A stretch of 48,566 nucleotides of DNA from Cytophagales bacterium (GTDB lineage: Bacteria > Bacteroidota > Bacteroidia > Cytophagales > Cyclobacteriaceae): contig JAKSDO010000159.1 of NCBI GenBank assembly GCA_022360055.1, positions 1 through 48,566 on the forward strand, written 5' to 3'. Shown here piece by piece: positions 1 to 48,566 of the stretch. The notes below the pieces were generated by a model, which saw only the letters and a program-made list of their open reading frames with translations, did no database searches and was not told the DNA's origin. The position numbers and the translations under genes are program-made. Each line of letters opens with the position of its first letter. Positions within the stretch are counted from its first letter, which is position 1.

Positions 1-22
1 AGAATCTTATCAGGCATCGTGA

Positions 23-247
23 TCAACCGCCTCCCATAGTAGTGCATTGGCCTCCGGAACCAGAACAATATATTTCGAGAGCATGACTACCCCCATTACA
101 ATAATATCCGGTCCATGCTCCTGTTCCATCGTTGCAAAAACATGAATAATATTCACAATCCCATCCTGATCCTCCTTTAAAACTCACCAACTCGTCATGA
201 CTTAGCAATTTCTCAGAGTTTAATTTTAATCTTCCTAATTTTTTCAT
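23..247 (-). CDS. GG-leader RiPP-type precursor peptide (CFB natural product precursor)
   Basis: Complete 74-residue ORF with ATG start and TGA stop. The first 26 residues (MKKLGRLKLNSEKLLS... ending FKGG) match the leader pattern of Bacteroidota GG-type natural product precursors (TIGR04149-like): basic start, Leu/Asn/Ser-rich middle, and a Lys-Gly-Gly cleavage site at residues 24-26. The core of about 48 residues is rich in Gly, Ser, Tyr and aromatics and has six Cys (31, 36, 38, 50, 61, 68), ending in GGG. Known biology of such leaders: export and cleavage by a C39-peptidase ABC transporter, sometimes after radical-SAM modification. No transporter or maturase lies within the window, but the gene sits at the left edge, so partners may lie just outside. 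Six cysteines suggest disulfides or thioethers (inference). It diverges from the ATPase at 501. Confidence 0.7.
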   Translation of the reverse strand: MKKLGRLKLNSEKLLSHDELVSFKGGSGWDCEYYSCFCNDGTGAWTGYYCNGGSHALEIYCSGSGGQCTTMGGG

Positions 248-292
248 TTTAGTAAATTTTTAACCTGCCTACTCTGATCGGTTTTCGGCATT

Positions 293-331
293 CCCGAATG
301 TTTCATTTAGCCGGCATGGTGAAACATCGGG
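293..331. promoter_or_regulatory. Hairpin/dyad in the divergent region upstream of the RiPP precursor
   Basis: Inverted repeat: the left arm CCCGAATGTTTCA (293-305) and right arm TGAAACATCGGG (320-331) pair over 12 bp with one bulged A, around a 14-nt loop that itself contains GCCGGC. It ends about 45 nt upstream of the precursor start at 247. It could be an operator, a 5' leader structure of the precursor mRNA, or a terminator of an older transcript. There is no adjacent T run, so a terminator role is least likely. Confidence 0.45.
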
Positions 332-408
332 ACCAAGGTAACATACGCCAGTCTACTATTTTTACACTGACACAATTTCACAGATTTTTCTTAAACTTTT
401 TTTGAATC

Positions 409-497
409 AAAAAGTCGTCCGAAAAAATGTAAATTTATACAAAAAGTCGTCCGAAAAAATGTAAATTTATACAAAAAGTCGTCTGAAAAAATGTAAA
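409..497. repeat. 32-bp direct tandem repeat, about 2.8 copies, upstream of the ATPase
   Basis: Two identical 32-bp units at 409-440 and 441-472 are followed by a third partial unit from 473 to about 497, with one C-to-T change in the GTCC segment. Each unit starts AAAAAGTCGTCC, contains an ATG immediately followed by TAA, and (in full copies) ends in the short palindrome TAAATTTA. The last unit ends four bases before the ATG of the ATPase at 501, so the array is the 5' leader of that gene. Short head-to-tail copies suggest slippage or regulatory copy-number variation rather than CRISPR. Confidence 0.85.
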
Positions 498-500
498 ACA

Positions 501-1805
501 ATGGAAAGACTGGCAATGCAATATCTCGATTATTGGAAGGATAAAGAAAACAGAAAACCAATGATCATCAGGGGGGGCCGTCAGGTAGGGAAAACCTGGC
601 TTATGAAAGAATTCGGAAAAAGAAACTACAAACAAATAGCTTACATAAATTTTGAAAGTTCAAAGTTACTCAAGAATTTGTTTGTAGATGATTTCGATAT
701 AAAGCGCATTATATCGGTAATTCAAATTGAAACAGAACTGCAAATCAATTCTGAAAACACGCTCATTGTATTTGATGAAATTCAGGAGGCCGATGGCGGA
801 ATTACCGCACTTAAGTACTTCTGCGAAAATGCACCTCAGTATCATATTGTTGCTGCCGGTTCCTTGTTGGGAATATCTCTGCATAAACACACATCTTTTC
901 CCGTTGGGAAAGTCGATTTCATAGACCTCTATCCACTTAATTTTACTGAGTTTCTAATGGCTAAGAATCAGCAACAGTTGCTTGGCTTACTTCGCAATAA
1001 AGATTGGAACTTGATAAAACAATTTAAGGTTAAATACATAAACTTGCTTAAGCAGTACTATTATGTCGGAGGTATGCCCGAAGCCGTTTTGTCCTTTAGC
1101 AAATCGGAAGATTACCATGAAGTCAGGCAAATTCAACACCGGATACTTACCTCGTACGAGCAGGATTTCTCAAAATATGCGCCAACCGAAATCGTTCCGA
1201 GAATAAGAATGCTATGGAATGCCATTCCGGCCCAATTGGCAAAAGAAAACCGGAAGTTTATCTATAGCGCCGTCAAAAAAGGCTCCAGAGCCAAGGATTT
1301 TGAAATAGCGCTTTCATGGTTAACCGACTGCGGGCTGGTTCATAAAGTAAACCGGGTGGCTAAACCGGGAATACCTCTAAAGGCTTATGAAGATTTCAAT
1401 GCATTCAAGTTATACGCTGTCGATGTGGGATTATTGGCAGCTATGGGGAATATTAGTGCAAAAACCTTGTTGAAAGGGAGTGTGATATTCGAAGAATTTA
1501 AAGGAGCGCTGACCGAACAATATGTATTGCAACAATTAAAAACAATTCGCGAAATGGCCATATACTACTGGTCTTCGAAAAAATCATCGGGAGAAGTCGA
1601 TTTTGTTTTGCAATACAACGGAAACATTTATCCGGTTGAAGTAAAGGCAGAGGAAAATGTACAGGCTAAAAGCTTAAAATCGTTTAAGCAAAAATATCCA
1701 AATACAAAAGCCATTAGAACATCCATGTCGGATTACAGGGATGACGCATGGCTGACCAATCTTCCATTATTTGCAATACAATCATTAACAGCGCTTTCAA
1801 TATAA
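501..1805 (+). CDS. AAA_14/DUF4143 family ATPase
   Basis: 434 residues, full length for the family. The AAA_14 domain (about residues 1-200) carries a Walker A P-loop GGRQVGKT near residues 25-32 and a Walker B block IVFDEIQE near 89-96, followed by a sensor-like AAGSLLG segment. The C-terminal DUF4143 domain (about 210-400) resembles a PD-(D/E)XK nuclease fold and includes the typical EVDFVLQY...YPVEVKA segment, with Asp, Glu and Lys in the spacing expected of that fold. The family is widespread in Bacteroidota and archaea; its role is unsettled, with suggested links to defence, mobile DNA or surface processes. Cytosolic. The start at 501 is the first ATG after the tandem repeat array, and the family's N-terminus normally begins at about this point. 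It stands alone on the plus strand. Confidence 0.9.
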   Translation: MERLAMQYLDYWKDKENRKPMIIRGGRQVGKTWLMKEFGKRNYKQIAYINFESSKLLKNLFVDDFDIKRIISVIQIETELQINSENTLIVFDEIQEADGGITALKYFCENAPQYHIVAAGSLLGISLHKHTSFPVGKVDFIDLYPLNFTEFLMAKNQQQLLGLLRNKDWNLIKQFKVKYINLLKQYYYVGGMPEAVLSFSKSEDYHEVRQIQHRILTSYEQDFSKYAPTEIVPRIRMLWNAIPAQLAKENRKFIYSAVKKGSRAKDFEIALSWLTDCGLVHKVNRVAKPGIPLKAYEDFNAFKLYAVDVGLLAAMGNISAKTLLKGSVIFEEFKGALTEQYVLQQLKTIREMAIYYWSSKKSSGEVDFVLQYNGNIYPVEVKAEENVQAKSLKSFKQKYPNTKAIRTSMSDYRDDAWLTNLPLFAIQSLTALSI

Positions 1806-1815
1806 CCCTATTAAA

Positions 1816-1914
1816 TATGAACCGGAACGGGTTATGGAAATTGGACGGATGGCAGAAGAAGGCGACGTTGCTCCGCCCACCCGCGAATTGAGTGAAATTG
1901 CGGCAAAATCATGA
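1816..1914 (+). pseudogene. Possible C-terminal coding remnant, unidentified
   Basis: A +1-frame stretch of 32 codons ending in TGA at 1912-1914 has protein-like composition (MEIGRMAEEGDVAPPT segment) but no start context and no partner upstream, because the ATPase stop lies at 1803-1805 in another frame. It reads like the tail of a lost gene. I do not recognise the family. The stop codon lies inside the left arm of the inverted repeat at 1909-1948. Confidence 0.25.
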
Positions 1915-1948
1915 TTGAAATGCGCCCTCGTCGCCGATTCAATCATGA
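1909..1948. terminator. Inverted repeat between convergent genes, possible bidirectional terminator
   Basis: Perfect 11-bp arms TCATGATTGAA (1909-1919) and TTCAATCATGA (1938-1948) surround an 18-nt loop. It lies between the stop of the ATPase (plus) and the stop of the GH92 gene (minus), where a shared terminator is expected. Neither side has a clear T tract, so intrinsic termination is uncertain. Confidence 0.4.
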
Positions 1949-2001
1949 CCAACAACCGGCCTGGCCAGGTGGTCGCTATTTCCTAAGGATCACCGAATAA
2001 T

Positions 2002-4980
2002 CTACTCTATATAACGGGATATCATACTTTTCCAAACCCTATAGCCCTCGCCATTCAAATGCAATGCGTCAATACTGTATTTTGGATTCAGCTTGCCTTC
2101 CTCATTGGAGAAGGCTTCGGTAAGATCTATAAAGGTAAAGCTGTCTTCATTGGCCAATTGCTTCAGAAACTCATTGATCTCCAGGATAGACTTATTTGGA
2201 CGCGTATAATGAATAGCATCATCAACAGGGAGTATGCTCTGCACATAAATTTCTGTCTCCGGAGATTCCGACCTGATTTGCCGGATGATCTTCGCATAAT
2301 TTTCCTCGACTTGCTCTACCGTTTTTCCGTATGCCAGATCGTTGGTGCCGATCATCAGAAATATTTTTGATGGCCTGGACTCCGTAACTTCCGGCAACCT
2401 CTCCAGAATACCGTCGGTATCGTCCCCTCCGATTCCCCTGTTTTTAATCTTTGGATTTTCAAACATTTCAGCCCATTCGGCATTATCCGTGATGCTGTTT
2501 CCGAGAAATATTATTTCATCTTTTGCATTTGGCAGGCTTTCGAAATGTTCCTTTTTATGATAATAATAGGCTTTAACAGCCCTGTTCCATTCTTCGAGCT
2601 CTTCCGCATATCTGTCGTAAGCCATGATCTCACCAATTTCTTTTTCGCTCAATTGTGTGCTCAGCGATGGAGGGGCATGCTCAACTCCCCAATTCTTATT
2701 TGGTGCAGGTCCCATATTCAAACTCAACGTTCCCCCTTTTATCAATTCATCGTGATAAAACCAAGGTTTGTTTAGCGCTTTGCCATTTAGTGTTGCAGAC
2801 TGAATGTAGATGTTCTCATCGGATACGTTTTTTGCTTCGATCACAAAAGTTTTCCCCGGATAATAGTTTTTGTCCAGATGGATAGAAATTTTTTCAAACT
2901 TGGGACTGCCGATTTCATAAACAGGCTTTACGGAAGCCCCACCATCCATTTGAAACAAACCCATGGCGCTCATCACAAACCATGCCCCCATTTGACCCTG
3001 GTCTTCATCCCCAAGCCATCCGCCGTGTGGCGTTGATCCATAATAATTATTCATGATCTCATTTACCCACTTTTGAGTCAGCCACGGCTTTCCGGAATAG
3101 TTAAAAAGATAGGCCGCCTGCATGTTTGGCTGATTGCCGTGATTCACCGGTAATACGCCCATGCCGTCCAAACTGTTGCTTCCAAGCTGCTCCGAGTTAA
3201 ATTTATGCAGCGCTGATGTGGCAAAACCCTCCTCCAGCCTCGAATTGAATTCTTCTTTGCCCATAAGACGGATCATTCCATGAACATCGTGGGGAACGAA
3301 ATAGGTGTATTGCCAGGCATTTCCTTCAACATACCCGGAACCCAACCAGGCCACCTGACCATAAGGGTTGAAATCCTCCACCCAATCGCCATTTCTGTAC
3401 TTGCGCCTTGTATACCCTACGGATGGATCAAATACATTTTTATAATTGAATGCCCTTTTTGTAAATTGCTTATAATCTTTTTGCTTGCCTAACGCAAGCG
3501 CCAATTGCCCGACCGTCCAGTCATCGTAGGCGTATGCGAGCGTGTTGGAAACCGGCCCTTCTTCATCGGGGACATATCCAATATCAATGTATGATTTCAG
3601 GTTTCTGTTGCCCACATAGCCGCCGGCTTCATGAGGCTTTCCCTGTTCCGTTTGCATTTTTACAACAGCTTCATAGGCTTTATCAATATCGAAATTTCTG
3701 ATCCCTTTGTTCCAGGCACTCACGATTAAAGATATCTGATGCGAGGCCACCATAATGGCCGAGTACTCGATCCCTGTCGGGCCTTTGGGAAGCCAGCCAC
3801 CTTTGTCATAGATCTCGAGAAATGAATTGACCCATTTATTGGCAATGTCCGGCGTCGCTAATGTCCATAACTGATTCAAATTCCAGAAAGTGATCCAAAA
3901 CCCATCACTGCCATAGATGGGCATATCGGGTGTTTTCAACTGGCGTACATTTTCATACATATCCACATATTTGCCATTGACATCATTCCAGGTAGTTCGA
4001 CCGGCGTAGGCTCGGTATAGGTTTGTATAGAACTTCTCTTTGTTTTTCTCAGACCCTCCCTCAACTTCGATGACAGATAAAAGGTCATTCCATGTATTTT
4101 TTGCGTCTTTTCGCACGGCGTCAAAGTCCCAGTTATAGGGATTCAACTCCGTTTCAAGATTCAATCGGGCCTGATCAATACTCACCAGGGATATTCCGGT
4201 CTGCACCTGGATCTGCTCTCCTTCTTCGGTAGAAAATGTGACAAACGCCCCCACGTCTTTATGTCCAAACTCGGAAGATACCCGGTCGGTATCCCTGATA
4301 ATCTCTTCCTTTACCCAGCCGTTCAACGATTTGAAGGGCTTGTCAAAACGCATTACAAAATGCAGTGTGTATTCGTTAAAATTGGCTTTTCGTAAACTTT
4401 GCTGGTACGAGACCCCTTCGATTAACCGGTCGCTTACCTTTTTTATTTCCGTATAGAAAATCTCATATCCGTATTCGGATGGTGTGAGCAGATCTATGAG
4501 AATTCTTGATGAGTCGTTTTCCGGAAAGGTATATCGATGAAAACCGGTGCGGGTAGTAGTGGTCAACTCGGCAGTAATTTGGTAGTCATCCAATAAAACT
4601 TTATAATAACCCGGTTCTGCAAATTCTTTTTTATGGCTAAACCTCGAGCGATACCCGCGATCCGGATCTTTTTCCGTTCCCGGTGTTACTTTTAGCTCTC
4701 CGTTTGTCGGCATCGTTAATAATCCTGCCATGGTCCATGAATGGAGGTGACTGAATCCGGCTATGTTTTCAATGTCATATTCATAGCCGGCCTTCCAGCC
4801 CAACTCCTGATTGTCGGGACTTAACTTCACCATTCCAAACGGCACAGTCGGACCGGGAAACATCAACCACCGGGAGTCATGCGAACCGATAAGCGGGTTC
4901 ACATAATCAACAGGTTGTTTTTGAGCTTGAACGGGATTTAGAAATGCAGTAAAAAAAAGTAATACAGGTAGTATTTTCAT
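2002..4980 (-). CDS. GH92 alpha-mannosidase fused to C-terminal SGNH/GDSL esterase
   Basis: Exported two-domain enzyme of 992 residues from the chosen start. Signal peptide MKILPVLLFFTAFLNPVQAQ, then a GH92 module of about 760 residues with the family's N-terminal DYVNPLIGS block, the EGNAWQYTYFVPHD block (around residue 553) and the GDEDQGQMGAW block (around residue 658), which carry catalytic and calcium-site residues in GH92. From about residue 823 an SGNH hydrolase follows: FLGNSITD (Ser nucleophile), GIGGDDT (Gly block), MIGTNDL (Asn block) and DALHLN (Asp/His block). GH92 removes alpha-mannose; the esterase half probably removes acyl groups. An upstream ATG at 5004 is possible, but only the start at 4980 puts the signal peptide at the N-terminus. 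Last gene of PUL 1, 120 nt after the phosphomannose isomerase. Confidence 0.93.
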   Translation of the reverse strand: MKILPVLLFFTAFLNPVQAQKQPVDYVNPLIGSHDSRWLMFPGPTVPFGMVKLSPDNQELGWKAGYEYDIENIAGFSHLHSWTMAGLLTMPTNGELKVTPGTEKDPDRGYRSRFSHKKEFAEPGYYKVLLDDYQITAELTTTTRTGFHRYTFPENDSSRILIDLLTPSEYGYEIFYTEIKKVSDRLIEGVSYQQSLRKANFNEYTLHFVMRFDKPFKSLNGWVKEEIIRDTDRVSSEFGHKDVGAFVTFSTEEGEQIQVQTGISLVSIDQARLNLETELNPYNWDFDAVRKDAKNTWNDLLSVIEVEGGSEKNKEKFYTNLYRAYAGRTTWNDVNGKYVDMYENVRQLKTPDMPIYGSDGFWITFWNLNQLWTLATPDIANKWVNSFLEIYDKGGWLPKGPTGIEYSAIMVASHQISLIVSAWNKGIRNFDIDKAYEAVVKMQTEQGKPHEAGGYVGNRNLKSYIDIGYVPDEEGPVSNTLAYAYDDWTVGQLALALGKQKDYKQFTKRAFNYKNVFDPSVGYTRRKYRNGDWVEDFNPYGQVAWLGSGYVEGNAWQYTYFVPHDVHGMIRLMGKEEFNSRLEEGFATSALHKFNSEQLGSNSLDGMGVLPVNHGNQPNMQAAYLFNYSGKPWLTQKWVNEIMNNYYGSTPHGGWLGDEDQGQMGAWFVMSAMGLFQMDGGASVKPVYEIGSPKFEKISIHLDKNYYPGKTFVIEAKNVSDENIYIQSATLNGKALNKPWFYHDELIKGGTLSLNMGPAPNKNWGVEHAPPSLSTQLSEKEIGEIMAYDRYAEELEEWNRAVKAYYYHKKEHFESLPNAKDEIIFLGNSITDNAEWAEMFENPKIKNRGIGGDDTDGILERLPEVTESRPSKIFLMIGTNDLAYGKTVEQVEENYAKIIRQIRSESPETEIYVQSILPVDDAIHYTRPNKSILEINEFLKQLANEDSFTFIDLTEAFSNEEGKLNPKYSIDALHLNGEGYRVWKSMISRYIE

Positions 4981-5100
4981 GAGTTTATCGTATTTTAAAT
5001 TCATTGTCAACCGATATCCACAAATCCCTTGACATAAAATGAAATAAGAACGGATAAAAAATTTCTGTTAAGATGTTTCCCATCACGGATTTTGTATTTT

Positions 5101-6852
5101 TTAAGCCTGCGTTCTGACATAGGCTCTGATGATCGCCACCTGTTTGCCATCACTTTGTCCGCCTGGTTTGACGGTATATTCGCCTACACTTGCCGGCACA
5201 ATGAAGACCTCCGCATAATTCACCGCGAATGAATCAAATGCCTGATCAGGGCTTTCCACAACGACTTCTTCGCCTTCAACAAGGCAAAGCACGTTTACCC
5301 CTCCCCGGGTGTTCAGCCCGATCCCTTTTGTGAGCCAATACCTCCTGGTTTCGATGAACTCCCGCGCGTGAAGCCCTGTGCTTTCCTCCTTCCATCCGTC
5401 TCCTTCCGCAACTCGCTCAACCTTATTGATAAGGTGCTCCCGGACCCATGATGTGCTCCTGTCCCATTGAATCACATTTTTGCCATGCTCGATGTTGATC
5501 GGGCGCGGTTTGCCATCAAGACCAACTCGCCCCCAATCCCAAAGTTTGAACGTGAAAATATACGGTGTGGCGCTGATCTCCAGAACCATGCTGTCTTTGC
5601 CGGAGCAATGAACCGTTCCTGCCGGGATCAAAAAATGATCGTGCTTTTTGGCCGGCCAGGTCTCCACATACTTTTCGGCTTCGAATGACCTTCCGCCATC
5701 CTGAGCTCTTTCCAAATCGTTGATCATTTCATTGGGATCAACGTCTTCTTTCAGCCCCAGATACACTTCAGCATCTTTACCGGCATCCATGATGTAGTAG
5801 CTTTCATCCTGGGTATAGTGCAACCCAAATTTTTCCCGGATATATTCTGTAAGCGGATGCACCTGCAGACTCAGGTTGCCGCCATCCATGGTATCGAGAA
5901 AATCGAAACGTATCGGAAACTCATCGCCAAACCGGGCGTGCACCGCGTCGCCAAGCAGTGCAACCGGCTGATAAAAAACCAGGTTGATCGAAGGCAATTC
6001 CATGGTTATTCCTTCGAAATCGAGCAGAAGGCTGTTTTCCTCAGGTACGCAGTTGAAACACCAGGCGTAGTTCTCCACAGATGTGTCCAAACCGCAAACC
6101 TTTTTCATCCATTGCCCTCCCCAGGGTCCCGGATCAAAAAAAGGCACGACGCTAAAAGGCCTCTGCGCAGCCTGTCTCAGACCTTTGAAGACAGATGATG
6201 CCCTGGCCATTTTGGGAACATCCGGGTTGTTGGTGTCCAGTACAAAATCCCATTTCGTCATGGTCATTTTTTTTAAGCGGTCGCAAACCCTCCAATCGAC
6301 AAAGTACCCTCGCTTGTATTGCGTTTCAAATGGCTCCTCCGCATTGGAAATTCCCAGGTTATTTACCATATGCCGGCGCATGCGCATCTGGATCTCCCAT
6401 CTGGCCATATCCGCATAGACAAAAACGTCCGGCTTTTCCTCCACTAATGAAGCCCCGTGGCCGATGACCAGAACCGTTCCTTCATCAATTTCTTCGATCA
6501 TCTTCCCGGTATTTCGCAACTTTAACGGATCGATGAAATCAATCATATTCAGGCGGCTCATGTAGCCAAAAATCCGGTTGTCCGTGACATCTGTCTGGGT
6601 CAGGGCACGAATTTCTTTTTCCTCTTTAAAATAATCCGGCGTGGAAAACACCTTCGTATGGGGCACCTTTTCACTGATATTGCCAATAATATCTTCCGGG
6701 TATATCCCCTGGTAGCATTCAATAACAATGAGATTTTTAGGCTTTTCCGGATCAATCCGTTGATGAATTGCTTCCCCGATGCTCTCCCATCCGACTACGC
6801 ATGTATGTTCCGCTCCTTTAACACGTATTGACGGAAACTTAGTATAAGTCAT
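5101..6852 (-). CDS. Class I mannose-6-phosphate isomerase, long form
   Basis: Cytosolic enzyme converting mannose-6-phosphate to fructose-6-phosphate. The C-terminal half (about residue 235 onward) is a type I phosphomannose isomerase cupin: GPWGGQWM, FPIRFDFLDTMDGGN, the zinc motif SLQVHP, and PAGTVHCSGKDSMVLEIS with a further metal His. The protein has 583 residues, much longer than the roughly 320-residue bacterial ManA. The extra N-terminal 230 residues have no motif I can name with confidence, although they contain a VLVIGHGASL segment and an Arg-rich helix. Similar long forms occur in other bacteria. There are 44 nt between it and the susD stop, so it is in the same operon. Its position next to a GH92 mannosidase fits mannose catabolism. 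ATG start, no shorter alternative favoured. Confidence 0.88.
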   Translation of the reverse strand: MTYTKFPSIRVKGAEHTCVVGWESIGEAIHQRIDPEKPKNLIVIECYQGIYPEDIIGNISEKVPHTKVFSTPDYFKEEKEIRALTQTDVTDNRIFGYMSRLNMIDFIDPLKLRNTGKMIEEIDEGTVLVIGHGASLVEEKPDVFVYADMARWEIQMRMRRHMVNNLGISNAEEPFETQYKRGYFVDWRVCDRLKKMTMTKWDFVLDTNNPDVPKMARASSVFKGLRQAAQRPFSVVPFFDPGPWGGQWMKKVCGLDTSVENYAWCFNCVPEENSLLLDFEGITMELPSINLVFYQPVALLGDAVHARFGDEFPIRFDFLDTMDGGNLSLQVHPLTEYIREKFGLHYTQDESYYIMDAGKDAEVYLGLKEDVDPNEMINDLERAQDGGRSFEAEKYVETWPAKKHDHFLIPAGTVHCSGKDSMVLEISATPYIFTFKLWDWGRVGLDGKPRPINIEHGKNVIQWDRSTSWVREHLINKVERVAEGDGWKEESTGLHAREFIETRRYWLTKGIGLNTRGGVNVLCLVEGEEVVVESPDQAFDSFAVNYAEVFIVPASVGEYTVKPGGQSDGKQVAIIRAYVRTQA

Positions 6853-6896
6853 AAATTGCTTTTCTCGAGTTAATAGTGATTTATTGTCAGTTGCTT

Positions 6897-8375
6897 CTAA
6901 TATCCATCATTTTGGGTGAGATTGGTATTTATATCCCGTTCTCGCTGGGGTATCGGGAATTTATAGTGATGTTTTGAGGGTGTGGTGTTGGGTTTTCCGG
7001 AACTTTCTACTTTCTCTACCAACTTCCCCATTCTTACCAAATCGTTCCACCGCTGGCCTTCCATGACAAACTCCCACCTTCGTTCGTCCAGAATGGCATC
7101 TCTGAAGCCTTCATAGTCAAGACCTGCCAGGTCGGGAAGTATGTCCTGTTCAATTATCCCGTTAAATCGCGCCCGCTTTCGTACCATGTTTATGGCATCG
7201 TAGGCCTCTGGTGTGGGGCCCCGGTTCGCCTCATTCAATGCTTCGGCATATATCAGCAGGACATCTGCATATCTCAGGTAGATAACATCCGAATCTGTTG
7301 TATTTCCTCTCGGCTCTACTTCCCGATCCCAGAATTTACTTATGTGCGGTTCAAATGTCTCCGTAGTTCCATCGCTATATGTATACGAAGTGATGAATGT
7401 AACTTCTCTCCGGCGGTCAAGCGGATTGAAACTGTTGTACAGATCTTCCGTCGGCACTTCCCAGCCATGGGCATTCTCAGGCCCTTCCCCATTTTTATCC
7501 AGCCCCGGAGGGAGCAGTCTCACAAGATACTGGTTGGGCTTGAATCCCTGGCTCAGCGTACCGCTGAAGTTCACGGCAAATATTATCTCTCCTTTGTTCA
7601 TATTTGAAATTTTAAATATATCCGCAAAATCTTCCCATAAAAAGTACTTTCCCGATTCGATGATACTTTTGGCATACTGCGCTGCCAAATCATAATCTCC
7701 CTTTGTCAAATATACCTTTGAAAGCAGCGCTGTGGCAGATTGCGGTTCCGGCCTGCCTTTACCGACCCTGAAGCTTTCCGAAAGATGCTCTTCTGCCAAT
7801 TTCAGGTCGGCAATTATTGTCTCGTAAACGGTTTCTTCTGCTGTCCGTGAAGCATAGGCATTGTCAAGGTTTGAGGTCGGTTCCAGCAGCAATGGAACGC
7901 TACCGAAAAGTTTGACCGCTTCAAAATACATCATCGCCCGGATAAAATGTGCCTCAGCGACCAGATGATTCTTCTTTAACTCATCCATTTGAATGGAGGG
8001 AACCTTCTCTATGACCACGTTGGCAGCATTTATTGTTTTGTACACGTCCTGCCAGTAATATTCTATCCGCAAATTGTCCGGATTGAATTTGAACTCCGAT
8101 AGATTTCTGTATTCCTGAAAGCTGATGGTCGAAATGCAATTATCCGAAACCAGGTCCTGGAAAACCCAGTAATCATTAAAAAAAATTCCGCCAAAGGACG
8201 GATCCCATAAATAATCTGTCCCCACACTTAAATAATCATACAGGGCATTTGTCGCAGCAATAGCGTCTTGCTCACTCTGATAATAGTTCCCGGAATTGAC
8301 AACCGCCTGAGGTTCTTCATCAAGGAAATTGCACGACGCCACTATAATTACTATTCCAATAAGTGATTTTTTCAT
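6897..8375 (-). CDS. SusD/RagB-family surface glycan-binding lipoprotein (PUL 1)
   Basis: Outer-membrane lipoprotein that caps the SusC channel and binds glycan. From the ATG at 8375 it has 492 residues, with signal peptide MKKSLIGIVIIVASC and lipidated Cys15 followed by NFLDEEPQ, a typical SusD start. The AFIRAMMYFEAVKLFG block and tetratricopeptide-like helices follow, and the C-terminal SusD block contains DVIYLRYADVLLIYAEALNE and RRWEFVMEGQRWNDLVRMG. The frame is open up to a TTG at 8405 overlapping the susC stop, and another ATG lies at 8393; 8375 gives the cleanest lipoprotein signal. It follows susC directly, as expected for the pair. Confidence 0.95.
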   Translation of the reverse strand: MKKSLIGIVIIVASCNFLDEEPQAVVNSGNYYQSEQDAIAATNALYDYLSVGTDYLWDPSFGGIFFNDYWVFQDLVSDNCISTISFQEYRNLSEFKFNPDNLRIEYYWQDVYKTINAANVVIEKVPSIQMDELKKNHLVAEAHFIRAMMYFEAVKLFGSVPLLLEPTSNLDNAYASRTAEETVYETIIADLKLAEEHLSESFRVGKGRPEPQSATALLSKVYLTKGDYDLAAQYAKSIIESGKYFLWEDFADIFKISNMNKGEIIFAVNFSGTLSQGFKPNQYLVRLLPPGLDKNGEGPENAHGWEVPTEDLYNSFNPLDRRREVTFITSYTYSDGTTETFEPHISKFWDREVEPRGNTTDSDVIYLRYADVLLIYAEALNEANRGPTPEAYDAINMVRKRARFNGIIEQDILPDLAGLDYEGFRDAILDERRWEFVMEGQRWNDLVRMGKLVEKVESSGKPNTTPSKHHYKFPIPQRERDINTNLTQNDGY

Positions 8376-8401
8376 TGAACTATAATTATTCATTTTCCAG
8401 A

Positions 8402-11400
8402 TCAAAAAACAATGTTAACACCGATCATTATAATTTTAGTTGCCGGATATGTCCCGTAATCCGCCCCCATGCTCAGGTTATCGTGAGCAAACCGGCTTAC
8501 CTCAGGATCGTATCCGCTATAATTCGTCCATGTGATAAAATTTTTCATACCGGCATAGATTTTAAAATCCGAAAGGTTGATTTTTTGAACAAGATGTTCC
8601 GGAAAGCTATACTTAAGCGTGATATCCCTTACTCTCAAATATGATCCGTCCTCCACCTGAGCATCGGAAAACGTGTTCGATCTGGGGGTGGCATTGGCCC
8701 GGGGATAATCATTTGTCGGGTTACCCTCAGTCCAGCGTTCCAACGCCGTTCTTGAATTGTTTCTGTTCCCATCAAAACTTTCTAAAGCGAACAAATTGAA
8801 ATTCACTATTTCATTTCCGTAAATGCCCTGAATATAAATATTGAGATCCCAATTTTTGTATTTGAAGTTGTTTCCAAAACCGAATGAAAAATCGGGGTTG
8901 GCATTTCCCAGGATTACCCTGTCCTTTTCGTTGATTACGCGATCGCCATTTTGATCGACATACTTTCGATCACCGTGCGACGGTCTGTAATCCGTAAAAT
9001 ATGGTATATCTTCAGGATCTTCATCTAACTGAATAATTCCATCCGTTTGATACCCATAAAAAGTACCGATGGGCTGACCTTCCGCAATCCTGGTCCATCC
9101 GTTGATGCCCAGAATATTTTGCCCGACGAGGCCTTCATCATCGCCTCCGGTGAGTTTGGTGATTTCATTCCGGTTAAAGGCCATGTTGAAGCTGGTGTTC
9201 CATTCAACGATCTTCACGGTATTCACTGAATTAATGGTTAATTCGACACCTTTGTTCTCAAGATTGCCAATATTGGTATAGGCCGATTTGAAACCGGATG
9301 TATAGGGCACCGGAGCATTGAGCAGCAAGTCCGTTGTTTTCTTGAAGTAAACATCGGAAACGATGGATAATCTGTTATCAAACAAGCCAATATCGATACC
9401 AATATCGAGCTGGTCCGTGGTCTCCCATTTCAATTCCTGATTTTCTATTGATGCCGGGCCCGCTCCCTTTGCAATTTCGTTTTCTCCAAAATATGCCTCT
9501 GTAATTTCCAGCAGACCAAGGGAGCGATAAGGTGGAATGCCTTCATTACCAACCCTGCCATATCCTCCTCGCAATTTCAAATCGGAAATGGCCTCCGAAT
9601 GCTTTAAAAAGGCCTCCTCTTTCAATCTCCAGGCCAGGGCGAAAGACGGGAAAAAACCATATTTATTGTTCTCGCCAAATTTGGATGATCCATCTACCCG
9701 TCCTGTGACCGTCAGCAAATATTTCTCATTCAGGTTGTAATTGATTCTCGATATTATTGATTGCATTTGCCAGTTGGTATCGCCGGTAAATGACAGTGTT
9801 TTTTTATTTCCGGCTTGAATTGCATTAAAACCAAGCCTGTTGTCATCAAACTCAGATGTAGCGGCATATAAATATTCCGAACGGAATGCCTGCAATGAAT
9901 GGCCAATTACAATGTTTAGCGAGTGAATGGAATTAATCGTGTTTTTATAGGTCAATGTGTTCTCCAACAGCCAGGTATATCCGTTTATACTCCCAACTGC
10001 GGCCTGTCCTTTGCTGGCTTCGGCACGCTTGAGAAAATTCGGCACAAAAGATTGTTCCTTATTGAAATAAGCATCACCGCCTAGCTGAGATCTGAACACA
10101 AATTTATCATTGATGTCCCAGTTCAAGTAAACATTCCCAATAATGCGGTTTGATTTGCTCACCTGTTGGGTCTCCATCGCATCGGCTACCGGGTTACCAA
10201 CCGCAGGTTTTGAGGTGTTATTTTCATAGACGTACACTCCGTTTTCATCGTAAATTGATAATCCGGGATTAAATTCCAATGCCCATGAAGTGACGCTGGA
10301 AGGAATCGCCGATTCATCATCGGTAACTACTCCGTTCAATACATTTCTGTTTAAATTAAGGCTTGTTCCGATGGTCAGCTTTTCCGAAAGCTTCTGATCC
10401 AGGTTGAGTCTTAAATTCCCTCTTTTAAAATCCGATCCAATAATTATTCCCTCCTGATCGAAATAATTCATGGATACCGAATATGAAGTGCCAAGATTTC
10501 CTCCCATAACGGAAAATTGAAGTGATTTTATAGCGGCTTGACGAAAAATCTGTTCTTGCCAATCCGTTCCCTCTCCCAGGTTTGTCGGGCTGGCATAAAT
10601 TATTTTTCTTGGAACCCCTGCATTATCAGCAGCTTCATTTCCCAATTCTGCCAATTCCCTGGCATTAAGCATAGGTATTTTATGTCGTAAATCCTGAAGG
10701 CCGTAATAAAAATCCAGGGAGATAACAGGTTTGTCAGTCCTCCCTCTTTTCGTGGTTACCAGAATGACACCATTCGCACCGCGTGCGCCATAAATGGCCG
10801 TGGCAGACGCATCCTTTAAAATCTCCAGCGATTCTATATCATTTGGATTGATGCTTGCCAATGGATTAAGGGCCGCCCCCCTTACCGCACCTGCCGTCCC
10901 CAGGGAGGCATCGCTGATTATTGGCACTCCGTCAATGATGTATAAAGGCTCGTTATTTCCATTGATCGAACTGGTCCCCCGAATTCGAATGGTCGTCGAC
11001 GCCCCTGGCTGTCCCGAAACCTGAGTCACGACTACTCCGGCAGCTTTTCCCTGCAACCCCTGATCTAACGAAGACACTGAGGTCGACAAAATATCCTCGG
11101 ACTTAAGCGAAACTATCGATCCCGTCAGATCGCTTTTTTTTACGGCACCGTATCCGACCACCACCAATTCCTCCAATCGAGTTGCATCCTCTACCAATTC
11201 GATATCGAGCTCATCCGAAGATGAGACGACAATTTCTTTGGTAATGTACCCGATAAAACTTATTTCGATCGTGCTTCCGGCAGGAACCGTAAGTTGAAAT
11301 GCTCCGTTTGCGTCTGCAATGGTACCGGTTGCCGTTCCCTGAATACTGATGTTTGCTCCCGGCAAGGCCTCTCCTTTGGAATGAACGATGCCTGTTATTA

Positions 11401-11464
11401 AATAGTCTTGCGCATGGACAATGACCGGTAAGCCAAGGACAAGCAGCCAAATTAGCCTTTTCAT
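8402..11464 (-). CDS. SusC/RagA-family TonB-dependent transporter (PUL 1)
   Basis: Outer-membrane active importer of 1,020 residues. Signal peptide MKRLIWLLVLGLPVIVHAQ; carboxypeptidase-D-regulatory-like domain at about residues 22-92 (GEALPGANISIQGTATG...); SusC linker ELVVVGYG; plug domain with VRIRGTSSINGNNEPLYIIDG and ILKDASATAIYGARGANGVI; then a long beta-barrel ending with Phe (GVNIVF), the usual barrel C-terminal aromatic. There is no STN domain, so this transporter is not expected to signal to an anti-sigma factor, which agrees with the GntR regulator of this locus. Paired with the downstream SusD. It lies 81 nt after the Ig/lipocalin lipoprotein, with a weak hairpin in that gap. Confidence 0.96.
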   Translation of the reverse strand: MKRLIWLLVLGLPVIVHAQDYLITGIVHSKGEALPGANISIQGTATGTIADANGAFQLTVPAGSTIEISFIGYITKEIVVSSSDELDIELVEDATRLEELVVVGYGAVKKSDLTGSIVSLKSEDILSTSVSSLDQGLQGKAAGVVVTQVSGQPGASTTIRIRGTSSINGNNEPLYIIDGVPIISDASLGTAGAVRGAALNPLASINPNDIESLEILKDASATAIYGARGANGVILVTTKRGRTDKPVISLDFYYGLQDLRHKIPMLNARELAELGNEAADNAGVPRKIIYASPTNLGEGTDWQEQIFRQAAIKSLQFSVMGGNLGTSYSVSMNYFDQEGIIIGSDFKRGNLRLNLDQKLSEKLTIGTSLNLNRNVLNGVVTDDESAIPSSVTSWALEFNPGLSIYDENGVYVYENNTSKPAVGNPVADAMETQQVSKSNRIIGNVYLNWDINDKFVFRSQLGGDAYFNKEQSFVPNFLKRAEASKGQAAVGSINGYTWLLENTLTYKNTINSIHSLNIVIGHSLQAFRSEYLYAATSEFDDNRLGFNAIQAGNKKTLSFTGDTNWQMQSIISRINYNLNEKYLLTVTGRVDGSSKFGENNKYGFFPSFALAWRLKEEAFLKHSEAISDLKLRGGYGRVGNEGIPPYRSLGLLEITEAYFGENEIAKGAGPASIENQELKWETTDQLDIGIDIGLFDNRLSIVSDVYFKKTTDLLLNAPVPYTSGFKSAYTNIGNLENKGVELTINSVNTVKIVEWNTSFNMAFNRNEITKLTGGDDEGLVGQNILGINGWTRIAEGQPIGTFYGYQTDGIIQLDEDPEDIPYFTDYRPSHGDRKYVDQNGDRVINEKDRVILGNANPDFSFGFGNNFKYKNWDLNIYIQGIYGNEIVNFNLFALESFDGNRNNSRTALERWTEGNPTNDYPRANATPRSNTFSDAQVEDGSYLRVRDITLKYSFPEHLVQKINLSDFKIYAGMKNFITWTNYSGYDPEVSRFAHDNLSMGADYGTYPATKIIMIGVNIVF

Positions 11465-11500
11465 TATTTATCGATGATAAAATGGAAAATGTGAATAAAC

Positions 11501-11526
11501 CCGGCGCCACTCCTTGCGGCTACCGG
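11501..11526 (-). promoter_or_regulatory. Weak GC-rich hairpin between lipoprotein gene and susC
   Basis: In the 81-nt gap before susC, CCGGTAGCC pairs imperfectly with GGCGCCGG on the minus strand (about 7 bp with a bulge), followed by GTTTATT. It could trim or stabilise the mRNA between the two genes. Too weak to call a terminator. Confidence 0.3.
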
Positions 11527-11545
11527 GGACAATAAACTTACCGGA

Positions 11546-12415
11546 TTACCAGTCTATGTCATTACATGCCTTGGCAGGACCGGTATCATCATCATCCGGT
11601 CCGGGCATATAAGGGTCAAAGTTCGATCCCTTTGCCTGAGCGGCAAACTTCTTCACATATTCTTCCACAGGCTCATAAGGAACTGCTTCACCTCCGGTAT
11701 TAAATGCATCAAGTCCGCGGTAAATCACGTCACCTTCCATTACTTCGGCATCTATTTTTGTGATATTTACCGTATCCCTGACATCTTCCAGAAATGCTCC
11801 CGTACGGGTCATGATCAACATTCCGGTTTCTTCATTCAGGTTCCAGTAACAATAGTTAAACCACAGATCGGAGAAACTGTCCGCTTTGTCTCCAATGCTT
11901 TTGTCGTAGGATCCATCCGCATGAAAACGATATACATCATCGGTATATGGATCAGAAATATCACTTTCACCGGTTTTCACTCGAACTTCGTCCGCGAGCA
12001 ACCAATCGTATTTTAGTAAAAGCTGCGTCATTGTCAGCTCAACTTCGACTACAAGCTCTGCCTGAGCTTCTCGTCCATCTTTATCAACCACCTTAAAGTT
12101 GAACGACAGGATGTAATCTGCATCGTCGACCAACACCTCGTATTCAAACTCATATGAATTGCCGGTGATATTTGTGATCTCATCCGTATTCTGTGCACTT
12201 CCATCCCAAAGTTTTGTAACAATGAGTTTGTTGAACCCTGCTTCTGCTGTCATGGTAACGGTTACCTTAATGGTTTCCCCTGCCTTAGCAGTGATCTGAG
12301 TTTCACTAAGTGAGATCGTTGGTTCGGCGGGATCATCCTCTGAGCATGAATACATAAATGTCAATGCGCCGATAATAGCTGCAAGACATGCGTTTAAAAG
12401 AACCTTACTTTTCAT
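11546..12415 (-). CDS. Surface lipoprotein, Ig-like plus lipocalin-like domains (SusE/F-like role)
   Basis: 289 residues from the ATG at 12415 (another ATG lies two codons upstream at 12421). Lipoprotein signal ending MYSC with lipid Cys24, then SEDDP, the acidic stretch often seen after the Cys in surface-exposed Bacteroidota lipoproteins. Residues of about 30-125 look like an Ig/cadherin-type beta domain (SLSETQITAKAGETIKVTVT). Residues of about 130-235 resemble a lipocalin-like extracellular domain (YDWLLADEVRV..., YRFHADGSYD..., YCYWNLNEETG). The tail is Asp-rich (PGPDDDDTG). I infer an accessory glycan-binding protein for the SusCD pair. Its place before rather than after susC is unusual for SusE/F. 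No catalytic motif seen. Confidence 0.6.
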   Translation of the reverse strand: MKSKVLLNACLAAIIGALTFMYSCSEDDPAEPTISLSETQITAKAGETIKVTVTMTAEAGFNKLIVTKLWDGSAQNTDEITNITGNSYEFEYEVLVDDADYILSFNFKVVDKDGREAQAELVVEVELTMTQLLLKYDWLLADEVRVKTGESDISDPYTDDVYRFHADGSYDKSIGDKADSFSDLWFNYCYWNLNEETGMLIMTRTGAFLEDVRDTVNITKIDAEVMEGDVIYRGLDAFNTGGEAVPYEPVEEYVKKFAAQAKGSNFDPYMPGPDDDDTGPAKACNDIDW

Positions 12416-12532
12416 ATGCATAATTTTTTAGTTAAATGAATAGGTTTAAAAACATAAATGATATTGTTGTTGACTTATTTTTTTGCGCCTTTAATCCGGT
12501 CAATTTTATGGACCATACGAATTGTTATCTTT

Positions 12533-13663
12533 TTAGAAAATGAATTCCAAGGGCACACGAATAAACCTTGGCCGGTAAATTGCCGCATTCACGAAATGAT
12601 CAGCAAGAACAAAGCTGTTGGTGTTATAGGATATCAACATTTTCCCATTATCCGTGAATTGCGGGTGCGCTACGGCGTTATAGGTAAACAAATTTTCATT
12701 CTCGAAAGGTACCGGAGTAGTATAGATCGTTTTCTTTTTTCCCCAGGGGCCAAAAGGTGTAGAGGATATTAAAGAACATATCTCTTTGCTGAAGCCCCCG
12801 AGTTGAGTAACCCAAATATATTTATCCTCATGTTTTACAACGCTAAACTGCTCGGAACCATTAATATCTGACATGGGCACGGCATCTTCCACATCTTCGG
12901 ACCATTGATCATCTCCGGCAAAAAATTGCCACTCCCCTTCCGCATTTCCTTTTTCTGCCCGGGCAACATATGCTTTGCTGTCCCATAACCCATATAGGTA
13001 CGTAAAATCATCGCCTTCATAAACGCAATGACCAAAGTGGATGTCTCCTGTTTTATCGCGAGGAAATTCCACGATTTCGGACGCTTTCAAATCAGGAAGT
13101 GAATAGCTGAGCAATGCCATTCCCTGCCATTCGAACCCCCACATGCCGGTGTCAACCTGATGAAACTCAGAGGCGAATACTTTAAGCATGTTGTTTTCAA
13201 TGAATCCATCGCCAGGCCAATACCATATTTCTTCCTCACTTATTTGAATGCCTGAATCCGTGACTGCCCTGGGAATCATCATGGACTTAAACTCGTCCGT
13301 TTTCCCCCGGTGCAAGGTTGTCATTTTGTTACCATCCTGAACTACAAATGAATTTCTAATGAACATCGGATCTGTTTTCTCCCTGCTCATATCGGGATTG
13401 ACAGTCCCGAGGAATGTGTCACCAAATATCCATACCGTCCTGCCATCGGGCAGAAGCACGGAATATGTTCCGTCTCCTCCCGTAAAGCCGTCCCCATTCC
13501 GCTCGAACAAGGAGTTGAAATAATCGTCGACTTCTATAACCGGAGGTGTTTTCACCGGAGTCTTTGATTCGCATGCGGCCAGGAGCAGGACCAAAAAGAA
13601 GGTGCGAATAAGCCCTGAAGGCCCGTGGAAAAAGTTTTTCCAAAATAACGGAACAGGTCTCAT
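12533..13663 (-). CDS. DUF5005/DUF4185-like beta-propeller lipoprotein
   Basis: 376 residues. The long N-terminal segment ends in the lipobox LLAAC (Cys31), so it is probably an anchored lipoprotein. The mature part starts with a GDGTYSVLLPDGRTVWIFGD block and then GDTFLG, typical of DUF5005/DUF4185 propellers, which are related to glycosidase propellers such as GH183. Repeated Trp/Gly blade motifs follow (GIHFGHCVYEG-like, GLWDSKAYVARAE, FGPWGKKKTIYTT). No proven activity for this subgroup; a glycan-cleaving or binding role is inferred from its place in the PUL. Its ATG overlaps the gntR stop by four bases (ATGA), so the two are translationally coupled. Confidence 0.75.
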   Translation of the reverse strand: MRPVPLFWKNFFHGPSGLIRTFFLVLLLAACESKTPVKTPPVIEVDDYFNSLFERNGDGFTGGDGTYSVLLPDGRTVWIFGDTFLGTVNPDMSREKTDPMFIRNSFVVQDGNKMTTLHRGKTDEFKSMMIPRAVTDSGIQISEEEIWYWPGDGFIENNMLKVFASEFHQVDTGMWGFEWQGMALLSYSLPDLKASEIVEFPRDKTGDIHFGHCVYEGDDFTYLYGLWDSKAYVARAEKGNAEGEWQFFAGDDQWSEDVEDAVPMSDINGSEQFSVVKHEDKYIWVTQLGGFSKEICSLISSTPFGPWGKKKTIYTTPVPFENENLFTYNAVAHPQFTDNGKMLISYNTNSFVLADHFVNAAIYRPRFIRVPLEFIF

Positions 13664-14391
13664 AGTTTTCGTTCACTTTCCACACTGTAAACAATACTAT
13701 CTGCCCGGTAGTATCCTAAATTATATTCTATTGGGCGATTGCCCGGATCGTAAACAAATCGTTTACGCTTCAAAATCGGGTCCCCGATCGTCACGTTGAG
13801 CTTGTTTGCCAGGGTAGTGTCTGCAGCTCTTGCGGATATCTCCTCCTTTGATAATTGAGCCACAACAGAATAATCCTGTTGCATGATCTCATAAAGAGGC
13901 CTCGTAAAATCCTCTTTACCGGTCAGCCCTATTCTCGGATGAAAATAGGAGATGAAATACACAAACGGTCTTCCGGAGTCTCCCCGAAGCCTGGCCATCT
14001 TCAGCACTTTCACGTCTTCATGAATACTAAAAAATGTTGCCACCTTTTCGGTCGGTTTTACAAATGACAATTCCAACTCGTAATTAACTACTTCAATGCC
14101 CTTAGCTTTCATTTCCTGCGAAAAACTCAACCAATTCTGCGCTTTGCTGTCAACGGTTTTAATCACTTTGGTGCCAAAACCTTTTTTTCTGAACAGGAGT
14201 CCTTCATACACGAGTTTGTTGGTGGCCTGGCGCAGCGTATTTCTGGAAATTCCCAATTCCCTGGCCATCCCGGCCTCGTTCGGCAACAATTTGCCATTCT
14301 GATACTCGGGAAGCACAATCAACTTGCGCAATAATTCCTCCACCTGAACATGTAAGGGGATGGGGCTATTGTGATCAATCCTAAAATCCAT
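13660..14391 (-). CDS. GntR-family (HutC/UTRA) transcriptional regulator
   Basis: 243 residues. The winged-helix GntR domain at about residues 8-75 has the family signature PLHVQVEELLRKLI and the recognition helix NEAGMARELGISRNTLRQA. A UTRA effector domain at about 95-235 includes the typical KMARLRGDSGRPFVY and DPILKRKRFVYDPGNRPIEY segments. UTRA regulators usually bind phosphorylated sugars, so a mannose- or hexose-phosphate signal is plausible here (inference). It heads the minus-strand run into PUL 1 and overlaps the next gene. Candidate operator dyads lie 37-64 nt upstream of its start. Confidence 0.92.
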   Translation of the reverse strand: MDFRIDHNSPIPLHVQVEELLRKLIVLPEYQNGKLLPNEAGMARELGISRNTLRQATNKLVYEGLLFRKKGFGTKVIKTVDSKAQNWLSFSQEMKAKGIEVVNYELELSFVKPTEKVATFFSIHEDVKVLKMARLRGDSGRPFVYFISYFHPRIGLTGKEDFTRPLYEIMQQDYSVVAQLSKEEISARAADTTLANKLNVTIGDPILKRKRFVYDPGNRPIEYNLGYYRADSIVYSVESERKL

Positions 14392-14427
14392 CTCAGAAAT
14401 TTTACGTGTTTTTAATTTTGCTATTAT

Positions 14428-14455
14428 GTATATACGTTTAAATGTATGAACATTT
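14428..14455 (-). promoter_or_regulatory. Candidate GntR operator dyads upstream of gntR
   Basis: Two adjacent palindromes lie 37-64 nt upstream of the gntR ATG: GTATATAC (14428-14435) and AAATGT-ATGA-ACATTT (14440-14455). AT-rich dyads with GT/AC ends fit HutC-subfamily sites, and self-regulation is common in this family. The assignment is from position and symmetry only. Confidence 0.45.
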
Positions 14456-14629
14456 ACATTAAATCAAAACATTTTCACTAATTTTCTTCGAACAAGTGCG
14501 GGATACAGCCTCACCAATCGTCTAAAACCGGCCGCGCAACCATTCAATAATCGATGTAACACGCCTTTAAATGATGCGATTAAATTCTTCACTTATGTGT
14601 CCGAAGGAGCACGAATACCCGTTGAAGTC

Positions 14630-14706
14630 GTCGGTTAATACCGGTAAGTTTTGGGAATAGCGGCCAGTGAGGCTCAGAATCAACGCATTAACCGACCGGG
14701 TATGTC
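14630..14706. repeat. 10-bp inverted repeat with 57-nt spacer
   Basis: GTCGGTTAAT at 14630-14639 is matched exactly in inverse by ATTAACCGAC at 14697-14706. The enclosed 57 bases show no ORF. It could be a folded RNA element, a remnant of a small mobile repeat, or chance. Confidence 0.4.
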
Positions 14707-14840
14707 AGACTGCACAACACAAGCATTACTTTTCCCAGGATGTCAATTGATTCCATACTTATCTGTAATAAAGTGATTCTACTTTCAGCGTAATAATGAA
14801 TTCCACTTCCCGAAGTGTGACTAGAAAAACGGCCTGATGT

Positions 14841-14878
14841 TTTGATATTAACACACATATTCTATATTTGTAGAATAT
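14841..14878 (+). promoter_or_regulatory. Bacteroidota promoter overlapped by BlaI-type operator
   Basis: A -33 box TTTG (14841-14844) and a perfect -7 box TATATTTG (14863-14870, consensus TAnnTTTG) are separated by 18 bases. The -7 box is embedded in the dyad ATATTCTA-tatttg-TAGAATAT (14857-14878), perfect over 8 bp per arm. BlaI/MecI repressors bind such dyads with a TACA/TGTA-like core. Transcription would start about 20 bases before the repressor ATG at 14897, so the site should give autorepression of the blaI/M56 operon. Confidence 0.75.
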
Positions 14879-14896
14879 AATCAAACAACGTAGAGT

Positions 14897-15268
14897 ATGC
14901 AATTGACAAAAGCGGAAGAACAGGTCATGAAATTCATCTGGAAGTTGGGGGAAGGGTATATGAAGAATATTCGTGACGAATTCGATGACCCCAAACCTGC
15001 CACTACCACTGTGGCTACTCTAATTAAGCGACTTATTGATAAGGGGTATGTTGGTTATGACCAGCACGGCAGTAACAGAAAATACTATCCGACCGTGAAA
15101 AAATCAGCGTATTTTGCCAAACAGGTCAATTCCATGATCAAGGAATTCTTCAATAACTCTACAACTCAGTTTGCTTCCTTTTTTACCAGGGAAACCGACC
15201 TGAGTGTGAAAGAACTTGAAGCGTTGAAGAAAGTAATTGAGGAAAAAATAGAAGATAAGAAAAAGTAG
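14897..15268 (+). CDS. BlaI/MecI/CopY-family transcriptional repressor
   Basis: 123 residues, typical of the family. The winged-helix N-terminal domain opens with MQLTKAEEQVMKFIWKLGEG and has the TTVATLIKRLIDKGYVGYDQ recognition helix and wing. The C-terminal half forms the dimerisation helices (NSMIKEFFNNSTTQFASFF). In this family the paired M56 membrane protease triggers cleavage or release of the repressor. The M56 gene follows after 4 bases, and an operator dyad sits on the promoter. In Bacteroidota these pairs are common outside beta-lactam resistance, and nothing nearby encodes a beta-lactamase. Confidence 0.93.
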   Translation: MQLTKAEEQVMKFIWKLGEGYMKNIRDEFDDPKPATTTVATLIKRLIDKGYVGYDQHGSNRKYYPTVKKSAYFAKQVNSMIKEFFNNSTTQFASFFTRETDLSVKELEALKKVIEEKIEDKKK

Positions 15269-15272
15269 GATC

Positions 15273-16472
15273 ATGGTAGATTTCATCATCAAATCGACAA
15301 TCAGCTTAGGTATATTATATCTTTTCTATGTCCTTTTTTTAAGTCATATAAAGACATTAAAGTTCAATAGATACTTTTTATCAGGATCACTAATATTCGC
15401 TCTTGCAGTACCTCTAATATCCATCCCTGTAGAATTCGGCGCAACGACCTTTTCGAGTACGAGTGAGGTGATCAACAAGATTTCATCATCAATAGTTCAA
15501 ATGGATCAAACCATCTACGTACCTCAAAACAGCAGCGCAATCGGTTTTTTTATGCTCCCATACTTATATGGTTTAGTTTCCTTTATACTCCTGGGCAGGT
15601 TTACAATCAATCTTTTCCATATAATCGGAACTATCGGAAGGAATTACAGGATCCGAAAATCAGGCCATTGGCTAATTCTGGATAGGAATTGTACCATGCC
15701 TTATACCTTTTTCAATCAGGTTATTGTCAACAAAGATGCCTATGAGAAGGGAATTATCGATAAAAGGATAATGCAACATGAAGTGGCACATGCCAAGCAG
15801 TTGCATTCTGTTGACATCGTTATTGTGGAATTGTTAAAAGTATTCATGTGGGTAAATCCATTTGTTTGGTTGATGAAAAAACCAATCCAATTAAATCACG
15901 AGTATCTGGCAGACAGTTCTGTCCTGACCAAAAATAGCATTAGTGAATACCAGAATATTCTGATAAATCTAGTACTGGACAACAACGCGGGAACACTGAC
16001 AAGTAATTTTAATTTTTCTCTTACCAAACAACGACTAAAAATGATGACCAGACAATTTTCAAAGAAACAAGCTGTAGTTAATTTTTTGGCAACCGGTATT
16101 CTAGTGTTTTTCCTGGGAACAATGTTAGCTTTTAATCAAAAAAAAGACATCGAGTATACAATCGATCTGGATGGGAAACGCGGAAATTATGCAAAGCAAG
16201 AATTAAAGCACTCTGACTTTGCCATGATGAAGATCACGACAAACAACAAAGAAAAAGTTGTCCTGGAATTTGATATCATCTTGGCAAGAGGCAAAAGAGC
16301 AATTCATTATAACAGGAGCGTTCAGGGGAATCAATTTGACCTGAAATATTTTTCAGAGGATACAAGAGATGGTGACAGAATTGTGATAGAAATATTGAAA
16401 ATATCAGACGAAAACATAGAACTGACCCAGTATAATTCTATAATTACAATACCTATTGATTTTGATAAGTAG
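15273..16472 (+). CDS. M56-family (BlaR1/MecR1-like) membrane metalloprotease
   Basis: 399 residues. Membrane segments at about residues 3-22, 33-50 and 85-108 precede the zinc protease motif HEVAH (about residues 169-173) and the downstream HEYLAD helix supplying the third zinc-binding Glu. A further membrane segment at about 270-288 (FLATGILVFFLGTMLAF) leads into a periplasmic domain of about 110 residues rich in beta strands. There is no penicillin-binding sensor domain and no TonB C-terminus, so the signal sensed is unknown. Four bases after the repressor gene: one operon. Confidence 0.9.
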   Translation: MVDFIIKSTISLGILYLFYVLFLSHIKTLKFNRYFLSGSLIFALAVPLISIPVEFGATTFSSTSEVINKISSSIVQMDQTIYVPQNSSAIGFFMLPYLYGLVSFILLGRFTINLFHIIGTIGRNYRIRKSGHWLILDRNCTMPYTFFNQVIVNKDAYEKGIIDKRIMQHEVAHAKQLHSVDIVIVELLKVFMWVNPFVWLMKKPIQLNHEYLADSSVLTKNSISEYQNILINLVLDNNAGTLTSNFNFSLTKQRLKMMTRQFSKKQAVVNFLATGILVFFLGTMLAFNQKKDIEYTIDLDGKRGNYAKQELKHSDFAMMKITTNNKEKVVLEFDIILARGKRAIHYNRSVQGNQFDLKYFSEDTRDGDRIVIEILKISDENIELTQYNSIITIPIDFDK

Positions 16473-16787
16473 GACCGGTTAGCTAGCGAAAATATTAATT
16501 ACTGAAATCCTCCGGAATTTCCCAGATCTCTCAGATGAAGGGAAGTTTGGCCGACAGGAGCTGTCAAGAAAATGCTGATTTTCAAGGCAAAATGAAGAGA
16601 TAATCACAAACTTGAAATGCAAATTCTTATCCTTGTCGTTTATTTATTATTTTAAAACTTTGGTAAAATAAAATAGGTCAACCAGGGGTTTTATTCGTTT
16701 TTGGGTAAAATAACGGTTATCAGCGATTTTGGCTGATAACATTGTTCTGATTTGTGTCGTTGAGGAATTTATCTTAAAAAGCAAATA
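16473..16787. other. Intergenic region between convergent genes
   Basis: 315 bases between the M56 protease (plus) and the GH127 gene (minus). It is AT-rich with no ORF of note. The only structure I see is the inverted repeat at 16716-16740. Confidence 0.6.
16716..16740. terminator. Inverted repeat, probable terminator downstream of GH127
   Basis: Perfect 9-bp arms GTTATCAGC (16716-16724) and GCTGATAAC (16732-16740) with a 7-nt loop, lying between two convergent stop codons. On the minus strand it is followed by CGTTATTTTACC, a modest T-rich tract. Position favours a shared terminator. Confidence 0.55.
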
Positions 16788-19310
16788 CTACAGATTTTCA
16801 AATTCCAAATCGACATCAAGCAATCCTACTAAAGATTTAGGCTGTGGATCAATATTAATTCTTATTTTTCGGACCTTAAGTTCAGATCCCGGATGTACAA
16901 CATTGTATTCATCTTTATCCGTTGAGTAGTGATCAGTAACATAAATATCCATATCAACCCATTCATCGCCCTTCAAGTATTGAATTTTCCATGACTTCGG
17001 GACTTTTACTCTTCGATTGTCATCAAACCAATACAACCCTATACTCCTGATTTTTTGAATTTCCTTTAATTCGATGGAGATCCACTGCGGTTGATCGTTC
17101 TCAGCTATCCAGGAATGAATCGTTCTGTCTATTGAAGATGCAGGTCTCCTCGGGTCAGCAATTGCATTCAAACTTCCCATTTTATGGGTCGACGAGGCAG
17201 AAACCTTTTTATACTTTCCTCCTCTTGCTGTGTTGTTGGCGGAGAACTGTACCCCTGCCTCACTGTCGGGAAGCCATATGATCATCGATCCATCTTCCCG
17301 GTTATTCCAGGCATAATAAGGTATTAATTGTAAATTCCCCTCCGTGACATCATTGCTCTTTACTTCTCTGGCAGGTAATGAAATCACGACGACATCCCGC
17401 AAAATTCCCTCGCGAATGATATCCTCACCAATACGTTCATTTTCCGGAGTTTCATCAAGAAAAAACCTCTGAGCCATCCCATTATTATCGATACCTTCGG
17501 CAGCATACACCAAGGGGCCACGAGTTATTGCTACGCGCCCCCTGTTTGCCTCAACCTCTTCTATTGTTCTGTTGTATCGGACCGGCATGGGAATTTCTAA
17601 TGCAACTACATCTCCTTTTTCCCAGTTTCTGCTTATCGCTGCAAACCCATCCTCCAGTATTGCCTCGACGGGCTGACCATTTACCCTGACCGACCACTCC
17701 TCTTTAATTTCACTCACGAACTTATAAAGTTTTCCGGGTACAAACCGATCGGTTCGGGCCCATGTAGGAATTCTCATTTTAAGCTTGAAATATTGATTTT
17801 TTTCAGGGGTGATTTTCAATTTGACCTCACCATTAAAGGGATAATTCGACTCTTGCTTAATAGCAACCTCACCATCTGCTAACGGGATGCCCGTAGAATT
17901 GCTACCATAAAACGAAACATAGATCTCATTTTTGGTATAGGAATACATCATCCCGGAAATCTGGGGAATTAACCGGGCAATATTGGAAGGACAGCAGGCC
18001 GTATTAAACCATGGTGAACGTCCATTTCTGCCGTGATTAAACGGTGTAGTTCCATCCGCCTCCAATGGATTGACATAAAAGAATTTATTGCCTTCTATAT
18101 TCACCCCGGCCAGGGCATTATTCAGCAACGAAACTTCTGCGACATCCATATACTTCGCATCTCCGGTCATGAGAAACATTCTAAAATTAAAAAACACATT
18201 ACCTACGGCTGCACATGTTTCGTTATAGGCTTCTTTATTCGGCAATACATATGCCGGGCCAAAACCTTCAATACCATGCACTGCTCCCAGGCCGCCAGTT
18301 ATGCTAATTTTTGTATCTACCAAATCATGCCAAATACTTTCGAGTGCAGCATTGTATTCATCAGTTCCACTTAATGCCCCGACATCTGCCATTCCTGAAT
18401 ATAAGTACATTGCTCTCACGGCATGACCAACTGCTTTTTTTTGTTGCGCAACCGGTTGGTGTTGCTGAGCATAAATAGCTGAAAGCACTCCTTCACCTTC
18501 CGGCACAAATGTTACTCCACGAATGTCAAGAAATTTCTTTGCCATTTCCAGGTACAGTTTGTTGCCCGTTAGACGATACAACTTTGCTAAGGCTAATTCC
18601 AACTCCTGGTGTCCCGGAGCCTGATTTACAGGTTCACCGTCATTATAATCCGGATCTCCTTCAAAAAACACTTTATTGATGTGCCGGGCATTTTTTTCAG
18701 CGACTTTCAACCATTTATCTTTTCCCGTTGCCCGATAATACGCAATGGCTCCTTCATACATGTGCCCCATATTATAAAGCTCATGACTGTGAAAAACGAA
18801 AGAGTAAGGCGTATCCCCCATTCCTCCCCCACCCCAATGATCATGGTCCTTTGCTACTCCGGTAATATGCGCTACATACAGATACCCATCCTCGCGTTGG
18901 GCATTAGCGATAATATCTATGATCTTATCCATACGGTTTTCCAACTCTTCGTTTTCCTCATAAAGTAAAAGGTAAGCAGCTCCTTCCATTACTTTATAAA
19001 GATCTGACGATTGGAACCGATGTGGTTTAGGAAGATCGTCATCGATGCCAGCAATAAAATTTCCAGCCTGTTTCAACGCAGTTTGTGCCGGTAATGTCTT
19101 ATCCAGGGCAAAAGGCACCAGTGTTTCAACCTGAGTTTCAAGTCGGGGTTTCCAAAATTTATCTTCTAATATTACTTTGTCAAATGGCTGTGGAGTCAAT
19201 CCATATCCTTGTTCATCCGGAGAGGGCCTGCCAATATCCCGATCACCCGAACTACAACTGAAAAAAACGAATACAATTAATATACATCTGTAATGGTTTG
19301 ATATGCTCAT
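16788..19310 (-). CDS. GH127 beta-L-arabinofuranosidase lipoprotein with C-terminal discoidin-like domain
   Basis: 840 residues from the ATG at 19310, the start that gives a short lipoprotein signal ending FFSC (Cys19); the open frame extends upstream to a TTG at 19379. The GH127 catalytic (alpha/alpha)6 domain keeps all active-site elements known from Bifidobacterium HypBA1: the acid/base Glu in GIEGFGP, then exactly 16 residues on the zinc Glu and Cys of NETC, and the nucleophile/zinc pair in ACCPSN about 73 residues later (roughly residues 348, 364-366 and 438-439). From about residue 695 a beta-rich domain (PQWISIELKEIQKIRSIGLY) resembles F5/8-type carbohydrate binding. Predicted to remove terminal beta-L-arabinofuranose at the cell envelope. 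Last gene of PUL 2. Confidence 0.92.
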   Translation of the reverse strand: MSISNHYRCILIVFVFFSCSSGDRDIGRPSPDEQGYGLTPQPFDKVILEDKFWKPRLETQVETLVPFALDKTLPAQTALKQAGNFIAGIDDDLPKPHRFQSSDLYKVMEGAAYLLLYEENEELENRMDKIIDIIANAQREDGYLYVAHITGVAKDHDHWGGGGMGDTPYSFVFHSHELYNMGHMYEGAIAYYRATGKDKWLKVAEKNARHINKVFFEGDPDYNDGEPVNQAPGHQELELALAKLYRLTGNKLYLEMAKKFLDIRGVTFVPEGEGVLSAIYAQQHQPVAQQKKAVGHAVRAMYLYSGMADVGALSGTDEYNAALESIWHDLVDTKISITGGLGAVHGIEGFGPAYVLPNKEAYNETCAAVGNVFFNFRMFLMTGDAKYMDVAEVSLLNNALAGVNIEGNKFFYVNPLEADGTTPFNHGRNGRSPWFNTACCPSNIARLIPQISGMMYSYTKNEIYVSFYGSNSTGIPLADGEVAIKQESNYPFNGEVKLKITPEKNQYFKLKMRIPTWARTDRFVPGKLYKFVSEIKEEWSVRVNGQPVEAILEDGFAAISRNWEKGDVVALEIPMPVRYNRTIEEVEANRGRVAITRGPLVYAAEGIDNNGMAQRFFLDETPENERIGEDIIREGILRDVVVISLPAREVKSNDVTEGNLQLIPYYAWNNREDGSMIIWLPDSEAGVQFSANNTARGGKYKKVSASSTHKMGSLNAIADPRRPASSIDRTIHSWIAENDQPQWISIELKEIQKIRSIGLYWFDDNRRVKVPKSWKIQYLKGDEWVDMDIYVTDHYSTDKDEYNVVHPGSELKVRKIRINIDPQPKSLVGLLDVDLEFENL

Positions 19311-19382
19311 ATCTGATACGTTGAAAAACTTATTATTTAATTTTACCGGTTTTGTATGGATCATTTGTTTAATGGCCAATCT

Positions 19383-19764
19383 CTAACATCTACTTTTTTT
19401 GCCCAACTCGAATAAGCTTGCCGGAGCTTCTGCCAATGCTGAATGCTCATCAATTATGTTATTTATTTCCGTGGGATCTTCATTAAGATTATACAATTCC
19501 CACGACTTTTTCCCGTAAAGCCACAAGTTTCCAATTCCCCTTTCGGACAGCTTTATCGCCATCATGTTCCCGGAATATATAATCACGTCCATTTTCATCC
19601 GGATCCCTGTCAAAAAATTGCACTAATGATCGACCTTCCATTGAGGTAATTTGATTGCCATTGTAGTTTTTCGGATAATTGGCTTCCGCGACCTCACAAA
19701 AAGTGCTCATAATGTCGACAATATGCCCCGGTTGCCTGCTCATCTCACCAAAAAATTGTTCTTT
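19383..19764 (-). pseudogene. Sulfatase C-terminal remnant with frameshift
   Basis: Two overlapping minus frames together spell the end of an arylsulfatase: GEMSRQPGHIVDIMSTFCEV, then GRDYIFREHDGDKAVRKGNW with KLVA, and, after a one-base frame change near 19517, YGKKSWELYNLNEDPTEINN. These match the PGHIxDIMxTxxE, REHxGxxAVRxGxWKLVA and WELYNLxxDxTExxN blocks of type I sulfatases. The whole N-terminal part with the formylglycine Cys/Ser motif is missing, and an in-frame TGA precedes the fragment. It lies between two GH127 genes, so the locus probably once handled a sulfated substrate. Confidence 0.88.
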
Positions 19765-19864
19765 TCAATAAGAATGCAAGCACAGGGAAGAATTAATTAT
19801 GCTGCAAACAATCTAAAGAATGACATATGCATATTATTTTGGTTTGGAATGTGCCTATAATAGT

Positions 19865-21988
19865 TTAATAAAAGCTAAAAACCGGAAATTCGGTAATTCT
19901 CAAAGTGGTCGCCCCATAAGGCACGAGTGTGATCTCTTCAATTTTTGCCTTATTCTTTCGATCTTCATTTGTACCCCACCAACCCGGGAAGATAGGTAAC
20001 CCATTCAATAGTTTCCATTCCGGAAAATCTACTGCTCGAGCTTTGATCCGAATCGGCGTATTTTGCAGATTCCATGGATATGAACCATCCCAATCAAGTT
20101 CCTGAACCTCATAGCTTGTTTCCGGATTCTCAAGGTCTTCTGATAACAATGCATAGCTCCATTTATCTTTGGCAAAGACTTCGGTAAACGGTCCGAATTT
20201 ATCTCCTCTGTCTTTTACTCTTTTTTCCTCTTCAATCTTCAATGCATAAACTAATGGTCCACGCTCTACGCTCATGGCAAAATCAAACCACTGACTTACC
20301 TTCATTTTCATTGGCATTTTAATACGCACCTTATCGCCGTCCTCCCACATTCTGTCGATTATTGCCACCTGATCTTCAACATCGATTTTCCATGATTCAC
20401 CGTTTATCATGATCTCAGCATTTTCAGTCCATGACGGAATTCGCAGATGAAAAGGAAATTCACCACTTTTATCCAGCTCAAAATTAAAGTCGACGGTTTC
20501 TCTGAATGGATACTTCGTAGTTTGCGTGATGGTCGCGGTAATGTCATTACCGACTTTCACAGTAACTTTACTTGGCGCATATTGGAAAGCTGCCACACCC
20601 CTGTCTGCCGTGGCATACCACAGGTTTTGAACATATTTGGGCCAGCTCTGATGCATATTGCAGGTACAGCAAGGATATCCCGAAAGAGTTCCGAATACAT
20701 AGTCTGTGCCATAATGCCCGGATGTCATGTACGATGCCTGCAACCGGTCTGACAATTCCACCTGGTTGGCAGCTTGAAAATACTGTCGTTCGGTAAATTC
20801 ATCGTTGGCCTGGGGAGGCAAGGCATTATAAGCGATTTTTTCCAAAAGGTCAGCATATTGCATATCACCAGTAATAGTTAGCATGGTTTCCAACGAAAAC
20901 ATCGACTCGGCCACTGAACAGAACTCAACACCCTTGGTAGGATCTTTTCCGTGCAGCCCTTCGTCTCCTCCAAACATTCCCTGAGGTTGCCCGTGAAAGT
21001 GCTTGATATCTCTTAGTGCCTTTTTAGTAGCTTCGATGTGTCGGTCGTCTTTACTTTGCTGATAATAAACCAGTGGTTGCTTTAGTCCCTGAGAGAAATT
21101 AACGCAATGCATTCCTCCTTTTTGTGACACCGTCAGCTCATCAATTTCCTTTTGATCGAATGGGTACGACTTAAGCTTATAATAGTGCCAGGGAGAGCTT
21201 GCTTGCTTATAATTCTCATCATTCAGGAATACATCCGTCCATGGGAAAGTTTGCTTTGTGATTAATTCACCCAATTCCAAAAGGAAGTCATCACCGGTAA
21301 TGTTGTACAACCAGTACACGACCATCAGATTATCACCTCCCCTTCTGTTCGCCCAAAATGTTTCGTCATCCAGTGGTCTGTTTGGCAATTCTTTTAGCTG
21401 GTATTTGAAATATTTTGTTAAAGTCTCAATTACTCTCTTATCACCTGTGGCTGAATGGTATTGTTGTAAAATCTTTAGCATCACCATTTTGGGCCACCAA
21501 TCTTTTCGTTGCCCCCTTTGCAAGCCCGGTTCGTATTCCGGTTCAGTTTCAAATGGCACCGGTCCCAGATAACCATCTTCTTGCTGGTTGTTGAGCGTCC
21601 ACTCGATCCAGGGCTGAACTTTTTGTTTTAGCTCATAGTCATCGAGAATATAAGCCAGCGGCAGGAGACCGTCAATCCAATATGGCCCTCTTTCCCAGCC
21701 ATCGCCATCGCCACCGAGCCAGCCATTCCGCTCACCGACAACTTCAGGATAAATTTCATCCAGATGACCGGTCATCCCGGTCTTCATTCTCATCAACTGG
21801 TCGTGAAGCCATCCTTGCGGTTCAATCGCCCCCAGGGGTAATTCAAGATATGGTTTTGCTTGCAAAGGAGCATGGTTCTGTAAATAATGAGTATCCATCC
21901 TCTTGCCTTTGCTTTCTTCACTATTATCTACCTGATTGAAAGAACTAAATGTAAACACAAAAAAAATAAGTATCATAAAAAACCTCAT
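19865..21988 (-). CDS. GH127-superfamily (DUF1680) glycosidase, divergent subgroup
   Basis: 707 residues with a signal peptide (MRFFMILIFFVFTFSSFNQ), probably secreted. The fold-level match to Glyco_hydro_127 is clear: the N-terminal LGAIEPQGWLHDQL, ERGPYWIDGLLPLAYIL and NNQQEDGYLGP blocks, the SVERGPLVYAL block near the end of the beta domain, and the metal/nucleophile motifs GVEFCSVAE (about residue 353) and YPCCTCNMHQ (about 440). The presumed acid/base Glu in GGDEGLHG is 12, not 16, residues before the zinc Glu, and the CC motif reads CCTCN rather than CCPxN. It is thus not canonical GH127 and may belong to a related family such as GH146 or an unassigned group. Substrate unknown; beta-L-arabinofuranosides inferred from neighbours. 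Confidence 0.82.
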   Translation of the reverse strand: MRFFMILIFFVFTFSSFNQVDNSEESKGKRMDTHYLQNHAPLQAKPYLELPLGAIEPQGWLHDQLMRMKTGMTGHLDEIYPEVVGERNGWLGGDGDGWERGPYWIDGLLPLAYILDDYELKQKVQPWIEWTLNNQQEDGYLGPVPFETEPEYEPGLQRGQRKDWWPKMVMLKILQQYHSATGDKRVIETLTKYFKYQLKELPNRPLDDETFWANRRGGDNLMVVYWLYNITGDDFLLELGELITKQTFPWTDVFLNDENYKQASSPWHYYKLKSYPFDQKEIDELTVSQKGGMHCVNFSQGLKQPLVYYQQSKDDRHIEATKKALRDIKHFHGQPQGMFGGDEGLHGKDPTKGVEFCSVAESMFSLETMLTITGDMQYADLLEKIAYNALPPQANDEFTERQYFQAANQVELSDRLQASYMTSGHYGTDYVFGTLSGYPCCTCNMHQSWPKYVQNLWYATADRGVAAFQYAPSKVTVKVGNDITATITQTTKYPFRETVDFNFELDKSGEFPFHLRIPSWTENAEIMINGESWKIDVEDQVAIIDRMWEDGDKVRIKMPMKMKVSQWFDFAMSVERGPLVYALKIEEEKRVKDRGDKFGPFTEVFAKDKWSYALLSEDLENPETSYEVQELDWDGSYPWNLQNTPIRIKARAVDFPEWKLLNGLPIFPGWWGTNEDRKNKAKIEEITLVPYGATTLRITEFPVFSFY

Positions 21989-22038
21989 AGCAATGCCTTT
22001 TTTATATTAAAAAGAATCTGTATAGTCTACATGTAAAA

Positions 22039-24006
22039 CTATTTACCGTCAAGCCAAACCGCCATCTCTCCAATGTCCCGATGAGCCCATGAATAATAGG
22101 GTATGGCAACGAAGGCTGCTTTTTCAGAGCCTTTTTGTGGTTTTGCAACGATCTTCCCGATACCATTAAGCACCGTCGGATCAAAAGAATATTCCAGTTG
22201 TACTTTGTCGCTAACATCGATTGAAAATATTCCTTCCGGATTATCAATTTCTTCCGCGCAATAGACAATAGGTCCTCGTTCTATTGCAATTTTGCCTTCG
22301 TTGGCTTTAACCTTTTCGTTCGAAACGACTTTTCGGACTTCCATATCAAAAGTCACTTCGATCTTATCTCCATTCTTCCATGGTCTTTCATTCAAAACTA
22401 AATATCCATTGGTCGTCAACGGTTCTTGCCGAACTCCATTCACTTTTAATGCCAGGGAAAGATCTTTTCTATCGTTGTAGCGATAAAGATCCCCGGGCAT
22501 CACCTCATTTCTAAACCATCCGGGAACGCGTATATTGAATTTCGCATTTACCTGTTCGTTACTTTCAACTGTGAACTCTACTTTTCCGTCCCAAGGGTAA
22601 TTTGTTTTTTGAATGATACTCAAGCTCTTGTTCCCGATATCAAGCGCAGCTTTACTGCCAATAAACAGATTCACATATACTTCTTTTTCTTTTGTCGCAT
22701 ATATGTACCCGGGTAAAGAGGGTAATACTCTTACCACATTTACCGGACAACACGAGCAATCAAACCACGGGGATCTTCCGCAGACGCCCTGGTTAAATTT
22801 GGTCTTGCCATCAGTCTCTAAAGGATTAGGATAAAAAAAAGTATTTCCTTCAAAAGATACCCCGGAGAGAAAACCGTTGTATAATGTTCTTTCAAATACA
22901 TCCACGTACTTTACGTCACCCTTTAACAAAAACATTCTGTGATTCCATAGCATCAAAGCGATAGCGGCACAAGTTTCGGTGTATGCCGTGGCATTGGGAA
23001 GATGATAATCAGGCCCAAACCCCTCATGTCCTCTTTCCGCACCTATTCCCCCGGTCAAATAAATTTTCCGATAGACAATACTTTCCCAGATTTTATTCAG
23101 CGCCTGATCGTATTCAACCGTACCCGTAATTGCTGCTATGTCTGTAGCTCCAGCATAATAATATCCAGCTCTTACGGAATGCCCAACAGCATTTTCCTGA
23201 TCTTTTAAGGGCCTATGATCCTGGGAATACTCACCATATAACTTATGACCGGCAGCATTTCCACGCTGATCTACAAAAAATCTGGCTAAATTGAGATAGG
23301 CTTCATTTCCGGTCACTCTATACAATCGAACAAGACCAATCTCAATTTCCTGATGCCCCGGAACACCCATATTTTTGCCGGGGCCAAAAACACGCACAAC
23401 CAGGTCAGCATTTTTAATGGCGACATCGAGAAGTGTGCGCTCTCCGGTGGCCCGGAAGTGAGCTACCGCAGCTTCATACAAATGTCCGACATTGTAAAGT
23501 TCATGATGCACTCGAAGGCTTGTCCATCGCTTTTCGCCTCCTTTATCGGCAGCTTTTGAAGGATTGATCGTTCTGTTCGTATATAAATATCCATCTTCTT
23601 CCTGAGCGGCTGCAATTTTATAAATCACATCGTCGAGGTACTTTTTTAACTCGGGATCCGGATGAACCTGGAGCGCGTAGCTTGCCCCTTCTATGATTTT
23701 GAATACATCGGAATCATTGAAGTATATTCCTTCAAACTCGCCCTCTTCAAGACCGCCGGCTTTCGCGAAATTGCTAATGCGACCGGTTTCCTCACTTTTT
23801 TGAAATGTGTAGGGAACAGTGACCTCTCGATTGACCTCTAATCTTGGCTTCCAAAAATCGTCGTTAATTTGAACGCTCGTAAATGGGACGGGCTTAATTG
23901 GGTAGTCAGCCTCAGAAGGCTGTGAACTATCTGGCGAGGCTCCCCAAAAAATGCATATCAATAGCGCCCCCCAAAATAAGATCTTAACGCTTGCAAGTGG
24001 TTTCAT
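22039..24006 (-). CDS. GH127 beta-L-arabinofuranosidase
   Basis: 655 residues, close to the usual family length. The hydrophobic N-terminus (VKILFWGALLICIFWGAS) acts as signal peptide. The catalytic domain starts at VQINDDFWKPRLEVN. Active-site elements match HypBA1: the acid/base Glu of GHEGFGP, 16 residues later the zinc Glu/Cys of TETC (about residues 345-347), and the zinc/nucleophile Cys pair in CSCCPVN (about 418). The beta domain contains KIAIERGPIVYCAEEID. It lacks the C-terminal discoidin-like domain of the paralogue at 16788. Upstream lies a gene remnant and a possible promoter (24016-24030), so this gene may head a GH127 sub-operon with the next two genes. Confidence 0.93.
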   Translation of the reverse strand: MKPLASVKILFWGALLICIFWGASPDSSQPSEADYPIKPVPFTSVQINDDFWKPRLEVNREVTVPYTFQKSEETGRISNFAKAGGLEEGEFEGIYFNDSDVFKIIEGASYALQVHPDPELKKYLDDVIYKIAAAQEEDGYLYTNRTINPSKAADKGGEKRWTSLRVHHELYNVGHLYEAAVAHFRATGERTLLDVAIKNADLVVRVFGPGKNMGVPGHQEIEIGLVRLYRVTGNEAYLNLARFFVDQRGNAAGHKLYGEYSQDHRPLKDQENAVGHSVRAGYYYAGATDIAAITGTVEYDQALNKIWESIVYRKIYLTGGIGAERGHEGFGPDYHLPNATAYTETCAAIALMLWNHRMFLLKGDVKYVDVFERTLYNGFLSGVSFEGNTFFYPNPLETDGKTKFNQGVCGRSPWFDCSCCPVNVVRVLPSLPGYIYATKEKEVYVNLFIGSKAALDIGNKSLSIIQKTNYPWDGKVEFTVESNEQVNAKFNIRVPGWFRNEVMPGDLYRYNDRKDLSLALKVNGVRQEPLTTNGYLVLNERPWKNGDKIEVTFDMEVRKVVSNEKVKANEGKIAIERGPIVYCAEEIDNPEGIFSIDVSDKVQLEYSFDPTVLNGIGKIVAKPQKGSEKAAFVAIPYYSWAHRDIGEMAVWLDGK

Positions 24007-24015
24007 TTTATTAAG

Positions 24016-24030
24016 TGTTTGTCAAACATA
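24016..24030 (-). promoter_or_regulatory. Promoter-like -7 box overlapping a dyad upstream of GH127
   Basis: On the minus strand TATGTTTG matches the Bacteroidota -7 consensus TAnnTTTG. It overlaps the perfect dyad TGTTTG-T-CAAACA (24016-24028). The -33 element is weak (TTTT at 18 bases distance). The box lies very close to the ATG at 24006, giving a short leader, so the assignment is tentative. Confidence 0.4.
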
Positions 24031-24189
24031 GAATCGTGCTAACCCAAGAAAAGACGAGCATTCCCACTACTCATTCTCTCTGTATTAGTAGACAGAAAAA
24101 ACACTTAATCTACTCATCGAATTTTCTTTATATCTAATCCTAAGCGAAAAAATACTTACCCGAATAATGTTCTTAAGCTCAAATCGGGT

Positions 24190-24363
24190 TTATTTCAATA
24201 ATATCATACCAAATCCCGGGGCGTCTGATACCTTGATCTTTCCATCAGCAACAACATAATTCCCATAATCAATATCGTCGGATAAGCAGGTAACTCCTTC
24301 AATGGTGGGTATATTACCACACCCTGCCGCCAAATGAGCTGTGTAGTGGGTTTTGAGTAAAAT
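24190..24363 (-). pseudogene. C-terminal remnant of an enolase-superfamily (mandelate racemase-like) gene
   Basis: A minus-strand frame ending at the TAA at 24190-24192 encodes about 55 residues: THYTAHLAAGCGNIPTIEG, then SDDIDYGNYVVADGKIKVSD and APGFGM. This is the usual C-terminus of mandelate racemase/muconate lactonising-type sugar-acid dehydratases and epimerases (AHLAA... helix, DxxxYGxYVxxDGxIxVxDxPGxG tail). The catalytic barrel is absent and an in-frame TGA lies just upstream. Such enzymes degrade aldonic acids, consistent with a former sugar-acid step in this locus. Confidence 0.6.
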
Positions 24364-24495
24364 CTCTTTTTTTCATAAGTATTACGGTTTAAAGGTTCAT
24401 TGGTATTATTTGGGAGTTTTTCGGAATTTCCGTACTAATAAATCATGATTCCTCCTGGCTAATTTGACCAAGTAAACTATTTCAACAATTTGATT

Positions 24496-27400
24496 CTATT
24501 TAAAAAGACAGAGGCTCATGCCGTTTCTACTTATGAGCATCAGGTCGGAATTGTCGTGAGCAGAGACTATTTTTATATCCCGAGCCTCACCACCCAGGGC
24601 AAAGCCACTTTTCATAGGTTCCACATATTCAAATGTTAAATTACCTTTGCCCCGCAAAAACGTTCCAAACGAAGCGTCGAACTTTCCGATACGGGGTTGA
24701 TTCTCATATACATTACCGACAGCCAATACATCTTTACAGCCATCGTCATCAAAGTCTTTTACCGCAAAGCCATAAATTGGAGATATCTGGCTCATGAGCG
24801 GCAAGTCGTGGATCTTGTAATTGCCTTCTTTATTTTCAATAAGCACACTGGATAAGGTTTGAACTGACGCCTTATAGCAATTATGCAACTGCGATTTCGG
24901 AAAGATTTCATTAAATTCATTTTGGGCAAAGATCCTGTAATTTCCAAATACCTGACGTATTGGCGGCATTTGAGTGATCAGTTCGTCAAGCCCCGGATAT
25001 ACCCACTTTCTTCCGTTTTTAGTGTAGGCAATAATAGGATCTAAAACAGCGTTCCCGTCGAAATCTTTCACATACAATTCTATCGGATCGGTTGATGATG
25101 CCGATAACTCAAGATTTCTACCGGTATTGCCTACCAAAAAATCCATATCCCCATCATTATCCAGGTCATTACCACAGATTACATTCCACCATCCGCCGGA
25201 ATTGGGAATCTCCACTTTATTTTGACGATGATCGGAAAATCTGATAATTGTAACGGGCATCCATTCTCCGACCAATACCAGTTCACTCCTTTGGTCCACC
25301 CAAATCCCATCCGAAACCATACCTATTTTACCTCCGTTTTCCAGGTATTTACCTGTTTCATCATGAAATTTTTGGCCATTATTATTTATCAGGATTTTAG
25401 ATTTTGCCCCCAATCCATACGCGCCCGGTTTATGCCTGCCTCCGACAAATAAATCCAGATAACCATCCTTATTCGCATCAATCGGGATTGCGCATGATCC
25501 GATCTCACTAAAACGCGGTAATCCTTCCTTATAAAAAGAAAAAGTGCCAAATCCATCGTTCAGATATAAACGGTCCTCAAGATCTCCGTAATCTTTAATT
25601 TCGTCTCCTCCGCTTACTACATACAAATCAAGATCTCCATCATTTTCCACATCGAAAAAGACAGCATCCATATCCTCACACATTTTGTGCTTTTTAAAAG
25701 ATTCAAAACTTGCTTCAGAAAAGAAGAGTGAATCATTCCCCGTATTTCCCAAGAAAAGCCGAGCGGGCTGACCCCTTCCACCACCTATAAAAAAATCCTG
25801 GACAAGATCACCATTCACATCTCCGACCGCAATTTTCGGACCTTGATTTGATAAGCTCAACGGGATCAGAGGTTCATGAATAATATTGTTATACCCATTT
25901 TCGCTGTGGACAAAATGAACACCCGATTTCTCGCTGATATTATCAAAAAACGTTGCGTCGGTAAGTGTGTCTTTTACAAGTGGTTCGTATGAATCTTCGT
26001 AACGGATAGTAATTTCTTCGGTTCCCTTTGGCACAATCGTCCTGGAAATTCTTCCGTCGTCCCAAGTCACATTTACCTCTGTCTCATTTCTATAGGCCCC
26101 CAGGCCAAACGCTATTGGTCCAACATAGGAGGATAACCAACCTGATGTCGATTTTATACTTTGAAATTGCAATTTTCCTTCGTAAGACAATGAAATTTCG
26201 TTTCCCGGAAAATTGAAAGGGCATCCTCCCTTTATCAATCTTACAGTCAGATTGTTCAGGCCATATATTTCAGTAGATCGATTTTTATATAGCTTCGCCT
26301 GATCTTCAAGGTTGTTCAGGACAATTTCCAAATCGCCATCATTGTCCAGGTCCACGCAAAGTGCTCCATTTGAGTAACCTTCCCAATCCAATCCCCACCC
26401 CAATGTTTTATCATCAAAAGTTAATCCATTGTTCTTAAATGCAAAATTCGACGATCTACCCCCGGGCATCATCGCAATGAGTTCCAAGGATGGCGTTGCC
26501 TCTGCCATTGCCGTGTTGCTATTGACAAATCTTCGATAGTCCAGACTATTTGGTCTATTCGGTATCCCATTGGTGATTAATAGATCTTTCAGACCATCGT
26601 TATCCAGATCAGCCATGATACCGCTCCAGCTCCAATCTGTTTCAGCGACTCCAAGCAATTGACCAATCTCGCTAAAATTATTTATTCCCGGCTCAATCAA
26701 TTCGCCAATATTCTGATGAAGCATGTTTCTGGAAAATTGATAGTGATATCCGGCATCAAGCTTATATCGATAGGTAGGATAAGGATCAATGCCACTGGTC
26801 TGTTTTGAAACAGACTCAGAGGGTGGCTTCATATCCAAGGTCAGGATATCCAGATCTCCATCATTATCAAAATCACCCAGGTCATTACCCATGGATGACT
26901 TGCTTAAATGCCCCATTGATGAAGTCACACTTTCTTTAAACGTACCATCCCCCTTGTTGTAGTAGAGGTAGTCGTTTTCATGGAAGTCATTTGATACAAA
27001 AATATCCTGCCAACCATCATTATTAATGTCGCCGGTACTAACGGCAAGCCCATAGCCCATGGCGCCTCCGTATATACCAGCTTCTTCACTGACATCCTGA
27101 AACTTTCCATTTACATTTTCATACAAGCGGTCTCCCGCCTTTTCCGATCGCTTTTGCCGGTTTATAGCTGGCTTAAAAGATTCAATTGTGTGTACAGCCT
27201 GATTTAACAGGTACATATCGAGATCTCCGTCCTTATCAAAATCAAAAAAAGCCGCATGTTGCGAGAAGGATGAAATATCCAGGTTATAATGACTTGCGGA
27301 TTCAGTGAATGTACCATCTCCATTGTTGACAAATAGTTGGTTGATTCCCCTTAATCCAAGGTGACCATGCATCATACATAAATAAATATCCGGCAAACCG

Positions 27401-27798
27401 TCCTCGTTAATATCAACAATAGTTACACCATTCGACCAGGTATCAATACCCCTAAGCCCTTCGACTCCCGCTTTTTTTGTTACATCTTCAAATTTTAAAT
27501 TTCCACGATTGAAGTAAAGACGATTTGAGCCCTGATTTGAAACAAAATATAGATCAATTAATCCATCATTGTTAAAGTCGCCTGCTCCAATACCACCTCC
27601 GTTGTAAACTGAGAGAAATTCCAGAATGTTGATGCTATCGTTCTCCTGAATGGTATTACGAAATAAAATATTTGTCTTTTCAGCTTCCTGCTCTTTAAAA
27701 AGCTGATTGCCCTCATGCCTTTTACAAGCTGCGCATAAAAGAATTGTTACTCCTGCCAGAAAGTATGCTACATATTTTATAATCGATAAAAAGTTCAT
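24496..27798 (-). CDS. FG-GAP/VCBS repeat lipoprotein with ASPIC/UnbV domain (paralogue 4)
   Basis: 1,100 residues. Lipoprotein signal with LCAAC (Cys25). The N-terminal half holds FG-GAP/VCBS blades with calcium-type loops (GAGDFNNDGLIDLYFVSNQG, DFDKDGDLDMYLLNQAVH, LGDFDNDGDLDILTLDM, DLDNDGDLEIVLNN). An ASPIC/UnbV domain follows at about residues 515-590, ending in TWDDGRISRT. A second propeller set (DVNGDLVQDFFIGGG, DVENDGDLDLYVVSGG, DANKDGYLDLFVGGR, DLDNDGDMDFLVGN) runs to the C-terminus. No catalytic motif is seen. Expected at the cell surface; binding or a structural role is inferred. Separated from its three paralogues by the GH5-like gene, whose stop is 84 nt upstream. Confidence 0.9.
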   Translation of the reverse strand: MNFLSIIKYVAYFLAGVTILLCAACKRHEGNQLFKEQEAEKTNILFRNTIQENDSINILEFLSVYNGGGIGAGDFNNDGLIDLYFVSNQGSNRLYFNRGNLKFEDVTKKAGVEGLRGIDTWSNGVTIVDINEDGLPDIYLCMMHGHLGLRGINQLFVNNGDGTFTESASHYNLDISSFSQHAAFFDFDKDGDLDMYLLNQAVHTIESFKPAINRQKRSEKAGDRLYENVNGKFQDVSEEAGIYGGAMGYGLAVSTGDINNDGWQDIFVSNDFHENDYLYYNKGDGTFKESVTSSMGHLSKSSMGNDLGDFDNDGDLDILTLDMKPPSESVSKQTSGIDPYPTYRYKLDAGYHYQFSRNMLHQNIGELIEPGINNFSEIGQLLGVAETDWSWSGIMADLDNDGLKDLLITNGIPNRPNSLDYRRFVNSNTAMAEATPSLELIAMMPGGRSSNFAFKNNGLTFDDKTLGWGLDWEGYSNGALCVDLDNDGDLEIVLNNLEDQAKLYKNRSTEIYGLNNLTVRLIKGGCPFNFPGNEISLSYEGKLQFQSIKSTSGWLSSYVGPIAFGLGAYRNETEVNVTWDDGRISRTIVPKGTEEITIRYEDSYEPLVKDTLTDATFFDNISEKSGVHFVHSENGYNNIIHEPLIPLSLSNQGPKIAVGDVNGDLVQDFFIGGGRGQPARLFLGNTGNDSLFFSEASFESFKKHKMCEDMDAVFFDVENDGDLDLYVVSGGDEIKDYGDLEDRLYLNDGFGTFSFYKEGLPRFSEIGSCAIPIDANKDGYLDLFVGGRHKPGAYGLGAKSKILINNNGQKFHDETGKYLENGGKIGMVSDGIWVDQRSELVLVGEWMPVTIIRFSDHRQNKVEIPNSGGWWNVICGNDLDNDGDMDFLVGNTGRNLELSASSTDPIELYVKDFDGNAVLDPIIAYTKNGRKWVYPGLDELITQMPPIRQVFGNYRIFAQNEFNEIFPKSQLHNCYKASVQTLSSVLIENKEGNYKIHDLPLMSQISPIYGFAVKDFDDDGCKDVLAVGNVYENQPRIGKFDASFGTFLRGKGNLTFEYVEPMKSGFALGGEARDIKIVSAHDNSDLMLISRNGMSLCLFK

Positions 27799-27882
27799 TC
27801 CAAGAGCTTAGCCATAGATTATCCCGCTCATCAGTACATTACTTACCTGGGTAATGGAATGGGAGTTGCGAATGCAGATAAA

Positions 27883-29013
27883 TCACTCTTCGGCAATCAG
27901 TGATTTGATCAATTGCACTTCATCCTCAGAAAATGGTGTCCCATCTTTTCGGAAAATGTCATGAAACCATACCTCTGGTTCCGAATCAAATGGTTTATCC
28001 CAACTTTTCCAGGGGTAAATGGTATTGGACTTTCCGTTAACAAATCCCCAATTATAAGCGCCTATATTATACTTTTTAAATAATGGGAGAATATTTTCAA
28101 ATCTGGAGTTTGCTGTTCGCGCCATATATTCCGTACATATAATGGGACGACCTGAGGCCGCCAGCATTTTAATCACTTTTTCGGTCAGCTTTTCATTGAA
28201 ATAGGCATGAAAGTTAATGACATCCGAATTATCATAACAAAATTTATCAACCGGGCTCAATTTATTGATGTCAGCATGTGAAGGCGTCCATACATCTGCA
28301 CAGATAGGCTGAGAAGGATTTACTTCCCTGGCCCATGTAAAGACTTTCTCCAGTAGTTTTAGCGAATACTTTTCCTTATTCTTTAATTCGATTTCTCCAT
28401 AGCTGCTTTTGTTTGGGTTAGCCGGCTCATTGTATAAATCCCAGATGAGTACACGTCTATCTTTGCTATACCTTTTCATCGTCTCCTTCACATATCCTTC
28501 CAAATCTTTTTCGTAAAGTTCCAGGTTTTGCAATATCTCCTTTCCGGGGCACTGAACCCAACCGGAATTATGAACACCCTTAATTGGTTCGGGCTGCAAA
28601 CCAGGTTTAGGATTCGGATGCCATACATCATCAAAGAATATTAACATTACATTTATCCCGTGTTTATCGCATATATCAAGAAATTCATCCAGCCTATTGT
28701 AAAAGCCATCTTTATCTTCTTTCCAGGGTAAATAATGAAGAAAAACTCTTAGCGAATTGAATCCTAAACTTTCCGCCCACCCGAGCTCCCTATCTATGAC
28801 TTCAGGTGAGAAGGTATCTTCTTGCCACATCTCAAGTTGATTGATGGCGTTGTACGGCACATAATTACAGCCTATAATCCAATCGTGATTTGCATACCAC
28901 TCATTTGCTTTTGTAGCTGACCATCGATCATTTTCCACATTTCCACTGCCGTATGAGTATTCTGCAATAAAAAATAATATTAAGGCGATCATTGCAATTT
29001 TCGTATATTTCAT
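27883..29013 (-). CDS. GH5-like clan GH-A glycosidase
   Basis: 376 residues with an N-terminal signal peptide (KIAMIALILFFIAEYSYG). TIM-barrel glycosidase of clan GH-A: ESLGFNSLRVFLHYLPW strand, the acid/base motif WDLYNEP (Glu near residue 191), a DVINFHAYFN strand, the nucleophile motif ICTEYMA (Glu near 293), and NWGFVNGKSNTIYPW near the C-terminal substrate-binding region. The N-terminal GCNYVPYNAINQLEMW resembles a group of Bacteroidota GH5-type proteins often labelled cellulase or 1,4-beta-xylanase; the true substrate is not deducible. Placed between FG-GAP/ASPIC genes 3 and 4, it is probably the backbone-cleaving endo-enzyme of PUL 2 (inference). The 350-base region before it may carry a separate promoter. 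Confidence 0.85.
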   Translation of the reverse strand: MKYTKIAMIALILFFIAEYSYGSGNVENDRWSATKANEWYANHDWIIGCNYVPYNAINQLEMWQEDTFSPEVIDRELGWAESLGFNSLRVFLHYLPWKEDKDGFYNRLDEFLDICDKHGINVMLIFFDDVWHPNPKPGLQPEPIKGVHNSGWVQCPGKEILQNLELYEKDLEGYVKETMKRYSKDRRVLIWDLYNEPANPNKSSYGEIELKNKEKYSLKLLEKVFTWAREVNPSQPICADVWTPSHADINKLSPVDKFCYDNSDVINFHAYFNEKLTEKVIKMLAASGRPIICTEYMARTANSRFENILPLFKKYNIGAYNWGFVNGKSNTIYPWKSWDKPFDSEPEVWFHDIFRKDGTPFSEDEVQLIKSLIAEE

Positions 29014-29367
29014 ATGCTTACTTATATGTTTAATAATTGTTGATTAATTCATAGTTTGAATTCATATTATATTACTGTTAAGTAAAAAGTAACGTGTCAT
29101 TTCGAGGCCTGACTTTTTATACAAAACGCACAAATTTGAATGATGCAGTCTTGTGTATTTATTTGATTTATGGATTATTATAAAAACGCGTCCTCGGTAA
29201 CTTGTGAGAAATCCGGTTCAATCAACACCGGGCCGCCACGAATAAGCCAGAGCTCTCCTGACGTCGAAATGACAAGGCAGGAGCCTCGAAATGACAAAAG
29301 CGTCGTTTTAATTTTACTTAATACTACTTTAACTTTCACAACATGGAGCAAGTAGTCCATAGAATAA
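29014..29367. other. Intergenic region with dispersed GTCATTTCGA-type repeat arms
   Basis: 354 bases between FG-GAP/ASPIC gene 3 and the GH5-like gene. It holds REP-like sequence arms (29096-29295). The overlapping ORFs of about 60 codons on both strands follow from the repeat and have no coding features. Confidence 0.6.
29096..29295. repeat. REP-like intergenic element with GTCATTTCGA arms
   Basis: GTCATTTCGAGGC at 29096-29108 is an exact inverse of GCCTCGAAATGAC at 29283-29295, and a second arm CGTCGAAATGAC lies at 29262-29273. A GTGAGAAATCC motif occurs near 29204-29214. The combination of GTCATTTCGA arms with GAGAAATC is a recurrent intergenic repeat type in Bacteroidota genomes (from memory). 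Whether the outer arms form one element or two cannot be told here. Confidence 0.55.
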
Positions 29368-32300
29368 TTAAAGGCTGAAATTGTTAACCTGCATCAACTG
29401 CGGCACATCATTGTTTTTTCCAATAAGCAATATTGGACTTTTATCATTATCATAAATGACATTCACGTTCCGAGCTTCACCAAAGACTGTAAATCCTGTT
29501 TCACGAGGTTCGATGCTCTCCCATTCCTTGTCGCTGTTCAACTTCATAACACATCCGTATGATGCATCATTTCTGCCGATAATCACTTGATTTCCATAAA
29601 AATTGCCTACACTTAGCACTTCCTTCTTACCATTATCATCAAAATCATAAGCGACAAATCCGTTAATAGGTGCCCATTGAAATTCTTCCGGCAGTGGATG
29701 CAATTCAAATTCTCCATCGCCTAAATTCTCAATAAAAACAGATTCAAACATCTTTGCTTGCCATCGCCCGGCTCCTTGTCTATCAGCCTTCGGAAAAACT
29801 TCATCAAAACTGCTTTCGGCATAGCTTTTGTAAGTTGGATACTCGGATTTTATTGCATTGATTTGAGCAGACAATTTATCTCTCCCGAAAAAAGGATATT
29901 CGATACCTTCCTTGAAATATGTTAAAATTGGATCGGGAAGGCCGTTATTATCAAAATCCTTGATATACAGGTTTACAGGAAACCTCGCAGAGGCCTTTAG
30001 CGCAATGTTTAATCCAACATTTCCCACAAATAAATCCTGATCATGGTCACCGTCAATATCCGTGGCATAGATGGTATTCCACCAGCCTTCAGTTCCTTCA
30101 ATTACACTTTTAGCTATCTTCCCGTCACTGAAACTTACGATCGTAATGGGCATCCAATCGCCAACCACAATTAGCTTTTTACTCTCATCCAGCCACACTG
30201 CATCCGTCACCATGCCCAAATTGATCTTGTTGCCAAATGCTTGATTAGATGCATCGAAAAGTTGTCCATTCCCGTCACCAAGAAGAATTCTGCTGCGAGG
30301 ATAGCTTCCATACTTCCCTGGCACGGACCGCCCTCCTACAAATAAATCATCGTTGCCATCTTGATTAATGTCTCCAACAACGGCACAAGAACCACTGAAA
30401 GATAATTGTGGATGCCTTGTTGATTTGGTATAAATACCTTTCCCATTATTTATATATAACCTGTCCTTCAGCGATAGATCATTGAAAAACTCTCCGTGAC
30501 CACTAACTACATATAGATCCAAATCATCATCGCGATCAACATCTATAAATGTCGAGCTTACATCTTCATAAATTCTATCCCGATCAAAAACATCATTTCG
30601 CAATTCTTCAAACTTTAAGTCATTGTTTGCTAATTGGATATAAAGTTTAGATGATTGATTTCGCGCACCACCTATAAAAAAGTCATCCAATCCATCTCCG
30701 TTAACATCTCCGACAGATAATGCGGGTCCGTCCGTTGATAATTTTCTTGGAATAACCGGATAATATTCGAAGTCATTATAGGCATTTTCTCTATGTATAA
30801 AATCTATTCCGACATCGTTCCCGATCTCTTCAAATAATCGGTGATCGGTATTATTCGACGGATCTCTTTCCCAGTCTGTTGCATTGTTATAATCTGCTAC
30901 CAGGGTTTGATTTGCATTTACATTCTTAAGTTTCTGTATCTTACCATCTTTCCAATCAATTGTGATTTCGTCAACCATATCCGCAGTCCCCATGCCAAAC
31001 GTTAAGGTATGCTCCACGGATGACAACCAACCTTTTACCGGAAACAATTCCTGTACCTGAATATTTTTTTTGGTCTTCAAAATCACCCTGGCGCCAATTC
31101 CAAACCTGTTGTCTTCTCCTCCTTTCAGCTTCAGTTTAATGTAGTTATGGCCAGTATTTTGTGATGCCAAATTTTCATAGATCGTCGACGCTTTGTTTAA
31201 ATTGTTAATCACCAAATCCAGGTCTCCGTCATTATCGAAATCAGCATAGGCACTTCCGTTCGAACTTCCCATCAAGCCAAGCCCCCATGCATCAGTTACA
31301 TCCTGAAACTTATTTCCAATGTTCCGAAAAGCCTTGTTTGAAGCTTCTCCACCAGGCATTTGTTCAATCAATGACACCCAATCAGGACGTTCCTCTTCTT
31401 CACTTCTCGCTGTCAAATCATCCAGATAATCCAGATCAATGGGACTTCGGGGAATTCCATTGGTTATGAACAGGTCCTTTTTACTGTCCAGATCAAGATC
31501 GGCAAACAACGGCGCCCAACTCCAGCCTGTGGCCGATATTCCCGCGTACTCACCGATTTCACTAAATTGGCACCCCGCTCCCCACAACACTCCGCGATTC
31601 ACCTGCAATACATTTCTTTGGTATTGATAATGATATCCCTGTTCCAATCTGGACTGATAAATCTCATGATCATCTGATGTCAATGACATCTTTTGTATTT
31701 GTTCGCTATTGGATTTCATGTCCAGAACGATCAGATCGAGCCAGCCGTCATTATTAAAGTCTGCCAGATCGCTGCCCATGGATGAAAATGAGGTATGACC
31801 AAATGAGGATCTGACATTTTCCTCAAACGTACCATCCTTTTTATTGTAATAGATATAATCATTTTCATGGAAGTCATTTGCAACGTATATATCCGGGTAG
31901 CAATCATTATTGATGTCTCCTATGCAAAAGGATAAACCATAGCCCATTGATCCTCCATAAATCCCCGCTGTTTCACTCACATCTTCAAACCTTCCATTAT
32001 TGTTTTTATAAAGCCGGTCGCCTGCTAAGCTATCCCGGGATACCCTAAAATCACCATGGCGAATCGATTTTGAAGAATGTTCGGATTGATTGAGTAAAAA
32101 CATATCCAGATCACCGTCGAGATCATAATCAAAAAAAGATGCCTGTTGAGAATAACTTCGTATATCAAGCCCGTACGCCGATGCGCGTTCAACAAAGGTT
32201 CCATCCTTTTGGTTTATAAATAGCCTGTTCCTGCCAATTACACCTTTAATTCCATGTAACTCACAAACATAAATATCCAGCCAGCCATCGGTATTTATAT

Positions 32301-32682
32301 CCGCCATCGTGACACCGGTCGTCCACTTATTCATACCAACATCTCCTTTAATCCCGGCAGCTTCTGAAACATTCAGGAATTTTAGATCTCCCTGATTAAC
32401 ATATAAGCTGTTGGCGCCTTGGTTGGATGCCAAATAAATGTCGGCAAGTCCGTCATTATTGATATCTCCAACAGCGACTCCCGCACCATTGTACCAATAA
32501 ATGCATCGTTCGATATTGTATTCTTCTGAATCTTCAATTTTATTCATAAAATCAATTCCTGTTTTGGCAGTAGGTAACTGCCTGAACATCGTCTGATTTT
32601 CACATGCAATAAACAGCACTATTGAGCATATTGACAATAACGTTTTTACAGTTTTTTGAATCAAAATCTCTACTCCCCCCAT
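29368..32682 (-). CDS. FG-GAP/VCBS repeat lipoprotein with ASPIC/UnbV domain (paralogue 3)
   Basis: 1,104 residues. Lipoprotein signal ends FIAC (Cys27). The architecture matches its paralogues: N-terminal FG-GAP blades (GVAVGDINNDGLADIYLASN, DYDLDGDLDMFLLNQS, DFNNDGWLDLIVLDM, DFDNDGDLDLVINNL), an ASPIC/UnbV domain at about 512-600 (GIGARVILKT, then VKGWLSSVEHTLTFGMG), and a second blade set (DVNGDGLDDFFIGGARNQ, DVDRDDDLDLYVVSGHG, DINQDGNDDLFVGGR, DIDGDHDQDLFVGNVG). The calcium-binding pattern DxDxDGxxD recurs throughout. The start overlaps the stop of the upstream paralogue by 13 bases, so translation is probably coupled. No other upstream ATG keeps the signal peptide. Confidence 0.92.
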   Translation of the reverse strand: MGGVEILIQKTVKTLLSICSIVLFIACENQTMFRQLPTAKTGIDFMNKIEDSEEYNIERCIYWYNGAGVAVGDINNDGLADIYLASNQGANSLYVNQGDLKFLNVSEAAGIKGDVGMNKWTTGVTMADINTDGWLDIYVCELHGIKGVIGRNRLFINQKDGTFVERASAYGLDIRSYSQQASFFDYDLDGDLDMFLLNQSEHSSKSIRHGDFRVSRDSLAGDRLYKNNNGRFEDVSETAGIYGGSMGYGLSFCIGDINNDCYPDIYVANDFHENDYIYYNKKDGTFEENVRSSFGHTSFSSMGSDLADFNNDGWLDLIVLDMKSNSEQIQKMSLTSDDHEIYQSRLEQGYHYQYQRNVLQVNRGVLWGAGCQFSEIGEYAGISATGWSWAPLFADLDLDSKKDLFITNGIPRSPIDLDYLDDLTARSEEEERPDWVSLIEQMPGGEASNKAFRNIGNKFQDVTDAWGLGLMGSSNGSAYADFDNDGDLDLVINNLNKASTIYENLASQNTGHNYIKLKLKGGEDNRFGIGARVILKTKKNIQVQELFPVKGWLSSVEHTLTFGMGTADMVDEITIDWKDGKIQKLKNVNANQTLVADYNNATDWERDPSNNTDHRLFEEIGNDVGIDFIHRENAYNDFEYYPVIPRKLSTDGPALSVGDVNGDGLDDFFIGGARNQSSKLYIQLANNDLKFEELRNDVFDRDRIYEDVSSTFIDVDRDDDLDLYVVSGHGEFFNDLSLKDRLYINNGKGIYTKSTRHPQLSFSGSCAVVGDINQDGNDDLFVGGRSVPGKYGSYPRSRILLGDGNGQLFDASNQAFGNKINLGMVTDAVWLDESKKLIVVGDWMPITIVSFSDGKIAKSVIEGTEGWWNTIYATDIDGDHDQDLFVGNVGLNIALKASARFPVNLYIKDFDNNGLPDPILTYFKEGIEYPFFGRDKLSAQINAIKSEYPTYKSYAESSFDEVFPKADRQGAGRWQAKMFESVFIENLGDGEFELHPLPEEFQWAPINGFVAYDFDDNGKKEVLSVGNFYGNQVIIGRNDASYGCVMKLNSDKEWESIEPRETGFTVFGEARNVNVIYDNDKSPILLIGKNNDVPQLMQVNNFSL

Positions 32683-35600
32683 AAGCTCTCCAACATTTCA
32701 AAATCAAAAAATTGCATTTTCTCATTGTTGCGAACTATTGTCAATAGATCTTTCCCTTGCACCTCCAATACTTCGATGTCCCTGACCTGACCTTCCAGTG
32801 CCAAACCGGTACATGCGTTTGAAATAGGAATAAAATCACCATTGCCCTTTCCGCGAAGAAAAACACCATAGCTGGCATCATATCTTCCAACTTCCGGCTT
32901 AGCTTCAAATAAGTTTCCGCCCAAAAGAATATCCAGGTTCTCATCTTTATCAAAGTCGTAGATTTTGATGGCATAAACCGGAGCTAACTGAACCTCTTTC
33001 GGCAACGGTTCAATACGAAAAGTTCCATCGCCGTTATTAATCAAAAGAATACTCTCCAGAATCTTAGCTTCAAGTTTTATCGAATTTCCTATTTGACTTT
33101 CACTGAAAATGTCCGTAATAGTCAGACCTTTAAATGACGCATACTTGGCAAATCTTGATTTAAATGTTGGCATTTGCATTACAAAATCATGTCTCAGCAT
33201 CATGGGATAAGACTTGTCTCCCTTATACGTGCAGATAATCTGTTCAACAATTCCATTTTGGTCAAAATCATTTACATAACAAGTAACAGGTTTATGTTTG
33301 CTCGCTCTGAACCGTGAGTTTAATCCATGATTTCCAATCACATAATCGGGGTCCCCGTCTCCATCCAGATCTTCTGACTCTATTGTATTCCACCACCCTG
33401 AAGACGAGCTGAGCTGAGCTTCTTTGGTGACATCATAAAAGTTCCCTTCTCGGTTTTCAAACACTTTGATATTCATCCATTCTCCTATGATGATGATATC
33501 ATCGTCATTATCCATATCAAAGTCTGTCCATACAGCGTCTCTGATCATTCCAATACCAAGCATTCCGCCAGCCAGATCTTTTGTCACATTTGTAAAATTC
33601 CCATCACCGTCATTTTCGAGCAGATAACCATCCTGTGGCACGCCAATCAAACCTGATTTAAGCCGTCCTCCGACAAACAGGTCCAGGTCTCCGTCCCGAT
33701 CAAAATCACTCGCCCTTACCACGGAAGTACTAACAGGCTTCCCAACAGGTAATAATTGACCGGACCTGGACATATTACCCGTCCCATCGTTTAGATAGAG
33801 CCGATCAACGAGTGCGAAGGAAGTGGACACAAATTCGCTCCCTCCGCTTACAACATACAAATCCTCATCCCCATCTCCATCCGCATCAAAAAAAACACAT
33901 GACACATCTTCACTCGCCTTATCATGCATAAATGGCTCTTGCATTGATCTTACGAAGTGCCCGTTCGACTTCTGAAGAAGTAAAGCACCTTCAAAATCTT
34001 TGGCCCCTCCGATATAGTAATCCATCAATCCGTCTCCATTTACATCGGCAATTGCCATTTTCGGGCCTTCAGCGGATATCATGTGAAAAAGCAACTTATC
34101 CTTGTGAAAATCCACAAATTTATTTTCATGATGCCTGAAACTTTCCTGAACAAAAACCTCTTTAAACATTGATTTATCTGAGACAGGATTATTTGTTTTT
34201 CCGTCATATTTGACTCCCTCTTTCTCATGCAATTCAAGCGTTTGATTGGTTCTCACATCGGTTAAAATGGATTTTGTGCCATAAGGCCAGTCAATAATCA
34301 CCGTATCTACTTCCAGGCGTTTACCCAGACCAATGTTTATACGGTTATCAACAGAAGATTGGAATCCTCTGGTTGGAAATTGCTCCATATAAATCGTCTC
34401 ACCATTTGTTTTCACGGTAATTTTTGTTCCATACGCTGCCAAATTCTTTCTTTCACCATGGAGGATGAATTTCAGATACGTATGAACTCCCATTCTATTT
34501 GTTTGATTTTCATAAACAAATACGGGCATATTTACATTATTTACCACAAGGTCGAGATCTCCATCATTATCAAGATCTCCATATGCCGCCCCATTTGAGT
34601 GACTTTTTTTGTGTAACCCCCATTCCTGCGTGACATCCTCAAAACCAAATTCTCCATTTCCGGAATAGGTGTAGTTTGATATTTTACTAACCGGGATGAT
34701 CTCGATCAATTGATCATAATCAACGCCCCGATCACTTACGATCATTTTTATCACATTTTTATCGGATATGTATTGAAGGTAATCCTGATTTAATATATCC
34801 TGAGCCAATCCGTTTGCGATGTACAGATCTTTAAAGCCATCATTATCAAGGTCAGCTAACAGTGAACTCCAGCTCCAGTCGGTGGCTTCTACCTTAGCAT
34901 ATCTGCCTACTTCGCTAAAGGTGACTCCCCTGCCGGGAATTATTCCATTGTGACGATGCAGCATATTCCTGGTAAATTGATGATAATAACCGTTTTCAAG
35001 ATTGTAGATGTATTTGTCCCAGTTTTCGAATGTCATGGTGGTCTTAAAACGCTCTTCTCCCTCGGGCAGCATTTCCGTTACAAAGACATCAGGATACCCG
35101 TCATTATTCATATCGGCAATATCGGAACCCATGGAAGCCAAACTTATCGATCTCATTTGCTTTTCGAGCTCCTCTCTGAATGTGCCGTCGCGATTATTCA
35201 TATAGATGTAGTCTCTTTCAAAAAAATCATTTGATATGTACAAATCCGCCCAACCATCTTTATCAAGGTCACTCACAGAAACACCGAGAGCAAAACCAAT
35301 CACACTTTGGTAAATACCTGCTTCCAGACTAACATCTTTGAAAACCCCATCCTCATTTCTGAATAATTTGTCTCCTCCCAACTGATCTCTTTTGGGCCTT
35401 TCGTTCTTTTTAAGATTAAAGCTGCCTATCGCCCGGTATGAATTATTTAACAGGTAAACATCAAGATCCCCGTCTTTATCATAATCAAAAAACGTGGCGT
35501 GCGTTGAAAATCCCGGATCATCCAGGCCCAATTCTTTCGCCCTATCAGTGAATGTCCCGTCTCCATTATTAATAAAAAACTCATTTCTTTTGTCATCCCC

Positions 35601-36032
35601 CCGGACGTCCCCGGAATTGCAGACATAAATATCCAACCACCCGTCAGCATTGATATCAACCATCGTCACTCCAGTGGACCAGGCCCTTTTTCCTCCTATC
35701 TGTGCTCCTGCCGAAACATCTTCAAATTGTAAGTTTCCTTTATTGATGTACAATCTGTTAGGTAATAGATTTGCCACCAAATAGATATCCAAAAGGCCAT
35801 CGTTATTGATATCACCTAATCCGACGCCTCCTCCATTGTAATAATTCCGGTATTTGTAGATGTTGAACTCATTCGTGTAAGTTAATGTATTTTCAAAATC
35901 AACACCTGTCTCCTCTGAGCCAAGAAGCCTGAACAAGCTATCGTGTTCCCGCTCGTTTACATGACACGAATAAAAAGTGAGACCGAAGAGAAGGATGCCG
36001 TACTTAAAGAATATGGAAGGACACAACAGCAT
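32670..36032 (-). CDS. FG-GAP/VCBS repeat lipoprotein with ASPIC/UnbV domain (paralogue 2)
   Basis: 1,120 residues from the ATG at 36032, which gives a standard lipoprotein signal (IFFKYGILLFGLTFYSC, Cys23). The frame is open to an ATG at 36140, but that start would place 36 extra residues before the signal. N-terminal FG-GAP blades (GVGLGDINNDGLLDIYLVAN, DYDKDGDLDVYLLNNS, DLDNDGDLDLVVNNV) are followed by an ASPIC/UnbV domain at about 520-605 (AAYGTKITVKTNGE, FPTRGFQSSVDNRINIGLG) and a second blade set (DVNGDGLMDYYIGGAK, DADGDGDEDLYVVSGG, DFDRDGDLDLFVGGR, DLDGDGDPDYVIGNHG). Overlaps paralogue 3 by 13 bases and follows the small lipoprotein gene. Confidence 0.9.
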   Translation of the reverse strand: MLLCPSIFFKYGILLFGLTFYSCHVNEREHDSLFRLLGSEETGVDFENTLTYTNEFNIYKYRNYYNGGGVGLGDINNDGLLDIYLVANLLPNRLYINKGNLQFEDVSAGAQIGGKRAWSTGVTMVDINADGWLDIYVCNSGDVRGDDKRNEFFINNGDGTFTDRAKELGLDDPGFSTHATFFDYDKDGDLDVYLLNNSYRAIGSFNLKKNERPKRDQLGGDKLFRNEDGVFKDVSLEAGIYQSVIGFALGVSVSDLDKDGWADLYISNDFFERDYIYMNNRDGTFREELEKQMRSISLASMGSDIADMNNDGYPDVFVTEMLPEGEERFKTTMTFENWDKYIYNLENGYYHQFTRNMLHRHNGIIPGRGVTFSEVGRYAKVEATDWSWSSLLADLDNDGFKDLYIANGLAQDILNQDYLQYISDKNVIKMIVSDRGVDYDQLIEIIPVSKISNYTYSGNGEFGFEDVTQEWGLHKKSHSNGAAYGDLDNDGDLDLVVNNVNMPVFVYENQTNRMGVHTYLKFILHGERKNLAAYGTKITVKTNGETIYMEQFPTRGFQSSVDNRINIGLGKRLEVDTVIIDWPYGTKSILTDVRTNQTLELHEKEGVKYDGKTNNPVSDKSMFKEVFVQESFRHHENKFVDFHKDKLLFHMISAEGPKMAIADVNGDGLMDYYIGGAKDFEGALLLQKSNGHFVRSMQEPFMHDKASEDVSCVFFDADGDGDEDLYVVSGGSEFVSTSFALVDRLYLNDGTGNMSRSGQLLPVGKPVSTSVVRASDFDRDGDLDLFVGGRLKSGLIGVPQDGYLLENDGDGNFTNVTKDLAGGMLGIGMIRDAVWTDFDMDNDDDIIIIGEWMNIKVFENREGNFYDVTKEAQLSSSSGWWNTIESEDLDGDGDPDYVIGNHGLNSRFRASKHKPVTCYVNDFDQNGIVEQIICTYKGDKSYPMMLRHDFVMQMPTFKSRFAKYASFKGLTITDIFSESQIGNSIKLEAKILESILLINNGDGTFRIEPLPKEVQLAPVYAIKIYDFDKDENLDILLGGNLFEAKPEVGRYDASYGVFLRGKGNGDFIPISNACTGLALEGQVRDIEVLEVQGKDLLTIVRNNEKMQFFDFEMLESLWGE

Positions 36033-36187
36033 TTTAGGCTTATCTGTATAAATGCTTGCTACGATTTCCGCCATTGCCCCATAGCAGATGCTTTTAATTG
36101 ATTTAACTTTCATCAGATAAAACCACAATCCCGTGCTCATCGATCAACTATTAAATATTTCATTCGACAAACTGTAAAAAAAGATCA

Positions 36188-36766
36188 TCACATTATTGGC
36201 TTCAAATCTTCGTACACCACATACACCTCTCCGGTATCGACATCTTGTTCTAATGTTATTTTCCTATTTGAATCTACCTTCACATATATCGCCGGTTTCC
36301 ATTTTTCCTCTGGCCATATTTCGATGAATTTTCTGCCTCCGTACCATTCCTCGAACTGCTTGACCAAATCTTTGATCAGCACTTCGGCACCGCGCTCTTT
36401 ACTAAACGGATTTCTCCCCTCATACCTGAATCTTCCCCTTAGCACTTGTATTAAGTGCTTTTCAAGATTTGGATGAAAAACAAAACTTGCGGGAAATTTC
36501 AACTGATCTTCAAAGCGAATAATTACTTCGCTCGAAAATCCATTCTGATAGAAGATTTTCCGTTGATTCATTAATGTGCAATGATCCAGGAAGGCAGGAG
36601 TGGTCATGTTAAAATAAAGACCGTAGAACAAACTATCTTCTCTTACTTCCTTCGACAGCTCTTCCCGGAGTATCTCCTCATACGAAACATGACTTGAACA
36701 CGACAATGAGATCGCCGCGACAACAATCGATAAAACGGAAAACCAATAATTGCTATTTGTCTGCAT
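36188..36766 (-). CDS. Small lipoprotein of unknown function in the FG-GAP/ASPIC cluster
   Basis: 192 residues from the ATG at 36766; the frame is open to a TTG at 36838. The signal peptide WFSVLSIVVAAISLSC gives lipid Cys23. The mature part is mixed alpha/beta: a charged helix (YEEILREELSKEVREDSLFY), a central FRYEGRNPFSKERGAEVLIK segment, and a C-terminal beta stretch (YVKVDSNRKITLEQDVDTGE). It begins inside the 3' end of paralogue 1 (14-base overlap) and precedes paralogue 2, so it is co-translated with the giant lipoproteins. I do not recognise the family. Lipidation, size and placement suggest a dedicated accessory subunit of this surface system (inference). Confidence 0.8.
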   Translation of the reverse strand: MQTNSNYWFSVLSIVVAAISLSCSSHVSYEEILREELSKEVREDSLFYGLYFNMTTPAFLDHCTLMNQRKIFYQNGFSSEVIIRFEDQLKFPASFVFHPNLEKHLIQVLRGRFRYEGRNPFSKERGAEVLIKDLVKQFEEWYGGRKFIEIWPEEKWKPAIYVKVDSNRKITLEQDVDTGEVYVVYEDLKPIM

Positions 36767-39700
36767 CTTCTTTTTTAGTAAAAACCTTGACAGAATTATT
36801 ATTTCTGGCAACCAGCAGATACACTTCATTTTGAACAACTATTTTTTGCATATCACGAATTTCTCCCCTGACAAAAAAACCCGATTCCTCCGGAGGAACC
36901 GAATCAAATCCATGACCATTGAATCGAATAACCGAACCATAAGAAGCCATATAGCTGCCCAATTGAGGTTTTGACCTGCTTTGATTACCTCCGAAAAATA
37001 ATTCATTAGTGTCATCATCGTCCATATCAAATGATACAATGCTGTAGATCGGAGCCAATTGACAAATCCGTGGTAATCGCTCTCCTGAAAAATATCCATT
37101 TTGATTCCAAAATACCATTGAAGCTGTTTCGTAAACTTCCCTCCTTCTTGCATGAGTCATTTGATCAGCAGAAAACAATTCACTTATTGTTTTCTCTTTA
37201 TAAGAATTATGCGTCGGGTATTTTTCTTTCAAGTAAGGTAATTGTTGTGTGATTTCCCTCCAGGGAGCGATTGGGTATGACTGATTCCCTTCAGGTACGG
37301 ATATAATGTGATCCAGATTTCCATCCAAATTAAAATCAGATGTGTGCAAGGTGACGGGATTATTATTCCCTGTCCTCAAAATGGTGTTTGTGCCCATATT
37401 CCCGGCAATTAAATCGAAGTCTCCATCTCGATCCGGGTCGGCAAAACTGATCGTATTCCAAAAACCATTCGTCCTTAAAAATCCAAGGCTATCGGAATAA
37501 TCAGTAAATCCGGATACTTCATTTTTGAATACTTTAATTTGCATCCAATCTCCGCAAATGAACAGATCCTTGCGACCATCGTGATCATAATCGTACCATT
37601 CGGCATCGGTAACCATCCCTAAATTCACAAAATCCGTTGCAATCCTGTCAGTTACATTTTTAAAATTTCCATTCCCATCATTTTCAAGAAGCAGGCTTTT
37701 TCCCTCAATACCATAGGAAAGCGCTTTGACTCTATTGCCAACGAAAACATCCTTATCCCCGTCATTATCATAATCCGCTACAGATAGGCATGACGTAACT
37801 GATAAATCATTTCCGAGAATTTTTACGTCTTTTTCATGAAACTCTCCTCTACCGTTATTTACATAAATCCAGTTGGCCAGACCGAATGAACTACCCGAAA
37901 ATTCGTACCCTCCATGAGCTATTAATAAATCCTCATCACCATCATGATCTATATCTACAAAATGCGCATCCGTATCCTCCGAATCCTGGTGTGAGTTGAA
38001 AATATCAAAGGAAGAACTGGTAAATCCTCCGTGTACGTCGCTTAGGTAAAGTGCACCTGGCTGACCTTTAGCTCCACAGAAATAAATATCCTGCACCCCA
38101 TCTTCATTCGCATTTCCTATGGCAATTTTCGGCCCCTCATTGGTAATCATTTGAGGTAACAGAATATCTCGACCGAAGTCATTGAACTCATTTTCCACAT
38201 GAGCCCAAGCAAATCCTAACTCCTCCGACACCTCGCTTAACAATTGTGATCGCGAGGGTTCCTTTTTTCGGCTTAATGTCAATACCGAGTCTTTAGTTTT
38301 CTCAATCTCCAAAACCTGATTTACGCCGACATCATACTCATATTGAACAAATCCATCTGGCCAAATAATTTCTATGGAATCAATTTTGTCCATACTTCCA
38401 AGTCCGAAATGGAGCCTGTTAGTAACCGTCGACATTGATCCTCTAAATGGCAATAATTCTTGAAAAAGCTTCATATCATCCGCGAATAAGGTTACCTGAG
38501 CACCTACTGCATGCACATTTCTGCCCATCCCTTTCAAAGCAATACTGAGGTACCGATTATCTGATATCTGAGAAGTGTTGTTCCGATAGATAAAAGGTGA
38601 CATATTAATGTTGTTGACAATAATGTCCAGGTCTCCATCATTATCGAGATCACTATATGCTACACCATTTGAAAAACCCGGCTGATATGTTCCCCATTTT
38701 TTGCTGACTTCATTATATACCATGTCTTCTGTCTGAGTGTACAAATGATTTGAAACAGGTACAGAAGGCATTAACTCGATCAAATCCGTAATAATGGAAC
38801 CCTTTTCTCTAAACGTAGATTTCATTTCTCTGCTATTCGCATGAAATGTCAAATAATCCAAATCGATGAGATCTTTGAAAATTCCGTTGGTAACATATAT
38901 TTCTTTATGGGTATCATTGTCCAGATCAACCAAGACAACGCCCCAACTCCAGTCCGTTGCTTCGGTACCGCTTAACCTGGAAATTTCGCTGAATAATGTT
39001 CTGTTCCTAGCGTCATAATATCCGGTATTCAACTGCAGCGTGTTTCGAGGAAATTGTTGATGATATCCCATGCTCCTTTTAAAACTATACATGTCCCAGC
39101 TATCAAATAAAACTTTTGTCTTGGACCGTTTATCTCCCTTGGGGAGCATCTCCGTGACATAAATATCCGGGAAACCATCATTATTTATGTCGGCAATGTC
39201 GACTCCCATGGCTCCTTGGCTGGATTCTGTAATAGTTTCATTGATGGACTCTGTGAATGTCCCATCCTGATTATTGATATATAGATAATCTTTTTCAAAA
39301 AAATCATTCGCCACATAGATATCCTGCCAACCATCTCTGTTGACGTCTCCGATACAAACCCCCAGGCCAAAGCCGATGGCGCTGCCATAAATACCGGCTT
39401 GCTCGCTAATGTCTGTAAATTTGTTGCCATCATTTCGATACAGCTTATTTCCTCCGCCCGGATCACGCGTATTTCTAAGATCAAGTTTTGGCTCGATGAC
39501 TATTTCGGATGGGTAAATGGAATTGTTCAAAAGATAAACGTCAAGGTCATTGTCTCTATCCATGTCAAAGAAAGCGGCATGCACGGATAAACCCAGATCA
39601 TCTAAACCGTATGCTTTAGCCGATTCTTGAAATTGCGGTATTCCTTCACGATCCGTACCAAGATTAATAAAGAGCTCATTGTGTCTGTTTTCACCTTCTG

Positions 39701-40112
39701 GTTTACCTCCTTTACACACATAAATATCCAACCGACCATCTCCATTAATATCAATAATACTGACACCATTTGACCAAACACCTGAGCTTGCAATATCGAC
39801 CCTGTCGGTTATATCCCTAAAAGTGAAATCGCCCTGATTGAGATATAATTTATTGTCAACCTGATTCCCGCAAAAAAAGATGTCTTCAAATCCGTCATTA
39901 TTAATGTCCCCGATACCGACACCTGCACCATTGTAAAAGCTCTTGTACAGATATACATTGAAATCTTCCGTATAGGAAAGGTTATTTCGGAAATCGATGC
40001 CAATTTCAGACGCATCCACCTGCTCAAAGACCGCTTCATTATTTTCGAGCTTCTGACTACAGCCCAAAAAACCAAGTAATGCATAATAATATATATATCC
40101 TCTCATCAACAT
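36753..40112 (-). CDS. FG-GAP/VCBS repeat lipoprotein with ASPIC/UnbV domain (paralogue 1)
   Basis: 1,119 residues. Short lipoprotein signal ending FLGC (Cys18); an alternative ATG lies two codons downstream at 40106. N-terminal FG-GAP blades (GVGIGDINNDGFEDIFFCGN, DINGDGRLDIYVCKGG, DMDRDNDLDVYLLNNS, DVNRDGWQDIYVANDF, DLDNDGDLDIIVNNI) are followed by an ASPIC/UnbV domain at about 517-600 (AVGAQVTLFADD, LPFRGSMSTVTNRLHFGLG, IIWPDGF) and a second blade set (NANEDGVQDIYFCGAK, DIDHDGDEDLLIAHGG, DYDNDGDKDVFVGNR, DPDRDGDFDLIAGNMG). First enzyme-side gene after the SusCD pair, 183 nt past the susD stop and behind a strong terminator. Function unknown; surface location inferred. Confidence 0.92.
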   Translation of the reverse strand: MLMRGYIYYYALLGFLGCSQKLENNEAVFEQVDASEIGIDFRNNLSYTEDFNVYLYKSFYNGAGVGIGDINNDGFEDIFFCGNQVDNKLYLNQGDFTFRDITDRVDIASSGVWSNGVSIIDINGDGRLDIYVCKGGKPEGENRHNELFINLGTDREGIPQFQESAKAYGLDDLGLSVHAAFFDMDRDNDLDVYLLNNSIYPSEIVIEPKLDLRNTRDPGGGNKLYRNDGNKFTDISEQAGIYGSAIGFGLGVCIGDVNRDGWQDIYVANDFFEKDYLYINNQDGTFTESINETITESSQGAMGVDIADINNDGFPDIYVTEMLPKGDKRSKTKVLFDSWDMYSFKRSMGYHQQFPRNTLQLNTGYYDARNRTLFSEISRLSGTEATDWSWGVVLVDLDNDTHKEIYVTNGIFKDLIDLDYLTFHANSREMKSTFREKGSIITDLIELMPSVPVSNHLYTQTEDMVYNEVSKKWGTYQPGFSNGVAYSDLDNDGDLDIIVNNINMSPFIYRNNTSQISDNRYLSIALKGMGRNVHAVGAQVTLFADDMKLFQELLPFRGSMSTVTNRLHFGLGSMDKIDSIEIIWPDGFVQYEYDVGVNQVLEIEKTKDSVLTLSRKKEPSRSQLLSEVSEELGFAWAHVENEFNDFGRDILLPQMITNEGPKIAIGNANEDGVQDIYFCGAKGQPGALYLSDVHGGFTSSSFDIFNSHQDSEDTDAHFVDIDHDGDEDLLIAHGGYEFSGSSFGLANWIYVNNGRGEFHEKDVKILGNDLSVTSCLSVADYDNDGDKDVFVGNRVKALSYGIEGKSLLLENDGNGNFKNVTDRIATDFVNLGMVTDAEWYDYDHDGRKDLFICGDWMQIKVFKNEVSGFTDYSDSLGFLRTNGFWNTISFADPDRDGDFDLIAGNMGTNTILRTGNNNPVTLHTSDFNLDGNLDHIISVPEGNQSYPIAPWREITQQLPYLKEKYPTHNSYKEKTISELFSADQMTHARRREVYETASMVFWNQNGYFSGERLPRICQLAPIYSIVSFDMDDDDTNELFFGGNQSRSKPQLGSYMASYGSVIRFNGHGFDSVPPEESGFFVRGEIRDMQKIVVQNEVYLLVARNNNSVKVFTKKEDADK

Positions 40113-40225
40113 CCAACTATCCTATTGTCATAAGCAAATCAAAATCCACAAAAACTCAAAAATGCCGGAATACACACTCTAAAACCTTTCCATACCTATT
40201 GGAATTAAATAAAACAGTCTATCAT

Positions 40226-40258
40226 AAAAATAAGGATGCTTATTGCTAAGCATCCTTA
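40226..40258 (-). terminator. Strong intrinsic terminator between susD and the FG-GAP/ASPIC genes
   Basis: Perfect 12-bp arms TAAGGATGCTTA and TAAGCATCCTTA with a 4-nt loop (40231-40258). On the minus strand the hairpin is followed immediately by TTTTTATG, a U tract. It lies 38 bases past the susD stop. It should cut most susCD transcripts before the downstream genes, letting transporter and enzyme levels differ. Confidence 0.88.
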
Positions 40259-40295
40259 CACCTAAATACTCATTAATTATGATGTTTAGCTGCTC

Positions 40296-41942
40296 TTATT
40301 CTCCGGACAGATAATCCACCTGCTTAAGATTCGGATTTGCATCAATCTGTGCCTGCGGAATAGGATACCATCTCTTCCTCGGATCGCTGTCGGTTTTCAA
40401 CATCCACTCATCCTCCCAGTGTCCAAACCTAATCGTTATCTCTCTAGCCTGACCTTCGAGGGCCAATTCTTTCTTAAACTCCTGATACAGATCATCTTCA
40501 GTAAGAGAAGATAAGTCCTGGTCGATACCGGCACGATTTCTTATTTGATTGACAATCATTAAGGCTTCGGCATCTCCACTGTTCTGTCTCCAAAGTGCTT
40601 CGGCACGAATTAGCAATGCTTCACCATACCTGAAAATCACACAATCATTATTGAGTCCCGGAGGAACATTTTGTTCCAATTCATATTTGCCATATCTCGC
40701 ACCATGTCTGTAAGGAGTAATATTTGGTCTTACGCCTTCTTCACCAACGGTAAATTTGTAACTAGGCGTAATAAATATGTTACACGCATCTTCAAAGTTA
40801 TCTCCGTCACTATTTGGAGGCCAGCCTAACTGCTCGCGTTCTCCGGCACTAAATTGATTAAAATCTTCATCACAATTATACAACTTATGTTGTTCGGCCG
40901 GATTGGCATAAAAGAATCCCTCGGTATCCGACCATCCCGGACCGGCAGCCTGCGAGTATTGTTGACCGACAATAAACATTCCCTTTCTATTATCCTCATC
41001 ATCAAATGAGTTGTAAAAATCTTCCTGAACACTGAATCCTCCCCAAGGTGCTGCTGAATATCCGAATGTCGGTCCGGCAGATTGATGCAAAGCCATATGC
41101 GGTATATTAAAAGAATTCATATTTGTTCTATCGTATGGCACAACAAACATATTTTCTTTCGAACCCTCATTGTTTATTCTGAAATTCGCAAAATACCCGG
41201 CTTCAATATCATACAATCCACTATTTGTTATGGCTTGCACTGCATCCGCGGCTTCTTTATAATGTGGTTCGACTCCATAGCGCCCGGCATTTATATACAG
41301 CTTTGCTAATACCATATATGCGACCCACTTGTTTACCTTGGCATATGTTGTTACATCTTTGGATTCCTTTAAGTCGGGAATTGCTGTTAACAATTCGTCC
41401 TCGATAATTTCGAAAGCTTCAGCCGGCGTTTTTTGAGCAGGCTGGGGATCCGCCTCAGCAAATCTTAGCTCTACCGGGATATTTCCAAAATTGTCTAAAC
41501 CAACCCAAAGATAGAATGCTCTTAGCGCTCTCAATTCTGCGACCGCACCAGGGTCCACATCACCAAGCTCATCCAAAAACTCAATAAGTCGATTACATGT
41601 TGCTGTTCCGTTGAAAGCGATATTCCACGGCCTGTCCTGGCTCCAGTCTCTTGCCGCCCAATCACGGGACATATATCTCGGCCATACGTTGCCGTCATCC
41701 CACCCCCCGTTGGAACGGATTGGAACTGTTGCCACATCAGACATCGCATCACCGGTAAGAGCTATGTTATCCCACCAACCCTGAAGAGGTTTGTAGGCTG
41801 AAGCCGTAAACGCCAACAATTGCGCTTCATTCTCAAAATAATCCTCAGGTAATATCTCATTGTAAACCTCAGGATCTAAATCCGTACAAGACTGAATGAT
41901 TGTGAAATTTACAATCAACAGCATTAATAATACCTTTTTCAT
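40296..41942 (-). CDS. SusD/RagB-family surface glycan-binding lipoprotein (PUL 2)
   Basis: 548 residues. Signal peptide MKKVLLMLLIVNFTIIQSC with lipid Cys19, followed by TDLDPEVYNEILPEDYF, the classic SusD N-terminus. Conserved blocks: LRALRAFYLWVGLDNFGNIP helix region, AYMVLAKLYINAGRYG tetratricopeptide repeat, and the C-terminal CVIFRYGEALLIRAEALWRQ and QEFKKELALEGQAREITIRF segments. ATG start unambiguous. It begins 28 nt after the susC stop and ends before a strong terminator. It acts as the glycan-binding lid of the SusC channel. Confidence 0.96.
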   Translation of the reverse strand: MKKVLLMLLIVNFTIIQSCTDLDPEVYNEILPEDYFENEAQLLAFTASAYKPLQGWWDNIALTGDAMSDVATVPIRSNGGWDDGNVWPRYMSRDWAARDWSQDRPWNIAFNGTATCNRLIEFLDELGDVDPGAVAELRALRAFYLWVGLDNFGNIPVELRFAEADPQPAQKTPAEAFEIIEDELLTAIPDLKESKDVTTYAKVNKWVAYMVLAKLYINAGRYGVEPHYKEAADAVQAITNSGLYDIEAGYFANFRINNEGSKENMFVVPYDRTNMNSFNIPHMALHQSAGPTFGYSAAPWGGFSVQEDFYNSFDDEDNRKGMFIVGQQYSQAAGPGWSDTEGFFYANPAEQHKLYNCDEDFNQFSAGEREQLGWPPNSDGDNFEDACNIFITPSYKFTVGEEGVRPNITPYRHGARYGKYELEQNVPPGLNNDCVIFRYGEALLIRAEALWRQNSGDAEALMIVNQIRNRAGIDQDLSSLTEDDLYQEFKKELALEGQAREITIRFGHWEDEWMLKTDSDPRKRWYPIPQAQIDANPNLKQVDYLSGE

Positions 41943-41970
41943 AATTATATATCTTTAAATCCTGTAACTA

Positions 41971-44900
41971 TTATAATCCAATATTTACTCCTACAGATAC
42001 CATTCTTGTAGGTGGATAAGTAACCCTTCGATCAACTCCCGGGTACAAACTATTTCCGCTAAAGCTTTGATTTCCACCGCTATTTCCACCTTCCATGGGT
42101 CCTGGATCATAATATCGCACTTCCGGGTCACTTCCCAGATAGCTGGTAAACGTCAATAGATTCTGACCTGTCACGTACAGGCGCAACTTCCGAACCGAAG
42201 AATTTGGCCCTAAGTTAAAATTGTAACCAATGGACGCATTGTCTAATCGGATAAATGAGGCATCTTCAACATATCCCGAATGCCAAGCTTCACTTTGAGT
42301 GTCCTCTGTTGAAAACCCATCTGTCTTGACAATATTACCGCGATTAATGACAGATGTATGCTCAAAGTATGCCCTGCTGACGTTTGCCAAACTGTGTCCG
42401 AATACTCCTCTGAAGAAGAAATTCAAATCAAAATCCTTATAGACAAATGTATTGTTCAACCCAATGGTCATATCCGGTAAGGCATTCCCCATAACTCTAA
42501 ATTCGTCTCTGTTGATCGAAGTTGTTTCGGAACCGTCCAGATTCAACATAACGGCAACTCCGTCTTCGTATCTCACAAATGGCTGAGCCATTATCTGGCC
42601 GATCTCCTCACCCTCGGCAAGCCGTATCACATTTATTCCATTCAGCCCGGGAGCTCCCAGATTTCCTCCAAACAACTCTACAACCTCTTCATTTGCATTC
42701 CATTTTACCAACTTGGTCTTTGCAGTAGCATAATTGGCTCCAATCGTCCAACTGAAATCATTCTGATCAAACGCCTTAAAATTCAATTGCAATTCAACAC
42801 CATCGGTTTGAATTTGTCCTACATTCATCAATGTTGAATTCACTTGATTCGGAGGGCTTGGTACCCCAACCCAATTAATCAGATCTTTTGTATCTCTGGT
42901 GAAGTAGTCAAAAGATCCTGTAAACCTTGAATTCATAAAAGCGAAATCCAATCCTACATTCAACTCTGCTTTTTCTTCCCATTTAAGGTTAGGGTTTGGA
43001 TTAGTTTTGGGCCCTACTGCCGGTATAAACGCTCCATTCACATAGCCCCCCGAACTAGTTCCAAGCGTATTCAAATAGGCATAATATTGACTTGGAAGGT
43101 TTCCATTTACACCGTATCCTGCTCTTACTTTCAGACCTTGAAAATAAGAAATATCCAGTATGTTAGCCAGATCAAATCCGCCACTTAGCGACCAAAAATC
43201 ACCCCATCTATTATTTGATCCGAACCTTGATGATCCTTCTCTACGATAACTTCCGGCCAGAAAATATTGATCCTGAAAGTTAAGAGTAGCTCTTGCAAAA
43301 TAGGCCGCAAGCTTAGATTCGGCCTTGGTAGACCCCATGCTGGCTATACCGCCGTCCGTAGAAATGCCTCTGCCGGCGCCTAAATTATTATAAAGGAATT
43401 CATCGGTAATAAAATCAGTGTTTCTGGCATCGAAATTTTCAAATGTGAAGAAATTATATGAATAACCTCCGACTACATTATAGTTTAATCCGTTTTTCTC
43501 CCCGAAATAAGAGATGGTGGCATCAAACTGATGATCCGTATTATCACCTGCTTTTCTTGTAGCTGTGCCTCCCTGACCATTTGCTCCGGATCCAAACAAA
43601 GCAGTCCTGGCAGAATACTCACCATCGACCCAACTTTCTCGTTGCAACGTGTATATTGCATCAACAGATAATCCCTCAATGATTTCGTAGTCTAAATTAA
43701 GGCTCCCCACCAACGTATTCCTTCTAACGTCATGTGTATTTAAGGCATTGATAGCTACAGGATTAAATCTGTTCTGTACGGTTGTCTCAAAATATCCTCC
43801 ATATAAATCCGGATCTCTTCCTCCCAAATCTGAAGCCGACCTATTTTCAAAAATAGGTGCGGTAGGATTAAATGTGAGCGCATAGGCCAACGTTTGCTGG
43901 TAACCGATGTTACTTGTACGAGATGTGACTGCTGCCGTAGCGCCAAGTGTTAATTTATCTTCTAAAAATTTTTGACTGATACTCAGCCTTGCATTGAATT
44001 GCTTAAATTCGTTTGCATCCCTTACGACACCTTTTACATCTCTGTAATTCAACGAAGCCCGATAGGCGAACCCCTGACTGCTATTTGCCATTGATAAATT
44101 ATGTACTTGAGAAACACCCGTCCTCGTAACTTCATCCAACCAATCAGTCGAAGATCCAAAATCCTGTCCTCCCAACTCAAGAAATTCCTCCCTTGAAGCA
44201 ATATCGATGGTATTTGAAATGGTTTCAAACGAAGCGTATCCGTTATAATCCAGTTGAGCGGCTCCGGATATTCCCTTGCCTGACTTTGTGGTTACAATTA
44301 ATACACCAGCGCTTCCTCTGGTACCATAAATAGCGGCGGCAGAAGCATCCTTCAAAACTTCAATCGATTTTATATCGTTAGGATCTACCGCATCCAATGT
44401 TCCTCCCAGAATTCCATCAATCACCACTAATGGTTCCTGATTAGCTCCTATCGTATTCAGGCCTCGAATCCTTACGGTAAATGGTTGATTAGGATTTCCG
44501 CCAGGTCTTGCAATTTGAAGGCCGGCCACTTTACCTTGAAGTAATTGATTAGGATCATTTATGTTGCCTCGATTAAAATCTTCTTCCTGAACACTTACAA
44601 TTGAACTGGTGATCTCTTTCTTTTGCTGCGTTCCATATCCAATAACTACGATTTCTTCCAAAGCTGTAATATCCGGCATTAACGTCAAATCAATGCTGGT
44701 TTTACCGCTAACCAAAACTTCCTCGGAGATATAACCGACAGAACTAAATATTAAAATCGCTTCGGTGTCATCAGGTACAGAAATAGTATATTTCCCATCT
44801 ACATCAGTGATTGTTCCTATACTTGTACCTTTTAGAATGATATTGACACCCGGAAGTACATCTTGAGTACTGCCATCGGTTACTGTTCCGGTGACTACAA

Positions 44901-45318
44901 TATCAGCCATTTCCACTTCAATCCTCCGTATACTTTCAGCATCTTCCCCGGATGAGATGGGTGTTACCGAGATATTATTATTTACCTGTTTGAATTTCAG
45001 TTTGGCAGACCTGGAAACTTCCAGCAGAATATCAGAAATCGCAACCGTTTCCCCTGCATTTATAGAGATCCTCAGTTTTTTCGAGATATCTTTGTTTAAG
45101 TAGTAAAAGCTGAAATCGGAATTATTCTCAATGATTTCCAAAACTTCCTTTACTGTTTTATCCTGTATATCCTGTTGAAGATAGACATCATTAACACTTC
45201 TATATTGTGCATTCGAATCATATGCAAATAAGAAGCTAATAAATAGCAATTGGATTAATATCCCATAGGTCAAATATTTTGTCCCCATAATTATTAATCG
45301 TAATAGTTTAAATTTCAT
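41971..45318 (-). CDS. SusC/RagA-family TonB-dependent transporter with STN signalling domain (PUL 2)
   Basis: 1,115 residues, outer-membrane importer that can also signal. After the signal peptide (LIQLLFISFLFAYDSNAQ) comes an STN domain at about residues 50-122 (VKEVLEIIENNSDFSFYYLN), the region that contacts FecR-type anti-sigma factors. A carboxypeptidase-regulatory-like domain follows at about 143-205 (VLPGVNIILKGTSIGTITD), then the EEIVVIGYGTQQKKE linker, the plug (QPFTVRIRGLNTIGANQE, IEVLKDASAAAIYGTRGS) and the barrel. The final residues are GVNIGL, lacking the usual terminal Phe. A second ATG at 45288 would still leave a signal peptide. FecR and ECF sigma genes lie directly upstream, so substrate-triggered induction is likely. 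Confidence 0.96.
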   Translation of the reverse strand: MKFKLLRLIIMGTKYLTYGILIQLLFISFLFAYDSNAQYRSVNDVYLQQDIQDKTVKEVLEIIENNSDFSFYYLNKDISKKLRISINAGETVAISDILLEVSRSAKLKFKQVNNNISVTPISSGEDAESIRRIEVEMADIVVTGTVTDGSTQDVLPGVNIILKGTSIGTITDVDGKYTISVPDDTEAILIFSSVGYISEEVLVSGKTSIDLTLMPDITALEEIVVIGYGTQQKKEITSSIVSVQEEDFNRGNINDPNQLLQGKVAGLQIARPGGNPNQPFTVRIRGLNTIGANQEPLVVIDGILGGTLDAVDPNDIKSIEVLKDASAAAIYGTRGSAGVLIVTTKSGKGISGAAQLDYNGYASFETISNTIDIASREEFLELGGQDFGSSTDWLDEVTRTGVSQVHNLSMANSSQGFAYRASLNYRDVKGVVRDANEFKQFNARLSISQKFLEDKLTLGATAAVTSRTSNIGYQQTLAYALTFNPTAPIFENRSASDLGGRDPDLYGGYFETTVQNRFNPVAINALNTHDVRRNTLVGSLNLDYEIIEGLSVDAIYTLQRESWVDGEYSARTALFGSGANGQGGTATRKAGDNTDHQFDATISYFGEKNGLNYNVVGGYSYNFFTFENFDARNTDFITDEFLYNNLGAGRGISTDGGIASMGSTKAESKLAAYFARATLNFQDQYFLAGSYRREGSSRFGSNNRWGDFWSLSGGFDLANILDISYFQGLKVRAGYGVNGNLPSQYYAYLNTLGTSSGGYVNGAFIPAVGPKTNPNPNLKWEEKAELNVGLDFAFMNSRFTGSFDYFTRDTKDLINWVGVPSPPNQVNSTLMNVGQIQTDGVELQLNFKAFDQNDFSWTIGANYATAKTKLVKWNANEEVVELFGGNLGAPGLNGINVIRLAEGEEIGQIMAQPFVRYEDGVAVMLNLDGSETTSINRDEFRVMGNALPDMTIGLNNTFVYKDFDLNFFFRGVFGHSLANVSRAYFEHTSVINRGNIVKTDGFSTEDTQSEAWHSGYVEDASFIRLDNASIGYNFNLGPNSSVRKLRLYVTGQNLLTFTSYLGSDPEVRYYDPGPMEGGNSGGNQSFSGNSLYPGVDRRVTYPPTRMVSVGVNIGL

Positions 45319-45397
45319 AACTTTGTCATGTTTTGTGAAACTGAGTGTTTTGCAAAAATTACCTGAAGTATGGTTTTCATATGATTCAGGATTTATT

Positions 45398-45425
45398 CAC
45401 CTCGTTTGCGGCATCAAGCGAGGTG
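45398..45425. promoter_or_regulatory. Stable hairpin between fecR and susC
   Basis: Arms CACCTCGTTTG (45398-45408) and CAAGCGAGGTG (45415-45425) pair over 11 bp with one G-T wobble around a 6-nt loop. On the minus strand it lies 27 nt past the fecR stop and is preceded by AAAAAAGT but followed by AATAAAT, so it is a partial terminator or RNA-stability element separating regulator and transporter transcripts. On the plus strand it is followed by ACTTTTTT, a better terminator for antisense transcription. Confidence 0.6.
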
Positions 45426-45451
45426 ACTTTTTTAAAGAGCGCTAACTTGTA

Positions 45452-46510
45452 TCATTCATAGGCATAATTGTTAAATTCTATTTCAATTTTGTCTCCAACT
45501 GTATATTTGAAATCAAAGCTGTAGGATAGAACATGCAAAATGTTTTCAAGACTTTGATTTTTGAATTTACCACGACCAGTTATTGAAGGATCTCTGATGT
45601 TGTTTAGAACTTCGAATTCAACACCAAACCATCTTTGAAGGATTTCAATAGATTCATCAAATGTTTTATCATTCAAATAAATATATCCGTCAACCCAGGC
45701 AACTCGTTCGTTTAAATCAAAGTTTTGCTTTCTTATCCCAGATCCAACAAGTCTGGCTTCTTCACCTGGCGACAAAAAAGTTGTGGTTTGTTCATTGCTA
45801 TTTGCTTGGTTTAATTCAACTGAAACCTTACCGGAAACCAAAGAAACATCATACACTCCTGTGGAATGTAGCGCCCTCACATTAAAGGAGGTTCCGATGG
45901 AGTGTGTCCTCAACTTTTTGGTATTGACGATAAATGGTATTTCTCCTTCTTTATTCACATCAAAATATGCCTCTCCTTCCAAAAAAATATCCCGGTTGGA
46001 AACACCAAACTCTTTGTCAAATACAATTTTGCTGCCTGAAAAAAGTCTTACAACGCTTCCGTCAATTAATTTGAAAGTTGATATTTTTCCAATAGGTGCA
46101 AGTTTTGTGATTTTAGCTGCGGGAGAGTTTACGGGTGTTGTATCTGAGGATTGCTTATTCAAAAACACAAAAAGTGAGACAATCAATAATACCAAACTGG
46201 CTGCCACACCCGCAATAGGGAGATATTTTATCTTTGTCCTGGCATTTATTTCAGACTTTTCTTCAACCTGACCAATACTATCAACGACCTTTTCCCATAT
46301 CTGGCTTTTCTTCTTCTCTTCAATTGATCGTTCATCAAACTCAAAACCCAATAAAATTTGTTTAGCCTCCTGAATAATTGCAGTTCTTTCTTTGTCCTCA
46401 CGCTCCCATCTACTCCAAAAGGATGTGCATTTCTCGTCTGTGTCGATAATAAACTTATGAAAATAATTATCCTTAAGTAATTCAATTAATAAATTGTTCC
46501 TCTTTGCCAT
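45452..46510 (-). CDS. FecR-family anti-sigma factor
   Basis: 352 residues from the ATG at 46510 (the frame is open to a TTG at 46516). N-terminal cytoplasmic anti-sigma region (FHKFIIDTDEKCTSFWSRWE...), a single membrane segment near residues 98-117 (YLPIAGVAASLVLLIVSLFV), then the periplasmic FecR domain (about 135-240: LIDGSVVRLFSGSKIVFDKE, IFLEGEAYFDVNKEGEIPFI) and the C-terminal DUF4974/STN-like domain (about 270-350: YIYLNDKTFDESIEILQRWF, ENILHVLSYSFDFKYTV). It should hold the ECF sigma factor until the STN domain of the adjacent SusC reports substrate. It is 332 bases after the sigma gene, an unusually wide gap. Confidence 0.94.
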   Translation of the reverse strand: MAKRNNLLIELLKDNYFHKFIIDTDEKCTSFWSRWEREDKERTAIIQEAKQILLGFEFDERSIEEKKKSQIWEKVVDSIGQVEEKSEINARTKIKYLPIAGVAASLVLLIVSLFVFLNKQSSDTTPVNSPAAKITKLAPIGKISTFKLIDGSVVRLFSGSKIVFDKEFGVSNRDIFLEGEAYFDVNKEGEIPFIVNTKKLRTHSIGTSFNVRALHSTGVYDVSLVSGKVSVELNQANSNEQTTTFLSPGEEARLVGSGIRKQNFDLNERVAWVDGYIYLNDKTFDESIEILQRWFGVEFEVLNNIRDPSITGRGKFKNQSLENILHVLSYSFDFKYTVGDKIEIEFNNYAYE

Positions 46511-46842
46511 TTCCAATCATTCTTCAATAGTAAAGACATGGCATAGAAAAAATCTACTCATTTGTTTCAAGGAAACTTAATATCAAATGAAAAAAACTAA
46601 AAAGATCCGTTCCAGAAGTACTTTGTCGGACCTGCCAAATTAGATTGGACAATATCGGCATTGGGATCAGAATTTCGCTTTTAGCTATCAGCTTTTAGCG
46701 TTGATCCAAAATTGAGATAAGGTATTACGAGTGTTGCCGGTTCTGGGATATGAGTTTAGCGTATTTGGCAAGAGATCAATTCCTGATCTGCCAAATCGCC
46801 CGTTTCTTGCGGATAATGGAGGCTAGGCGAACTTTTAATGAG
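46511..46842. other. Intergenic region between ECF sigma and fecR
   Basis: 332 bases with no ORF. Contains an imperfect hairpin at 46763-46796 and a repeated CTGCCAAAT (46626-46634 and 46788-46796). In many Bacteroidota loci the two genes are nearly adjacent, so this spacer may carry a promoter for fecR; no strong TAnnTTTG box was found. Confidence 0.5.
46763..46796. promoter_or_regulatory. Imperfect hairpin downstream of the ECF sigma gene
   Basis: ATTTGGCA plus GATCA on the left pairs with TGATC plus TGCCAAAT on the right (13 bp with a 3-nt bulge). It starts about 47 nt after the sigma stop on the minus strand. No U tract, so processing or pausing is as likely as termination. Confidence 0.4.
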
Positions 46843-47478
46843 TTATTCACCAATAAATTCGGTAATCTTTCTTTGAAGCGCTTTTAATCCTGAAGAAATC
46901 AAATTGTAAACTGATTGAGTCTTGATTCCCATAATTTTTGCAATTTCGGAACAGGATAAATTATTAAAGAACCTCAAATAGATAGCTTCCCTTTTTTGAG
47001 CTGAAAGGGCATTGAGAGCTGAATGCAACCTGGTTTCTTCCTCTTCTGTAAGGATTCTTATTTGAATTGTGCCTTTCAACCTCATTTCGAAGTTATCAAT
47101 TTCCTCAGCCCATAATTTTTTCCTGTTTTGTTTGATCTCAACCAAAAGCCTTCTGCGAAAACCGGTAAGCAGATAAGCCTTGATATTGGAAACATTACCG
47201 AGCACCTCTCTTTTCTTCCATAAATCAACAAAAAAATTATGCAGACAATCTTCAATGATTTCCTGTTGTCCAATTAGTTTATTTCCATACCTGAAAAGCA
47301 GATCTATATAATTTTCATAAATCACAGAAAATGCCGTAGTACTGCCATTTTTAAAAGCCTCCCATACCTCTAAATCCGTTTGATATTGATCCTTCTTAAA
47401 ATCATTTTCGGATATATACAAGCGAATTGTATTCTTAGATTTTCTACTTATGTCTTTTGGGTTTTCAGCTTTTAACAT
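46843..47478 (-). CDS. ECF-subfamily RNA polymerase sigma factor
   Basis: 211 residues, typical of the Bacteroidota SusC-linked ECF group. Sigma region 2 at about residues 40-105 (FSVIYENYIDLLFRYGNKLI, CLHNFFVDLWKKREVLGNVS) and region 4 at about 140-200 (LNALSAQKREAIYLRFFNNL, SCSEIAKIMGIKTQSVYNLI). It directs polymerase to target promoters, probably those of the SusCD operon. It is paired with the FecR anti-sigma factor downstream and the STN-bearing SusC, a three-part trans-envelope signalling route. ATG start with a T-rich leader and no clear Shine-Dalgarno. Confidence 0.94.
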   Translation of the reverse strand: MLKAENPKDISRKSKNTIRLYISENDFKKDQYQTDLEVWEAFKNGSTTAFSVIYENYIDLLFRYGNKLIGQQEIIEDCLHNFFVDLWKKREVLGNVSNIKAYLLTGFRRRLLVEIKQNRKKLWAEEIDNFEMRLKGTIQIRILTEEEETRLHSALNALSAQKREAIYLRFFNNLSCSEIAKIMGIKTQSVYNLISSGLKALQRKITEFIGE

Positions 47479-47843
47479 AAAAAAAGCATTTAATTCCTTA
47501 GCAGTTTCGCTGACTGCAATTATTCTATGAAGATATCACGCGCCCGCACCATCCAACTTTAAAATCCTGCAGTTCACTCATCAAAATTTCCAGCTTTTAT
47601 AAGCGCTCCATACTGCAACCGCCTTATTTGAATTCCGATCTGCTCTTAAATGAAATCAAATTCAAAAGAATAATCTCGATGCTTATGTCAAATGTAAAAT
47701 TTGAAGCTTAGAAGTACTTGGATAAATCACCAAATCTCCGGTAATCACGTCCAAAAAAACACAAAGACACGAAAAATGGGAGGATTATATATCATAATAC
47801 GATCCAGTACTGCATGTGATACGGGTATCGGATCACCAAAATT
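47479..47843. other. Intergenic region between regulator remnant and ECF sigma gene
   Basis: 365 bases, AT-rich, with an ACACAAAGACACGAAAAA low-complexity run near 47758-47776. I see no gene, no clear promoter box and no strong hairpin. ORFs crossing 47701-47994 are shadows of the regulator. Confidence 0.5.
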
Positions 47844-48566
47844 TCATGAACCTGGCAGAGCGCTTTCGGGTTGCCCATTAAAAGATTTGGAATACTCCTT
47901 TGGTGAAATTTCAAAATGTTTCCTGAAACACTTTGAGAAATATGAAGGGTCGCTAAACCCTGTCTTATATGCCACTTCGGCAACGGTTAATTGATCTGTT
48001 TTTAATAATCGGGCTACCTCCTTAATTCGGATGGATTGAATAAAATCGGAAGCTGATTTTCCTACAATTTCTTTTAATTTCATATAGAGCAGCGAGCGGC
48101 TAACGTTCATTTTCTCAATCAATACCGATACACTAAATTCGGGATCTGACAAATGTTCAAATATGATCTGAATGGCTCTCTTAACAAATTCCTCATCTTT
48201 TGAAGTAATAGTTACTTCGGCAACATAGATACCGATTTCCGAGGCGAACCGCTTTTTAACTGTTTCTTTCAATTTAAGAATATTTGTTATCCGGGCATGT
48301 AAAACTTTACTTACTTGAAACATGAATTTCTCCAAGATGCAGTTCTACCAAGCTCTTGGCTAGCGCTAAACCAATACCCAAACCTGCTTCTTCTTTCTTT
48401 TGATTGTCTGCTTGAAAAAATCTTTTAAAAATATTCCTCAAATCTTTTTCCGGAATCCCTCTGCCATTATCAGTTACAGTAAATTTGATTGAATGAAATT
48501 TATAACTGACACTTTCCGCTGTTAAAACTATTTCACCATTTTCATCGGTGAATTTGAATGCGTTGG
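47844..48566 (-). pseudogene. Hybrid two-component system regulator, receiver domain deleted and frameshifted (partial)
   Basis: Two frames meet here. From the window end to the TAA at 48307-48309 the minus strand encodes a histidine-kinase ATPase end: NAFKFTDENGEIV, VTDNGRGIPEKDL (G1 box), FKRFFQADNQ, GLGIGLALAKSLVELHLGEI. From about 48303 a different frame encodes LHARITNILKLKETVKKRFA, the segment that normally follows the receiver domain, then an AraC-type HTH (VLIEKMNVSRSLLYMKLKEI, TVAEVAYKTGFSDPSYFSKC, FRKHFEISPKEYSKS). The whole receiver domain and end of the kinase are missing and the frame changes at the junction, so no intact regulator can be made. The HTH half has an internal ATG at 48323 and could still be expressed as a short AraC-like protein. 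Left end complete, right end cut by the window. Confidence 0.8.

Follow-up and report, generated by a model that had tools for sequence, protein, structure and literature searches.

A Recurring SusCD-Linked Set of FG-GAP/ASPIC Lipoproteins and a Small Lipoprotein: a Candidate Multi-Subunit Uptake System in Bacteroidota

Introduction

Among the closest described counterparts of the locus discussed here are the utilisomes for levan and dextran in Bacteroides thetaiotaomicron, whose lipoproteins are equimolar and use the SusC lip as their platform (PMC7618045). SusCD-like pairs are also found outside classical glycan loci, as with the PusCD pairs of Flavobacterium (PMC8115612). For FG-GAP/ASPIC proteins of Bacteroidota, the open-access papers searched offered no assigned job; the genome studied here has 28 ASPIC matches. 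The same set of papers (preprints not covered) yielded no publication that links SusCD, ASPIC/FG-GAP proteins and the small lipoprotein called S in the following.

In the present work, we analyse a window of 48,566 nucleotides from a Cytophagales bacterium (contig JAKSDO010000159.1) and compare it with loci of other genomes that contain S, and also with loci that lack it. An initial annotation had read the gene run as suggesting different ligands or a multi-subunit surface assembly, built into an arabinofuranosidase PUL. We will argue that the assembly is likely, that its surface location is unproven and that the tie to arabinofuranosidases is not supported.

Results

The features of the window are collected in Table 1. 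The genes are arranged in the order sigma factor, FecR, SusC, SusD, A, S, B, C, GH5-like enzyme, D and three GH127 genes, with the SusCD pair (40296-45318) and the FecR/sigma pair (45452-47478) placed just upstream of the region 24496..40112. The open reading frames and coordinates given for this region in the initial annotation were confirmed, and its description of four lipobox-bearing FG-GAP/ASPIC paralogues of ca 1,100 residues plus a 192-residue lipoprotein, all behind one SusCD pair, was borne out by Pfam and by a motif scan that finds a lipobox cysteine in A, B, C, D and S. A and S overlap by 14 nt (S start at 36766), B and C by 13 nt, and between S and B there is a gap of 47 nt if the B start is taken as 36140; judging from the alignment, however, B probably begins its conserved part at about 36032. 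The SusC and SusD genes are adjacent and carbohydrate-active enzymes (the GH5-like one and the three GH127) are part of the same gene run, as expected for a PUL. Several sister loci show no such enzymes.

Table 1. Features of the window, with coordinates and the evidence for each assignment.
Feature	Coordinates	Strand	Basis
ECF-type sigma factor, probable operon regulator	46843..47478	-	Pfam Sigma70_r4_2, Sigma70_r2
FecR-type anti-sigma protein	45452..46516	-	Pfam FecR, FecR_C
SusC, TonB-dependent transporter	41971..45318	-	Pfam Plug, TonB barrel; NCBIfam TIGR04056, E 1.2e-190
SusD, in clade of S-linked SusDs	40296..41942	-	Pfam SusD_RagB; SusD tree; TDLDPE after lipid cysteine
A, FG-GAP/ASPIC lipoprotein, 1119 aa	36753..40112	-	Pfam; lipobox; in A group of trees
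S, small lipoprotein, 192 aa	36188..36766	-	Conserved family; lipobox; Pfam, NCBIfam and PDB searches without significant hit
B, FG-GAP/ASPIC lipoprotein, up to 1156 aa	32670..36140	-	Pfam; alignment; in B group of trees
C, FG-GAP/ASPIC lipoprotein, 1104 aa	29368..32682	-	Pfam; C-type branch of trees
GH5-like enzyme, N-terminal hydrophobic stretch, no lipobox by scan	27883..29013	-	Pfam Cellulase, E 2.8e-11
D, extra C-type FG-GAP/ASPIC lipoprotein, 1100 aa	24496..27798	-	Pfam; sister of L041_E in trees
GH127 beta-L-arabinofuranosidase-like enzyme	22039..24006	-	Pfam, E 9.4e-107
GH127-like enzyme, no C-terminal domain match	19865..21988	-	Pfam
GH127 enzyme with F5/8 type C domain	16788..19379	-	Pfam

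All four large proteins match FG-GAP_3, FG-GAP and UnbV_ASPIC in Pfam above the cut-off, the ASPIC score of D being weak (24.9 bits vs a cut-off of 23.4). The calcium-loop motif D-x-[DN]-x-[DNG], counted with overlapping matches included, occurs 20-29 times per protein vs means of 4.3-5.2 in shuffled sequences. Grouped by eye, seven loop positions precede the ASPIC domain in all four proteins, and about seven follow it in A and B, where the bare pattern gives a slightly different count. The pairwise identities are 35.3-44.6% over 1,080-1,106 aligned residues, which rules out recent near-identical duplication, a possibility that had been raised against the annotation. D is, judging from the trees, a relative of C and not of A or B; its sister is L041_E of a same-genus locus (61-62% identity), and a D-type copy is present in the window and in that locus, where A, S, B and D are kept and four GH127 genes follow. 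D is an extra C-type copy outside the general core.

For the small protein S, searches of Pfam, NCBIfam and the PDB sequences gave nothing significant (best PDB E 0.31-0.32), the plasmid collection gave no match, and PHROGs gave only E 0.12-0.19; the weak PDB and PHROGs matches were dismissed as being at chance level. Its conservation across genomes excludes a chance open reading frame, and S is by sequence comparison a genuine protein family, without a named family in Pfam, NCBIfam or the PDB sequences. Homologues were found in 21 of 59 relatives, a number that counts the own genome and one match judged false (L064: E 2.8e-4, internal stops, no profile match), in 27 of the 395 phylum genomes searched, again with the own genome counted, and at 34 loci of named genomes that are partly shared with the other sets. 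The non-redundant set used below consists of 76 S open reading frames less than 90% identical to each other, with L065 retained in the counts.

The initial annotation had asked whether S co-occurs with ASPIC genes, and at most sites it adjoins them. An ASPIC gene lies directly downstream of S in 66 of the 73 loci with room (three more are at a contig edge) and directly upstream in 62/76, and SusD is found within 5 kb upstream in 51 of the 64 loci with room (12 are at a contig edge). The median junction on both sides of S is a 4-nt overlap (mechanical ORF starts, 76 loci). The exceptions are of several kinds: in L051 and L052 both neighbours of S are other than ASPIC, while S stands beside a different FG-GAP protein without ASPIC in L065 and lacks the upstream ASPIC in L048, L078, L084, L099, L111, L118 and L122 as well as in L058, where the contig ends downstream. 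B is absent in L096 and L105, and the upstream ASPIC has only about 600 residues in eight of the 76 loci (L076, L077, L080-L083, L123, L124). This variable gene content counts against a fixed system. L046, where S and a B-type ASPIC are repeated as identical copies, counts in its favour.

We now consider the relationships among these proteins. In a FastTree tree of 202 rows, all 46 A and all 61 B, with two C and one 'pre' row, form one branch with support 100, inside which none of the 33 ASPICs of S-less haloperoxidase loci and none of the 17 of S-less loci of the own genome are placed. This tree holds ASPICs of at least 800 residues after trimming; contig-edge pieces, the ca 600-residue upstream ASPICs, loci whose S is at least 90% identical to a kept S and one ordinary L022 row were left out, and a long-branch L022 protein was retained and falls outside all groups. 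A mixture-model tree was built on 46 rows that represent 17 hand-chosen loci, the loci with A/B mixing (L046, L075, L089, L109) being left out; in it, A is one clade (12/12, SH-aLRT 99) and B another (12/12, 98). The A/B split is not universal, since in the 202-row tree A and B are mutually nearest kin in L046, L075 and L089, and B of L109 is placed in the A group. On the evidence of these trees, A and B are positional orthologues in most lineages, across classes.

The SusD proteins show a corresponding pattern. A branch of 52 rows (support 94) contains all 49 SusDs upstream of S plus three from the S loci L084, L089 and L111, and no other row of the 79, in a FastTree tree with few rows unlinked to S and with long-branch warnings. 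In L084 and L111, SusCD is on the strand opposite to S.

The link between ASPIC genes and SusCD extends beyond S. By inspection of the own genome, 17 of the 22 ASPIC matches in frames longer than 1,000 residues have a SusD upstream within their gene run, as do none of the six in shorter frames, so that the idea of ASPIC genes unlinked to SusCD, the second outcome feared for the annotation, is rejected for this genome. Among 12 genomes hand-picked from 20 listed genomes without S, five have ASPIC (27 matches); in G046, G065 and G091, SusD is upstream of at least seven of 16 long ASPICs. ASPIC genes thus occur repeatedly behind SusCD, but the link is not universal.

Discussion

Distant relatives carry the set with its gene order largely preserved, and it therefore looks like an unstudied multi-part machine. 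The recurring order, the overlapping or touching genes, the orthology of A and B by position across most lineages and the single clade of S-linked SusDs are direct observations; together they support a co-inherited system of SusCD with A-S-B(-C) and make a multi-subunit complex likely, in agreement with the assembly initially suggested. We favour, with a probability of roughly 0.6, the reading that the window is one instance of a dedicated uptake system, SusC-SusD-A-S-B(-C), with a complex formed on that SusCD. SusC and SusD would be the TonB-powered transporter, and A, B and C would be lipid-anchored calcium-loop proteins with two propellers, presumably seven-bladed, that form a stoichiometric complex with S on that particular SusCD and bind and position the substrate there. 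S may partner propellers of the A/B type, either helping in their assembly or serving as an adaptor. In the window, the system would feed the three GH127 enzymes and the GH5-like one, which point to a plant or algal glycan with beta-L-arabinofuranose as the probable substrate, and the ECF sigma/FecR pair probably switches the operon on. The physical complex, the fold, the role of S and the substrate are inferred.

It is important to point out that, in the dedicated system, A, B, C and S may face either the outside or the periplasm. At least three D/E residues within the +2 to +7 stretch that follows the lipid cysteine are present in 61/78 SusDs, compared to 1/44 for A, 3/60 for B, 5/37 for C, 1/79 for S and 5/111 for the other lipobox reading frames of the loci. 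The extra lipoproteins as groups thus do not show the acidic lipoprotein export signal, which is here uncalibrated for Cytophagales, so that the surface location named in the initial annotation is unproven. A real possibility, although not the one we would choose, is that A, B, C and S are periplasm-facing outer-membrane lipoproteins that take the substrate under SusC and pass it to periplasmic enzymes, instead of capturing it outside. Their lack of the acidic stretch carried by the SusDs of the loci analysed is consistent with this, as are the absence of a lipobox in the GH5-like enzyme according to the scan and the fact that GH127 enzymes are commonly periplasmic. However, lipoprotein export signals differ between Bacteroidota lineages, the SusD N-terminus may be conserved for other reasons, and the extracellular space is the more common setting for large propellers with calcium loops.

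The ASPIC lipoproteins could also be ordinary surface glycan-binding proteins that act independently on separate ligands and whose order is kept by operon inheritance only. Between one and four ASPIC genes follow SusCD, a variation expected of accessory binders, and the own genome has several SusCD loci with a single ASPIC. We nevertheless consider this unlikely, because the placement of S, which usually lies between A and B, the positional orthology across classes and the S-linked SusD clade exceed what loose accessories would show.

We now turn to the enzymes behind the A-S-B core, which vary: GH127 and GH5 in the window, and elsewhere a haloperoxidase, GH32, GH95, oxidoreductases or nothing recognisable. 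The proposed tie to arabinofuranosidases is not supported for the core, and, as many loci have no recognised enzyme behind it, membership in the S-linked family does not by itself imply that the substrate is a glycan. In 20 of the 76 loci the last ASPIC is followed by an opposite-strand reading frame, which in L084 and L111 is the locus's own SusD. The most frequent partner is a Zobellia-type vanadium haloperoxidase, located at most five genes downstream of S in 16/76 loci; that of L061 matches the Zobellia enzyme 4cit with E 2.3e-143, and phmmer or profile searches link the remaining ones to this enzyme.

These haloperoxidases raise the alternative that the ancestral job was not glycan uptake but that of an uptake or surface-modification device working with the haloperoxidase, the window's copy having been recruited to arabinosides. 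In 20 hand-picked S-less haloperoxidase loci, an ASPIC is indeed the next gene upstream in 12 and one or two genes off in three (absent in five). On the other hand, 78 of the 395 genomes have a Zobellia-type haloperoxidase and only 27 have S, many S loci have other or no recognised cargo, and no such haloperoxidase was found in the own genome (search without positive control); we regard this origin as quite improbable. A broader version, tentative and in our view somewhat doubtful, is that SusCD-A-S-B-C is a phylum-wide outer-membrane chassis distinct from glycan loci, with S as an undescribed subunit and lineage-specific enzymes, and that the haloperoxidase points to an original oxidative or halogen chemistry of the envelope.

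Neutral clustering, in which tandem ASPIC genes are byproducts of duplication without joint function, has in its favour the expansion of ASPIC in the own genome and the case of G103 (a single contig on which five ASPIC genes, 840-903 residues each, lie close together, and one SusD match genome-wide), but it is very improbable given the old divergence with order kept and the non-homologous S retained between the copies.

Taken as a whole, the initial interpretation is partly supported: it stands for the old, SusCD-linked copies with S, the arabinofuranosidase tie is not supported, and the surface location is unproven. Two ASPIC types that correspond by position between loci, and that go with S and with one clade of SusDs, replace an anonymous annotation by a definable and testable system, which suggests a cellular setting for the Zobellia-type vanadium haloperoxidases and warns that the presence of SusCD alone does not make a glycan locus.

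It remains to compare the dedicated system with known ones. The nearest solved relative of the L061 haloperoxidase is the vanadium iodoperoxidase of Zobellia galactanivorans (4cit/4usz); the enzyme type occurs at this sister locus, while none was found in the own genome. FG-GAP, ASPIC and VCBS are absent from a paper on iodoperoxidase in Zobellia (PMC9296495), and among open-access papers on haloperoxidases and SusD, one study counts both, separately. The PusCD loci differ in having phosphatases and phosphodiesterases, and the main text of that work makes no mention of FG-GAP, ASPIC, VCBS or haloperoxidase (PMC8115612).

With the levan and dextran utilisomes (PMC7618045), the window shares a SusCD core and co-encoded lipoproteins, which gene order and the ASPIC and SusD trees indicate to be co-inherited with it. 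Each utilisome adds to the SusCD core a surface glycan-binding protein together with a single glycoside hydrolase, whereas the putative extra subunits of the window are FG-GAP/ASPIC proteins and S, none of which matches a hydrolase family. The best solved relative of the large proteins is cartilage acidic protein 1 (CRTAC1, PDB 9etn; E 6.2e-22 with the B profile and 2.1e-12 with A alone), an animal protein with 586 residues in that structure. The bacterial proteins, in comparison, have about 1,100 residues and an ASPIC domain with calcium loops before and after it, and the motif scan classes them as lipoproteins.

Results and Discussion

The initial annotation had proposed an undescribed system of FG-GAP/ASPIC lipoproteins behind a SusC/SusD transporter pair, and the arrangement proves to be real and recurring. 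In the window, the operon lies on the minus strand and is transcribed in the order sigma factor, FecR, SusC, SusD, A, S, B, C, GH5-like gene, D, where A to D are the four lipoproteins of about 1,100 residues with a UnbV_ASPIC domain (ASPIC proteins) and S is the 192-residue lipoprotein. It is continued by GH127 genes, three here and four in a same-genus relative. The draft genome (7.5 Mb, 300 contigs) contains 28 ASPIC and 88 SusD_RagB matches.

Features of the window
Feature	Position	Strand
A	36753-40112	minus
S	36188-36766	minus
B	32670-36140	minus
C	29368-32682	minus
GH5-like	27883-29013	minus
D	24496-27798	minus
Penicillinase-repressor (BlaI-like) and BlaR1 M56 peptidase gene pair	14897-16472	plus
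Second SusCD locus	2002-14391	

The second SusCD locus is separate from the operon. Besides a GH92 fused with a GDSL lipase domain, it encodes a DUF5005/DUF4185 protein, a GntR-type regulator and two ORFs that Pfam does not match. The BlaI-like/BlaR1 pair lies between the two SusCD loci.

S gave no significant match to Pfam, NCBIfam or PDB sequences. Homologues were found by phmmer in 21 of 59 relatives, a count that includes the window's own genome and one hit judged false (G054). With a 25-row profile, S was found in 27 of 395 genomes sampled across the phylum, again including its own, and in 14 of 171 genera. Scanning named genomes turned up 34 S loci, some from the same genomes as the other searches, in Algoriphagus, other Cyclobacteriaceae, Bacteroidales, Chitinophaga, Xanthocytophaga, Rhodohalobacter, Rhodothermales, a Flavobacteriaceae MAG and others. 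The lipid cysteine and core motifs are conserved across the family.

The 86 S ORFs gathered were reduced to 76 by removing those at least 90% identical, and neighbouring genes were labelled by home-made profiles on mechanically called ORFs. On this basis, an ASPIC gene lies directly downstream of S in 66 of the 76 loci (contig edge in 3, none within 600 bases in 7) and directly upstream in 62 (not so in 14), and 51 loci have a SusD at most 5 kb upstream (a contig edge intervenes in 12, and 13 have none). Some misses come from ORF-calling gaps (L086), SusCD on the opposite strand (L084, L111) or a SusD slightly past the limit (L089). The upstream ASPIC protein has just some 600 residues in eight loci. 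In 42 of the 76, S is followed by two or more ASPIC ORFs, with fragments included in the count. The median junction on either side of S is a 4-nt overlap, which suggests translational coupling at both.

Incomplete loci also occur. S has no ASPIC gene on either flank in L051 and L052; in L058 there is none upstream and the contig ends downstream of S. The two source genomes of these loci (G031, G007) have fuller copies elsewhere (L042, L046, L063). B is present with A not directly upstream of S in L048, L099, L118 and others, and A is present with B absent in L096 and L105. The stretch L096:7102-12388, where GH127 is followed by an ASPIC C-terminal fragment and then by S sharing a reading frame with an FtsX/MacB-like part, is a rearranged locus or an assembly error. 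At L065:4059-10119, a distant S homologue adjoins a PorP/SprF gene and an FG-GAP protein of 1228 residues that carries a type IX secretion (CHU_C) domain; no SusCD was found in the fetched stretch.

The four ASPIC proteins of the window share 35-45% identity, and CRTAC1 is their sole strong match among solved structures. Their calcium-loop motifs are about four- to six-fold more frequent than in shuffles. All four read as having seven loops ahead of the ASPIC domain, and A and B as having about seven more behind it, a layout that would correspond to two seven-bladed propellers.

In a first tree of 72 rows, A and B were already largely split by position. In the 202-row tree, one branch with support 100 holds 46 A, 61 B, 2 C and one ASPIC row labelled "pre". 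Outside it are 33 ASPIC proteins of haloperoxidase loci without S and 17 of S-less loci in the window's own genome. The stray C rows come from L046 (local triplication) and L062 (B split into two ORFs). This branch divides into three groups with lineage-specific duplications: an A group of 37 A with one "pre" and one B, a B group of 41 B with two C and one A, and a mixed group of 19 B and 8 A. When a mixture model was applied to 46 rows from 17 loci, a choice that leaves out the mixed lineages, A and B came out as sister clades. Of the 79 rows in the SusD tree, 52 form a single branch, consisting of all 49 SusDs upstream of S and the three of L084, L089 and L111, and nothing else.

D is, according to the trees, an extra C-type protein with an orthologue in the same-genus locus L041. 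The C gene of that locus is split in two (L041:13622-16911), with ASPIC fragments 555 and 553 residues long, and is thus broken or misassembled. Elsewhere, five closely spaced ASPIC genes with frames of 840-903 residues lie in genome G103 (contig C55:7374-20539), which has only one SusD_RagB match genome-wide.

The genes behind this core vary, as seen from a Pfam scan of selected cargo genes. A vanadium haloperoxidase lies at most five genes behind S in 16 of the 76 loci. GH127 adjoins S in L051; in L096 its neighbours are S and a remnant of an ASPIC gene. Also found are GH32 (L043), GH95 (L057), a GMC oxidoreductase (L109) and an amidase (L072); others are 3-keto-disaccharide hydrolase (L049, L105), sugar isomerase-like (L075) and enolase-like (L042) genes. 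An opposite-strand ORF directly follows the last ASPIC gene in 20 of the 76, in two cases the locus's own SusD.

Searched for separately, vanadium haloperoxidase was found in 78 of the 395 genomes. Among 20 haloperoxidase loci outside S loci, hand-picked from near the top of the list of matches, 12 have ASPIC as the next gene upstream, 3 have it one or two genes off and 5 lack it. The tie between ASPIC and haloperoxidase is therefore independent of S. In the 15 with ASPIC (L126, L127, L130-L133, L136, L137, L139-L145), the fetched stretches show a SusC gene upstream in 11. An Arenibacter genome note (PMC5064120) lists iodoperoxidase homologues apart from its SusD counts and mentions that iodine uptake required calcium; we take this only as a lead.

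Acidic-type lipoprotein export signals are known from Bacteroides and Capnocytophaga. At least three acidic residues at positions +2 to +7 past the lipid cysteine are found in 61 of 78 SusDs in the fetched loci, an imperfect control since something else could account for conservation of the SusD N-terminus, and in 1/44 A, 3/60 B, 5/37 C, 1/79 S and 5/111 other lipobox ORFs. As A, B, C and S mostly lack the SusD-like acidic stretch, periplasmic assembly is a serious rival to the surface model.

Among the open-access papers searched, preprints aside, we found none linking ASPIC/UnbV, FG-GAP or VCBS with SusD as one system, and the combination of SusCD, ASPIC and S is apparently undescribed so far. 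The utilisome paper (PMC7618045) shows that lipoproteins encoded together with SusCD can assemble on it into a stable complex, and calls for work on more distant Bacteroidetes. As a gene arrangement with a transporter of known type, the present one is best classed within SusCD systems, and not as a categorically new kind.
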